From Alitta virens (taxonomy: Eukaryota; Annelida; Polychaeta; Phyllodocida; Nereididae): a stretch of 64,000 nucleotides of DNA. Shown in pieces: positions 1 through 64,000 of this stretch. The DNA is taken from positions 34,545,250 through 34,609,249 of the forward strand of contig OW028579.1 of assembly GCA_932294295.1 (NCBI GenBank), in the 5' to 3' direction. The position numbers were made by a program, and so were the translations under genes. Each line of letters starts with the position of its first letter. The first letter of the stretch is position 1. Under the pieces are notes generated by a model. It was given only the letters and a program-made list of their open reading frames with translations. It had not been told where the DNA came from and searched no databases.

Positions 1-2
1 GG

Positions 3-1143
3 GGTGAGACTGGTACGTTATAAAACGCGGACTGGACCCGGACTCACGGACCCGGACTCACGGACCCGGACTCGCGGATCCGGACTCGTGGATCCGGACT
101 CACGGATCTGGACTCACAAACTTATCCCCCCTTGCACCCGGTACGTTATAAAACGCGGACCGGACCCGGACTCGCGAATCCGGACTTACGAATCCGGACT
201 CGCGGACCAGGACCCACGGATCCGGACTAACGAACTTGCTTAACATAAACACATTTTTTACACCTAAAACTTGCAAGCAATTGCACAGAGGAAATTATTT
301 AAATATATATACACAGTATACAACAACTAATAGTACCAACCTGCCAATGTTTGATTCATAATACCTAGATATTTTAAAGATTCACATATTAGTGATATTA
401 AAGCATGTGGATCACTCTTTATCACTGTAGCTCATCCCCCACTTGACAATGGAGTCTATGTCCTGGGTCTGTGTCCAAGTTATGTGGTTAACCCTGAGTT
501 ACGTTGAAAACGCTTCAATGACATTTCAAAGTGGGGCGGGGGGGGGGGGGGGGGTGGTGAAACCTCTCAGTCACAAAATCGTAGATTTTACATTAAATAT
601 TAAGAAAATATAAACTTGTTAGGGGAGGAGGGCGTCGTATAACGCCACTGTGGAGTAGGCCTAATACAAAATAGACAAAGTCTTTTAGTCTTTTTTTTTG
701 GGGGGGGGGGGATGATGTCCAAATAATGTGGTCAGTCACATGCCATTTTGGGATAAAGACATGAACGTATCAAAGCCTGCATTGTACAAAAGTGGTCATA
801 CCGTTCCGCGTTTTATCATTCCGTTCCGCGTTTTACAGACGCCCAGTTTCAGACCATTTGGGACTACATTCATGATATTTTGATTTTAAATATTCTGGTT
901 TAAAAAGTGGGAACTTAACAGTTGATGAGTGCCTATTGTTTGCTACAGAATTCAATTGGAGGGGGGGGGGGGAGGGGGGATGGAGAGGCTGTTTTAAGTG
1001 GCTCAACTCCAAGGTCAACCAGATATTTGCAGTTATACACTATTACAACCAAGCCCGGGACCGGCACCGGGTCCGGGACCGAGTCCGGGTCCGTGAGTCC
1101 GGGACCGGGTCCAGTCCGCGTTTTATAACGTACCGGTGAGACT
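3..1143. mobile_element. Non-autonomous TIR DNA transposon with 9-bp direct repeat
   Basis: The element proper is 12-1134. Its left end (GGTACGTTATAAAACGCGGA...) is repeated inverted at the right end, identical over about 30 bp. Both ends are followed inward by GGACCCGGACTC-type short tandem repeats. The 9 bases GGTGAGACT stand directly outside both ends (3-11 and 1135-1143), as expected for a target-site duplication. A second inward-facing copy of the terminal motif lies near 141-175, and partial copies (CCGCGTTTTA) near 800-835. No transposase ORF is present. An 8-9 bp duplication fits hAT or Mutator-like elements. The superfamily is not certain. Confidence 0.7.
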
Positions 1144-2710
1144 ACTTTTTGTTGTATATTTTATGGGTTTATCACATGGTAACAAGCTGTTTATGATCAA
1201 GTGTGCACAAAACCACAGACAGCTAGAATATATCCAGCATATCTGATTTTAGAAGTCTTACAGTAGACATTGCAACCTGCATTTGAAAAAACATTCCACA
1301 TATACCTATATTTCTTCTGAAAGTCTAGTCAAAGGATATATAATGTAAGTAAAACAATGCAACTAAGACAAAATTTAATGTATACACAATAATTAGAAAT
1401 ATTAAAATTTGCTGTCAAATAACCAAACTATGTATTTTGTTAAAAGATAGTGACATATAAGCCCACTAGAGGGCTGGGTGAAACCCCTGTTAAAGTTTAT
1501 ATTTATTCTAACTCATTGTATATTTTCACATGTCACTTTAATAAAGATATCTTATCCTTATAATGTACACTTTTAACCTGCTTAGTGGAAGTTCAGACAA
1601 TTGCTGTACAATACAGGTCTCTCAAAATCATAAATGTTGCACCACTTAATTTATTCTGTAATAGTATGGCTTTGTAATACAGTGATATCAGACAAAATGG
1701 AGACTATCTTGGTGGGGTAAAATTGCAGTTAGCCAGGGACAAAGGCAGAGGTTAACAGTACAGGTAAAATTCTTCAAAATGAGAAACATGAAAGGGAAAT
1801 TGTTATAGTTCAAATCAGGCCCAGTAACTTGATTGATTCATTAACGTTAACCAGTTATTCTTGTGTAAAACTAATCACTCAAAAATAAGTAATTTTATAC
1901 ACAGGCTTATTAAGAAATTTAATACCATTATGAATTAACATGTAAAAACATATCTTATGATAACAAGTATTATTTTAATTGTTACAATAATTGTAGTTAT
2001 AATTTCCTTTTTCGGTTATAGACAAATATATTATAATCATTGTTTTTACTTTGTTGTCCTTTTTTTCTTTTCTTTCTTCTTCACTTTTATTTTATTTTTA
2101 TAACCTGCCTATACGCGTCAGGCTTGTTTTCATTTAATGTTATATATATATGTTATCCAAATGTATTCTTAGATTTATTTATGTCATGATGGAAATAATG
2201 AAATGAACTTAAACTTGAACATGAACTTGAATTAATTAAAAATAAGTGTTTCAGAATACTCCAAAATGCAGCTTTTTAATGTTATATTTTGACATGCCCC
2301 CGCACCCCCTATAGCGTGAAGGTCATTTGCCCCCCTTCCCACCCCCAATCTTCCAGTGACCTGGTGCCCCCCCCCCCCCCCCCCGAATCTTCCAGTGACC
2401 TTGTCCCCCCCCCCCCCCAATCCAGAAACCTGGAACCGCCACTGTCCATTCTGTTCAGATTAAAGCCAAGTGAGCATCAAAAGTATAGTAAATCCTTTTC
2501 CTGCCATTACGTTTTCTGTTTCAAAGATTTTATGCACAAGAACGAATATTCAGTTCACCAGAATTATCAAAACAATAGCATGTTTCCTTAACTAATCCAC
2601 TACTAAGATTATCATTTATATGTCGCATATGGGCTATGGCAATGCTTCTTAAGGAATATATATATATAATTCAGCAACAATGCTATGCCACATAAAGATG
2701 TTAGGTATAA
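1144..2710. other. Intergenic, no gene seen
   Basis: AT-rich sequence with no supportable exon. It holds a C-rich stretch at about 2290-2420, in which AATCTTCCAGTGACC recurs between poly-C runs, and a short TA run at about 2659. ORFs there are low-complexity artefacts. Confidence 0.6.
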
Positions 2711-2811
2711 TTTCATACAAAATAAACCTTTACATTTTGTATTTATTTGCATTTATAAACAAAGTTCAAATACAAATAAATACAAATCTCAAGGTTTATT
2801 TTGTATGGAAT
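2711..2811. repeat. Inverted repeat (hairpin), MITE-like
   Basis: The left arm (TTTCATACAAAATAAACCTT...) and the right arm (AAGGTTTATTTTGTATGGAA) are near-perfect inverted copies. The inner ATTTATTTG/CAAATAAAT extends the stem. No coding content. Confidence 0.6.
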
Positions 2812-2915
2812 GATACTCAACACACCCAGTTTCAATCCTTCATTAGTCCATAGTTGGGGTGCTGGTTGACATAATTTTCACTCAGCTTTAATGTTTTAAA
2901 TATATGGCATATAAT

Positions 2916-3118
2916 GCCAGACGTCGAAGATGTGGCAGACATTTAAGTTGTGGCCATTAATTCTGACGTCCAAGGGCGGATCCAGAACATTTGACATGGG
3001 AGAGACTTTAGAATTAAGTGATATCAATCACCCTGTTCATTCGGAATGTTCTGTATCCGCCCCTGGACGTCAGAATTAATGGCCACAACTTCGATTTCTG
3101 CCAGTCTTCGACGTGGCA
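2916..3118. repeat. Long inverted repeat, foldback/MITE
   Basis: Arms of about 75 bp face each other. GTGGCCATTAATTCTGACGT on the left is matched inverted on the right, as are GGGCGGATCCAGAACATT and the outer CGTCGAAGA..GGCAGA. The spacer is about 50 bp. It lies about 100 bp from the hairpin at 2711-2811. Confidence 0.65.
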
Positions 3119-3771
3119 CTGTATTTATACATTAATTAACATTCACTTTACAGGTGTAAGTTAAGAAATCGAAAAAATATTAGGGTCAAGTGACAGTTAT
3201 ATAGATCATTATGCAACAAATTAATAAATTGCTAATTATAAACAAAAACTGTTGACTGGGTTGAGTATTGCAATACTGTGATCAAATATTTAAAAACTGT
3301 ATGCACATGAATTCTACAACATGCAAAGCTGTCATTGCAAAGTATGGAATGCTAACTCGGGAATATGAAGGAAGCTACACAATTTTTACTATTTTTTCCA
3401 GACTTCCATTATTATGAAAAAAAAGAAGGATGAAATAAATGTCAAAATGTAGCTTAGAAAGTGAAAGTACTATAATCTAGATATATAAATTTTCCACTGA
3501 TGTAAGGATCATAGCGTCACTGACATGAGGCTTTGAAAGAGTACCAAATTTTCATATTTTCCTTGTTATATATAAAATTATCGGTCATGAAACCCAAATA
3601 GGCATCTGTACAGTGCACTATTTTAGACAATCATTGGACAAGCCTTACGTAGCGTTCAGATCTAATGCTTGTAACATTGTTTAAATTGTACTATATATGT
3701 TGCTCCATTCGCTCATTAAGGCACTGAACTTGGGGTAATGATAGATATTATTTATTTTAAACATCAAATAG
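3119..3771. other. Intergenic, nothing recognised
   Basis: AT-rich DNA without a convincing ORF, repeat or RNA gene. Confidence 0.5.
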
Positions 3772-3869
3772 ATGAAAGTACGGATGGACGGGGCATATTC
3801 AATCTGGATTTTATTATCCATTTTAGGGGCGTTGAAGTTTGTGCCTACTACACAATGTGAAGTACATGG
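3772..3869 (+). CDS. Possible signal-peptide first exon
   Basis: From the ATG at 3772 the frame reads a short basic start, a hydrophobic core (IWILLSILGALKF) and a polar stretch with Cys, then meets a consensus donor (GG|GTAAGT) after 3869. This is how the first exon of a secreted or membrane protein looks. The exon ends in phase 2. That does not fit the phase-0 or phase-1 acceptors of exons 2 and 3 of gene A, and joining to the acceptor at about 4939 quickly meets a stop. I could not find its partner exon, so it may be chance, a separate gene, or an alternative start. Confidence 0.25.
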
Positions 3870-4981
3870 GTAAGTGTATTAGTTGTAGAGTTCTGCTCCT
3901 GAAATGAAAGTGTTACGCCCACCCGCCCGTCAGACGGACATTGGTGGTGACAGTAACCCTCTGCGAACTTTGTTTGCTGATGGCTAAAACTAGAATGACA
4001 ATCTGGAAGTTAGTGATCCCTAGAGCATGACGTCACAGTTGTCACAGTCTAATTGTGAAGTGGGTCATATTTTCATCATCAACTGGAAATAGACTTATTT
4101 GAACACAGTAAGCCTACAAATTCCCAGGTATGTAGTTGCTCTAGTATTTATCTGTTTATGTAAAATATGTAAATTCAACATGTCCATAGCATTTTGTGGA
4201 ATCTGGATCCTGAGGCAAGGGAATGTTAATGTAGGAATGTTGATTTATTTATTGTGTTCACATAATTATATTTCTGGTTACCCAAAAAAGTAGTTTTTTT
4301 TTATCACCAAACTAACTTAAAGGTAAGCCGTTTTAATTTGTTTTGTTATCAATTGCAGTTGTTGCAGTTGAGTGAATAAAATGTACTGTCATAATAAAAC
4401 TTTACAGCTAACATGCAATGCACGAATTATAACCTTTAATTTTTCTGAAACATACCCATAAAATTATAGACACTGGGCCTATCAAGAAGTCTTCAAACAA
4501 ACAGGGTTAAATGTTGATCTATTTTTAGTCACCATTGCTGTAACCCAGTGTACTCAGTCATGCAAAAGGCCTTTTTGTATATTCTTCAAACTTGAGTTCT
4601 TCATTCATAAGTCTAAGGCATTATAAGACCTACTATTCGCTCAACCAGTTTTGATGAAAGCAATGCAAATCTTCTTTTTTTAACCCTACAAGTGGAGTGG
4701 AGCTCTGTGTCAAAAACATTTACTTTCTGCAGGGAGCATAATTAGTCGCCAAAAGGTAGGCTACTCTGCTGAAGAGTAACCTTACTCCCTACATAGCTCA
4801 CATTTTACTCTCAATAGGAGTAGAAGTCTACTCCCTTGCTACAGTAATTTTGACATAGATCTCTGCTGCATATTATATATTTTATTAAGTTGAACCTTCT
4901 CTGTTTTGTTGTACATGTGACACATACTGTTTTTCAGAAGAAGAAAAAAACAGATTATTTCGGAAGTTCACAAAATAAGAC
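3870..4981. other. Upstream region of gene A
   Basis: No coding exon seen. TTTTTCAG at about 4932-4939, just before the gene A start codon, could be the acceptor of a spliced 5' UTR. Gene B has a similar TTCTTTCAG ahead of its own ATG. Confidence 0.4.
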
Positions 4982-7900
4982 ATGGCTGAAACCAACAACA
5001 ACAAACTCACTGTTCACCAGGAAATAGTCAACAACGATGATGCAATCAAGGTAAGATTTTGTTGTGGATTTTCACGGAAGGTTCTCTGTATTTCCACCAG
5101 GTGTCTGAAACAGAATACTGCAATTCTATTGGCAGAAAAAGTTCCCACCCTTGGCTGTGATTGGTTAAAGCAAAGTGCATCCTAGCAGCAGTATTTTTAG
5201 TGCATTTTAATGTATATTTGACATTAAGTTGATGTTTGTTATTTTTCTGAGAAAGTTATATTTATGGAATCAGTTAGTTATTACCTACTGCGTCTGAAAA
5301 GCAAAATGAGTAAGAAGAGGAGAGGAAAGAATTATGTCCTGCTGAATTCAGGGCTGTTCAGTGAAAAGACTCTATTACTGCCTTTTCATTACAAAATTGC
5401 ACTCATATTTTAAAAGTTGTTATATTTAAACAACAGCCTAGTGTAATTGCTAGAGGGCACTTGAGTTTGTCGTGTAGTTCACTTTGCATCGGTGGAAATG
5501 TAATTCAGGCATCTGGATCAGGTGGCTGAGCATGACTTATTATAGGTTATAGTATCTCCCGAATATAATGGAGTTAACTAACATTTTTGTTGGTTATATC
5601 CAGCTCAGAGCAATAGAAAAACTTTCTAGGTGGAGTATAACTGTTGTTAACATACATACCAAGCCAGTTCACTATCTAAATGTTAGTTACTTCTGCAGAC
5701 ATTCTAGTAAAAAATAGAAGATAATCATGGGGTGTTTCTGTACTTTTCTTAAATTGTCCAAAATTATATCTGCAGTTCACAATGTTTTATTAGAATATGT
5801 AACAAGAGTAGTCTGTCTCCATCTTTTCATTCTGCATCTTTTCATTCTCCATCTTTTCATTCTGCATCTTTTACTTCTGCATCTTTTCATTCTGCATCTT
5901 TTCATTCTGCATCTTTTCATTCTCCATCTTTTCACTCCGCATCTTTTCATTCTGCATCTTTGTGACCATCAATTTATATGTAATATTATGTATCTATTGT
6001 GTTCATTATTTTGTGGCTTTGCAAACCGACTTTTGATGCATTTAAGGTTAGAATTTGATCAGGCTTGAAAGAAAATTTGGTCCACAAGGTTACAAATGAT
6101 TGTCTTCATTATTTCAGGCTAGACACCAATACAGTGCCTTCAAGAAACCCCACCCCTGCATGACGCAACGACTGATGTGGATTGCATGGATTGTAGTAAT
6201 GGCTTCTGCTGCTGGATTAATTTTTGGTGTGCTCTATGGAAGAAACTATGCCCATGGTAAGAAAAGATGGTTCAAAGTCCAACATTGCATCATTATCATA
6301 ATTTATAAGAGTATTATATTAGATTCAGTTGATTTAGTAATTGACAAGCATGAGGAAAATGAGAGCATCAGCTGTTCAAGGATGCTGGAAGGTGCCAAGG
6401 ATAAGGCGGGAGCTCAGGAAAATTTAGTAAATTACAAAATGTTGGAAGGCCGATTTATGACTGACAAATGATCAAGCTAACATGCTACATTGGCTAGACA
6501 TTGTTTCAATGATGGCTGTGAGTGGCCAATGTTGACCCAATGTGGTATGCTATCTGGGGATCGAATGCTTTAATTAAAGGGAGATTTGGCATTTATTCTA
6601 TATTAGGAAGGAGGAAAATGATAATATTGAATTGCAAAATCTTAAGTTGAGAATTACAGGGGGTCATTCATTTCCCTCTTTAGCTTCTACTGCCAAGACA
6701 GAGAGCCCAGATGACATGTCAAATTGGCTCGACATTGGCTCGCAATTGGCCCAGTGTCGGCCAATCCATGATAGCATGCTGGATTGGCCCGACATTGGCG
6801 CAATGATGGCTGCCTGCAGCTAATGTTGAGATGATGTGGTCCTGATTTGGAATGCTATCTAGGATGTTGCTGTTGGGCTGGGGATGGGCTAGAGGGGTGG
6901 TAGCTGATCCTTATCCCTATCTTCTGAATATATTTGTAAGATGTGGGCACTTTCTGATTAGCATCGGTCCAGCATCTGCACTATACTATCCCTGATTTTC
7001 TACCAGGCATGCTACCAGAGTGTAGCAGTGATTGGGGTTTTAAACAATGCTTCAATGTTGGTATATGCCGTTTTGGCCCAAACAAATGAGGAATAAACAA
7101 TGATAGATAATCATGATCATAATAGTGCCTGGGGGTAGATCCAAAGTTTAATGTGAAACTAAGTAAAATGTTGTAAGTCAGCAGTCAAAACTCTCTATTA
7201 TCCAAAATATAGCTGGCTGACTTTTTAATCGTTTTGCATTCCAAATGTGAAGTTTGATCATTTCAACCTAGGTTGATCACTTCAACCCTAGCTGGATGGA
7301 GTCAGTTAATGATTTTAATTCACCTTACCCCCGTGTGCTTCATAAGAATTTTTGTGTATCAAATTTTACAAAACTGCGATGTTATTTTTGTATTAGCTGA
7401 TATATATTTTTTTTATTTTACAGACAGCATTGCCGTTCGAGTGGTCGACCTTGTAAACAACAGCATGGATACGAAATACAAAATAAAATTTCAAAACACT
7501 GATGCTAACTTGTATACAGTCCTTGAAGCATACCAACAACAGTCGGATGAATTCAAGTAAGACTACATTGAATTTAAGTTTGACTCAGTTTAGCGCAGTA
7601 ACTAACCATTTTACTGTTTAAAGTTGCAATGAAACAGACATTCCTCAATGTTTCAGGTTTTCAGTGACCAGATTCAATGCATCAGTAATGAAAATAAATG
7701 CAGTCAATGGCCTCAAAGCAAGTAAAACCACAGCAGGAGTATGGGTTGTGGGAAAGAGATCAGGCCACCAGTCCTGCATTTCTGTTCGTAAGTAAATGCA
7801 ATATTGTAAGATATTGTAAGACATGGCATGGCATTGATTGGCTTGAAATGTTCCCTGATTTTACAGTTTATTTGTCATGCTAAGACAACAGTCCATTATG

Positions 7901-10900
7901 TCTTTATTTGCCGCAAGGCAATCAAATATCCATGTTATTTAACAGACCTTTTACCTCATACTACATGTTATAAAAACCTCCTTTCTGTTGACTAATAATC
8001 CAGCTGGTAACATACATTACTATCCAAATTGTAGAGCAGGATTGAAAAGTTATCTTGAGTTCAAGTAACATAAATATGTATCTTTATTAGTTAATGTAGC
8101 TGGCTTAGCAAATGGGAGCCCTGCAGACTTCTGTGTATAGTTTTAAGCAAGGAAATTATTATCATTTTAATACAGCCACTGTACTTGGTTCAGCATAATC
8201 TCTAAAACAGTACAAGAGCAAATTTTTTTTCTTTTCTTGTTCTGTTGCAGGTCCGAATATATACATTCCACATTATGATGACACAATCATCCTTGCGTAT
8301 GTCACAGCTGACATGGCCCACAACCTTTTCTCTTGTTTTGATAGCAATGTAAAGTCCATCAAAATCAGCATCACTAATTATGTCTCAGACATTGCATTCA
8401 CCAATGTGTATTATGGTGCTGCCATAGAATCAAATGGGACTTTGATTGAAGTAATGGATAAACTTCAAAAGAAAAACAAGAATTTCTGGTAAGCGTTTAA
8501 ATTAATAATATAGATTCGGAAATTAAAAGAAATAGCTGTAGCACAGATATTTTATACCTGTAGTGTAGCGCCCTTCAGTAGGCCTTTGCTATTGAGAGCC
8601 TGTACCGGTATCAGACTAAACAAGAGCAGTTGGGACTTTAAAGCGCTTTATTTCTGAAAAAATGAATAATGAATGAACGAACGAATGAACCAAGTTCCAA
8701 TCACTGAGCCTTATCATGCTTATGTTTAATATTCTGACACCAGTACATGGCCAAATGTGCTACGTGCATTTTCCATGCGTTTGAAAAAACGCATGAAAAC
8801 GCATGGTTTTCACCTCATTTTATTTAGGCAAAAACCATGCGTTTTCCATATCTACAACCAGTAGGCTTCAGCAGTACTTCAGATGTGCACACAGACATGT
8901 TGTCTGTTCAGTTGTGCAAGTGCATGTGTGAAGAATATTTGTTCAAAGTTCCCCCCCCCCCCCCACAAATCCTTAATTAACACCAGGAGAACTGGAGAAC
9001 TGATCGAGACCAACACTCCACCTGGTGTACATCATGGTATATAACCCTCACTATCATGATGGGGAGGTGGTCATAATCATGATAATGGCATTGAAGCATA
9101 ATATGGTGGTAAAGGTGGGGGACCAAAAAACCCAGTTGTTAGTTTAATAGTATTTCGACTAAATCAGGAAGTAGTAAGTAAGTACAAGTTTATTTATAGT
9201 CAGTTTAGATACAACATAAACACTATGCTTGTGACCAACGATGAAAATTACATAGTTTATAACGAGAGAGGTATTTAAGTGACAAGACGTTAATAAAATC
9301 ACGACATATTAACTCCCATCATTCAATAGGCATAAAATACAATAACACATCAATTGAAATCTTTAAACTTTCATCATTTTTACAGTACATACCATACAGT
9401 CCCTAATTACAGGGCCACAATTGCAATTTGACATCCAGTCTTTAATCATACATTTAAAATCATTTATATCTGAAGTTAAATTAAGTTTGTTAAAAAGCAT
9501 TGCTCCCTGGTACCTAAGTGAATTGCATCCATAACTGTTAGTACACACTTTAATAAGACATTGCTGCAACCGTAATGTTTTTTATAAGGAGCAAGTTCTT
9601 TACATAAAAAAAGTTTCAAAGAAAGACATCAGCTTATCAGGCCCTCCACAACCTCTGACAGACTAATTAATATAACACTTACAGGCCTATAATTAACCTC
9701 GTGGAAGTTGACCTTTTTCTTATAAAGAGGATCAATCTCTGCATGCTTTAAATCACTAGGATACACACTTTGTGAAAGACTTACTTGACAATTCTAAGCA
9801 ATTTTGCAGGGAGTCTATAATAACCTCACACTTAAGTTCTTTCAATTTGTGAACACTGAAAGGACTGACACAATTTTGTATATAAGCTACACTTGGATGA
9901 CCAGCATAATGGTCCAAAAGATCTACAGTGTTCATACACACTAAGTGATGTGGTTCTAACAAGTATTTAGTAATATTGATAAAATAATCATTTAAGATAT
10001 CAGCAACATCATGCTGATTGGAAACAATCTTGCCATCTTCATATAAAGTTACATTACTGTTAGACATAATGTTTCTATTAGATAAAGTGAGTAATGGTTT
10101 TCAAAAATCACTGACATTTCTTGAATTACTTAGCCTTCTTCAAGGTCTGAAGTCACATGACCAAGTGGTCAATCCACTTACATCATGAATGACTGACTTT
10201 TTTGTTTCAATGACCTGAATGTTTTTACATCAAGTCTCCATAGATATGCAATTTGAGATATTGATTTTTTTATTAAAAACCACACAAAAAGCACTGAAAT
10301 ATATGGGACCCAAAGTATGGAACACTTTCAGTAAAAACATTTAATCAGAAAATACTATACATTCTAATGAAAAGGTTTCTGCTCAATGAAAGTCCACCGT
10401 TGCAATGAAAATGGACTTATTTGAGGCTGATTGTAGATGTAAACTCCTTGGAACTTCAATAATGTATTAGCAGTCTAGGCCTAGTTAGTTAGTTAGTTAG
10501 TGTTATTGTTTAACACCTCATCAGCACCTGAGTGGGCTATGTAGAGGCTCTCTAGGGTAAGATTGATTATCTATAGTTGGTAGTAGAAACCAGAAGCATG
10601 CAAAAAATCAATAATTGTCTGCGTTGGATAGCTGGAGCAGCTTGTGCAATGCGCACTGTCCTGTTTTAGCCACCGGGGATAGAGGACTTCACCCCAAGCG
10701 TTTCCACCCTCGCCGCGTGGAGGCCCAGGACCATCGAGGGCTATAGGCCTAGTCTAGGCCTAGACCTTCAGGCAGTCTAGGCCTAGACCGTCAGGCCACG
10801 TTGTAGACGAGGGTCTAGCAGATATCATAGCATTGCGTGATAGGTCGTGCAAGTAGGTCAATCACTATGCACATTAAATTTAACTAAGCGGCAGTTCTTT

Positions 10901-13900
10901 AAAATTTGTCCGATAAGACATTGCATCATCTTATTTGGTATAGAGATTTGGCCAATTGTTATCTTATGATCAATATAAACCTTTCTATACTGCTCCCCCA
11001 TTGGGATCCTTGCTACTCCGAATTCTCCAAGACCCTTTCCTGCGGAAAGGTATGATCGAGGGTCTTGCGTCAAGACAGACGTATTAGTTTTTCATTGACT
11101 TACCTTCATCCCATTCTCATGACTTACAGCACAGATTTTTGCAGTTTGTTTTATGAACTAAAGTTTGTGTAGTTTGTGTACTTGCGAGGCACAATACGTG
11201 ACTGGCCTTCAGCCAGCAATCTCACTTGTCATACGGAAAATGGGCCGTTGTCGGTCAGATAATATGTTTATCCATGTTTTCAGGTTTGAGACTGTTGAAT
11301 ATTCGGACCTTGGCAAAATGATAACATTAATCAATGGTCTTGAACAAGATGCAGAAAAGAGCACTTATTGGGCTTTAGGGAAGGAGATTGAAGACAAACT
11401 ATGCTTACTATCTGTCGGTAAGACAAAATAAGTTTTGAACTCCACTTACGAATAAGTCCAAATGCATGCTCAGTTTCATAGTAACATCTACAATTTAAAA
11501 AATTACTGACTTTCTGCATCTACTATATTTATAACAGATTTTTCCATACACTTTGTTCTATAATTACCCTCATCCATAAAAATACATAATTACCCTCATC
11601 CCTAAGGCGGCATACATTATGCCTTTAGGATAAGTTATCTACTCAATAAACAATAATAAAATAACATTGAAGTGGTGGTCAGATCGAATTGGCTGTAATT
11701 TGTGTTTTGAACTTCACGAATAAGTTGTTGCAGCAAAGTGGTATTGATTGAGAGGTATATACACTGCCATTCAAAGTTTGCAAATGCCCTAAAAAGCTTG
11801 TGACCATTCCGGATGATAGCCTAATTCCTATATTTTGTAATACTTCTGCTCAGGATTAACCAGCTCATAGAGGACAAATGACAATGACCATCAACAATGA
11901 AACTGACAAATGACAATGACCATCAACAATGAAACTGATTGTGTAAATCAGCTGGAATATTATTTCACACTTATCCGTCCCTTTGTCAGTTGAGGTATCA
12001 AAAAACATAAGAGAAAAAAAAGGTCATAATCAGTGAAATTAGGTAAACTGTAACATAATTAGTAGAGCAACTGAATGACTGAATAAACTGCTTGTAATCC
12101 CAAGAAAATTTCAAAGTTTTCATAATGTGTGGCTGACGAGATATTATCCTTGACGACTCAACATTTTTGGTATTCATATGTTCGACAGTATATGATAAAA
12201 TTCAAATAATATCGTGGGATTAATTATTGTTAATTATTGCTATTATTATGAAGTCAGAAGAAATAAGTGTCCCATCAAGCAGTATTAAAATTGTGTCCAT
12301 TTGCAGACTTTGGAGGAGAGTGTATTTAATTTCCTAAACAGTGGTAACAACACTTACATATACTTCTCTTGCAGGTGGAAGTTCATATTATCCGAAAGTT
12401 GATGAACACATTGTTTTTGCATATATCACTTACGATATGTTTAACAACTTTAAATCATGTGATGGAGGAAGCACCCATGACTCTATAAATGTTCAAATCA
12501 GTGTGCAAAATATGATCAGTAATGTGAAGTTTATTAATAATTCATTCAACATGGCAAGCAAGACGAACACAAGCTTGATCAACATAATGAAAGAATTCAA
12601 CAAGACTAACAACAATTTCAGGTAAATAGATTAGTTACTGCCTGTTCAATCAAACTGACTACACTCCAAGCAACCCAACACAACTGACCATGTGACATAC
12701 ACGAGTGTGGGCTCAAAGTAGCAGTGAACTAGAGGGTGAGGAGGGGGCCACTAAATAAAAATATATAAACCTTGCTGCAAAACCATCTTGCCCCCATTTA
12801 ATATTTGAGACCCTCCCTGGAATCAACACTTATATGGGCAAAACTCAGGGATTGGCCAGAGCCTCTTATAACAGCATGACATGACTTCAACGTTTCCATG
12901 TGCATTAAAATGATAAACAGTTCAAATCCAAAAATCAGGTTTATCATTAATATGAGTACCTTCCATAATGGAATAATAGCTCGAAATTTAGCTTTCTTGG
13001 CCAACAGGATCATACCACCAATGACGAAAGCAGTTATGCATCGTGTGGGGATGATAAAGGAACTCTATCTCTGCCTAGAAAAGAGTCTTGAGCTACCCGG
13101 GTTTGAGAAAATATAAAAGACTTGATAGACTTCATTTCAAATTTCTAATACTCAATTCTAATTTCTATTATATAATATTCTGCTTCTAATTTATTATGAC
13201 TTCTCTATTTCTATTTCTTTGTATTACACCTATTTGTTTGCCAGTTGTGTGCAATAAATACTATATATATATAAATTTCATGTGTGAAATGTAGTCAGTT
13301 CGATTGAATGCTCTATAACGCTAAATGAGGCAAGACAACATTTTAAATAGCAAAGAGGACATTGTCATGATTGTTGAAATATTACACATTATTGCAGGTT
13401 TACTACAGTAGAATATGATGGTCTTGGCGACATGATAACATCAATTAATGGCTTAGAACAAAACTCAACAATAGAAACTTACTGGGCTCTTGGGAGGGTG
13501 ATGGAAGGGAGAATGTGTCTCCTTTCAGTTGGTAAGATAAATTGATATATACACCTCACTACAAAAAAATATAAAGCAAAAGCAAGTAAATCGACCACAT
13601 ACAGAAGTATCAAATACCATATCAATATTTATGAACCAACTAATATTGACCTCAAAGGTAATTATAATAGTAACGTTTTTCATAGGTTTCATAGTTTCTA
13701 GTATAACCTTGCCATACGGCGTTAAAAGATTAACCAAGCTTTGAGCAACAAGGCGTGGTACAATTGCAAATGATAATTTTTATGCTACTGTAGAGCACAT
13801 TCTTGATTGGCTTTTTTTTTCATCAGGTGCAAGTTCATATTTTCCACATCCCGATGAGCACATCATTTTTTGGTATATTACTTACGATATGTTTAACAAC

Positions 13901-16827
13901 TTTGAATCTTGTGATGGAGGAAGCACCCATGACTCCATAAGTGTCAAAGTCAGTGTGCAAAACACAATTGGCAATGTGGATTTTGTTAATGCTTCTTACA
14001 ACATGGAAAGCAAGATGAACACAAGCTTGATCAACATTATGAAAGAACTCAACAACACTGACAGGAACTTCAGGTAAGTTGATGACATCTATCAGTTATA
14101 ATACTATATGACAATGTTTTCAGTTCAACACTGAACAAAAAACCTATTGCAGATTTACCACAGTAGCATACACTGGTCTTGGTGAGATGATAACATCAAT
14201 CAATGGCTTAGAACAGAACTCAACAATGAAAACTTACTGGTCTATTGGAAAGATGGCTGAAGGGGAAATTTGTCTGCTCTCCGTTGGTGAGATAAATCAG
14301 AATGTTTTATTTTTTTGGTAGTAGAATATATATAATTAATTTTGGTGAAGATTGAATATGGTTGATAAAATGTTGAAAACAAACATAATCCCTGTATAGT
14401 GGTGAACTGATAATTGTTTATTATGTTTCTCATCCTGAACGCTAACCAAATGGTTTGCCAGGACCACCGATTGTATCTGCTCAATTGTGATTCCAGGCAT
14501 AAGTTCGTACTATCCTGAGGATGAAAACGAACACATCATCTTTTTATACATAACTTATGACATGTTCAATGAATTTCCCTCATGCGACAAGGGCAATGAC
14601 CATGCAGAATCGCATATTGTCAGCGATGGTATTGTTATCGGTGTGCAAAATCTAGCTGAAGATGTGTCAATGAAAAATGCTTCATATGCAATGGAATCAA
14701 CATTGAATGGAACAACCATGTTGGAGTTATTGAAGCAGCTAAATAACACCAACAGTAATTTCAGGTCAGTGCTTATTAAAAGGTGCATCCATGATTGTTT
14801 TGAAAGGGATGTACACAGTGAAAATATATTTTGTCATGATCTTAGCTTTGTGTGTCTAGAATCATAACCTCTCTACTCCTCAGCAGTTTTTGAGGAGCAA
14901 AATATTCAGCCTTATCAGACATTTTCAAGTTGAAACTGTTGGAAACTGTTAAGGCTCCTGTCCCATTTGTGAGACAAGATTAACCCCATATCCTTTACTA
15001 TGTTTATTCAAATATTGAAACAATCCTCCTCTTTGTCGACATGGTCACTGTTCTTGCTGTGGGTATAGACTGCAGAGTCATATGTGTCTTCTATGTTGAC
15101 TAATTCTGGATTTTGACGCATGTTTTTTTCGCCAATATATGGTATATTTGTAGACCAAGTTGGACTGTCAGTTTGTGGGGGTCTTGTCTTTCACTTTCAG
15201 AAGTATGCTGCCCAAGGTGCTGTAAGGTTTGAAGTGTGTGTTTATGCTATAGATTTTAAATGCTTTCTGTAGTCTCTCAGACACACCCTTCATGTAGGGG
15301 AATTGCAATTGATGCCTTTCTGTCATTTTTAATATCATATTCAACTTGCCTCACCAATGGGACAGGATCCCTTCACAGTTTCACGGAGCTCTTTAATAAC
15401 ACCCAGACCATCGTTCACCTGATGAAGGTCATGGGTCATGGACGAAACTACCTTTATGGGTTAGAAATGGTTATTTGGAGAAAAGAAGTGAGGAGTCTTT
15501 CAAGACATCGAAGTGTTCGCCATATAATAAGAGTTTTAATGTTTTTTCTTTGATGGATTTGTACTTGAAGTTTTTAAATGCACCTTTTTACATGGCAGCC
15601 ATGTTGGCATTTTGGCCTCATATATTATGATATCATTACTTGACCATTATTCTTGCATTTTGTGACCTCACAATGGCCATTGTCTACTGATGATGTTACA
15701 ATACTTATATATAGTAAAAAGGGAGTTCAATGAAGCAAAAATGCCAACATGGCTGCCGTGTGAAAAGTGTGTATAGTGATTGACAAAAAGTTGAATATTT
15801 CTTAATTTTCAGTTTCACCACACAAACATTGTCACAGGATTTTAGAACAGTGATCACATCTGTCAATGGCTTCTGGCAAAATTCAGAGTATTTCTGGGCA
15901 CCTGGGAAAACGGTCAATGGAGGCGAATGCCTCATTTCAGAGGGTAAGATATCAAAATATAAGAGTAATTAAAAATTGATTGAATAATAATTTTATGATA
16001 ACGTCTCAGTAATAGTATCAACAACATGGTAACTTTAATATTGCCATGGCTTTTATAAATAAATCATGTGGGTTGTTTTAACCTTATGTCACTAAAGCAA
16101 CAGTTAATTTATCTGTCATTAACCAAATAGCAAATATGACAAAAATGGACTTTGGTCTGACTGAACAATTCAGTTTATTTTGGCTTGGACAGAGGTCAGA
16201 TCTAAACTCATTAGGTTGTTATGGGCACACAGCAAAGACAGGCTAGTAGAGGGAAAACATATTTGAATTGGAAGACATTCGCAAACCGTACACTGGTGGA
16301 CAAACAAGAAATTCGATTTCACAGTAAAATACATTGTGATCAGTCATTTCTATTTCTGTCAGCCCATTCCTCATCACATCGGTGGATCCGAGACACTTAA
16401 AATCAAAAAGGGTTGCCTTATTCAAAATAAGTTGCAAATATTCAATCCTTCTTTTTGCACTGGGTTACATGAGATTCCCTACCTCAAAAGCGTCAATGCT
16501 CAGTTAAATTTTAGAGTTTAAATACCATTGTAGGCAATCATGAAGTTAATAATAGAAAGCTTAAACAAATTCCTTAATATATTGGGTGTGGGATTAGTTG
16601 AATTTCCATAACTAAATAACTAAATTGTGTGATTTAAAGAACACGTTTCACTTCATAAGATAATACAGTTGGAACAGACAGGACCTGAAAAAGAAAATTT
16701 TAAACTACTGAATTTCACTGTTTCAGGTATTGATGTGTTCACGCCATCACAAGGGGACTACATCCTACTCATGTATTCCGATGCAGACACATTAGGAGGC
16801 CTACCATACTGTCAAGTAACCAGTTAG
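4982..16827 (+). CDS. Gene A: type II membrane protein with about five tandem transcobalamin-C-terminal-like (DUF4430-type) domains
   Basis: Thirteen exons: 4982-5050, 6118-6256, 7424-7556, 7657-7787, 8251-8488, 11284-11417, 12375-12621, 13398-13531, 13827-14073, 14153-14286, 14497-14764, 15813-15943, 16727-16827. All junctions are GT-AG and the lengths sum to 701 codons plus stop. A short polar N-terminus is followed by one hydrophobic segment (residues about 42-64) without a cleavable signal, so the rest should be extracellular. Each repeat has a beta-rich half with a leucine-rich helix (LINIMKELN, VLEAYQQ), then ITSINGL...YW...G...C..S and Y..D.HI.F.YITYD. This is the pattern of the C-terminal domain of transcobalamin/intrinsic factor. 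The N-terminal alpha/alpha barrel of those proteins is absent, so cobalamin binding is not implied. Function unknown, perhaps adhesion or ligand binding. Gene B is its duplicate. Confidence 0.8.
5069..5381 (+). repeat. Dispersed repeat, copy 1 (inverted copy at 19398-19673)
   Basis: Shares TTTCACGGAAGGTTCTC, TTTCCACCAGGTG, GCAAAGTGCATCC, AAGCAAAATGAGTAAGA and GAGGAGAGGAAAGA, in the same order, with the reverse complement of 19398-19673. Several small indels separate the copies. No coding capacity. Family unknown, SINE- or MITE-like in size. Confidence 0.65.
5820..5961. repeat. 15-bp minisatellite
   Basis: About 9.5 copies of CATCTTTTCATTCTG with single-base variants. Confidence 0.85.
6257..7423. 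other. Intron 2 of gene A
   Basis: Carries diverged copies of a short element with GCTATCTGGG / GGAATGCTATCTA ends and internal CGACATTGG motifs (about 6500-6870). It is related to the palindrome at 58239-58316 and to sequence near 48900-48995. No exon seen. Confidence 0.5.
8745..8849. repeat. MITE-like palindromic element, copy 1
   Basis: Begins ACATGGCCAAATGTGC followed by ACGTGCATTTTCCATGCG and contains inverted AACCATGCGTTTTCC. The same ends and interior recur at 60847-60982 and 61577-61717. The copy is incomplete at its right end. Confidence 0.6.
9185..10140 (-). pseudogene. Internally deleted non-LTR retrotransposon (LINE) fragment
   Basis: On the minus strand, 10067-9756 reads a linker like that between endonuclease and RT in CR1/jockey-type ORF2 (IVSNQHDVADILNDYFINI). 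It is followed by an RT start reading YPSDLKHAEIDPLYKKK and NYRPVSVI at about 9770-9660. The sequence then jumps to an ORF2 C-terminal tail (SLRYQGAMLFNKL...FK..IKDWM, 9569-9363). The catalytic FADD core is missing, so most of RT has been deleted. Frames are interrupted. It is similar in type to the plus-strand fragment at 17816-18690. Confidence 0.6.
11418..12374. other. Intron 6 of gene A
   Basis: AT-rich, with a direct duplication of GACAAATGACAATGACCATCAACAATGAAACTGA-type sequence at about 11874-11940. No exon seen. Confidence 0.5.
12622..13397. other. Intron 7 of gene A
   Basis: No exon that fits the gene A phases. Short ORFs on both strands at 12798-13116 overlap each other and resemble nothing I recognise. 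Confidence 0.5.
14765..15812. other. Intron 11 of gene A
   Basis: About 1 kb, no repeat domain exon. The 97-codon open frame at 15260-15553 has no recognisable domain. The matching intron in gene B (58070-58421) lacks this sequence, so it is probably inserted DNA. Confidence 0.5.
15944..16726. other. Intron 12 of gene A
   Basis: AT-rich, 783 bp. Its end matches the end of the last intron of gene B (AAGAAAATTTTAAACTACTG just before the acceptor), so this part belongs to the duplicated segment. Confidence 0.55.
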
Positions 16828-17290
16828 TGGACTTCTCTACAAGGCAAGAAATTCTACAGAGATAAGATGATGGCGAAAAGACAATAACATTTAGGTTCAT
16901 GTCGTGCCTTAACAAATTTGGCTAAAATTATCGTACAATTTACCATTCTCCAACTCATGATGAAGTGTCTTGAAAATCACTTTCAAGCATGTTGTGATAG
17001 AATTATATTAATTTTTGAAATGTGTTTTGAAAGTAGCAGAAATACAACTAAGTGTCTTACATACTCTCCTGTGGCAAAAAGGATGCAAAGTGTTTTTCAA
17101 ACTATTTTAATGAGTATACAAAGGTGAAGCAAAATCACACAATAGTTATAAAAAGTTGTGCCCTGCAGTGACAAATGTGATTACAACCACGAATGTGTAG
17201 CAACAAAGACAGGCTAGTCAGTTACTATAATAGCTGGCAAAATTTGATAAAGCCATTATTCATCAGCAAAAATGTCTTAATATTCATTAA

Positions 17291-17782
17291 TATCTATAGC
17301 AACTACAATGTCATACTAGTGGTATCTATAGCAACTACCACGTCATACTAGTGGTATCTATAGCAACTACCATGTCCTACCACGTCATACTAGTGGTATC
17401 TATAGCAACTACCATGTCATACTAGTGGTATCTATAGCAACTACCTTGTCATACTAGTGGTATCTATAGCAACTACCATGTCATACTAGTGGTATCTATA
17501 GCAACTACCATGTCACACTAGTGGTATCTATAGCAACTACCATGTCATACTAGTGGTATCTATAGCAACTACCTTGTCACACTAGTGGTATCTATAGCAA
17601 CTACCACGTCATACTAGTGGTATCTATAGCAACTACCTTGTCATACTAGTGGTATCTATAGCAACTACCTTGTCATACTAGTGGTATCTATAGCAACTAC
17701 CATGTCATACTAGTGGTATCTATAGCAACTACCACGTCATACTAGTGGTATCTATAGCAACTACCATGTCATACTAGTGGTA
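17291..17782. repeat. 32-bp minisatellite, about 15 copies
   Basis: Unit TATCTATAGCAACTACCATG followed by TCATACTAGTGG. Units differ mainly at one position (CCATGTC / CCACGTC / CCTTGTC), and one unit has a 10-bp insertion near 17371. Repeats abut directly with no spacers. Confidence 0.9.
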
Positions 17783-17815
17783 ATTTTGTGATTTAAGATT
17801 AGAAAAATATGACAT

Positions 17816-18690
17816 ATTTTATTGATGACAAAGATACATATAGGAAGTGTTGATATTACTATATTAGGAACGGCAAATCTTTTTGCTGATGATACTCTTA
17901 TTTATTGTAATGCTAATATAAATGAGGCAAATGACAAATTGCAAGGTTGTAGAAATGAAGTTGCCAAATGCTACAAAAGCAACAATATTGTAGTTAATGT
18001 TGAAAAGTCATGTTCAATGTTAGTGAAGTAAAAGCATTGTAATGACCATGGTTTGTTAAGTGTGAATATTGATGATTGTCAAATTGAGCGTGTTATCTCA
18101 ATGAAGTATTTGGGTTTGGAAATAGATGAAGCCTATGTTAACAGGTTAAATAAGACACTTTCATTTAAGTTTTCAAAATTAGCAAGATAAGTAATCAGTC
18201 ACTTCTAAAATACATTTTGTTAAAGATTTACAATTCAATGATACAACCAGCAATTGACTATGCCATATCAGTATGGAGATCTACGAGTCAATCATATTTA
18301 GATAAAATCCAACGTTTACAAAATCATTCGGCAAGTGTAATTGAACAAAATTTTGATTATATCAATACAGGAGGTATAGACCTGGTACACGATTTAGGAT
18401 GGATGGATGCTTCATCTATTTCCAAACCATGTTAATTTAGAAATGTATTCATTCATGGATGAGCTCCTGATTATTTAACAAATAATTTTTTTAAAGTATA
18501 TGAACATGATTTGAAATGAATTTATATATCCCATTCCCTGATAATAAATGTATAAGAATATGCTATTCTACAGAGGACCTAGGCATTGTAACAAGTTACC
18601 AAATCATTTAAAAGAAATCACTAATATTGAAAGGTTTAAGATTCTATTAAAGCAACATATCAAAAGTGTTAGAGCACATGGCTGTTAATA
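17816..18690 (+). pseudogene. LINE reverse transcriptase fragment (CR1/jockey-like)
   Basis: The frame from 17822 contains the RT active-site motif LFADDTLIY, and after a stop at 18031 reads on to MKYLGLEID. A second frame at 18217-18432 has YNSMIQPAIDYAISVW..S...LDKIQRLQN, typical of the region after RT. Around 18585-18660 a third reads NKLPNHLKEITNIERFKILLKQHI-type C-terminal sequence. Stops and shifts break it into pieces, and the 5' part of RT and the endonuclease are missing. It interrupts the 3' flank of gene A, which is continuous in gene B. Confidence 0.75.
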
Positions 18691-19397
18691 ACTATAGTTT
18701 TTTGATTTTATATTATATTAATGTTAAATTTTTATCAGTTTATATATGAATATGTTATTACCATATGTTTTATGTACTTATTATTTTATGTACTTGTTAC
18801 TGTGAAGGGCCCAGATGAAAAACTGTTAAATACTGATCTGGGAACCCTTCGAAAATATATTCGAAATAATGAATTAAAGCTACATAAATTTTTTTTTTTT
18901 AACGGATGTGATGGACCTCCAGCCAGTAAATGTGCTACCACCTATTTTATATCGATGTGCAGTAATTAATGTTGTTGAACACTCTTCTGTATCTTCTGAG
19001 CGTAATATATAATGTACTAAAAGATATTTATTATAATATAAATATTTTACCTATATATATCTGGTGATTGTTTATTGTCTTACAGCCACATTTTAGATTC
19101 CATGGTATTGTAGATTGGATGTGCATAGTGTTACGGCATCAAATTAATATCTTTGAAACTGCATATACAAAATACTCACAAAAAGTATTAAAAACACATG
19201 CTCTAAGCCAAGACTCGCTCTATCTTGTTTTTTCTAAATTGATATTTTCTGATGCACTGTGTGATTGTTGAGCTCTTTAGCGCAGTGTCTTGTCAATTAT
19301 CGTCAAGCTTATTTCTATTTTGACACAATTGTCGGGCAAATTTTTATTATGACATTATGTGTATTGTCAATTTGTATCAACATGATTAACCCAGAGC
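18691..19397. other. LINE tail and duplicated 3' flank of gene A
   Basis: 18691-18890 looks like a LINE 3' UTR. From about 18900 (GGACCTCCAGCCAGTAAATG) to about 19180 the sequence matches 59890-60170 downstream of gene B, showing that the A/B duplication extends past the genes. No ORF of note. Confidence 0.5.
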
Positions 19398-19673
19398 AAC
19401 AAATAGAGTCTTTTTACTGAGCAGCCCTGAGTTCAGCAAGACAGGAGTCTTTCCTCTCCTCTTACTCATTTTGCTTTGCAGGCATAGTAGATCATAGCTT
19501 ACTAACCCATAAATATAATTCCTCAGGGAAATGCACTGAAAATACTGCTGTTTGGATGCACTTTGCTTCAGCCAATCAGAGTCAAGGGCGGGAACGTTTT
19601 CAGTTAATAGAATTGCAGAATTCTCTCATAGCCACCTGGTGGAAATAATGAGAACCTTCCGTGAAATTCCACT
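19398..19673 (-). repeat. Dispersed repeat, copy 2
   Basis: Reverse-complement match to 5069-5381. The copies share the motif order given there and differ by indels. This copy lacks a stretch of about 35 bp present in copy 1. Confidence 0.65.
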
Positions 19674-21628
19674 ATTAATAGATTATAAGCTGCCAACATA
19701 CACATATCCACATACATACATAATATTAACTTCAATGCAGATATTATAACATGTATAATTTATGATGTCTTCCTGGCATCAGCAGTCAAAGGTCGCCCAA
19801 CAGTATGATATCTGGGTTCTACATTTTATATTTTGTTTATTATCAAGAGTGCTACAAACACATAAACCTTTTCCACATTGAGTATCATTTTATGCTATTT
19901 TTCGCTTTTACTGAACACTGTGATCAACAAATAAGTTTTATATATGGCTTTAAATATTACATAATGCAGGTATTTAGTAGTTTTTTTTCATGGCTGTAGT
20001 TGGTTTCGTATGATAAAAAAAAATACAAACGAAACATAATAATCCAACAGCCAGACAACTTTCTGACTGATGTAATGAAACATTTTTGATAAGTTTGATT
20101 CGTTGTTTGCTGTTGGATAATTGTTCGTTTGCATTTTTTATCAAATATATTTAAATCATATTGCACTTTCAGTTGTTTCCTGAGTGATTCTTCTTTTGCA
20201 AATATTTCTGTCTGTTTTGCGCTGCTGTCTTTTTTACTGATCTATGCCTTTATGACAAAAACTGGCAGTATATATTTTGTTGACTTGTTGTGGTTGCTGT
20301 TTTATCATTATTATTATTATTATTTATGTACTTATGTCACGTGAATAGAGTAACAGTTGCCAGTTGTATTCAAAATTTATTATATTTAAGGCTAACTATA
20401 TGCACTGTTGAAATTAATTACTTTAAGATGAACTTGCGATCGACCAAGTAGACAAAATTGTTTTTCCTTGGAAACAACGAACTGCGCATGTGTGGATGAC
20501 GCTCTAGTCCGACTGACCCGATTATTATGTAGGCCAAGGCCTTTCAGTATTCCTCTTTTTAATATTGCGAAGAAAAAAATACTTTTCTTACAGATTTTCA
20601 CCTGGTGTACATTTCGCTTCATTTTAAAATGGTTTGCATTTTGCAAAAAAAGAAGTATATTTAATTGTGGCTATCCTACTCTTGTAGTAAAAAGTCAAAT
20701 AAATGCCTTTTGGAATAAAAAAAAAAATCTAATCATAACATTTGGAGATTTTTCTTTTAATTCCAGAATTTCGAATGAGTGCTATTTAAAGTAAATAAAA
20801 TCAGCAACATGTTTATCGTGCATAATAAGCATAACATAAATGCCATACTACATAATATATATTATTCATAGTCACATCCTTGTAGAAAAAGCGGTATTAA
20901 TATTGACTTTATTTGCTGGAAAGAGACAGGATAGAAATACTATCGAGACTGGACAGTTTTAAAAAAGACTCGAGGTTAGCTGTATCAGAAACAATATCGA
21001 TGTTGAATTCTTGTAGCATTATCACATTGTAATATCTTTGGATGATAATGACAATGAATTTTTTAGCCCCATGGCGAAAGTCTGTTACAAAAAAGGCAAG
21101 GAGACCCCATGTATTATTATAAAAAATACTTAAAATTGGATTGATGGAATGACATTCAAATATATATATTTTTTAAAGATATGGATATCAATGTTGGCAA
21201 GGATTTTTCAATAATGTCTGTGGGATGTCTACTTCCAATTACAATTACTGTTTCTAATACTTAGTAATATTAATTTTTCAAAATAAAGTATGTTCCTAAA
21301 AAATTATCTTCTGACTCAGACTCTTCAGTGGAGCAATCATGGTCACAGATGCATTGGAAGAATCGATAAAATGTCCTCTAATGAATGTCCCGTCTAGCCA
21401 TCTAGACTATAGATTGTTATTTTATCTTTGAAATTTTGATTAATTTTGTTGTAGATATTGGGTAGTCTATATGCAATGCCATTTTTTTGCAAAATCATGC
21501 CTTACAATTGGTGTAGGACAATTGCAGCATTGTAAAGAAAGGAAAAAATTTGAAAATAATGAGGAACAACAATAAAATAGTATTACAAAAGATAGACGTA
21601 AGTGTTAATGATGCCCATTGCCCATGTG
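19674..21628. other. Intergenic, no gene seen
   Basis: AT-rich. It contains a diverged hairpin at about 20014-20143 (AATACAAACGAAACATAATA against its inverted counterpart near 20105-20143). The ORF at 20468-20794 lacks any recognisable domain. Confidence 0.5.
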
Positions 21629-21634
21629 GGCATT
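21629..21634. repeat. Polinton target-site duplication, left
   Basis: GGCATT immediately outside the left TIR, repeated at 39540-39545 immediately outside the right TIR. Six bp is the duplication size known for Polintons. Confidence 0.9.
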
Positions 21635-21695
21635 AGTAGTTAGAAGGCTACGATAAAACGGTAGCTTCTGGCGGCCTACGACAGGCGGTGCTAGT
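21635..21695 (+). repeat. Polinton left terminal inverted repeat (identical core)
   Basis: Sixty-one bp identical to the reverse complement of 39479-39539. Similarity continues inward with indels through CGACGATATGTATGGAC, GGTGCCCGAAGG and, near 21940, CAGGGGCTATAG, so the full TIR is roughly 190-330 bp. A second partial copy of the terminal motif (ACGACAGGCGG.GCTAGTGG) lies at 21908-21926. Confidence 0.92.
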
Positions 21696-22096
21696 GGTAC
21701 CTGCGACGATATGTATGGACGACGTACCTCGAAAGGGTGCCCGAAGGTCTAAACGACGTGCTCCGCGTGAGGGATGAGCAGGTTGAACGCCAGGAGCTAC
21801 AAGCTATGGATTTAGATGACATGATATGTTTACCAAGAGTAGAATTATCCTGCTGATTAATGAGCTGTCAGGCACTTATTGTACTAATTTACACTTTGCG
21901 CAGTCAACGACAGGCGGAGCTAGTGGTTGTGTGTGAGCCCAGGGGCTATAGCTTGATTACTACAAATACATTAACTTATGCATTCGAACATGTGCTGAGG
22001 CTCAGTATTAAGGAACCATTTATGTACTAGACGTAACATTCCCACAATCAACAACAGACTGTGCTACATTCTAATTGTATGAGAACTGTATAACTA

Positions 22097-22348
22097 GTGT
22101 TTTATGCCTTAGGAGACTGCAAACGTGTACCAGCAGAGACATACAGCCTAACGTGGGTTGCCTTTAACATTGTGCCCTGTTTAATGTGTGCTGAAGAACA
22201 TTACATAGAAGTGGTAAGGAGTGACGACTCCTTTACAGATCTTATTACATGTTTGAAGAACTATCATGATAACCTTGATATTGATAAATATGATCCTGCA
22301 CAAAGAACCATTGTTAATGTTGAAGTTACCCGTCACAATCATCGATAA
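22097..22348 (+). CDS. Hypothetical small Polinton ORF or exon
   Basis: An open stretch of about 83 codons with several Cys and an acidic middle (FTDLITCLKNYHDNLDID). There is no ATG at its start. A plausible acceptor (TTTATGCCTTAG, ending at 22111) lies inside it, so it may be the second exon of a gene whose first exon would lie in or near the TIR-proximal region. No family recognised. It sits upstream of the integrase. Confidence 0.25.
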   Translation: MFYALGDCKRVPAETYSLTWVAFNIVPCLMCAEEHYIEVVRSDDSFTDLITCLKNYHDNLDIDKYDPAQRTIVNVEVTRHNHR

Positions 22349-22462
22349 CGTACTGGATGCTAGGATATGACTCGTCATGTAAGGTTAGTATAGTTATAGG
22401 ATTAATATGCTATTATTATGTTCTTATTCTACTGATTTACTAAATAGTATGACATCATGTTT

Positions 22463-22529
22463 CAGAAGATGCTATTGCAGTACATACAACAAATCGCAGA
22501 AGATGCTATGCAGAACATACAACAAATCG
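22463..22529. repeat. Two-copy tandem repeat, about 33 bp
   Basis: CAGAAGATGCTAT..GCAG.ACATACAACAAATCG occurs twice in direct succession between the hypothetical ORF and the integrase. The rest of 22349-22776 holds no gene. Confidence 0.7.
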
Positions 22530-22776
22530 TATAGCAGGACAACACAGCCACTTATATTATGTACCAACGCTAATTTCAATAAATGAGCACCAATCGCACA
22601 CTACCTCGTTGTTATGTATATAGCTGTATTATACTGATATATCAGTTGAGAATGAGTATACCATAGACATCGCATGTAGTTGACAGAGCGATTGTTATAT
22701 TATGTATTAAACAGATAGCAAGCAGTCTTTATTCATAATAGCCTTCGTAGTTATCGTTAACGTACTATCCATCATT

Positions 22777-23910
22777 ATGGCTCACAAATCGTTTGAGATA
22801 GATCAGTTTTTGAGTGGTATCTATTACACAATAGGTCAACCTGGTAGTTATTCAGGTGTACGAAAGTTGTGGAACGAAGTAAAGAAGAGACAAATTAAGC
22901 CTAAAGGTATCACGTTATCAGTCGTTGGCAAATGGTTGAAAGAGCAGACAACTCATAACATACATAGTACGCCTACAAAAATATTTAATACTGAACATAT
23001 AATAGTTGAACATATTGATGACCAATGGGATAGTGATATCATACAGATGGACGAATTAGCCAAATATAATAGAGGATACAAATATATCTTAATATGTATA
23101 GATCTTTTTTCACGTTATGCATGGGCGCGGCCCCTTAAGTTAAAAAAATCAACAGATGTTACGATAGCATTTACAGATATTGTTAAAACGTCAGGCAGGG
23201 AATGTAAGACTATACGCACTGATCAAGGTGGAGAATATACAGGAGCCTCATTTCAAAGACTTGTACACAGCAGAGGTATAAATCACATGATAGCATATGG
23301 CCGTCACAAAGCTTCTTACAGTGAACGATTCAATAGAACATTAGAAAATAAACTGTTTAAGTACTTTTATGAACAACAGACAGCAATGTACATAGACATT
23401 CTGGATGATGTCATGTTCAGCTATAATAACACAGTCCACCACTCTATTAACATGGCGCCTGCTGATGTTAACACAGAAAATTCACATACTATATATGAAC
23501 AAGTGTACATACCCATACTTAACAGATGGGCTAACACACCTGTCAAGTTCACTATAACTCTAGGAAGTCTGGTTAGACTGAGTTTATACACTGGCCCTTT
23601 TTCACGAGGCTATCACGAAAAGTGGACTGAGGAACTATTCACAGTTTGTAATCGAATTCCATCACATCCGCCTAGATATAAAGTGCAGGATCTCAATGGA
23701 GAGAGTATCAAAGGGTCATTCTACACAGAAGAGCTGCTATTAGCATCTGTTCAAAACTTAGATGATATAACATATAAAATCGACAGAGTTATAAAGACTA
23801 AAAAGGTTAAAGGTCACAAACTAAGCCTTATTAAATGGTATGGTTATTCTGACAAGTTTAACACTTACATACCAACAACATCCATACAGCATTACAAAAG
23901 CAAACAATAA
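22777..23910 (+). CDS. INT: Polinton integrase (retroviral type, C-terminal chromodomain)
   Basis: 377 aa. The DDE/RNase H-fold core has catalytic residues D87 (WDSD), D149 (TDQGGEY) and E183 (SERFNRTLE). The N-terminal part resembles the helical region of Polinton integrases (PGSYSGVRKLW, WLKEQ). Residues about 328-372 read as a chromodomain (YKIDRVIK...LIKWYGY), a module these enzymes use to read chromatin. It would act at the TIR ends to insert the element and make the 6-bp duplication. The start is the first ATG of the frame. The stop overlaps the next start by one base (TAATG), so the capsid gene follows directly. No break or missing catalytic residue. Confidence 0.93.
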   Translation: MAHKSFEIDQFLSGIYYTIGQPGSYSGVRKLWNEVKKRQIKPKGITLSVVGKWLKEQTTHNIHSTPTKIFNTEHIIVEHIDDQWDSDIIQMDELAKYNRGYKYILICIDLFSRYAWARPLKLKKSTDVTIAFTDIVKTSGRECKTIRTDQGGEYTGASFQRLVHSRGINHMIAYGRHKASYSERFNRTLENKLFKYFYEQQTAMYIDILDDVMFSYNNTVHHSINMAPADVNTENSHTIYEQVYIPILNRWANTPVKFTITLGSLVRLSLYTGPFSRGYHEKWTEELFTVCNRIPSHPPRYKVQDLNGESIKGSFYTEELLLASVQNLDDITYKIDRVIKTKKVKGHKLSLIKWYGYSDKFNTYIPTTSIQHYKSKQ

Positions 23911-24335
23911 TGTTCGTGTACATATCATCCGATGTTGATAAGGAGAACTACTTTCCTGGTAATACACCAACATCATTCAGGGTTAAACTACCAGGCAGGG
24001 TAACATTCAGCCCTCAAGGTAATTGGGAAGTTGCCTTATTAGACATAGATTTACCTAGACCTGTTGACAAGTATAACTCTATATATATCACCATTAACTC
24101 ATCTATATGTAAACCTAGTCCTGTCAATGCTATATTGTCACCTATTTTAAACAGAGTGTACTTCAACCAAATCAGCAGAGGGGCACCAGTGTATTTTGAT
24201 AACCCACGCTATGTACCTCTGGGTGTTGATGGTTTAGACATTATAGACATATATTTAACAGATAACACAGGCATATACCCATCATTCAAACAAGGGAAGG
24301 TCAATGGGACACTACACTTCAGGTTAATAACATAG
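23910..24335 (+). CDS. Minor capsid (penton-like) protein
   Basis: 141 aa. It opens MFVYISSDVDKENYFPGNTP and continues FRVKLPGRV...GNWEVALLDIDLP. This is the signature of the short Polinton/adintovirus jelly-roll protein thought to form pentons (surface strands, then WEVAL..I..P). Its length is at the short end for the family. It sits between integrase and major capsid, as expected for a virion gene block, and its ATG overlaps the integrase stop. The assignment rests on motif memory and position. A structure search would settle the jelly roll. Confidence 0.75.
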   Translation: MFVYISSDVDKENYFPGNTPTSFRVKLPGRVTFSPQGNWEVALLDIDLPRPVDKYNSIYITINSSICKPSPVNAILSPILNRVYFNQISRGAPVYFDNPRYVPLGVDGLDIIDIYLTDNTGIYPSFKQGKVNGTLHFRLIT

Positions 24336-24367
24336 AGACTACAGATCTCCTTACATGTAGATATATT

Positions 24368-24829
24368 ATGGCTGATAATGCGAAGTATTACTCGTTTAAT
24401 AAGGGTGTAGATTACGATATTCTACTAAAACATTTCAAAGGTCAAGCAGATGGTTCGGTAGCACCATATCTTACTAGCTCACGTTTTCATAACAAAAGAA
24501 CGTACGCTAATTCACACACACGTCGTATAATTATTGTTAATAAGCCGAAAACTAATACTAAGACTACAAACGAGAAAGATATAAGTACTGGCGACGTTAT
24601 TGACCCTACAGAGGCGCAACGTCGTAGGGCGTTGAATGAATTAGAAGTAGCAGCTACTAATATAACTACTGAACAGAAGACTCATCCTAATCACACGGTT
24701 TTGAGTAGAGCTAATAGTAAGACATACCATAAGAGGCACATAGTATATAGGACACCTGCAGAAAAGAGAAAAAGAGTGAAGAAGACCGTTGATAAGGTTA
24801 TACAACGTACGAAGGACGTGTTTGATTAA
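24368..24829 (+). CDS. Basic protein of the capsid cluster, possible virion core or minor protein
   Basis: 153 aa, strongly basic, especially at the C-terminus (EKRKRVKKTVDKVIQR), which could serve as nuclear localisation and DNA-binding sequence. No domain recognised. It lies between penton-like and major capsid genes, with 32 bp upstream and 10 bp downstream, so it is probably expressed with them. Position and charge suggest a DNA-packaging or internal capsid protein, as other Polintons have uncharacterised genes here. That role is inferred. Confidence 0.7.
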   Translation: MADNAKYYSFNKGVDYDILLKHFKGQADGSVAPYLTSSRFHNKRTYANSHTRRIIIVNKPKTNTKTTNEKDISTGDVIDPTEAQRRRALNELEVAATNITTEQKTHPNHTVLSRANSKTYHKRHIVYRTPAEKRKRVKKTVDKVIQRTKDVFD

Positions 24830-24839
24830 TATACTAACC

Positions 24840-26264
24840 ATGAGTCAGGAAGTGTTAGAGGATGCCTATATAGGTTATTCCGAAGAATTAGCTATTTTCC
24901 AGAAACCTATCCAGAATGTTGGTATCAAGAATACCCATATAACAACATTCTATCCTGTGAACGATTTTTCAACACAAGGCGTTATTCAGTTCCAAGTGAA
25001 CAATAACAGTAGTAACTATTTAGATTTACGTAGAACAAGGCTTAATATTACATGCAAAATAGTACAGCAGAATGGGGGCAAGATCGAACCTGTCACTGTA
25101 GCAGGTAATAGATCAAAACGCTCTAAAGATACCGAAGACACAAGCACTGCAGCTAGCACTACAGCTACAACAACAACAACAACAACTAAGGCCGAGGCTT
25201 CTGTTGGCGTTGTTAACAATTTTATGCATTCAATGTTCAGTCGTGTTGACGTATCCCTGCAGAACAAAGTGTTAACACACTCTGATGAATCATACCCCTA
25301 CTTAGCTTACTTCAAGGCTTTACTACATACAAACAGTGAGCTGAAAGAAACAACATTACAGATGGGGATGTTTTACAAAGATACACCAGGGAAGTTAGGG
25401 GATCCTAATTGGCAGTTGGGTGATAACAAAGGGTTGAAACAACGATCCAGCTACTTTGCTAACTCACGTGAAGTTGATATGTCTGGACATCTGTATTGTG
25501 ATGTTTTAGACATATATAAGTTTGTTCCTAATGGTGTGAGTTTAGGTATAACATTATATCCTAGCACACCGGAGTTTTGCTTAATGGCTCCAGAGGTAAC
25601 AGTAGGTAGTTACAAAGTACAGATTACTAGAGCTTCTCTGAGTGTTTCAATGATAGAAGTAATTCCTGAAATTTTGGTTTCGCATGCAGAAATAATGGTG
25701 AATAAGCCTGCCATCTTCCCCTACATTAAAACAGAAGTAAAAAAATTTACACTGGGTAAGGGGCAATTTTCATGTAGAATTAATGATCCATTCACAGGCC
25801 GTGTACCATGCGAGCTGGTTTGTGGTCTTGTTACTGATGTAGGTAACCATGGTACGTTGTTCACCAATCCTTTCATGTTTGAGCACACATCACTCAACTT
25901 TATTCAAGTCACTGTGGACGGGCATGATTTAGGTCAAGGTCCTATCATGCCAGTATATAAAAGCAAGCCTGAGGCAAGTTCATACATTGATGCATACAAA
26001 ACTCTTTGCGGTATAGAGTATGGTGACCATTTTAATCCTCTCAGTCGTGAGGAGTACATGCAAGGTTACACATTCTATAGATTTGTTGCTGGCTCACAAT
26101 GCGATTCTAATAATGATGATATACTCCCCTTGAAACGCTCAGGTAATTTACGCATTAGTTTAAGGTTCTCTAATGCTCTGCCCGAACCAACAACACTAAT
26201 TGTGTTTGCAAAGTTCCCTGCCTCAGTTATGATTGATAAATATCGCGGTGTAACTGATTTATAG
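24840..26264 (+). CDS. MCP: Major capsid protein (double jelly roll)
   Basis: 474 aa from the ATG at 24840. The frame is open further upstream from 24789 but that part overlaps the preceding gene. Family-typical features include FSTQGVIQFQVNNNSSNYLDL..T.LN near the start and VNNFMHSMFSRVDVSLQNKV....YPYLAYFKALL in the first jelly roll. A low-complexity Thr/Ala insert (about residues 97-117) probably forms a surface loop. The protein should assemble hexon-like capsomers with pseudo-hexagonal symmetry. It is followed after only 7 bp by the packaging ATPase. No frameshift or stop. Confidence 0.88.
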   Translation: MSQEVLEDAYIGYSEELAIFQKPIQNVGIKNTHITTFYPVNDFSTQGVIQFQVNNNSSNYLDLRRTRLNITCKIVQQNGGKIEPVTVAGNRSKRSKDTEDTSTAASTTATTTTTTTKAEASVGVVNNFMHSMFSRVDVSLQNKVLTHSDESYPYLAYFKALLHTNSELKETTLQMGMFYKDTPGKLGDPNWQLGDNKGLKQRSSYFANSREVDMSGHLYCDVLDIYKFVPNGVSLGITLYPSTPEFCLMAPEVTVGSYKVQITRASLSVSMIEVIPEILVSHAEIMVNKPAIFPYIKTEVKKFTLGKGQFSCRINDPFTGRVPCELVCGLVTDVGNHGTLFTNPFMFEHTSLNFIQVTVDGHDLGQGPIMPVYKSKPEASSYIDAYKTLCGIEYGDHFNPLSREEYMQGYTFYRFVAGSQCDSNNDDILPLKRSGNLRISLRFSNALPEPTTLIVFAKFPASVMIDKYRGVTDL

Positions 26265-26271
26265 TTAGTTG

Positions 26272-26982
26272 ATGCAAAGTTGTTACATGTACAACATCAT
26301 GACGGAACAAGAGAATATATGTTTAATACCTTTTAAGCTCCCTCAAAATATATCAGTGCAAGGATCCACACAAGCAGGAAAAACGGAATTTGTCAAACGT
26401 TTACTCCTAAATTATAAGACTATGTTCACGCCTCAAGTTAATAAGATTATATATGTATATACGGTATGGCGGGACAAATTTGATCATTTGGAACACGCCT
26501 TGAATGATATAATAGAGTTTAGAAAAGATATACCGTCGAAAGAGTATTTAACAGGCCTGTGGGAGGCAACCAGAGCCCCCAGTTTACTTGTTCTTGACGA
26601 CCAAATGAGCAATTTAAGTGACAGTCGCCAGGGTGCACATGTAGCTGAAATAGTGTGTGTTCTCAGACATCATTGTCATGTGTCATGCATTATAACACTA
26701 CAAGATATGTTTTATGAAAGTAAAGCTGCTCGATTAATCAGTAGAAACTCGCACTGTATCTGTCTATTTCGTAACCATAGGAATGGCAGGCAGGTGTCAG
26801 CATTAGCAAGCCAGGTTTTACCGGGTCAAACAAAATATTTTATGGATAGTTATGAACGTGCTACTAAGCGTAACTATGGTTATCTAATAATCGATTTATC
26901 ATCTAATGTTGATGACAGGTATAAATTGCGTTCTAATATCTTTCCAGGTGAGGAAACAGTTGTGTTTCTACCGCAGTCATGA
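26272..26982 (+). CDS. Genome-packaging ATPase (FtsK/HerA type)
   Basis: 236 aa from the first ATG. Walker A is GSTQAGKT (residues 31-38). Walker B is LLVLDDQM (105-112), followed by a sensor-like region (CIITLQDMF) and a conserved SRNSHCICLFRN stretch. These are the marks of the A32-like packaging ATPases of Polintons, virophages and adenovirus-like viruses. The small size is normal for the family. A second in-frame ATG at residue 10 could be the start instead. The stop overlaps the next start (ATGA). It would pump element DNA into a procapsid. Confidence 0.92.
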   Translation: MQSCYMYNIMTEQENICLIPFKLPQNISVQGSTQAGKTEFVKRLLLNYKTMFTPQVNKIIYVYTVWRDKFDHLEHALNDIIEFRKDIPSKEYLTGLWEATRAPSLLVLDDQMSNLSDSRQGAHVAEIVCVLRHHCHVSCIITLQDMFYESKAARLISRNSHCICLFRNHRNGRQVSALASQVLPGQTKYFMDSYERATKRNYGYLIIDLSSNVDDRYKLRSNIFPGEETVVFLPQS

Positions 26983-27305
26983 AACTGATTAAAGAAAACA
27001 TGATATTCTTAAAGGCTGTAGCATCGCTTAACAAGGACCAAGTTAAAGCTCTGTTGTCACATGTAAACAAAGAACAGATCCTGGCAGTAGCAGAAATAGC
27101 TAGAAATATACTTACAGGTGTTGTAACACTTCCTCATAAGTATAAAAGATCCCTAAAGTTATACAAACGCGTCATTAGAGAATTATCTAACAACGAGGTA
27201 ACACTTAACACTAAGAGATATTTAATATATAGTAAAGCTGAAGTTGTATCTCTATTGATAAAGAGCATACTGACTAAACTTGTAACAGTTGTTGGTCATG
27301 GCTGA
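26979..27305 (+). CDS. Small helical Polinton protein
   Basis: 108 aa, predicted mostly helical: KAVASLNKDQVKALLSHVNKEQILAVAEIARNIL, then a basic YKRSLKLYKRVIRELSN and a hydrophobic end. The Q...LAVAEIARN.L.G signature with K(R)SL..YK..IREL occurs in a short gene next to the ATPase in many Polintons and adintoviruses. It is presumably a virion core or assembly factor; the function is unproven. It overlaps the ATPase stop, and the following gene starts inside its last codons. Confidence 0.75.
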   Translation: MKLIKENMIFLKAVASLNKDQVKALLSHVNKEQILAVAEIARNILTGVVTLPHKYKRSLKLYKRVIRELSNNEVTLNTKRYLIYSKAEVVSLLIKSILTKLVTVVGHG

Positions 27306-27657
27306 GGAAAATGTTGTTATACCTAGAGACAGGTACAACAGAATGTTGGAACAGTTAAAAAATAGTAAAGATGATAAACTAACACAACAGGTAGATAACA
27401 CTACCGACATTAAACCTGTTGACCTTGCAACACCAGCGCCTGATAACGATAAAGTTGTACATACAGTAAGAACAAAGGATGACATCGTTCTTAAAGAGAG
27501 CCACCACCCTCCTGGTCTTAAACATGACGATATAGATATATTTATGAAAAGAATTGCTAAACAAAAATCTAGAAAGAATACAAAGTTGACAACACATGCA
27601 AAGCATAAGACCAGAAAGTCCAAACTTAAAGCAAACTGGATCAGTATTTCTAAATGA
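27298..27657 (+). CDS. Small conserved Polinton protein, C-terminal basic tail
   Basis: 119 aa from the ATG at 27298, which overlaps the end of the preceding ORF. The N-terminus (VVIPRDRYNRMLEQL) resembles the ..VP...Y..LL start of a short adintovirus/Polinton protein encoded at this place. The tail is rich in Lys/Arg (KKRIAKQKSRKNTK-like), suggesting nucleic-acid binding. Probably the last gene of the virion block. Function unknown. Confidence 0.65.
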   Translation: MAEENVVIPRDRYNRMLEQLKNSKDDKLTQQVDNTTDIKPVDLATPAPDNDKVVHTVRTKDDIVLKESHHPPGLKHDDIDIFMKRIAKQKSRKNTKLTTHAKHKTRKSKLKANWISISK

Positions 27658-27811
27658 TAGTGATGCATTAGGTTTGACATAACAATGGATGGTTATTTAA
27701 GGACATAATCAGTAGTCCTAGGATACCGTTATATACGGAGTGTGTGATGATAGTTACAACAGATATATGTGAACTCCATACATATCAGCTTAATAATGAT
27801 AGTTGAAGGAG

Positions 27812-27819
27812 TATATAAA
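27812..27819 (+). promoter_or_regulatory. Candidate TATA box of the PC4-like gene
   Basis: TATATAAA-type sequence about 95 bp before the ATG at 27914, inside a 256-bp gene-free gap after the virion cluster. It would allow separate expression of this gene. Confidence 0.4.
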
Positions 27820-27913
27820 GACTTAGTGAGTGCAAACATTTACACACTTGTTCTAAGAGCGTTACATCCTATTATCAGAGATTATCGCACAGACTGCTTC
27901 CCTACTCAACACG

Positions 27914-28858
27914 ATGGCAACCTGCACACCAATTCGAAAATATTATAACCTGGGTGGCACTCAGGTGAAGGGCGTGTTTCTGTGGTACAGGGAGATCAGC
28001 TCTAGGAAGTTCTTGACTCTCCAGAGATATAAAGGGAAGGTGTCTCTGCACATCAGAGTTTACACAATCGACGACCAGGATTATTGCCTTATTCCCACAA
28101 AAAAAGGCGTAATGCTAGACAAGCAGCAATCAAGGGATCTGATGGCCTCGATGCATAACTTGGCTACATTTATAGGAGTCGTAAGTAATTTATAATATTA
28201 TCTATAATACGCCAGACTGTCTATATAATAAGAGACTACGTATATGTATTGTATTAATACTATCTATAATAAGAGACTGTAAATATTGATTTGTAAGTAT
28301 ATATGTCTCATTATTATGCAGGTTACACCGGGCGGTCAGACATCTCCCCCCGACGATACTGCTGATGGATCCCTTGCAATTGACGCCATGGTTGACGATG
28401 TAGAGTGGTGCATGGATGGTCGTGAGTCGTTTGCTGATCATTCAGATGTAGATGAGTACTCTCAGCACATTTTTAAGGTGCACGTTGGCAAGAACGTTCA
28501 CTGCAGAGCCAAGAAGGCATCCAATACGATCGACATAAGACATAGTTTCTTCCGCAACATGTCAACAACTTCTGAGCACCCAACGCAAAGAGGAATTAAA
28601 CTAACTAAATATGAATTCACAAAACTTCTTGGGTTTCTTCCACAATTGGAGACAAAATGGAGCGGGTTAGCTGACTTAGCAGCTTGCTACACCACTCACA
28701 CAACGCACGATAACCTCCAGGCCTGTCACCACTGCACTCCTAAGCCCTTACCGCCTAGACCTCTACATGCACGTTCTAACATCAACACTGGAATGCAAGA
28801 CCCCCAGCCCTCAACTTCAACAGCAACAACGACTGATAGGGAACCCATGATTCAATAA
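27914..28858 (+). CDS. Two-exon protein with two PC4-like ssDNA-binding domains
   Basis: Exons 27914-28180 and 28322-28858. The intron of 141 bp has donor GTAAGT and acceptor TTATTATGCAG, both in phase 0, giving 267 aa. Domain 1 (residues about 10-86) follows the PC4/p15 plan: LGG start, FLTLQRYKGKVSLHIRVY, PTKKGVMLDKQQ..L, closing helix. Domain 2 (about 138-203) repeats it: KVHVGKN, NTIDIRHSF, PTQRGIKLTKYEFTKLL. An acidic linker joins them, and the C-terminus is Pro/Ser/Thr-rich. PC4-fold proteins bind ssDNA and act in transcription or replication. Here a replication SSB-like or late-transcription role is inferred. Unspliced, the first exon would still give a one-domain 93-aa protein. Confidence 0.72.
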
Positions 28859-28859
28859 A
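28854..28859 (+). terminator. Polyadenylation signal overlapping the stop codon
   Basis: AATAAA contains the TAA stop of the PC4-like gene. Confidence 0.55.
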
Positions 28860-29258
28860 ATGTATCAACAGTGGGGTTTACATGTATCGGTTATTAAGAC
28901 ACAACTCCTAGTTATATAGACTACTAGTACATATTAACGTGTTATAATCTACCGTTATACCTCATCGAGCTATATAACCAATACTAATTATATATTGCTA
29001 TGCTTATATTCTTCATGTACTACTGCAATACAATCTTGCTAGACTATTCATATATTCGTGACATTATATCACCTTTACTACTATGTTACAATGTTCAATT
29101 CGTTATATATTACCTATGTTATGTTACAATGTACTCCTATATTTAATAAATAAACTCGTCAGTACATTCTGTGGGTTATACCCCTTCATTTTCGCCAGTA
29201 TGTTATGATCATACATATGCTCTACATAATAGTAATACTAGTCATTACTATCAATATA

Positions 29259-29317
<59 letters not shown>

Positions 29318-29416
29318 CCCCCTCAGGGGTCTCTCGTTAAAATATATATCTACTTTATGAGAGCAATTAATTTTATTACTTTCACCGGTATACATATATA
29401 TAGAGGAGCGTGAACC
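28860..29416. other. AT-rich Polinton spacer with TA microsatellite
   Basis: No gene. (TA)n runs at about 29262-29315. AATAAATAAA near 29144-29153 may be a second poly(A) signal. Confidence 0.6.
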
Positions 29417-30234
29417 ATGCCTATATACAGATATCATCTTAGTACTACTGCACTTCACACAATGGAAGTATTGAGAGATTACGCTGATATATTGATCAAC
29501 AAGATTAATACAAACGAGATATGTATGATACTACGTTGCGAAGGTTTACTTAAAGATTCTGATCTAATCGTTATCAGATCTAAACAAACACAATTCGATA
29601 AGACGAAAACGCTGTTAAACACCTTGTATGCACGCAAGAGCTACAAAGGTACAGCATTATTATTCAAGTATCTACAGCGAGAGTATGAGGCTGTTGCTAA
29701 CACAATTCCTGAACTAATAGGAGGTAGCCGCACAAGTCTAGCCATCAATACAGCGGTAACACTCTGCGTTATGTGCACAGACGGCGATGTAACTATCCAG
29801 CTGACAGATAATCAGGTAAGTTGATATTATACATGCGCACTCCTTACACATTCACGCATATATATGTACTATATTAACTGAGCAGTATTTGTATACATCT
29901 TAGTTATATAACAGTATTCTCATTTGTTTAGGATGACATCCTCAAGGAAGAGTTGGCAGTGACATTACCGTTACAACAATTCGTGAACATGGTGTACTAT
30001 ATACCAACTTTAGCGTTCGGAGAAATCGATACAACTGTACATTTGGGGGGCTTTTTCTATCTGGTTAAAAAAGGATGTGCTACAGAGGTATGCAAGATCA
30101 CGAAGAATACCATTAAGGATGAAAAAGTGACCTTAACTAACGAGGACATGCAGACTATTGATGTTTTGTTAGAACATGTTGAACACGCCGCGCCTGAGAT
30201 GTCCCTGCTAACACCTTATTTTTGCTACATATAG
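29417..30234 (+). CDS. CARD-domain (death-fold) protein, two exons
   Basis: Exons 29417-29815 and 29932-30234, 116-bp intron (CAG|GTAAGT ... TTTGTTTAG|G), phase 0, 233 aa. Residues about 10-100 match the six-helix CARD pattern: LRDYADILINKI, ICMILRCEGLLKDSDLIVI, FDKTKTLLNTLYARKSYKGTALLFKYL. These carry the usual leucines and the 'gll..D...I' turn. Exon 2 ends in a beta-rich part (VHLGGFFYLVKKG...VTLTNEDMQTIDVLL) that may be a diverged PC4-like fold. CARDs mediate homotypic contacts in apoptosis and inflammasome signalling, so a decoy or host-signalling role is plausible but inferred. The gene stands alone between AT-rich spacers. A DED or plain helical bundle is the alternative. Confidence 0.65.
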
Positions 30235-30347
30235 TTAATATCATGATAAAGAATAAGGCGAATCATTGTCTGCTCTTTTATAACGTTTAATATGTAGTAA
30301 TACATAGTATAACAATGTATATGTGCATATATATATTTATACACTGT

Positions 30348-30353
30348 AATAAA
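30348..30353 (+). terminator. Polyadenylation signal of the CARD gene
   Basis: AATAAA 114 bp after the stop codon, in the convergent intergenic region. Confidence 0.5.
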
Positions 30354-30751
30354 GATACATAATCCATAATAAAACAATTTGAAATATTACTACAGTTTTA
30401 ATAATCGTTATCTGTCATGACATAGTGTTAACAGTATACATTACATATATATCGGAGGCGTTACAATAATGCTACACAATATAATCATGCAGTAACAGTG
30501 CATAACACATTACTACAGTCATGTCATACTACTAATAGTAATATATTACATAGTATAAGCATTTAAGTAATGCAGCTGTCTACACAATAATGCTACACAG
30601 TATAATCATGTAATGAAACAGTTGGTAAAGCATTACTACATTTGCAATACAAATAGTACACGTATCTGTCAGAGACAGTTAATAGTAAACATGATGCAGT
30701 TAAGCTTATGATCACACAATAGTAACGTGTTTACATACATTCGTAGATGAT

Positions 30752-31061
30752 CTCTCACAATATTTAAGCTACAGATATCAGTGGACGGTAATAGAACAGT
30801 TGAACAATACATATATATCGCTATTACATACTAATATAAAGTAAACAATATTTATAACTATGCGCCAGTGTTCAAGAGTTGGTGTAATAATGTTAATCGT
30901 TGCAGGCTGCGTGCTCTCACAATATTTAAGCTACAGATATCAGTGGACGGTAATAGAACAGTTGAACAATACATATATATCGCTATTACATACTAATATA
31001 AAGTAAACATATTATAACTATGCGCCAGTGTTCAAGAGTTGGGGTAATAATGTTAATCGTT
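30752..31061. repeat. Direct repeat, two copies of about 150 bp, 162-bp period
   Basis: CTCTCACAATATTTAAGCTA through GTAATAATGTTAATCGT occurs at 30752-30901 and again at 30914-31061, nearly identical. It lies in the gene-free zone (30235-31146) where plus and minus transcription units of the Polinton converge. Confidence 0.85.
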
Positions 31062-31146
31062 ACGTCTCCCCGTAATCGTAAGTTTAGATAGCAAATACAT
31101 TGGTCATGTTAATGACCACAGTGATCATAACAGCGATGGTACATGT

Positions 31147-32339
31147 CTAGACAGGTGTACACTTGCCACTGTAGCTTCGTAATTTTGACCTGTACAGCGA
31201 AGGTGATTCGTCGTCTGAGGTGTTGGGGTACGACAACCTCACCTTCACATTGGTCATAGATCCATGGGTCGTTGTTTTTGGGGTTTTGCTTAAGAGACAA
31301 TCATCACAAGTGGCGACTGCACCTTGAAGAGTGTCAACGGCTGGAGGCGTGCTGGCAGGGGCGGAATTCAGGGGGACAACAGCGCAGGCGATATTCACGG
31401 GGCAAACAGCTCCATCCACGGGGGTCAAGTGGTCGCATGTGCTACAAGAGAGAGTGTACAGCATATATAGATAGTAACAATAAGCTCATCAGTAGTGCAA
31501 ATGTACAAATGTACCGTATACAGGGTATAAGCCATAGATATAGTACTACAATTGTATACCTTGTGCTGTCAGATGTAGTACTACTACCACGGCGTAATCT
31601 GTTGTGTGCCCCTGCAAGGGTATGGTGGGCCATGCTGACCACCCCCGTTAGTACAGCTGTACCAGTCGCAGGATCCCTCTGAAAAGACGGATAAAACGTT
31701 ATAAGTACTGTAGCAACAGAAGGAGTACAACGGCGTAGCTAAATGACACAGTCTTGCAGATGGAACATGCTTAGCGAGTAGTATAGCGTAGAATGACAGT
31801 AGTACGGACTTATAGATATAATAGATTACGAGGGTTCAATCATGAGGTGTACAATACAGATATATGTAATAATAACGTACCTTATATATCCAAATACCAA
31901 CACCGGTTGATACAAGCAGTAATAACACTGCAGCAACTGTAGAAACAACAACTGCAGCTGTGGTAGGATGGTTAACCACTCTATTGTGTTGGCCGTCATG
32001 CGATCCAAGGTTAAATGCACCTAGACCCTGGTTCTGCATATCCTTGTTAACGGCCCGTTTGCATACAACCTGGGCAGAAACATCATGTGTAGGTGGCGTG
32101 CGCGAATGGCAATAAAGAGTTCCCGTCATATCGACAAAAGATAGCATGCTGTATTCCATCGCCGAGAATTCTTCAATTGGTACTTGAACCAGAGATGGTG
32201 ATTTCGTGCAGTCTGCCCTGATACTCGTACCATCGTTTACCACTTTACATAAGCACAGCCGGTTAGCACATATGTACCTGTAGCCATCGCACCATGTCAA
32301 TAAGGCTAGGCTTAGCAGATAAAACATAAAGCGTTGCAT
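31147..32339 (-). CDS. Type I membrane protein 1 (three exons)
   Basis: Exons (minus strand) 32339-31881, 31678-31560, 31441-31147. Donors are GTACGT and GTATAC, acceptors TTTTCAG and TCTTGTAG, and the frame closes at 290 aa. Signal peptide about 1-19; ectodomain with Cys 24, 29, 31, 44, 77 and 93; transmembrane helix about 128-152. The intron directly follows the membrane helix. The cytoplasmic tail is Thr/Pro-rich with CDDC and CSTC pairs (one residue created at a splice junction). The ectodomain reads like a small LRR-cap module: C.C....G..I.ADCT......VP. Its cysteine plan and first-tail-intron position match the next gene, so they are tandem paralogues. Role unknown; surface or host-interaction protein is inferred. 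Confidence 0.68.
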
Positions 32340-33452
32340 ATTTCCTGTCTTACTCCTTGAACTGTTTAGAACAAACTGAGCAGAAGTTCTAGACTGTGAG
32401 GGGGGTCATTATGTAATTACCCCCCTCTGCGATTTTATTATATAATTAGCAACCACCCCTTTGACTCCTTAACAGAGGTGCCAACAATATTAGGTAATTA
32501 ACAGGGTGGTGTCAACTATTTGGGGGTAACGCTAGGAGCTGTAAACACTGAGATGCTAACTGTTTAAACAGTACCCCACCCTATGGGGTCCATTGTTCAT
32601 GAACAATAGCTAGCTATATTCCATAGAATACAGTGTGTAGGATTATGCTATCAATTACCTATGATGCTGCTTATATGTTATTAGTATATATCTCAGATAT
32701 TGCCAAGTTGTTACTATTATGAGTTCTGTTGCACAATGTATGATATACGTTCACACGTACTATATATATATATATATTAATGTATGATACATTAACATGT
32801 ACTGTGATAATATATGAGTGTGGCTTGCTTCTATGTGTTAGAATCGAGGTGTCATACTGATGAGCAGTGGATAACACACTCTAACTGCAGGGTTATTATA
32901 ATAACTGAATCTGGCCAGTACAATGTGCTATACACTGTAGAAGTAGTGATTGTTAATGCGCATGTCTGAGATATATGATAATAGTATAATAAACGTACAA
33001 CACAAGTGTCATTGTGGTCAAATAACTTTATATACTTAGTATAGCAATATATGCAATGAGACATTACACGTGTAGACATGAGAGTTTATGAATAACAGGT
33101 ATATAGCATCTATACATTGTGTACAGTATAACATAACCCTCCCTAATAAACATGTAATATTTAGAGCAGATATATCGTGTATAATGTACAGTATAATAAT
33201 AATAATAGTACTCGGATATCTGTTAAAGTTATGTACGAATCATTATATAATTGTGCAATCAGTGTATGAATAACAGGTATAGCATCTATATATTGAGCAG
33301 ATATATCATGTATAATAGTATTCAGATATCTGTTAAAAGTTATGTATGACATTATATAAAGTGTGCAAATCAGTTTTTACGGACATTATCGAGTATTACG
33401 ATTATATATATATATATATATATTGTATATGTATACGTAGTGTACGCTACAC
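32340..33452. other. Spacer between the two membrane-protein genes
   Basis: AT-rich, gene-free. TATATAA on the minus strand at about 32435-32445 lies about 100 bp upstream of membrane protein 1 and could be its TATA box. A partial duplication (TAACAGGTATAGCATCTATA.. / CAGATATATC.TGTATAAT) lies at 33093-33345. The small ORFs here are AT-rich noise. Confidence 0.5.
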
Positions 33453-34236
33453 TTACGCTTCTTGTGAGACCGTCATAGCAGTATCTAATTGGATCCGCAG
33501 TCTTGCGCTCCTGAGACGTCGTCCGAATGCAGCTATTATTATACCAACCTGTAATGAAGTGATTTAAGCGTTAATATGAGAGACGATTACACAGTAATCG
33601 TATGAACTAATAGCATGTATACGTACCTTGAGTATAATGTATATCAAGACAATGCATGACACACTAAACTGGAAGACGTTAACCGCGTTTATGGTCTTAC
33701 TAGACCAGTAATATATGGCACTGGGTCGACTAGGTGCAGCGCTAGTAGAGTGTACTATGGTGTTGTAAACATTCCTCGTAAACATCGTAATCTCTGAAAC
33801 GCTCTGGGCACTTGTGTGTACAACCTGTATGTTACTCATAGCACCTGTAGATACCTCTGAAACATAATAATAGTATTGATTAAGGATGTATAGGATATAA
33901 TAATATAATAATGTGTGCAATATATCTACGTTACTCACCTGAAGCTCTGTCTAAGCATAGGATTGTTTTGTTGTGTACAGTTGTCCTTACTGTTGCATTA
34001 CGACAGAACACAGTGCCAGACATGTCGATTGATGTCATAAGCTGTAGAATATCCATTGCGAATGAGGGGAGTTGCTGAAGCCATGAATGTTTGGTACAAT
34101 CCGCTTGAATGAGCTGTCCATCTTCAAATGTTGTGCATGTACATACACCAAAATGATCCAAAGGTTTATAAGATCCACACAGTATATTACCGCTAATGAT
34201 AAGTGGTATGTAGAGAGCTACAGCATAGAACAGCAT
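33453..34236 (-). CDS. Type I membrane protein 2 (three exons), paralogue of protein 1
   Basis: Exons (minus strand) 34236-33939, 33856-33627, 33548-33453. Donors are GTGAGT and GTACGT, acceptors GTTTCAG and ATTACAG, giving 207 aa. Signal peptide about 1-18; Cys 20, 32, 34, 47, 78 and 94 reproduce the CxC-x12-C-x30/32-C-x15-C plan of protein 1. N-glycosylation sequons are RNAT and HNKT. The membrane helix (VFQFSVSCIVLIYIILK then VGIIIAAFG) is split by a phase-0 intron after Lys, close to the place used in protein 1. The short tail is basic (GRRLRSARLR). GTAAGT overlaps the stop region (GCGTAAGTG), so a further alternative exon is possible. Confidence 0.65.
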
Positions 34237-34427
34237 TCTAAATGTTGTAAACTTTAACTAGTGCTTACATTAACCTCGGCAAGTGCTCACTAGTGCGTGT
34301 CACGTGTCTAAGGTTAACATATAGAACATTACACCGTATGGTTTAGCAAGGTCATGTTCTAAAAAGTTTTCAGCATAGTGCAACCATTATTAGCAAATTC
34401 TTGTTAGCTGTGATGCTTAGCAATACA

Positions 34428-37400
34428 TCAATAACCATAAGGTAATGTATTGTATGTATCCCTACCTATAACACGCTTGTCAAAAACTTTTCTGAATACT
34501 TTACTTACAGATCTATTGTACACTATACCTCTGTGTTTAACACGAGATATTTGATTGCTCTGAGGGAGCCTAAGAGAAGTGACCTGTCCAAAAACTATCT
34601 GTTTCATACTTTCAAAATCTATAAGCGTGTCATTCGAGTAGTTGAACGAAATTCCTTTGATTTTCCGCACAGTGACATCTGTGTTTAATTTGTAAGAGTA
34701 GCTCTTAGGACCTGTTGATAGAAATGTTTTAATATAAGTGTCGGGTTGTAATTCATCAGTTAAATCACCTAACAGATCTCCTGTCTCAACATCTGATTCA
34801 CCATTACGTTCAACAAATATGACGGAGTCTGTATCATAATATAATGTGTTGCGCCCCGTTTTATTTAACACCTGTAGTAAATGTAGACGTGCTAATGATG
34901 TGGTAAATATACCAATGACTTCATTTGTGAATGTTGATTCCTCTTCAAAGGTCTCAGTATTTGTAACGTCAACCACGACATAATCCTCAGAGATTAAATG
35001 GAAATTCATTATACATTTTGTAGGGTCATTCTTCATTTGTGTGTATTCTTTAACAGACTTCATGTATATAGATTTAGGTAAGTTCTGACGTTGTACAAAT
35101 TTCCCCCACACACTGTTGAGAAACAACTTGCAGATTGTCCTCAAAGAAGGATTGTGGGTAATGGATTCTTTATCGAGCATTATACCTTGTTCTTTATTGT
35201 AATATGCAATGTATCGATCCTTATCAGCATCTGTAGTTACCCATTGTGGATAACCTGATGCTTGCTGTTTCTGTTTAAGAAACATCTTAACATAGCCCGT
35301 GAAAATACTACCAAAAGCATCATCTTGTGTCGTAGTAGGGAAATGATATACTTCATATATCTTCAGTAGTATGTAGCCTTGCTTAATAGCTTCTTTCAAC
35401 TCTGGTGTTGTCCATGTTCCAAACAGAGCTCTCTTAGCATCACTGCATGTACACATAGCCTGTGTTTCACGTGAGGAACATGTACTGCATAAAGGAAACT
35501 TCAGTTTACCCCTACAGCGAACGGGTAGAACAGGTATATATAAACCTCGTGGTGGTAGGATCCGCACCTGGGCCAGACCGTAATAAGTTTGTAGCGTGTA
35601 GTCAAAGGTAGCTGGATCCTTGAGTACTGTAGCATGTGACGTAGGATAAACTCCAGACATCGTGATATAAGGATATAATGAAGTTACGTCGTAAAAACGT
35701 ATCCTCTCATCATCCTGTGTATCATAATATAGTGTTGTGGGTTCAACCCTCCCTCCTGAAAAACTATCACGGATTTGTAACGGTTTCACAGTATCGCAAT
35801 CATTAACGAATTCCCTCATGGGAGAATTAGTCTGTAAAAGCTCATCATAATGACACTCCCATATAGATTTAATTTTGTAACCTAGTTTTCTGATTTCAGC
35901 GAGACGTTCCAATGTTCTGTCGTAGAGAGCTTTCAATGTCATGCGTGTGCGAGGATCTCGCACGTGCCTGTCTTGTAAACACGTGTGACCGTGAAAACGA
36001 CACCCTAGGTATTCATAAACTGTATTACTGTCTATATGTATACCATCGACGGTGTATCGTGTTCCAGGGATACGATGCTCCCCACCGTTCCTAGCATGCT
36101 GTATATGTCTATTTTCAGAATAGCTTAACCATTCTAGCCATAAGGCTGACTTCTGGCTAGCATTATGATGTTTACCATACCCTTGTGCAGGTATCTGAGG
36201 TATAGGTGATTTAATAAACTTTGATGTAGATATGATGTCTGCATTTATGATGCTGCCATCAAAATACCATATATCACGTCTTAACACTGCTTCCCCAACC
36301 CTACCATCAGTTAACGTTACATTATAAACCTCATACAACATCAGTTGCCGGATTACCTGCATAGCGCAAGATGCCAGGGTTGCATGGGCAAATGGATCGA
36401 TACCTGGGACACTGGAGTCTGCTATAGTTGTGACAGATTGTATAAGAGCCCTAAAATTAGTGCATGCTTCTCTAAGGATTGTAACATCTGAGCGTGTGTA
36501 ATCTAACATTTCCTGCTGAAAATTAAATGTCTTACCACTCTGTTCATTATACCATATGAAGAAATCAGTTCTATCGGCTGCCGACATAAAATCAGCACCG
36601 TAATAGCAAGGAGCAAACATCGGACCAATATATGTTTGATTTTCTAGAGTGTTTGCTAAGTGCGGGAAGTCACCTTTCTTAAGTTCACCATGTAAACCTA
36701 ACGCCTTAGGTAAGTTCTTTAATCGCATGGGCAGAAAATTCAAGCTATCTATAAACCTAATGTTCACACCTTGGTTTATACTCATCAACATGATCTTAGT
36801 ACCAGCAAATATAATTTCTGGGAAGATGCCATTGTCAACACAATATCCCAGTATAAAATGAGCATCAAAAGCTTTCGCATTATGAGCTATTGCTGTTACA
36901 TCTTTATGTTGGGGCGTTAACAGCCATTTACAAAAGTCCTCTGTTGTATTAGGACCTCTGAATATGTTTTCCCTCTTACCACATGTGTCAAGAGAACACA
37001 ACTCTCGTGCAAAGGTTTTTGCTAGTTTGTCCTTAACGGAACAGACATTACATCTATCGCCGCAGTTAACACACTTGGATTGTGGTGTGAACTCATGATC
37101 TTTACATACATCGCACACTGTTTGACAAACCAGAAAATTAGGAATATGTCTTTGTAATCCACAGTATGATCTCTTACAGTTTACACATTTACGACATAGC
37201 GTGCACGGATATGTTGTGGTACACTTATCACAACCATCTCGTGGTTTATTCTTGTAGCCACGATCACAATTAATGATGGTGTTTTGACATGTTTCAAAAT
37301 CATAGTAAAGAAACTTGCCTGATGACTTTTTAGGTTTCTTTATTCTGTAATAGCATAGATGATTGCCTAGGACATACTCATGACAGCATGTGCAAAGCCA

Positions 37401-38735
37401 CTCTCCACATGTATGCAGATGTTTGGCTCTTTTTAAAGTATCCAGTATTATGAAACATGTATTACATCTGTAGTACTGATTACAGAGTGATGGTTGATCT
37501 TTCCCCCTAAGTGCACCTACGCTATATTGTCGTTGCTCTTTATGCCGTTCATAGGATGATGTGTTACGACATGTCATGTTACAATCTGAACAATCTATTG
37601 AATTATTGTCAAACATACAATGTTCTGAACAGCATGTACTGCACACATCATCGCAGCCATGCTTTTTGTTCTTATTGTACACTTCAAAACAATGGACACA
37701 TATCTTTCTATTCACATAAAAACCTTGGATTCTAGTAATACTGTGATAATGCTCATCTTTGAGATATAGAAATATCTTGCGAGGTCTTGTAAACAAACCT
37801 TTATATATCACATCATTGCCTGTATCGCCAGATATAACTATGATTTGGATATCTAATGCTGTCTCGAATTTATGTAGCTCCTTAACTTTAACTGGACTAG
37901 TTGTGGGTACATCAGCCTGTCTATGTAGTCTGATAGCGTAGCTACGTTGTGATTCATAGTCTTTACTTGAAACTCTGTCTTTTCTAATAAGTTTTGCAAA
38001 CTTGGCTGCCGGTATGTTATCTAACTTAGCTTTGCATGTGATAATAGCTCTAGCAGCGCACAAATGTTCATTGCGTACAACAGGAATGAATACCATTGAG
38101 CGTTTTTTCCTAATTGTACAATTAGCAGATAGCGGGTCTGTATCTACAATGGCTCTACTGCATCCACCCCCCTGGTCATCAGCATTCATTATGCCTATGT
38201 TAACTTCAAACGTATCATCGATATTCAAGGACTTGTTCGATTGGAGAACTGTGTTTATTCTGTAAATAATAATACACATAACTATTACTAATGTGAATAT
38301 CGTGTATGCTAGGTTATAATATGTTATACCTCCCATATTATGTAATGATAGTGTTAATGATGTATTATATATGTGAAACTTTGATATATCTTACCTATCC
38401 ATTATCACCTCGGCTGTGATATTATGCTGCGGTTGGCAGTGTATAAACACTTCTCTCTCTAATCCTGAGTGATTAATTGTGACGCGTGCTTTATCATTCT
38501 TGTTTGGATGTTTATCTTTAACTAGTTCCATGATATCTGTGAACATATTGTGTAGATCATCTTGCATATTGATCAGCTGCTCTCCTTGTAAGTCGTTGTT
38601 GAATTTAGCTTTGTATGTTACCTCCTCAATACCGAATTTTCTTGATATCCGTTCCCTCACAGGGTGAATAATGTATGGTTTCGTATTAATACCATCCACC
38701 TCTGTCTTATTCTTTTTTGCTGGTATGTCAGCCAT
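34428..38735 (-). CDS. PolB: Protein-primed family B DNA polymerase (two exons)
   Basis: Exons (minus strand) 38735-38395 and 38259-34428, 135-bp intron (ATAG|GTAAG ... TTATTTACAG), 1390 aa. Exonuclease motifs: YYDFETC (about 434-437), AHNAKAFDAHF (573-579) and YTRSD (701-705). Polymerase motifs: SGGR (948), DVTSLYPYI (971), KLFLNSVWGK (1158) and YYDTDSV (1255). A Cys-rich zinc-binding region lies between about 300 and 530. YEYLGCRFHGHTC (about 863-875) is the VSR-endonuclease-like insert known from these polymerases. The LCAARAI...YHSI region (about 180-290) may be an OTU-like fold. Exon 1 supplies the conserved N-terminal segment. Without it the long frame would begin with intron-derived hydrophobic residues. 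It replicates the element from its termini. Confidence 0.92.
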
Positions 38736-39478
38736 TACTTTGGTGTAATATGCAGCTATTAGGAGCAATATCCATCTACATATCACTCTTTGTAGTATTA
38801 TTCTTACATAATGCGTGATAGTTCATTCATCAACCTTTATGTACAGACAACAACAATGGTCTACACATTATCATACCTACCGCATACTATACTGCACCCT
38901 CTAGGGCAACCTGTTGCCAACTTGCTTAAGGGGGTCCTGTTAGATCATTTATCAAACTTTGGTACACATCCGTTATCCGTACTTATTGTTACCACAGTAT
39001 GTGTGCATACTTGTACAGTCTGTTGTCAGTTTAATGCATTGTCCTGTTGGATAAATGTTTCATCAATACTGGTCTTCGTACATAACTATAACACCTTGTG
39101 TTATGACCTTAAGTGTTGGGGAGATACCAGCTCCATACACAAACCCTAACAATATTAACATATTGTTATACAACATCGGGTCACTAGCCCCGTCTATCCT
39201 CTGCTTTAGGGGGGCGTTTAACATTAGTGTAATAAGTACCCTGCAGATCATAATTCAGTACACTGATACGCGCATCATGTCCGCTGTGTAACATGCAACT
39301 CTTAAACCTCATAGTACCCGCCTCATGTCCTCCCCCCATATTAAATCTATAGCCCCTGGTCTTCCACAGGCTCCTCCGTCACGCTAAGCACGTTGGTCAA
39401 GCCTTCGGGCACCCGTTCGAGGTACGCTGTCCATACATATCGTCGGAGCGCCACCTAGTGGCCACCGTCATCAGTACT
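38736..39478. other. Right-end Polinton spacer
   Basis: Between PolB and the right TIR. A 62-codon hydrophobic ORF from an ATG on the minus strand (39251-39063) is the only candidate gene and resembles nothing known. The outer part (from about 39340) is the diverged inner section of the TIR. Confidence 0.45.
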
Positions 39479-39539
39479 ACTAGCACCGCCTGTCGTAGGC
39501 CGCCAGAAGCTACCGTTTTATCGTAGCCTTCTAACTACT
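39479..39539 (-). repeat. Polinton right terminal inverted repeat (identical core)
   Basis: Reverse complement of 21635-21695, identical over 61 bp. The next inward bases carry a 20-30 bp insertion relative to the left end before similarity resumes. Confidence 0.92.
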
Positions 39540-39545
39540 GGCATT
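39540..39545. repeat. Polinton target-site duplication, right
   Basis: GGCATT, identical to 21629-21634. Confidence 0.9.
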
Positions 39546-41783
39546 CACTGAGAATTTATTCTGCCAAAAATACAAAACTCCCAACATGTCCTAATTTGGT
39601 GTATTCAGATTTAAATGCGTCAATAAAGGATTCACAAGAAAAAGAAACCAAAAAAGAAACATTGACTTATTTAACAGTATTCATTGAAACGCGACATTCC
39701 AAGTCAATTCAACAGAAGCTGGATTAATTTGTGTGTAAATAGTTAGTGAAATGGTAATTACTACACAGACAGACAGACAGACAGACAGACAAAGACATTT
39801 ATTTACACAAAGAGGTTGATTTGGTTTCAGTCTAGTTGGCTTGGTACATCATGTTTTAACTAATTTTTTATCAACAGATAAAACATCATGCCCTTACTTA
39901 ACTGCACATGGTTGAAACTGAATATATGTCTGGTCCCACTTAAGTGGGTTGATTAATATAATAATATTGATGAGCCTATCAGCATAGAAAGCTCTGTGTA
40001 TGTGGTTAGTGAAATGACAGTAAAGGGCATTTCTTCTTATTATTATTTTTCAAATTATATGTAGGCTTAGTAGCCCCCTTTGTTACTCATAATACTTGTC
40101 AACGATAATTCCACATACAAAAAACCCCCTCCCCCAACCAGAACCACTTCAAAGGAAATTGTACATGTGACATGTTTATTTCCAATTATATGTAGGCTTA
40201 GATACCACTTAACCAAATTTTAACAAAACTATGGACCCTGTACTTGTCAACAATAATTCCACACACACAAAAAAAACACCCTCCCAAGACAAGAACAACT
40301 TTCAAGGAAATTGTACATTAATTCCATGAAATGTTTATTTCAAGCTCAACAAAAAACATTCTGGGTGTTTAGCACAACATGTTGTCTGTGCCAGTGACCG
40401 TGACCCAATAATAATGTTAGTTAAACTTCCTCCTGAATGCAAACTGAACTGTCATGCGTAATAAAGGCAGTAAAAACAAACAAACAAACAATCAAATAAA
40501 TAAGTGTTTTATCCTTCCTATTCGGGACATCCTGAGCAGGAGAAAAGTTTTTGTAACAAACATGTTTGTACAGTTGACTTTGGATTATGAGGGAGATAAT
40601 TTATACTCCATTAAACATATTTACTAACGTTTTGGATTGTTTGATAAGTTTAACTGCTCTTATTATACAAGAAAGGGATAACTAACATGTTCAGAACAAC
40701 AGGAAAATTATCTTGGTGGAGTATAAAATCAATTAACATCCACTGTTCATGCAAATCATGTATCAGGAAAGTCTAATCATGCATCAGGAAAGTCTAATCA
40801 TGCATCAGGAAAGTCTAATTTTACGCAGCTTATTCTAAAGGAAGGAAAAAAAAAAGAACTGCGATGCATAAAAATCTTGAATTAGTCATCACGTTCTAGG
40901 AAAAACAAACGAAAGTTTTATGTGGATCGTTGCATTCCGTCGTCATATTTCAACTGGGGTGGAGTTGATGTACGCAGTAAGTTGACAAATTCACAGGTAT
41001 ATAATTGTTGTAGCATATTTACCTATTTAATTAGTAATAATTTACAGTAAATTAATCATATTCAGATTAATTTTATTTGCCAACATTTTTTTTAATTCGA
41101 TTTACAATTTTATAATGAAAAATACACATTATCATTGATTTTGCTGAATTTGGCAGGGTGACCTCCCAAAGATATTTAATGTATCGCTGTCGGGAGGCCT
41201 CCCGATGGGCATACATTTTACTGAAAATATAGTTAGCTATAGATAAATTAACATGACTACTCAAGGAGCGACACAGTATTATCATGTATAATTGCCGTGT
41301 CACTCCCGTAAAAAGGTAAACAATTTCACTCGTTAAACGTCCACCAAATTTTGAAACATAAAATTTGAAACATAAAATTGCTTGCTGATTGAATTACATA
41401 AAAACAAGGATAAGCACAATTAATACTTTTTTGTCATTTGCGCTCACTCGCCATCCCCACTCATGACAGTGCGAACGTCCCTTTAATTGTTTAATGCCAC
41501 CCCCTGCTTGGCTATTTCTTAATAGGCAAAGATATTATATTGTATAGGCCTGTCGAGAAGTTCTCCAGTACACAAGTTTTAGTTTTGCAGTTGCAATAAC
41601 CAGTAGGATCCATTTACAATAATACATAATATGCAAACGTTTCTTTCAAAATTATTTATTTATTCTTCAAGATTTTAACATGCATAGGCCATGAGTCACT
41701 TATCACAGCAAGTGGAGCCCAAGGCCTATATAAAAAATACTCAAAGGAGTGAACAACTACACCTGCATTACTCTCCAACACAG
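39546..41783. other. Intergenic with simple repeats
   Basis: No gene seen. Contains (ACAG)n at 39763-39790, a diverged direct duplication of about 135 bp (TTATATGTAGGCTTAG..CTTGTCAA.GATAATTCC) covering about 40050-40330, and a 21-bp triplicate (AATCATGCATCAGGAAAGTCT) at 40754-40818. Confidence 0.55.
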
Positions 41784-43160
41784 TGTAAAGTGCAGCCCCT
41801 TGCAGCCACTTATTAGCTGTCATATTACAGTATGACATGACCGAGCTGTACACTCCTCGTTACACTTGCCCTAGGCAAAGGATGTACATGCATGTCAGTT
41901 AGAATTATATGTCAGGTGCATTGATTGTGTACTCCTCGTTACACTTGCCTTAAAGGCTTAAGCAAAGGATGTATACACAGGTCAGGCACAATTATTTGGA
42001 ACACTCCTCGTTACACTTGCCCTAGGCAAAGGATGTACATGCATGTCAGTTAGAATTATATGTCAGGTGCATTGATTGTGTACTCCTCATTACACTTGCC
42101 TTAAGCAAAGGATGTATACACAGGTCAGGCACAATTATTAGGTACACTCCTCGTTACACTTGCCTTGAGCATTTTTGTCTGCTCGAGCAATTGCTTAGCC
42201 TTATACACTTTGCTTGTTGTTTAATGTTTATATTATACAAGCACATGTCAGGTGCAATATTGTTTGCACTTCAATGCACCTGCCCTATGCAGGCCTCTGC
42301 TCATGTGTGACTTAAATGCAGTTGTTGTGTGTCCTCATCATTTCATTGTGCTAGTCACTGCTCTGCTCACATGTGTCAGTAATTTCTTGTTACTCATGCT
42401 TAGCTTTATGTTAAATTAGCCTGCTGCAAGGAATTGATTGAATGTTTATTTCCAATTATTAATTGATTGAATGTTTATTTCCAATTATTAATTGATTGAA
42501 TGTTTATTTCTAATTATTGATTCATTAAATATTACTAGTATTATGTGAGTGCATTGCCCTGTTAGGATGCCTCACTACTGAGTCCTGAATTGTGGGAGGA
42601 GCTAACTTTCCCTCCAAAACTGCTGACCAAGCCAAAGTTGACACTGCACAAAAGCCCATTGTGACTTGAGCTAAAAATAGCCTCAGCACAATGCAGTGCA
42701 CTGCAGGGGGCCCATTTATTCTCCATTGTCTTAGCTGCCCTAATCCCTGGCAGAATTTGGGAAAGATGCTGGTAGCAGCCCTGTTTGGGGGAGGTATCAC
42801 CCCATACAATGTGAATGATAATTGAATTTGCTGTGCTGTGATTGGTCAGTAATCCCCTGTCAGCCCTGCTGGGGGGAAACTTCATGAATTGTCTGTTTAA
42901 TACATAACCCTGTGCACCAATAAAAATATCAGTTTATCCTAGAACAAATGTAGAACAACATTTGGAACTGAGGAAGCAAGATATACTGTCTTACTGTTAC
43001 TTTATTACCTGGAAGAACGTGTCTTGTTTTATGCTGAGAGGATAACTCAGTTGAAAGTCTACATTGGCAAGTCACTCTGACTTTATGCTGTTTACTTGGA
43101 GATGAGCAATTTGGACTTGCAATGCCATTAAACTGGAGTCTTAATGGATGGACTTTTACA
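41784..43160 (+). repeat. 5' LTR of Ty3/gypsy element (start tentative)
   Basis: The 3' edge is firm: it ends CTTTTACA directly before a tRNA-Trp primer site and matches 48166-48251. The 5' edge is inferred from ACAG|TGTAAAG at 41780-41786, which would give TG...CA ends and a 4-bp duplication with ACAG at 48252. The LTR contains a tandem block of about 147 bp (CTCCTCGTTACACTTGCC, 41850-42180), a 29-bp triplicate (42432-42518) and AATAAA at 42919-42924. Confidence 0.5.
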
Positions 43161-43161
43161 T

Positions 43162-43180
43162 TGGTGACCCCGACGTGATT
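43162..43180 (+). promoter_or_regulatory. tRNA-Trp primer-binding site
   Basis: TGGTGACCCCGACGTGATT is complementary to the 3' end of animal tRNA-Trp including CCA, starting two bases after the LTR. It would prime minus-strand cDNA synthesis. Confidence 0.8.
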
Positions 43181-43341
43181 ATGGACCAGGACAGACAACA
43201 CACTTACTAAGTGATGTCAACACTTGCAACTGCAAGAACAGCCAAGCTCATATTGACATGTGCTTGAGGCTCAGATGAACTAGGAAGGCAATTGTGCTCT
43301 AACTCACCGTCCACCGGCTCGACACAGCATCCCACTATCAC

Positions 43342-44481
43342 TTGACGAACGCCCGGCAAGGACGACTCCTCCAATCCAGACTCTGGAGTACGAACACAGC
43401 TTTGACGGCATCGCGCGGTCTCAAGTGCCAGCCGAGGAGGACACTGCTCCTGCGTATGTACAGTATTTTCGCTGAAATGATGCATCAGATTAGACAGGAG
43501 GGACTTCAAGGCAGAGATGACGCCAGGGATGAGTACCGGAACAGAGAGCGACGTTATCAGCTGCACAGTGATCAAGTGGCCGCTGATAATCTCACAAAAC
43601 GTGTTCCCCCGTGTGACGGCGCCAACCCGGGAGCAGTGCGTGCATGGCTGCAAGAGGTGGACCTGACGATCCCTTATTCGCACTTCACCCAGTACATTGC
43701 AGCTCACTCAGCACAGGGCGCTCTCTGAAGGGAATTAGAGCACTTCCTAAACCTACAGCCGGATCGCAGAACAGTGGAATGGACAGCACTGCGTCCCTCC
43801 AAAGCAGGGGGGATACGAAACGTCAGCATCCTATGGCCGCCGCTACAGGGAGATGGCTGACCTTGCTTACCCCTCCCCCCCCCCCAGGCCGTGATGACCT
43901 CCTTGAGTGCCCCAGGAAGTGCTCGCAACATTGACCAGACCAGGCTCCTGCTGCGCTCATATATGCGAGGCCTGAGAGATCGACATGTGGTGGAACGCCT
44001 CATCAAAGAAGGCTGGCCAGAGGATTTCGCAAGTGCCATGGCCCTAGTCTCCAATTACGAGGCAGACGAATATCGTCTGCGCATGGCCCTGGACGAAAGC
44101 ATTATAGTGAGAAATGAGGAGCCCATGGAAGTTGGTGCCGTGGCATCTTCGCCTCCAACTCAGGGCCTAGCCCAGGACGTCGCAGAGATGAGACGCCAGG
44201 TGTGTGGATTGATGCAACAATTTACCAAACTGATGGCTGCGCTCAAGACGACCAACAACTCCATTTCCGCTCCCCAGAAGCAAGCCGCCACCCGTCGCTC
44301 TGACAACATTGCCACCACGGCGACAGACATCGGAGAGTTTGCCTACACGGACGACGGCACTCCTATCTGCAGCTTTTGACAAAAGATTGGCCATGTCCAG
44401 CGCAACTGCCGTACCAGGCAGGGAGCACAGCATCGTGGACAGGGGGGGCGCAGTCAAACCGGGCCCCAGGGGGGCCAATAG
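43342..44481 (+). pseudogene. gag: Ty3/gypsy gag, degenerate
   Basis: Gag-like sequence begins in the frame at 43342 (MMHQIRQEGLQGRDDARDEY, then GANPGAVRAWLQEVDLTIP) and stops at 43726. It continues in another frame across a poly-C tract (43875-43887) and resumes at 43891 (IDQTRLLLRSYMRGLRDRHVVERLI). The zinc knuckle C-x2-C-x4-H-x4-C near 44368-44410 has its second Cys codon as TGA. The frame then reaches a TAG at 44479, directly followed in the same frame by protease. At least two shifts and one internal stop make it non-functional as it stands. Confidence 0.75.
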
Positions 44482-46236
44482 GTGCCGCAAACGGTCGATG
44501 AGCTCAAATATGTGGAAGTGACAATTTACAATTGCTGCCTTTTGGGACTCGTCGACTCGGGTGCCTCGTGCACTGTGTTGTGGCGCCACAAATTTCACTT
44601 GCTATGCAGGAAGTCGGGCAGGACGCCCCTGCTTCATAACACTGTAGAGTTATGCGCTGTGACAGGACATTGGATCCAGGTTCTTGGATCGACGGAGCTG
44701 CCATTCGCCGAGCTGGGCACCATCCCAGTTATTGTTGTGGACAACATAGGGCATCTACTCATCATTGGGCATGACGTCTTGCGACAGGAGCACGCCATGA
44801 TAGATTACGACGCAGGAACGCTGACCTGCAGAGGCGTATCTCTGCCATTACTGCCAGCTCGCCAACCAATCGCCATTGACTCCCTTGGGGCCAAGCCTCC
44901 CATCATAGAGGACACTTTTATTGGCCAGTGCGTGACCCAGCAAGCAGACCTGTTTGCAGCAAAGGGAGAGAACTTGGGTTGCCACCCTGACATCTTGGTC
45001 CAGATTCATACTGATGGGGCGCCCATTAAGCGCCGCCCCTATCGGTTGCCCTTAAAGAAGCGTGCCGTCCTCGACGCCAAGCTGGATGACCTCCTAGCAC
45101 AGGGCATCATCACGCCGTCCTCATCTCCTTGGGCTTCACCAGTGGTCTTTGTGGACAAAAAGGATACGTCAGACGGACCACGTTTTTGTGTCGACTATAC
45201 CAGTCTGAATAAAATCACAAAGAAGGATGCCTACTTCATCCCGCTCATCCGTGCATTCTTTGATCAGCTGCAAGGCGCCACGGTCTTCTCTACTCTTGAT
45301 ATGAAGTCCGGGTTCCACCAGCTCCCGCTACACCCCGAAGATCAGGAGAAGACCGCCTTCGTATGCCACCGCGGGCTATTTCAATGGACACGGCTACCAA
45401 TGGGGTTGTCCAACGCGTCACAATTATTTCAGAGGGCCATGGAGATCGTATTTAAGGGACTAATTGGCAATGTGTGCATGTTGTATATTATCGACATAGT
45501 CGTCTACAGCAAGGATGAGAGCGAGCATGCAGAACACTTGCAACTTATGTTTGCGCGTCTCAGACCATATAACTTGTGCTTGAATCCCTCCAAGTGTGTG
45601 TTTGGCTTGAGGGAGGTCAAGCTATTGGGCTATGTAGTTAGCCAACATGGCCTGAGGGCGGATCCCAGCAAAGTGGAGGCCATAGCACAGATGCAGGCTC
45701 CTCACGACTTATCCGAGGTCCTCAGCTTCCTGGGAATGTCTGGATATTATCGCTCATGTATTCAGGATTATGCACGCATCGCCGAGCCACTCATCCAGCT
45801 CACACGCAAGAACATCAGGTTTGAGTGGACGGGTCGACATCAACTGGCTTTTGACTCCCTCAAAGGAGCCCTCATGAGCAATTGCGTGATGGCACATCCA
45901 CGTACGGACCAGCAATACCAGTTGTACACGGACGCATACGACTACGCGATAGGTGCCATCCTGTGCCAAGAGGACGAGTGCAGAGTGGAGAGGCCTGTTG
46001 TGTACCTATCCAAGCAACTGTCCGATACACAGCGACGCTGGGCCACCATAGAAAAGGAGGCGTATGCTGTAGTCTACGCCCTCAAGCAGTTGAGGCCTTA
46101 CTTGTGGGGTGCCAGTTATAGGACCTTTACGGACCACAAGCCCCTCACTTGTTTATTTACTAAGGACATGAACAACACCAAAATTCAACGCTGGTCAGTC
46201 CTGCTGGCAGAATACAACTGTAAAGTTGAACCATAA
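44482..46236 (+). pseudogene. pol: Ty3/gypsy pol: protease, reverse transcriptase, RNase H
   Basis: 584 codons. The aspartic protease site is LVDSGASCT, about residues 23-31. RT runs from KRRPYRLPLKK through FSTLDMKSGFHQLPL and RLPMGLSNASQLFQ. The catalytic box reads YIIDIVVYS where Y.DD is expected, so the first of the paired aspartates is Ile and polymerase activity should be lost. RNase H follows (YTDAYDYAIGAILCQ, EKEAYAVVYAL, TDHKPL). The frame breaks just before the GK.N..AD.LSR motif, which is found in another frame at 46226-46290. Higher GC than the flanking DNA. Confidence 0.88.
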
Positions 46237-48222
46237 GGGTAAATTAAACATAAGAGCGGATATGCTCTCACGTATCAGGCAACATGAGGCCATCAATACC
46301 TTTGATGCTGATTACTGGCACATTGGGGACCCCCTGCCGCCTCTGCCCCCTGATGACGAGGCCTCAGATATCTGCGGCCTTGACCTTCATGTTGTGGCAG
46401 CAGCAACGCATCATAACGGAGTGGACAGAGCACCATGACGAAGAATGTGACTTTGAAATCATTAATGGCCTGCTGTACTCCCTCAAAGAGGCCCTACAAT
46501 TACGCCCCTGACCACCCTCGTCTAGTGATCCCTCCCCAGCAGCGTGACCAGATTATCAAGCGTGCTCACTTGGAGGTGGGGCATATGTCAGTGACAAAAA
46601 CGATGCGCAAGTTGCAAGAGGCTTTTGTATGGCCCGGCATGTGCCCTGCCATCAGGACCTTCATCTCCAAGTGCACGACTTGCATAGCCCAATGGAAGTA
46701 CAAGCCCAGGGCCCCAATGGGAGAGATGCCTATCGCCACCTTCCCCGCACAGATCATGGCTGTCGACCTCATTGGACCCCTCGTAAAGTCACCAGCAGGC
46801 AACGTTTACATTATGACGCTTATAGACCACTGCTCTGGTTGGGCAGAGGCATACCCACTCCCATCCAAGACGAGTTATGAAATGTGGAAGCAGTTTACAC
46901 GCCACATATTCCCCCGACACGGTTACCCGGATGTCATCATCACAGATCAGGGATTGGAATTCGGCGCGAATGCTATTCGCTCCTACTTGGAGGGGGTGGA
47001 CATTGACCACAGGCGAACCACCAGTTACAACCCGCAAGCGAATGGCAAGTGTGAGCAGTTCAACGACACGTTCAAACAGATCATCTCACGGCTGATCAAC
47101 AACACTAGAGATTCCTGGGAGGATCAACTCAGCCCCGCTCTGCTTGCCTACAACAACGCGGTATCGGATGTCACTGGTCACACGCCCTTCTTCCTCCATC
47201 ATGGCAGACGCGCCACACTGCCCATCTCAAAGTTGCGGCAGGAGGACCTGCAGCTGGATCCTCGCCTGCAAAACATCACTGATGCCTTAAGGACAGCGAT
47301 ACAGGCCACTCAGCAATCAAGGCACCACAACAGGGAGCGTCTGCTGCGACAAGCAAACACTGGCCATAACCAGGCAGGAGACACTTTGGTCATTAAGGCG
47401 CCTGAGCCCCTGTCCCTGACCACAAGGTGGGACCCACAGTGGACGGTGACAAGAGTTAAGGTCAAGGTGCTCTGGCTGACGCACCAACAAACCAGCAAGC
47501 AAAAGGTATTGAACGTCAATAAAGTCAAACTGGTTGACCCCAACATCGTCTGGGATGATGTAAGGCCACGCCCCAAGCGTGACCCTCGTCACAGTGCACG
47601 CACGGCAAAAAGGTTCAAAATGCCCTATCCACCTGATCGGCCCCAGTCGCCATCTCCCGGCGAGGTCTCAACCTCTCAACGGCAGCCAGCCAGCAAGAGG
47701 AGACGCAATGACAGCCAGTCAGGCAGAGACAGCACAGAGACGCTCCACTACGTCCGCCCTGCACCTCGCTCAAAGCCTCAACTCAGAGCCCCGGCTCCTC
47801 AGCCGCCCCAGACAACCACGGCTGCGCGGATACCAGCGACAGCTCGCCCTGCAGCCCAGAAGCAGACTGACGCCAAACGTTTGAACAGGACGGCTCCACG
47901 TCGCCCGCATGCACCAGATCAACCTGTGACGATCAAGCGTCACCACCCGGACAAACCGCTTCAGAACCAGCCTCCGCAGCCAAACAGGGCACAGCCGACG
48001 ACTCGGACAGCACCCACTCGCCGCGACGACCAGAAGCGACTCCACCGCTCTGCTCCCAGACGACCACACGCACCGGATCCGACAGCCAGCACAAAGTGCC
48101 GTCGCCACTTCCTGCCAAGATCCGCGAAGCGCCCTATGGACCTGCAGGCACCAACTCCAGAGCAGCATTGGCAAGTCACTCTGACTTTATGCTGTTTACT
48201 TGGAGATGAGCAATGCCATTAA
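46237..48222 (+). pseudogene. int: Ty3/gypsy integrase, with frameshifted N-terminal linker
   Basis: 46226-46510 passes through three frames (NIRADMLSRI, then DEECDFEIINGLLYSLKEAL, then DHPRLVIPPQQ), so at least two or three shifts separate RNase H from integrase. From about 46505 the frame is open to 48222. It has an H2C2 zinc finger (HLEVGH ... CTTC) and core D (AVDLIGP), D (ITDQGLEF) and E (NGKCEQFN). The long C-terminal tail is rich in Pro, Arg and Gln. The core residues remain, but expression as part of Pol is broken. Confidence 0.85.
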
Positions 48223-48251
48223 ACTGGAGTCTTAATGGATGGACTTTTACA
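48166..48251 (+). repeat. 3' LTR remnant of the gypsy element
   Basis: Matches the last part of the 5' LTR (CATTGGCAAGTCACTCTGAC ... ATGGACTTTTACA) except for a 12-bp deletion (TTTGGACTTGCA missing). The first approximately 1.3 kb of the LTR is absent, so the 3' end was truncated. It overlaps the end of the integrase frame. Confidence 0.8.
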
Positions 48252-48359
48252 ACAGTATAGAGTCTAGACCACCTATATTACAAAATAAAGATGGTTACTA
48301 TACCCCCTACAGAGGGTACACTTTACCATAATCCAGAATTCTGAATTGGTTAGGGCAAT

Positions 48360-48507
48360 CACTGGCAGATCCAGGGGGGCCATTCCCCCCTCCACATACC
48401 AGCCCTAATTTCTATAGTGGCCTATGACATAGTGACCCAGAGACACCTTAATTGTCATGCTTTTGCCCCCCCCCCCCCCCGTAGAGGCCGGGCTGGATCT
48501 GCCAGTG
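48360..48507. mobile_element. Small MITE (148 bp)
   Basis: Ends CACTGGCAGATCCAG and, inverted, CTGGATCTGCCAGTG. Flanks AGGGCAAT and AAGGCAGT agree at 6 of 8 positions, which would fit an old 8-bp hAT-type duplication. G/C runs fill the interior. Confidence 0.6.
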
Positions 48508-49232
48508 AAGGCAGTCTAGTCCTGCAGCCAATTAAGTCCTGAATTCACATGACGTCCCCTGGAGTTTAATTTCTTAGTCTATGAAATTGGAGCCATATAT
48601 TACAAAGAATTACTCTATCAAAGAAGTAGCTAGCTAGCTAGACCTCTTCCCCTGCATATGGAGTAACACAATTAACACAGTAGACCACCTATATTAGGTA
48701 GTTACTTTACTCCTTTTTGAGGCTAAATTTTACCATATATAGCGGTTAGAAGTTTACTCGTTTTTTTGGGGTAATTGGTAATAAAAGGCTCCGCTCCACT
48801 AGTTGAATATTACAGCAGATTTCCTAGACTATGCCGGACTCATTAGCCGAGAGAGGGACTGGCTTGGCATATGGGAGTCCTGGACTCATGACATGACATC
48901 CTATCCGAATAGTATTCCAAATCGGGCCAGCGTCGTTTCTATATCGGCCGCCGTCGGTACAACATTGTTTTGATATCGCCGACATTGTGCCGACATTGGA
49001 GTTTCCCAGTTTATGAATTCTGCTGCAACCTATTCAGTATGTTTTATTTATTTTTCTGAGCTAAAGGAATCCATTCATAAATCAATTCTACCTGTGGGAA
49101 TTCTCTCATCTACCATCCTGATGTATTTTGTAGACCTTCTTATATTATACAGGGATGTGATCGATAGTTCTTTTTCATCTATAGAAAAAAATATATGTTA
49201 TTTGTTCTTTCAGAAAATTCCAACTGTAAAAC
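48508..49232. other. Upstream region of gene B
   Basis: No exon seen. Contains a fragment of the GGAAT/ATTCC ... CGACATTG dispersed element near 48900-48995. TTCTTTCAG at 49204-49212 may be the acceptor of a 5' UTR exon. Confidence 0.4.
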
Positions 49233-52200
49233 ATGTCACTGACAGAAAAAAACACTGAATTCAATGAGAATCATAAACAACTGAACAGCAAAAATGAAGT
49301 CAAGGTGAGTCACGATGAAAGTACTCTATATATATACAATATATATTATAGTAAGATGCTAGACAATTTAAAGCCAATATCATTTTACTGAGAAGTGAGT
49401 CATTATGAGTGTAATAATTTTACATTGATTTTGGCTTCCTTATTTGTGAGATAAAATATATGTGCAAAAATTACTAAAATGTATTAAACGCTGCTTTTAA
49501 CTGGAATTCTAATGTGACAGATTTCTAGTGCACATTAACATTTTTATATGAACAGTAAATCAGTCTTCCGTGTCTTGTAGAGCGATATAATTTGTCAAAT
49601 TAATGAAAAATACTTTAAATATTGAAATGCATACTTTATAATCAACAATTGAAAAACTGGCAAATGGCTTGGGGAAAAGAGGGCCCACAATAGTTCTAAA
49701 TACACCAAGGATAACTTTCCACATTGGCCTAAAGTTCCTATGTCTCCGGACGTATCATATGCAAATAATCATATAAACAAATACTCCCCTCTTCTCTCAG
49801 GATATTTTTTACCATTACATTCTCATTTGTGCACAGCAATATAAATTTAGGAACAATAAATAACATAAATAGATTATTTCATGCAATAAAAAATTCAATA
49901 CGTGAACAAACCTGGTGATGACATCACTATACTGAACAATGGGTGATAATGCCATTTCCATTGTGTTTCACATGTTGTTGGTCTAGATTTTCTTTCAATT
50001 TATGATTTTTTTTTTTGGTTGTAATTAATGCTTAATAAACTGACAAACTAGTAGTTATTTAGTGTGTCTTGATTTATTAAGGCAATTTTAAACTATTTGA
50101 TAAAACTATTTGATAAAACTATTTTGACAGCCATTGCTATCAGACATTGAGTCATAAAGGATGTTTTGGTGCACTGTATCTGTGCGTCATTTCTTCAATT
50201 GGCCAATTACATCAGTACTGTAGTCCACACAATTTATAACATAATCAATAAGAAAGCTCTCTTACCTTTTTTGTGCTTAATCTATAATCATATGCATAAT
50301 TTTGTGAGAAAATACGTGTGACATGGTTAATCAACTACATGTACATATCACCATATTAAACTGTTCATATTTCTATATTGAACTTAATAATTTTGCATTT
50401 AAGTTTAGAATTGCAGGGGCAGATCCAGCTTTATGATTAAAGGGGGGATGTTACAGCAGTGTTTAAGGAGAGGGCCAAATGGTCAATTGTGAAACAGCCC
50501 AACTTTTGTTTTTAAATTGAATCCTTCGGTAAATTTTTCACCCAGGGAATGAGGTTTGAAACATGTGTGGTTCACCACATGACATGTCATTGTTTTAAAA
50601 ATGTAATTTTCTCCATCAGTTTCAGACCCCACACAGTGCTGTCAAGAAATCCAACTGCTGCATCAAACATCGAGCTATATGTAACATATGGATTGCATTG
50701 ATCATAGTAGTGGCTTCTGCTGTTGGAATCATTTTGGTTGTGCTCTATGAAAGGAACTCGGCCCATGGTAAGAGAATATGATTAAAAGTCCGTTATATAA
50801 CATCACACTCTCAAAACATTATTGTCATCCTGTAAAGATGGCTGAGTTTTCTTTTTTAATAATCCCGTTGGCCCCAAGAGTGAATTCTGATCACTTCAAC
50901 CTTTTTCACAAGAACAGCTGGGTGCAGTAAGTTTAAAAATGACTTATTAAATAATTGCAAAATGCACAACAAAGAAATTGGAGCACCAGTCACACCTCAA
51001 TGTGTGAGTTGGTTTTTAAATCATATATATTGCAACTGTATTTTTATTGAGAAATACACTTTTATTAAACTGGTCTACATCTTCCTGTTTTACAGATAGC
51101 ATAGAGCTGCAAGTGATTGACCTTGTAAACAACGCCTTGGATGTGAAATACAAAATAAGATTTGAAAGCACCAATTCCAACTTGTATACAATTCTAGAAG
51201 CATACCAACAACTCTCGCATGAATTCAAGTAAGACTATATTAAAGTTCAATTCAGTATTAGCAATTTCAATTTAAGTCAGTTGCAGCAGATTCCATAGAC
51301 AGGGAAACTAAACTCCAGATGACGTCATGATCATGTAAATCCAGGACTCCCAATTGGGAGTCTACAGGGTGCGGACTAAAAACTTGCACCAGGCATCTCC
51401 TCTTTCGGGATAGCACTAGGTTACTCAAATAGCTTATGAGGTCTTTTAATGTTTTGCCACATTCAGTCAGGGGTATATATTAGATCCATATTATCTATAA
51501 TTCATAAGAAAATATATTCATAAAGATAATTTAGGACAATTATTACTTGGTGCATATGATTGCAACTGCATGTGATCACTGTCAATTGAGGTAATAACAA
51601 AAGAGGTAGCAGAAGCTGCTGGTGCAAGTTATTATGCCACACCCTGTATTGTGTTGTTTAATGGTTCATCATACTGTTTATGTTGCAGGTTTTCAGTAAT
51701 TAGATACAATGCATCAATAGTAAAAATAACATCTGTCAATGGCCTAACAGCAAATAAAGGCAAGTCAGGACTCTGGGTCCTTGGGAAGAGATCAAGGCAA
51801 TCCTGCATTTCTGTTGGTAAGAAAAAGTTAAAAATTTGAAGATATTGCTGTGGTTAACAATGTATATAAACTGTTCATCATCACAAATCTTAAACCCGTT
51901 GTTTAACTCTTTTTGTAGATCCAAATACATACATTCCACATTATGATGACACGATCATCCTTGCGTATGTCACAGCTGACATGGCCCACAACTTTTTCTC
52001 TTGTTTTGATAGCAATGTAAAGTCAATCAAAATCAGCATCACCAATTATGTCCCAGATATTGCATTTACTAATGTGAGTTATGGTGCTGCCATCGAATCG
52101 CATGGAACTCTAATTGAAGTAATGGAAAAGCTTCAGAAGAAAAACAAGAACTTCTGGTAAGTGTTCAGAAATTTGGGTATGTGAATGTCTAAGAAGGGAA

Positions 52201-55200
52201 GGATGTAACAGTGTAGCAAAGCTCTTGCTTTCTGTGTGAGAGGTCTTGGGTTTCAATTCCAGGTGCTTGTACATAACAATTCTATTCAAAGATATTTTGT
52301 AACCACATGCTAAAGATAATTACAATTAATTAGATTATTACTACATTCAAATGTAATACATAGAATCAGCATGATCAGTTTGACTTGTATGATATAAACA
52401 ATCTGTTAAATCTACAAATCCAAAATATGAACGAATCAGAACTGAATTCTCAAATAGAACCCTACTGAAGTCCGGCCAGTTCAGGACATTAATTTTGGGC
52501 TCCTGCAATTGCCAACAGCCTGAGTAATGTAGCATATAAATGTGGCAAATTTATCCATTTTCAGGTTTGAGACTGTTGAATATCCGAACCTTGGCAAACT
52601 GATAACATTAATCAATGGCCTTGAACAGAATACAGAAAAGAAAACCTACTGGGCCCTAGGGAAAAAGATTGAAGATAAACTATGTTTATTATCTGTTGGT
52701 AAGTCTAGGGAAACATATTGAAGACTAACAATGTTACTGTCATTTTGTCAGACCAAAATAAGTTTGAATAACTCCATAAGTAGGACCATCTGTATGAGCC
52801 ACTGAACTAACTGAGGTGGTCACCAGATTGAATCAGCTGTAAATTAGAGAAATTTACACTTTGTAAAGTGGTCTTGAATTCCAATCTTTGTCATAACTGC
52901 ATTTTTAAATAAATACACTGCTGTCAAAAAGAATATAAATAGCTGAGAATGGTCATGTATTTGATTACATTGTAATATTTTGTAAAATTACTTGCTTTTA
53001 TGTCAATGATCACTTTATACAGATCGTTCTATGAATATTGGTATTTCGTGGGTTCTTTTTAAAACTTCTGGAGGACAGGGTATCTATTACCAGAGGGGTA
53101 ACCAGTTTTACCTTTCTTGCAGGTGCAAGTTCATACTATCCGAAAGTCAATGAACACATTGCCTTTGCATATATCACTTACGATATGTTTAACAACTTTG
53201 AATCATGTGATGGAGGAAGCACCCATGACTCTATGAATGTTCAAATCAGTGTACAAAACACAATTGGCAATGTGACTTTTGTTAATGCTTCTTACAACAT
53301 AGAAAGCAAGATGAACACAATCTTGATCAACCTTATGAAAAAACTCAACAAAACCAACAACAATTTCAGGTAGATAGCTGACATCTGTGAGTAAATGCTA
53401 TTTGACAACACGTTTAATATAGTTAAGTTGAATCAGATACTAATCGCACAATTAGAATAGAAAAGCTTACTTTCTCATAATTGAGGTCTTATTGCAGTTT
53501 TACTACAATCGAATACACCGGACTTGGTGAGATGATAACATCAATTAATGGCTTGGAACAGAACTCAATAACGAAGACTTACTGGTCTATTGGGAAGATG
53601 GTTGAAGGGAAAATGTGTCTCTTCTCTGTTGGTGAGATAATGACCCATATACAGTGCAACAATACACATGTTCACAACAAACTCTAGATTGTGTCATACT
53701 AGGATTTTTAATGCTATGAAAACTTGGAAATGAAGTTGTATGTTAGTGGTTAATGACATATTTTAAAGAGCTAACTTTATCATTGTTTATAAGGTCAAAT
53801 TAAGACTAAAGTATTCTACCTCCATGTTTGTTTTATTAGAAGAAACTGTTCTTACCAAAAAACGTTTTTTCAGATTTCATGTTGTGCTTAGCTCATATTC
53901 ATCAAAATGAAATGCTAATTGGTTACAAAAAATGTTAATTAATTGATAATCTATTCAATGTTTTTGCATTTAAGGGGCAAGTTCCTATTATCCAAATCCA
54001 GACGAGCACATCATTTTGGCATACATCCCTATAGATATGTTCAATATCTTGGAGTCATGTGATGGAGGAAGGTCTCATGACTCTTTGAATGTTCAAATCA
54101 GTGTGCAAAACACAATTAACAATGTGGATTTTGTTAATGCTTCTTACAACACAGAAAGCAAGATGAACACAAGCTTGATCAACATTATGAAAGAACTCAA
54201 CAAAACCAACAACAATTTCAGGTAAGGATGACCTCTGTCAGTTAAAGCTTTTTGAGAACATGTTTAATATAGTTAAGTTGATGCTAATCACACAATTTAC
54301 ATAGAAAAGCTTACTTTCTCAAAATTGATGTCTTCTTGCAGTTTTACTACAATCGAATACACCGGACTTGGTGAGATGATAACATCAATCAATGGCTTAG
54401 AACAGAACTCAAAAATGAAAACCTACTGGTCTATTAGGAAGATGGTTGAAGGGAAAATGTGTCACTTCTCTGTTGGTAAGATAATTACCCATACTCAATG
54501 TAACAATACACATGTTCACAACAAACTCTAGATTGTGTCATGCAGTGTAACCTCACTACATCGCACCTCTAATCAACACTATTCTTGGTTATTCGTGGTA
54601 CCCACATGTCCTCTGAACTGACCAGACATAGATTATGTTATGTTATGTAATACAGACTAATGGCTTCAACATGCAATGCTCACACACATTGCCATCATGC
54701 TATTGTCTCTGAATCTTAGCTGAATAATTATTTGATATGGACTGTTAATGGCTCTTTCAAATGTTAAGCCTAATAGCAACTCACACTTGACTGTTATGAA
54801 CGGGAATCAGATCAGGGCTCTTGGCACCGACCTGTCAAGTGTCATTTGTAAAGTTCAATTAAGACAGCTGATCACAAAGACCTAATTGGGATGAAGTTAG
54901 CAATAGAAGATAATTTACAAGATGATTTAAATAGTGACTGACATATTTTAAAATCTAACTTTACAAGGTCATATTAAGAGTAAGGTTTTCTACTTATATA
55001 TAAATGGAAGAAACTGATTTTACTGAATATAAAATTGTAGATTTCCTGTTGTGCTTTGCTGAAACTCACCAAAATGAGATGCTAAATTCATACCAGAAAC
55101 ATAATCAATTGATAATCTGTTCAATGCTTTTGCATTTAAGGGGCAAGTTCCTATTATCCACAGCCAGACGAGCACATAATTTTTGCATACATCCCTATTG

Positions 55201-58200
55201 ATATGTTCAATATCTTGGAATCGTGTGATGGAGGAAGCACTCATGACTCTATGAATGTTCAAATCAGTGTGCAAAACACAATTAACAATGTGGATTTTGT
55301 TAATGCTTCTTACAACATGGAAAGCAAGATGAACACAAGCTTGATCAACATTATGAAAGAACTCAACAAAACCAACAACAATTTCAGGTAAGGATGAAAT
55401 CTGTGAGTAAATGCTATTTGAGAACATGTTTAATATAGTTAAGTTGATGCTAATCACACAATTTACATAGAAAAGCTTACTTTCTCATAATTGATGTCTT
55501 CTTGCAGTTTTACTACAATCGAATACACCGGTCTTGGTGAGATGATAAAATCAATTAATGGCTTAGAACAGAACTCAACAATGAAAACTTACTGGTCTAT
55601 TGGGAAGATGGTTGAAGGAAAAATGTGTCTCTTCTCTGTTGGTGAGATAATTAATTACCCACACACAATGTGACAATACACATGTTCACAACAAACTCTA
55701 GATTGTGTCATGCTAGGATTTTTACTTACGTAAAAACCTGGAAATGAAAACTGACAGAGGTTAATGACAGATTTTAAAATCTAAGTTTACAAGGTCATAT
55801 TAAGAGTAAGGTTTTCTACGTATTTGTAAATGGGAAAAACAGTTTTTACTAAAAAACACAATTTTAGATTTTCTGTAGTGCTTTACTGGGGTCTAGTCTA
55901 GTGGTCCGCCCAACGACTGGTCTTCTGACCAACTCACCCACCTGTATAGCTGGTCCGCAGTCAGGTCAACTCGTCTGCTACCTGTGGTCAACTGGCCCGC
56001 TACTATGAGTCAACTGGTCCGCTACTATGAGTCAACTGGCTCGCAGAAAAGTCATCTGGTCCACCAGAAAAGTCATCTAGTCCGCCAGAAAAGTAATCTG
56101 GTCCGCTAGAATTTGCGTAGTTAAATGGGAAATGAAGACAAACTGTTAAACTTTGTTTATAAAACAGTTATGGCAAAATAAATATATATATATAAATACT
56201 TATAAATGAATGAAGTATTTAAGTTACAGAAGTGCTCCATTGAAGCCATGATCACATAATAAGTCTTGTATGGAAGCCACGATTACAGAATAAATGTATA
56301 CATGTATGTAGATTACAGAAGGCCTAATTACAGGTGTGTCATCAACTGAATTGCAATTGACACATGATTAGAAGCGCATTGTTGATCACAAGCCCTGTGT
56401 CAATGCACTCTATGAATTGAAACTGAGCAGCTCACATAGCCTAAGTCATATTACTGCTAGGAAGGGGGAGGGGGGGCAATGGCTGAACTTGCACGCCCGT
56501 GAAGCCACTTGCGCCGACGGGCTGCTTCCCAGCGGCCGAGTTGATTTCGGGCGAGTTGGTTAGCCGGTGGACGAGTTCCTGGCAGCCGTCAGACTACTAA
56601 AATGTTGGCTGACGAGTAGGTATCCACTTGCGGACTAGTAGGTTTTGACGGTGGACCAATTGGTTTTGACCGGCAGACCAGTCGTTCTCAGGATCGGTCC
56701 AGTTGGTCTGACGGCGGACCAGTTGGTTGCAGAGCAGTCATCTGGCGGCCCACTTAACCATACTCCGTTTTACTGAAACTCACCAAAATGAGATGCTCAA
56801 TGCATACCAGAAACATTATCAATTGATTTCAGCGTGAGATAATTACCCATGCACAATGTAACAATACATGTTCACAATCAACTTTGTGTCATACTAGGAT
56901 TTTTACTTCCATAAAAACTGACAGAGGTTAATGCCAGATTTTAAAATCTATGTTTACGAGGTCATACTAAGAGTAAGGTTTTCTACTTATTGGTATATGG
57001 AAAGAACTGATTTTACTAAAAAACCCAATATTAGATTCCTGTTGGCCTTTACTGAAACTTACTAAAATGAGATGCTAAATTCATACCAGAAACATAATCA
57101 ATTGATAATCTGTTCAATGCTTTTACATTTTAGGGGCAAGTTCCTATTATCCACAGCCAGACGAGCACATCATTTTTGCATACATCCCAATCGACATGTT
57201 TAATATCTTGGAATCATGTGAAGGAGGAAGCACTCATGACTCTATGAATGTTCAAATCAGTGTGCAAAACACAATTAACAATGTGGATTTTGTTAATGCT
57301 TCTTACAACATGGAAAGCAAGATGAACACAAGCTTGATCAACATTATGAAAGAACTCAACAAAACCAACAACAATTTCAGGTATATAGCTGACATGTGTC
57401 AGTTGATGCTATTTGACAACACGTTTAATATAGTTAATTTGATGCTAATCGCACAATTTGAATAGAAAAGCTTACTTTCTCATAATTGACGTCTTATTGC
57501 AGTTTTACTACAATAGAATACACCGGTCTTGGTGAGATGATAAAATCAATTAATGGCTTAGAACAGAACTCAACAATGAAAACTTACTGGTCTATTGGGA
57601 AGATGGTTGAAGGGAAAATGTGTCTTTTTTCTGTTGGTGAGATAATATTATAAATTTTAATATTCTTTGATACAAGAATAAATATATTTTGGTGCTAACA
57701 TAACCATTGTCTGTTTGTGAAGTGCATTTTGTCTCACATGATGAAAATTTAGGAAATGTTTATGATTATGTGTTTCTTGATTTCCTGAATTGTGATTTCA
57801 GGCGCAAGTTCATACTATCCAGAAGATGAAGATGAACACATCATCTTTTTATACATAACTTATGACCGCAAATTTCCCTCATGCGACAAAAGCAATGACC
57901 ATCAGTCTGCAGAATCGCATATTGTCAGCGATGGTATTGTTCTCGGTGTGCAAAATCTAGTTGAATATGTGTCAATGGAAAATGCTTCATATGCAATGGA
58001 ATCAACATTGAATGGAACAACCATGTTGGAGTTATTGAAGCAGCTAAATAACACCAACAGTAATTTCAGGTCAGTGCCTTATAAAAGGTGCATCTATGAT
58101 TGTTTTAAATGTACAGGGAAAATAATTATGCCACAATCAAGGCTGACCAGTTTGTTAGGGTGGGGGGGGGGGTTAGAAAGAGTAATTTGGAGAGAATTTT

Positions 58201-59365
58201 TTGGGAGACATTTTAGACAGCGTAGCTGTTTCATTTTTCCCAGATAGCATTCCAAATCAGCCCAGCAAATCGCCGACATCATACCAATGTTGAAACAATT
58301 TGGAATGCTATCTGGGATGCTAAAGTCACAAAATGTTTAGTTTAATATTCTTTTTAATTGATATTTAAAGTTGAAGAATTTTGAGTGATTTACAATTAAT
58401 TGAATATTCATTAATTTTCAGTTTCACCACACAAACATTGTCACAGGATTTTAGAATAGTGATCACATCTGTAAATGGCTTCTGGCAAAATTCAGATTAT
58501 TTCTGGGCACCTGGGAAATCAGTCAATGGTGACATATGCCTTATTTCGGAGGGTAAGATGGCAAAACATTAGTGTTGTGATAAATTGACTTAATATAAAA
58601 CAGGTCATAAATTATTGTGAAAATCGCTCAGTTATGCTATCAGCAACAAGGTAACTTTATTCCTTAGCTTTCATAAATAGAGTGGGCTTTAAGGCCAAAC
58701 TTTTGTTACCTTTAAACTCTCAGGTCTTCTCAGGGTGGGTCATTCAGAAAGGACCCAATTAGTTACACAAGTGTTCGCTGTTCGGCGGAAACAAATCCTC
58801 TCTATCTGTGCTATTTTGCCATATTTGACCATGAATGTTGGATATGACGTGAAAATGTTATGCCTGATTCTCCTGATGACTTTAATCTGTATTATTCCAT
58901 GAAAAAATATCCGACCATTCAGATTGGTTCTCCTCCACTTGCTCACATAATTAAAATTTGGCGAAGTTGGGTCCCTACAGTATGGCAACCACCCAATTTG
59001 CACTGCAGATTTTAATATATCTTTGTCGTAACTTACACACCTTATTAAAATTAAATTAAACTTATATAGGCCTAGGCAATCATAAACTTTTCAAAAAATG
59101 CTTCAAAATATTCTTTATATTGGATGCTGGATTATGTTTGTCTTCATACCTCCAAAAAGAAACTGGGATTCCAATAACATGTTTTACTTGTAAAGATAAA
59201 TACATTTTGGACAGACATAAACTAAAAAAAGAAAATTTTAAACTACTGAATTTCACTGTTTCAGGTATTGATGTGTTCACGCCATCACAAAGGGACTACA
59301 TCTTGCTCATGTTTTCCAATGTAGACACATATGGAGGCCTTCCATACTGTCAAGTAACCAGGTAG
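49233..59365 (+). CDS. Gene B: type II membrane protein with about seven tandem DUF4430-type domains
   Basis: Seventeen exons: 49233-49304, 50620-50767, 51096-51228, 51689-51816, 51919-52156, 52565-52698, 53123-53369, 53498-53631, 53975-54221, 54342-54475, 55141-55387, 55508-55641, 57134-57380, 57503-57636, 57802-58069, 58422-58552, 59265-59365. All are GT-AG with phases as in gene A, giving 958 codons plus stop. One membrane helix (about 46-68) precedes an extracellular chain of repeats. The first exons and the last three correspond one-to-one to gene A. The middle 247-bp + 134-bp exon pair is present four times instead of two, adding two domains. Repeats share ITSINGLEQNS..KTYWSIGKM and SYYP..DEHI. 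No break found. Binding partner unknown. Confidence 0.8.
49305..50619. other. Intron 1 of gene B
   Basis: AT-rich. Apart from a short GGGGCAGATCCAGCTTTATGA piece near 50415, which resembles one end of the MITE at 48360, nothing is recognisable. Confidence 0.5.
55889..56768. mobile_element. Foldback element in intron 12 of gene B
   Basis: Bounded by direct repeats TTTACTG (55882-55888 and 56769-56775). The left arm is built of short repeats such as GTCAACTGGTCCGC and AAAAGTCATCTGGTCCGCC. The right arm carries their inverse (GGACCAGTTGGTT, GGCGGACCAG). The AT-rich centre has no ORF. The arms are more GC-rich than the host intron. Confidence 0.65.
56769..57133. pseudogene. Remnant of a lost fifth exon-pair unit in gene B
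   Basis: After the foldback element the intron resumes with the sequence that normally leads into a 247-bp exon (CTCACCAAAATGAGATGCT..CATACCAGAAACAT.ATCAATTGAT). It then jumps at about 56826 to the sequence that normally follows the 134-bp exon (GTGAGATAATTACCCATGC). The exon pair between is gone, and a second full lead-in follows before the exon at 57134. Confidence 0.65.
58239..58316. repeat. Short palindromic MITE
   Basis: CCCAGATAGCATTCCAAAT and its inverse ATTTGGAATGCTATCTGGG enclose about 40 bp containing CGCCGACATC. Relatives occur near 6545-6865 and 48900-48995. Confidence 0.7.
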
Positions 59366-60846
59366 TGGACTTCTCTACAAGGCACAAAATTCAAAGTCGA
59401 CAAATGTGATTAAAACTGAAATGTTTTAAAATCAACAAAATGTCTTGCCAATTTTTGTAGAGATATTAGATGGTGTACCATGGAATAATGGTAATAACAT
59501 TGGTATCTTGAAGTATATTGTAAAAAATTGTTAATTGCCAACTATTGTTATTAAAATTTGTATGTGTAACAAACTTCTATAATAGTTTTATGAAGTTGTT
59601 TCCACAATGCCAAATGTGATACAGCCATTAGATTATATATCAGCAAAAGTTTCTTGCCAATTTTTGAGATACTAAGCATTATTAATAGCGGAGTGCCATG
59701 CCAAAATATTGGTAATTTGTACCCTAGGTGATTGTTTCATAACAGGATGGCAAAATATTGAAGCACATTGTATTTTAATACTAGCAAAAAAAGACTAAAT
59801 TTGCACCAACAATCATGCTGCACATCACCTAAGAACGAAACATAGGCTCCAATTACAATAATTAGAAAACATAGTCCCAAACCTGACAGGCCTCCAGCCA
59901 TTAGATGTGTTGCCACCCATCTTATATCAATTTGCAGTAATTAATGTTGTGTAATCTTTATGTTGTCAAAGCATAATATGTCATATGTACTGTACCTATT
60001 CATATTAATATTTTCATATTGATGTATCTGAGCTATTCATACCCTCTGCTGATTTTTATTGTTAAGCAACCACATTTATGATTTCTTGTTAATGTATGAT
60101 TTACTGTTACTTGGTTTAGTAACTCAATTGAATGTGCATAGTATTATGGTACAAAATGAATACCTTTAGTGCCACATTTTCATTATACCTGTTATGCATA
60201 ATATTTTTCCTACTTTTATAATTAATTGGATTTGTGGTCTTCTGCAGCTGCCAAGACTATTTTGTCTTCAGTGGGAGAGCTAATTGTCACCTTAAGACTG
60301 TTGAAGTTGTTCTATTCCAATTCCAAATACAAAAAAGAAAAAGAAAAAAAAGTATATCTGTATATATTATGTTTAGTACCAGGTCATGAAGCTTGGTAGA
60401 AATATATTTATCATGTAAAAGGGGTAAATTTGGTGAATTCTGGGATTCTCTTTTCTCTTACTTGAATGCATTGTTTAAATACTTTTTCCCGCCATTTGAG
60501 GAGCTTGGTAGAAATATATTTATCAGACAAATACCCAAAAATGCTATAAAGATAAAACAGGTATTTTAGCATTTTGCAGTACTCCTTAGTTGTTTGAGAA
60601 AATTGTGATGAGAAAATTGGTATTATATGGAGTCATATATTAAACAGAATTTCTATGTAATTTTCATTGTTGTAGACATTAATCTCGCAGTAAGACATTT
60701 TTCTAACTGATCTGAGATGATAATAATTTCTGCTATTGCCTAAGTGACCATAACAACGGCCATATTAGAAATGATAAGAAGGCGAAAAAAAAAAAAATTT
60801 AAGTGCGCAAGTTGGGGCTTGGTCGACCTTTTCCTCATATTTCTAT

Positions 60847-60982
60847 GTGCCACGTGCGTTTTCCATGCGTTTGGATAAATGCATGGAAAACACATGGTTT
60901 TTGCCTCATAATAATTACCTAAAAACCTGCATTTTCCATGCGTTTATCCAATAGAAATCACACGTGGCACATTTGGCCATGT
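60847..60982. repeat. MITE-like palindromic element, copy 2
   Basis: Starts GTGCCACGTGCGTTTTCCAT and ends CACGTGGCACATTTGGCCATGT. The interior has CATGCGTTT / inverted motifs as in the copies at 8745 and 61577. Confidence 0.7.
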
Positions 60983-61576
60983 ACATTCAGGGTCATCGTA
61001 TTTGACCAGGGTCATCAACATTCGCCAATTAAAATAAACTATCACCAACAATTTTAAAAGGCCTGTCGAAGTGTTGGAACATTGTCAATGACATAAAAAG
61101 TTAATTAAGTAACAAATTATGAAACTGCAAGTTGTGCAATGACATTAGTTGGGGGTGTCCAATTTCGATGACCTGGACAATTTCGAAGACCCCAAGTGTA
61201 AACGCCACTAAATCACAAAAAATAGCGCAATATATCTTGTACTTTGTGGAATCCTCAGAAGTAGCTCTATCAACACCAATTCCATGAAAAAGTGTAATAT
61301 TAAGCTGAAAAATAAAACGACAGTGACATCAGTTTTTGTGTTGTTTTCTTGTTTTGATTTTTGTGACTGGAGTTATGCATTTCGATATTTAAATATTTTC
61401 ATGTCTGTTGTCTATGTCCAGATAACAAATTCAAGCAGTTCTTTGCTGTCTGCTTAGGGGACAAACTGAATGGTAGATTGATTATATCAGGGCTTTGTGA
61501 CAATTCCATGGCGTCTATACCAAGGAATCATTACTCAAATAAAATAATAAAGCTTCAAGATCATACATGACCAATT

Positions 61577-61717
61577 GTGCCATGTGCGTTTTCCATGCAT
61601 TAGATAAACGCAGGGAAAACGCATGGTTTTTGCCTGATTATAATTCGCTAAAAAACCATGCATTTTCCATTTGTTTATCCTTCTCATGGAAAACGCACGT
61701 GGCACATTTGGCCATGT
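61577..61717. repeat. MITE-like palindromic element, copy 3
   Basis: Starts GTGCCATGTGCGTTTTCCAT and ends ACGTGGCACATTTGGCCATG. About 590 bp from copy 2, in the same orientation. Confidence 0.7.
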
Positions 61718-62553
61718 AAAAAGAGTAAATTTGGTGAATTCTTGGATTCTCTTTTCTCTCACTTGAATGCATTGTTTAAAATGTTTATCCTGCCATTTGA
61801 GGAATGAGCCCCCTGACTCAGTCACAAAATTTTATCTTTTCGTTTTCTTAAAAAAAAAAGACAACAAATTTGGGAAAATCCTGAATATGTGGTGATTTTA
61901 ATGTGACGGATTCACTGAAATATAAGATGTGACGGAGTCATCACCATAATGTAATGTATGGAGAACCGATAGTCAAGTCCAGGGTTATAGCTTGAGAGAG
62001 GTGTTTATTGTGACGGAAACACCCAAACTGACTGAGGTCCAGTCTGACCTTGCTAAATACAGTCAATTCAAACAAAGGATTGTGGGGGACAGTTGCATCC
62101 TCACTGGCTAGACAATGGAAAATATACCAAACAAAGAAGAAATACAAGAAATTAAGAAACATGATCAATAAATATTAACACATGACAATAAGTGGGATAA
62201 ATCAACGTCTAAAACAAATGTGTGATGATGACTGTTTACAATACCTTCGTGCCAGAAAATGTACTCCTTGGGCCACCTTATGTTTGAAAGTACTTATATA
62301 CCAAATTCGGTGCTTTGTACAATTGTGTACAGATTTGGTCCAAAATTGGCCTCAAAAGACTCCTCTAATAGGCGGATAACTTTTTTGTACAGTGACAACA
62401 CTTTGACTCTCTTTAATAAGATTAGTTATTCTAAATTGTTAGTAATGCTCTTGGCTAACACCAGAGGGCCTGATTGTCAAAACCTATAGCCTTTTGGTTT
62501 AAATTTAAAATTGAAGTGAATTGAAAATTAGTCAATTATTACGTAAATACAAT

Positions 62554-64000
62554 ATGAAAGATTCAGTCTCTATAGCAATGAAAAATGGTATAGAGTCATT
62601 TCTCAGTTCATTTATCCCATGTACAATACATGTTCTGGTTATGTTACAGTTGCACTCAATGACACGGTGCTGGAGCTTCCGATCACAATGTTTTCTTTAT
62701 ACTTTATCCGGGATGACCTTGGTGGTCCTATTTCTTTTAGCCAGCAATTCTTCATATCTAGATATTCCTACTAAGAGCTACATAAGGACTTACATTGAAA
62801 AGTATATCCATCCTAATTTCAATAGGAGTTCGGAATATATCCTGTTTGACAGAACAGAGATGTCTGATCAGTTCCAAAGTATGTGCTCACCAGAATCAAC
62901 CCAAATTCTTAGTGCTTTTCTAGAGATTTTGTCAACACGGGCCACTAATAGTATCTCACAGGCTTGCAAGGTTCCAAAATTGAGCTTGGATGCTGACAGC
63001 ATTGGGCACCTTTTCAAAACTGTGAAACCATTGGAATGCAATGGAGTGCAATTGTTTTTTGCCCAAGATGGTATCGTTTATCTAAACAGAACTGCTTATG
63101 AGGGAATGAATCTGACTTATTGTGATTATCAAGGAATAGAGCGAAAAACAGACCACTCATTTTCTTACACAGAAGCTATCACTCAGAAATATCCATTTGA
63201 GTTGGATGTCAAGCATGATTACTTCTTAATCAGATGCTATTTCAATGCAAAGATAATCCATGAGCAGTTTTTTGCTGAAATCTATGAAAAGAAAGAAGTA
63301 TATAAACGTCGAGAACAAAAGTTATCAAATCGTAAGACATCCGGACTAAATGTCCTAATGATCGCTTTCGACTCAATGTCCCAAATGGCATATGGACGAA
63401 AACTCCCAAAACTGGTTCACTATTTAAAGGAGACATTAGGAGCTACAATAGTGTTGGTGATGCAACTGTGGAGGCCATAGTTCCTATAACAACAGGTTAG
63501 TTGTAACATTAAGATACAATAATTACAATAAACGTTAAATTCAGGTTTTATTGTGGAACTAGATTTGAGATAAATCACCTTACTTTTGTAATGTTAAAAA
63601 GGCCATATTTTTCTTAAAAGTATGCTGATGAGGATATTATTGCTTTATTGGAAGAGTTAAGACGAGAGGGAATCTTGAATGACACAGTACTGATTGTCAT
63701 GGCAGACCACGGAGCACGGTTTGGAAAAAATAGGGCAACTCTGCAAGGTAAAATGGAAGAGAGGCTTCCAATGATGTCGTTAACTTTTCCACCAAGATTT
63801 CACAAAGCATATCCAGACAATGTACATCACTTAATTCAAAATATCAACAGACTATCTACTCCTTTTGATCTCCATGAAACATTACTGGACATTGCAAAAT
63901 CAGAACGTCTAAAAAAAAAAAAAGGATCTCGAAGTCTGAGTTTCCTCAGATAAATTCTCTTAAACAGAACATGTGAATCAGCAGATATCCCCATTCACTG
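62554..64000 (+). pseudogene. DUF229-family (sulfatase-like fold) membrane protein, broken
   Basis: 62554-63455 reads a hydrophobic anchor (CFLYTLSGMTLVVLFLLA), then a lumenal domain ending LNVLMIAFDSMSQMAYGRKLPK, the start of the DUF229 core (metal-site-like D). A small deletion at about 63450 shifts the frame, and the expected YNSVGDATVEAIVPITTG is read from another frame up to a donor at 63494. The middle exons of the family are missing. 63621-63953 carries a later core part (VLIVMADHGARFG, EERLP, STPFDLHETLLDI). An in-frame TAA at 63951 precedes the expected NRTCESADIPIH tail, which runs off the window. Phases of the two parts do not fit each other. Function of the intact family is unknown. 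Confidence 0.72.

What the first reader, a model, noticed from the sequence alone, without database searches (positions are those of the whole stretch)
29417..30234. A CARD (death-fold) gene inside an animal Polinton
Residues 10-100 of a two-exon gene fit the six-helix caspase-recruitment pattern, and the gene lies well inside the TIRs of an intact element. Seen directly: exon structure, closing frame and helix pattern. Known: CARDs assemble apoptosis and inflammasome complexes, and DNA viruses often carry death-fold decoys. Inferred: this element has a function against, or exploiting, host death or innate signalling. Such a gene is outside the Polinton core set.
Basis: partly seen in the sequence, partly recalled or inferred. 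Interest (0 to 1): 0.9.

Follow-up and report, generated by a model that had tools for sequence, protein, structure and literature searches.

The report
Conserved CARD gene in animal Polintons
A virus-like jumping element in an animal genome carries a gene with a cell-death signalling domain (CARD) that its family has kept, and a distantly related element family in the same genome carries a different CARD gene, which suggests that these elements interfere with the host's death or immune signalling.

The parts
21629..21634 (.). target-site duplication GGCATT, left
   Evidence: same 6 bases flank the right end
21635..21700 (+). left terminal inverted repeat (outer part); a weaker part continues at 21704-21799
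   Evidence: 65/66 identical to 39474-39539 reversed; inner 78/96
22777..23910 (+). integrase (rve core plus chromodomain-like end)
   Evidence: Pfam rve E 4.9e-12; Chromo E 2.8e-5, just under its cut-off
23910..24335 (+). conserved Polinton ORF, 141 aa, no Pfam match
   Evidence: 51-52% identical in divergent elements L036, L038
24368..24829 (+). conserved Polinton ORF, 153 aa
   Evidence: 33-40% in L036, L038
24840..26264 (+). major-capsid-protein-like ORF (name recalled; no Pfam match)
   Evidence: 58% identical in L036; 25% over 475 aa in the second Polinton family, E 2e-44
26299..26982 (+). FtsK-type packaging ATPase
   Evidence: weak Pfam FtsK_SpoIIIE E 0.0076, below cut-off; 150 scored copies in the genome
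26979..27305 (+). conserved small ORF (called R in scripts)
   Evidence: 71-100% in the related copies; 42% in L036, L038
27289..27657 (+). conserved small ORF (called PX in scripts)
27914..28195 (+). PC4-domain protein
   Evidence: Pfam PC4 E 8.3e-10, over cut-off; PDB PC4/p15 E 0.005
28286..28858 (+). second, weaker PC4-like protein
   Evidence: Pfam PC4 E 0.019, below cut-off; no PDB match; hhalign to the PC4 ORF E 6.7e-5, probability 64, over 23 columns, no shuffle control run for this pair
29816..29931 (+). intron, GTAAGT...TTTAG
   Evidence: GT at the same codon in 27 of 27 copies with a whole open exon 1 (of 35 distinct places examined, window included)
29932..30234 (+). exon 2 of the CARD gene: C-terminal domain; PC4-like unit from about 30031
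   Evidence: 70-98% relatives; likeness to ORF 28286-28858
31836..32339 (-). signal-peptide and membrane-span ORF (by eye), paralogue of 33931-34236
   Evidence: cross-matches in L039, L043
33931..34236 (-). second small membrane-type ORF (by eye)
   Evidence: 52% in L039, L043
34428..38336 (-). DNA polymerase B, viral/organellar type
   Evidence: Pfam DNA_pol_B_2 E 7.4e-40
38391..38786 (-). probable N-terminal exon of PolB
   Evidence: matches by eye the N-terminal PolB frame of L042
39474..39539 (-). right terminal inverted repeat (outer part); inner part 39350-39445
39540..39545 (.). target-site duplication GGCATT, right

Best explanation
An accessory gene of a virus-like transposon (Polinton) of an animal. 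It makes a protein of about 218 residues: an N-terminal CARD and a C-terminal domain that looks like PC4-type (single-stranded-DNA-binding fold) units. Shown by computation: the CARD likeness, the intron and its conservation, the presence of the gene in 138 clusters of matches (fragments included) and in several diverged Polinton lineages, and purifying selection on the CARD. Inferred: in cells where the element is expressed or replicating, the CARD binds CARDs of host Apaf-1, initiator-caspase or innate adaptor proteins and blocks or caps their assembly, so that the cell does not die or raise an alarm; the PC4-like tail holds the protein near the element's own DNA or replication sites.
For: CARD. 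Conservation: 111 of 113 listed ATPase copies at 85% identity or more have the exon within 15 kb, and one of the other two has it at 21.9 kb. The gene is also present in two divergent Polinton lineages (read in L027, L028, L030, L031 and in L042; ATPase 56-59% in L038 and L036, 62% for the L042 element), there left of the integrase. dN/dS of the CARD could be computed for 8 of 15 pairs: 0.05-0.21 in seven, 0.46 in one close pair. Length is exactly kept, 118 aa without gaps, down to 29-32% identity. Possible partners exist: 12 CARD matches in open frames of 300 aa or more. A second Polinton family has a CARD-only gene. Precedent: grouper iridovirus CARD protein inhibits apoptosis and lowers caspase-8 and -9 activity (abstract of PMC4457926). 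C-terminal domain: hhalign of its last unit with ORF 28286 beats all shuffles in three runs (60, 40 and 40).
Against: No functional data and no expression data. One sublineage (ATPase 83-84%, 14 copies without a listed CARD exon; L039 and L043 read) lacks residues 44-89 of the CARD and has a broken exon 2, yet multiplied, so the gene is dispensable at least there. 8 of the 35 distinct places examined are damaged in exon 1. The PC4 likeness is indirect: in window register the direct comparison with the PC4 ORF did not beat shuffles (14.7 against a maximum of 21.0), hhalign probabilities are modest (1-53), Pfam finds no PC4 there, and the exon 2 model is poor (mean pLDDT 46). Whether the CARD blocks or activates is unknown.
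Confidence: 0.5

Rival explanations
1. The CARD is used as a self-assembly module of the element itself (for example to polymerise the PC4-like part on single-stranded DNA or to organise a replication focus), without acting on host death pathways.
For: In the window lineage the gene sits beside a PC4 gene and a weaker PC4-like gene, and its C-terminal half resembles the latter. CARDs can form filaments (general knowledge; filament entries among the fold matches).
Against: In the divergent lineages the gene lies left of the integrase, away from the PC4-like genes. The second Polinton family has a CARD ORF without such a tail.
Confidence: 0.2
2. The protein activates rather than blocks signalling: it nucleates host CARD assemblies, for example to kill or alarm cells infected by competing viruses or as part of a selfish conflict system.
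For: A lone CARD attached to another domain could nucleate as well as cap (inference). Polinton relatives have been linked to selfish incompatibility in nematodes (recalled; the paper looked up is not held).
Against: I saw no antidote-like partner, though none was searched for. High copy number with open frames is hard to square with a strongly lethal product unless silenced.
Confidence: 0.17
3. The helical domain only resembles a CARD; it is an unrelated six-helix bundle with an element-specific role.
Against: 48 of the 50 listed fold matches are CARDs, and an independent sequence route finds Apaf-1 CARD at E 0.0011, with 14 of 19 rows Apaf-1 or ASC.
Confidence: 0.06
4. A host CARD gene that the Polinton merely carried along or landed beside, without function for the element.
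For: CARD matches are abundant in this genome.
Against: The gene lies inside the TIRs, in 138 clusters of matches, with shared neighbours in the copies read and purifying selection.
Confidence: 0.03

Closest known systems
CARD of Apaf-1 (apoptosome)
   Different: No nucleotide-binding domain seen; CARD followed by another, PC4-like region; encoded by a transposon.
CARD of NOD1
   Different: Not among the sequence-profile hits; no NACHT or LRR parts.
Ranavirus and iridovirus CARD proteins (GIV-CARD, vCARD) and human ICEBERG
   Same: Virus-encoded CARD; in GIV it inhibits apoptosis (abstract). ICEBERG was the best, not significant, hit of the narrow profile.
   Different: GIV-CARD is a 91-aa protein; this one has a second domain and an intron, and lies in a Polinton. 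No direct sequence comparison with the viral proteins was made here.
PC4 (p15) transcriptional coactivator fold
   Same: The element encodes a clear PC4-domain protein and a weaker one next to this gene; the last unit of the CARD protein resembles the weaker one.
   Different: No Pfam PC4 match in the CARD protein itself.
Second Polinton family of the same genome with a CARD-only ORF (L044, L046-L051)
   Same: Has integrase, capsid-type protein, an ATPase piece, a PolB-like gene and a CARD.
   Different: CARD is canonical (E 4e-10 to 7e-13), closest to RAIDD (E 1.5e-6), single-domain; profile comparison with the window CARD is not significant (1 of 60 shuffles as high, in two runs).

Membership tests
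CARD domain | sequence profile match at the curated cut-off | tested here: not met
   18.8 bits against 23.9; 9 of 10 members of A1 match at E <= 10, best E 1e-4
CARD domain | homology to a solved CARD by sequence | tested here: met
   profile A3 against PDB: Apaf-1 CARD E 0.0011; not reached with the single sequence or the narrow profile
CARD domain | six-helix death fold of CARD type | tested here: met
CARD domain | CARD-CARD binding | not testable with these tools
   needs protein work
Polinton/Maverick | terminal inverted repeats and 6-bp target-site duplication | tested here: met
Polinton/Maverick | PolB and retrovirus-like integrase | tested here: met
   DNA_pol_B_2 E 7.4e-40, rve E 4.9e-12
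Polinton/Maverick | capsid protein and packaging ATPase | tested here: inconclusive
   ATPase only weakly matched in Pfam; capsid identity is recalled, supported by deep conservation
Polinton/Maverick | adenovirus-type protease | tested here: inconclusive
   no such Pfam match among the ORFs scanned; not every ORF was scanned
Virus-encoded CARD-only decoys | protein consists of a CARD alone | tested here: not met
   second region of about 130 residues, conserved and under purifying selection
Virus-encoded CARD-only decoys | inhibits apoptosis or inflammasome | not testable with these tools
   needs cell assay
PC4 family (C-terminal half) | PC4 profile match | tested here: not met
   no Pfam PC4 match
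PC4 family (C-terminal half) | remote likeness to a PC4-like protein | tested here: inconclusive
   hhalign to ORF 28286 probability 21-53, no shuffle as high (0 of 60, 0 of 40, 0 of 40); direct to PC4 fails in window register, beats shuffles with divergent masters at probability 12

The most novel reading that the evidence does not exclude
Animal Polintons have taken up CARDs at least twice and keep them. In the window lineage the CARD is fused to a tandem PC4-like, nucleic-acid-binding-type domain, the layout of a nucleic-acid sensor (death-fold domain plus DNA-binding domain) turned to the element's use: it reads or coats the element's single-stranded DNA and feeds a cap or a nucleus into host CARD assemblies. 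Animal CARD signalling would then be a standing target of these elements, one that has been overlooked.
Probability: 0.3. Interest if true: 0.88.

Novelty: new variant of a known kind. Interest (0 to 1): 0.78.

Why it matters
Virus-encoded CARDs are known from large viruses such as ranaviruses. A CARD kept under purifying selection by Polintons, joined to a PC4-like region, and a second CARD type in a distant Polinton family of the same genome, would tie these elements directly to animal cell-death and innate signalling. It would support the view that animal Polintons behave as viruses, and it gives small proteins on which that can be tested. It would also mean that repeated CARD-only ORFs in animal genomes can belong to mobile elements and be miscounted as host immune genes.

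Tried and rejected
Rejected: a tblastn match of exon 1 at window 63657-63836 (E 0.007) lies in a DUF229 gene region and is judged chance. A 988-aa open frame around one copy (C5:26747772) is not a host fusion: the pieces of exon 1 lie 2.8 kb apart with other genes of the element around them, so something was inserted (L029). PHROGs gave nothing for exon 1 and NCBIfam only weak unrelated rows, best E 0.017. No relative was found in IMG/VR with the CARD, capsid or ATPase as query; in the phage collection the CARD gave one match at E 0.9, judged chance. Exon 2 profile against the PDB gave a best E of 0.049 (a viral fusion glycoprotein), judged chance. The exon 2 AlphaFold2 model was too poor for a fold search. 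Foldseek 'pdb' and 'viral' searches never started because the machine was busy. The count of L042-type CARD copies did not complete. The host species was not identified.

Papers: full-text searches of the held library returned 0 for Polinton with caspase recruitment, adintovirus with MELD and apoptosis, Maverick with transposon and caspase recruitment, Polinton with PC4 and Polinton with death domain. Polinton, apoptosis and animal returned 23, of which I saw only the listing; broad any-two-term searches listed only the top 15 and none concerned Polintons; adintovirus alone gave 29, 25 listed. The papers behind two recalled DOIs, taken to be the adintovirus family paper and the nematode Maverick paper, are not held, so mention of death-fold genes there is not excluded. 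Of PMC11071296 I saw three passages from a word search, in which card, caspase, death, apoptosis and DED had 0 whole-word occurrences in the main text; of PMC4457926 the abstract and section list.

Full report
What the window holds. The stretch 21635-39539 is one Polinton inserted in an animal chromosome. Its ends are inverted repeats with 65 of 66 bases alike, followed inward by a weaker stretch of 78 of 96, and the 6 bases GGCATT stand on both outer sides. It encodes an integrase with a chromodomain-like end, a PolB, an ATPase, a capsid-type protein (name recalled) and several small ORFs conserved in related copies. The host genome as held has 671 Mb in 23 contigs; it is not named and I did not identify the species.

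The gene. Exon 1 (29417 or 29462 to 29815) and exon 2 (29932-30234) are both open. Translated pieces of related DNA in public data end or begin at the same two points: six of the nine exon 1 relatives run to the junction, and all six read Q-V or K-V there, as a GT donor would give; two of the four exon 2 relatives run through the acceptor. In the host genome I examined 35 distinct places with an exon 1 match (37 loci less two fetched twice; window included; chosen to span the subfamilies, not at random): 27 have exon 1 whole, with ATG, no stop and GT at the same codon; 8 are damaged (L012, L021, L029, L032, L033, L034, L039, L043). The conserved start is the ATG at 29462.

Spread and age. The genome search scored 150 of 394 candidates for exon 1, all E <= 1e-10: 18 copies at 98-100% (the window's own included), many at 74-84%, many at 62-72%, fragments, and 13 at 31%. 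They fall in 138 clusters when neighbours within 12 kb are merged. Of 150 scored ATPase copies (of 1219 candidates), a listed CARD exon lies within 15 kb in 19 of 20 at 96% or more, 55 of 56 at 90-95%, 37 of 37 at 85-89%, 3 of 17 at 79-84% and 0 of 20 at 62%; in the other direction 26 of 150 CARD matches have no listed ATPase within 15 kb, 13 of them the 31% group. Both lists are capped, so absences are weak evidence. The zero for the 62% group is at least partly such a limit: the one copy of that group that I read (L042) has the gene, 30% identical to the window and 45% to the 31% group. The 83-84% group has lost it in the two copies read: L039 and L043 keep residues 14-43 and 90-133 but lack the middle of the CARD, and their exon 2 is broken. 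In the window-type copies read the gene follows the PC4 and PC4-like genes; in the two divergent lineages it lies left of the integrase, with the same exon boundary.

Selection. With Nei-Gojobori, dN/dS of the CARD (residues 16-98) could be computed for 8 of 15 pairs of six intact copies (dS saturated in the other 7): 0.05-0.21 in seven, one of them with dS 2.9 and so near saturation, and 0.46 in one close pair (L025-L023). Exon 1 tail: 0.04-0.47 (15 of 15 pairs). Exon 2: 0.07-0.33 (7 of 10). For comparison ATPase 0.03-0.08 (6 of 6), PC4 0.05-0.17 (7 of 15), R 0.10-0.31 (15 of 15). So the CARD gene has been under purifying selection between subfamilies, like neighbouring element genes, and more loosely than the ATPase.

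The C-terminal half. After the CARD the model shows strands, at low confidence, and then comes exon 2. Its last unit aligns end to end with the PC4-like ORF 28286-28858: score 21.5 against a maximum of 14.4 in 60 column shuffles in window register, and 26.0 and 25.8 against at most 14.7 in 40 shuffles each with L042 and L031 as master. Direct comparison with the PC4 ORF fails in window register (14.7 against a shuffle maximum of 21.0) but beats 40 of 40 shuffles with either divergent master (21.2 and 20.9 against at most 17.4). By eye the region before the last unit looks like a first copy of the same unit, split by the intron; I did not test this because the exons were kept apart. I give the PC4-like reading 0.6.

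A second, separate case in the same genome. Pfam CARD searched over the genome scored 150 of 272 candidates, all over the cut-off. Beside CARDs in long open frames there are repeated CARD-only ORFs. Of those with an open frame of 103 aa, 27 of 28, and of 105-110 aa, 65 of 68, lie within 6 kb of one PolB-like family, and 99 of the 145 matches of that family have a CARD within 6 kb; chance would give about 0.003 per CARD match. That the neighbour is a PolB rests on weak local matches to the window's PolB (25-35% over 48-64 residues, E 4e-5 to 7e-5), a by-eye motif and its size; Pfam does not name it. Pieces read around one copy (C9) show an integrase 32% (E 2e-50), a capsid 25% (E 2e-44) and an ATPase piece 42% identical to the window's, so this too is a Polinton, of a distant family; its ends were not found. 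Its CARD scores E 7e-13 and 4e-10 in Pfam in the two copies scanned and one hits RAIDD CARD at E 1.5e-6. Profile comparison with the window-type CARD is not significant (1 of 60 shuffles as high, in two runs), which fits separate acquisition but does not prove it. A third group of 25 ORFs of 93-94 aa has a related CARD (54-59%, one copy compared), but none lies near that PolB-like gene.

How it most likely works. A CARD acts by binding other CARDs (general knowledge). The closest solved relatives are Apaf-1 and NOD1, and the genome has CARDs in long open frames. A CARD that lacks a caspase or a nucleotide-binding domain most simply caps or competes, as reported for the grouper iridovirus protein (abstract). 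The PC4-like tail would place it on the element's DNA. This is inference; activation, or an internal structural role, remain open and are listed as rivals.

Compared with what is known. Virus-encoded CARDs are known. A CARD in a Polinton, and a Polinton PC4 protein, did not appear in the targeted full-text searches of the held library, but the adintovirus family paper is not held. I therefore call it a new variant of a known kind.

Noticed in passing
L044:1518-1811, L046:1540-1860 (minus), L047-L051; 92 of 96 ORFs of 103 or 105-110 aa: A second, distant Polinton family in the same genome carries a CARD-only gene, closest to RAIDD CARD, within 6 kb of its PolB-like gene.
   Followed up: partly
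L045:1573-1851 and 24 other places: A third repeated CARD-only ORF (93-94 aa; 54-59% to the second family in the one copy compared), 0 of 25 near that PolB-like gene; the element that spreads it is unknown.
   Followed up: no
L039, L043: A Polinton sublineage (ATPase 83-84%, 14 copies without a listed CARD exon; two read) has an internally deleted CARD gene and yet multiplied.
   Followed up: partly
window 27914-28195 and 28286-28858: Two PC4-type proteins, one clear and one weak, encoded side by side in the Polinton; Polinton with PC4 gave no paper in the held library.
   Followed up: partly
window 31836-32339 and 33931-34236, minus strand: Two paralogous small proteins that look secreted or membrane-bound, kept in related elements; in L028 matches to them lie about 1.5-3.5 kb from the CARD exon.
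   Followed up: no
L048:2327-2869: ORF with a RING-like cysteine-histidine pattern (by eye) in the second Polinton family; Pfam finds no RING.
   Followed up: no
G000:C11:28.44-28.76 Mb: Six copies of an interrupted CARD exon at steps of about 51-53 kb (one step about 99 kb), which looks like a large tandem duplication that carried one Polinton along.
   Followed up: no
window 44482-48222: A G+C-rich retroelement with reverse transcriptase, RNase H and integrase domains; G+C about 0.54 against 0.35-0.39 around it.
   Followed up: no
window about 30752-31075: A direct repeat of roughly 160 bases, two near-identical copies in tandem, 3' of the CARD gene (seen by eye).
   Followed up: no
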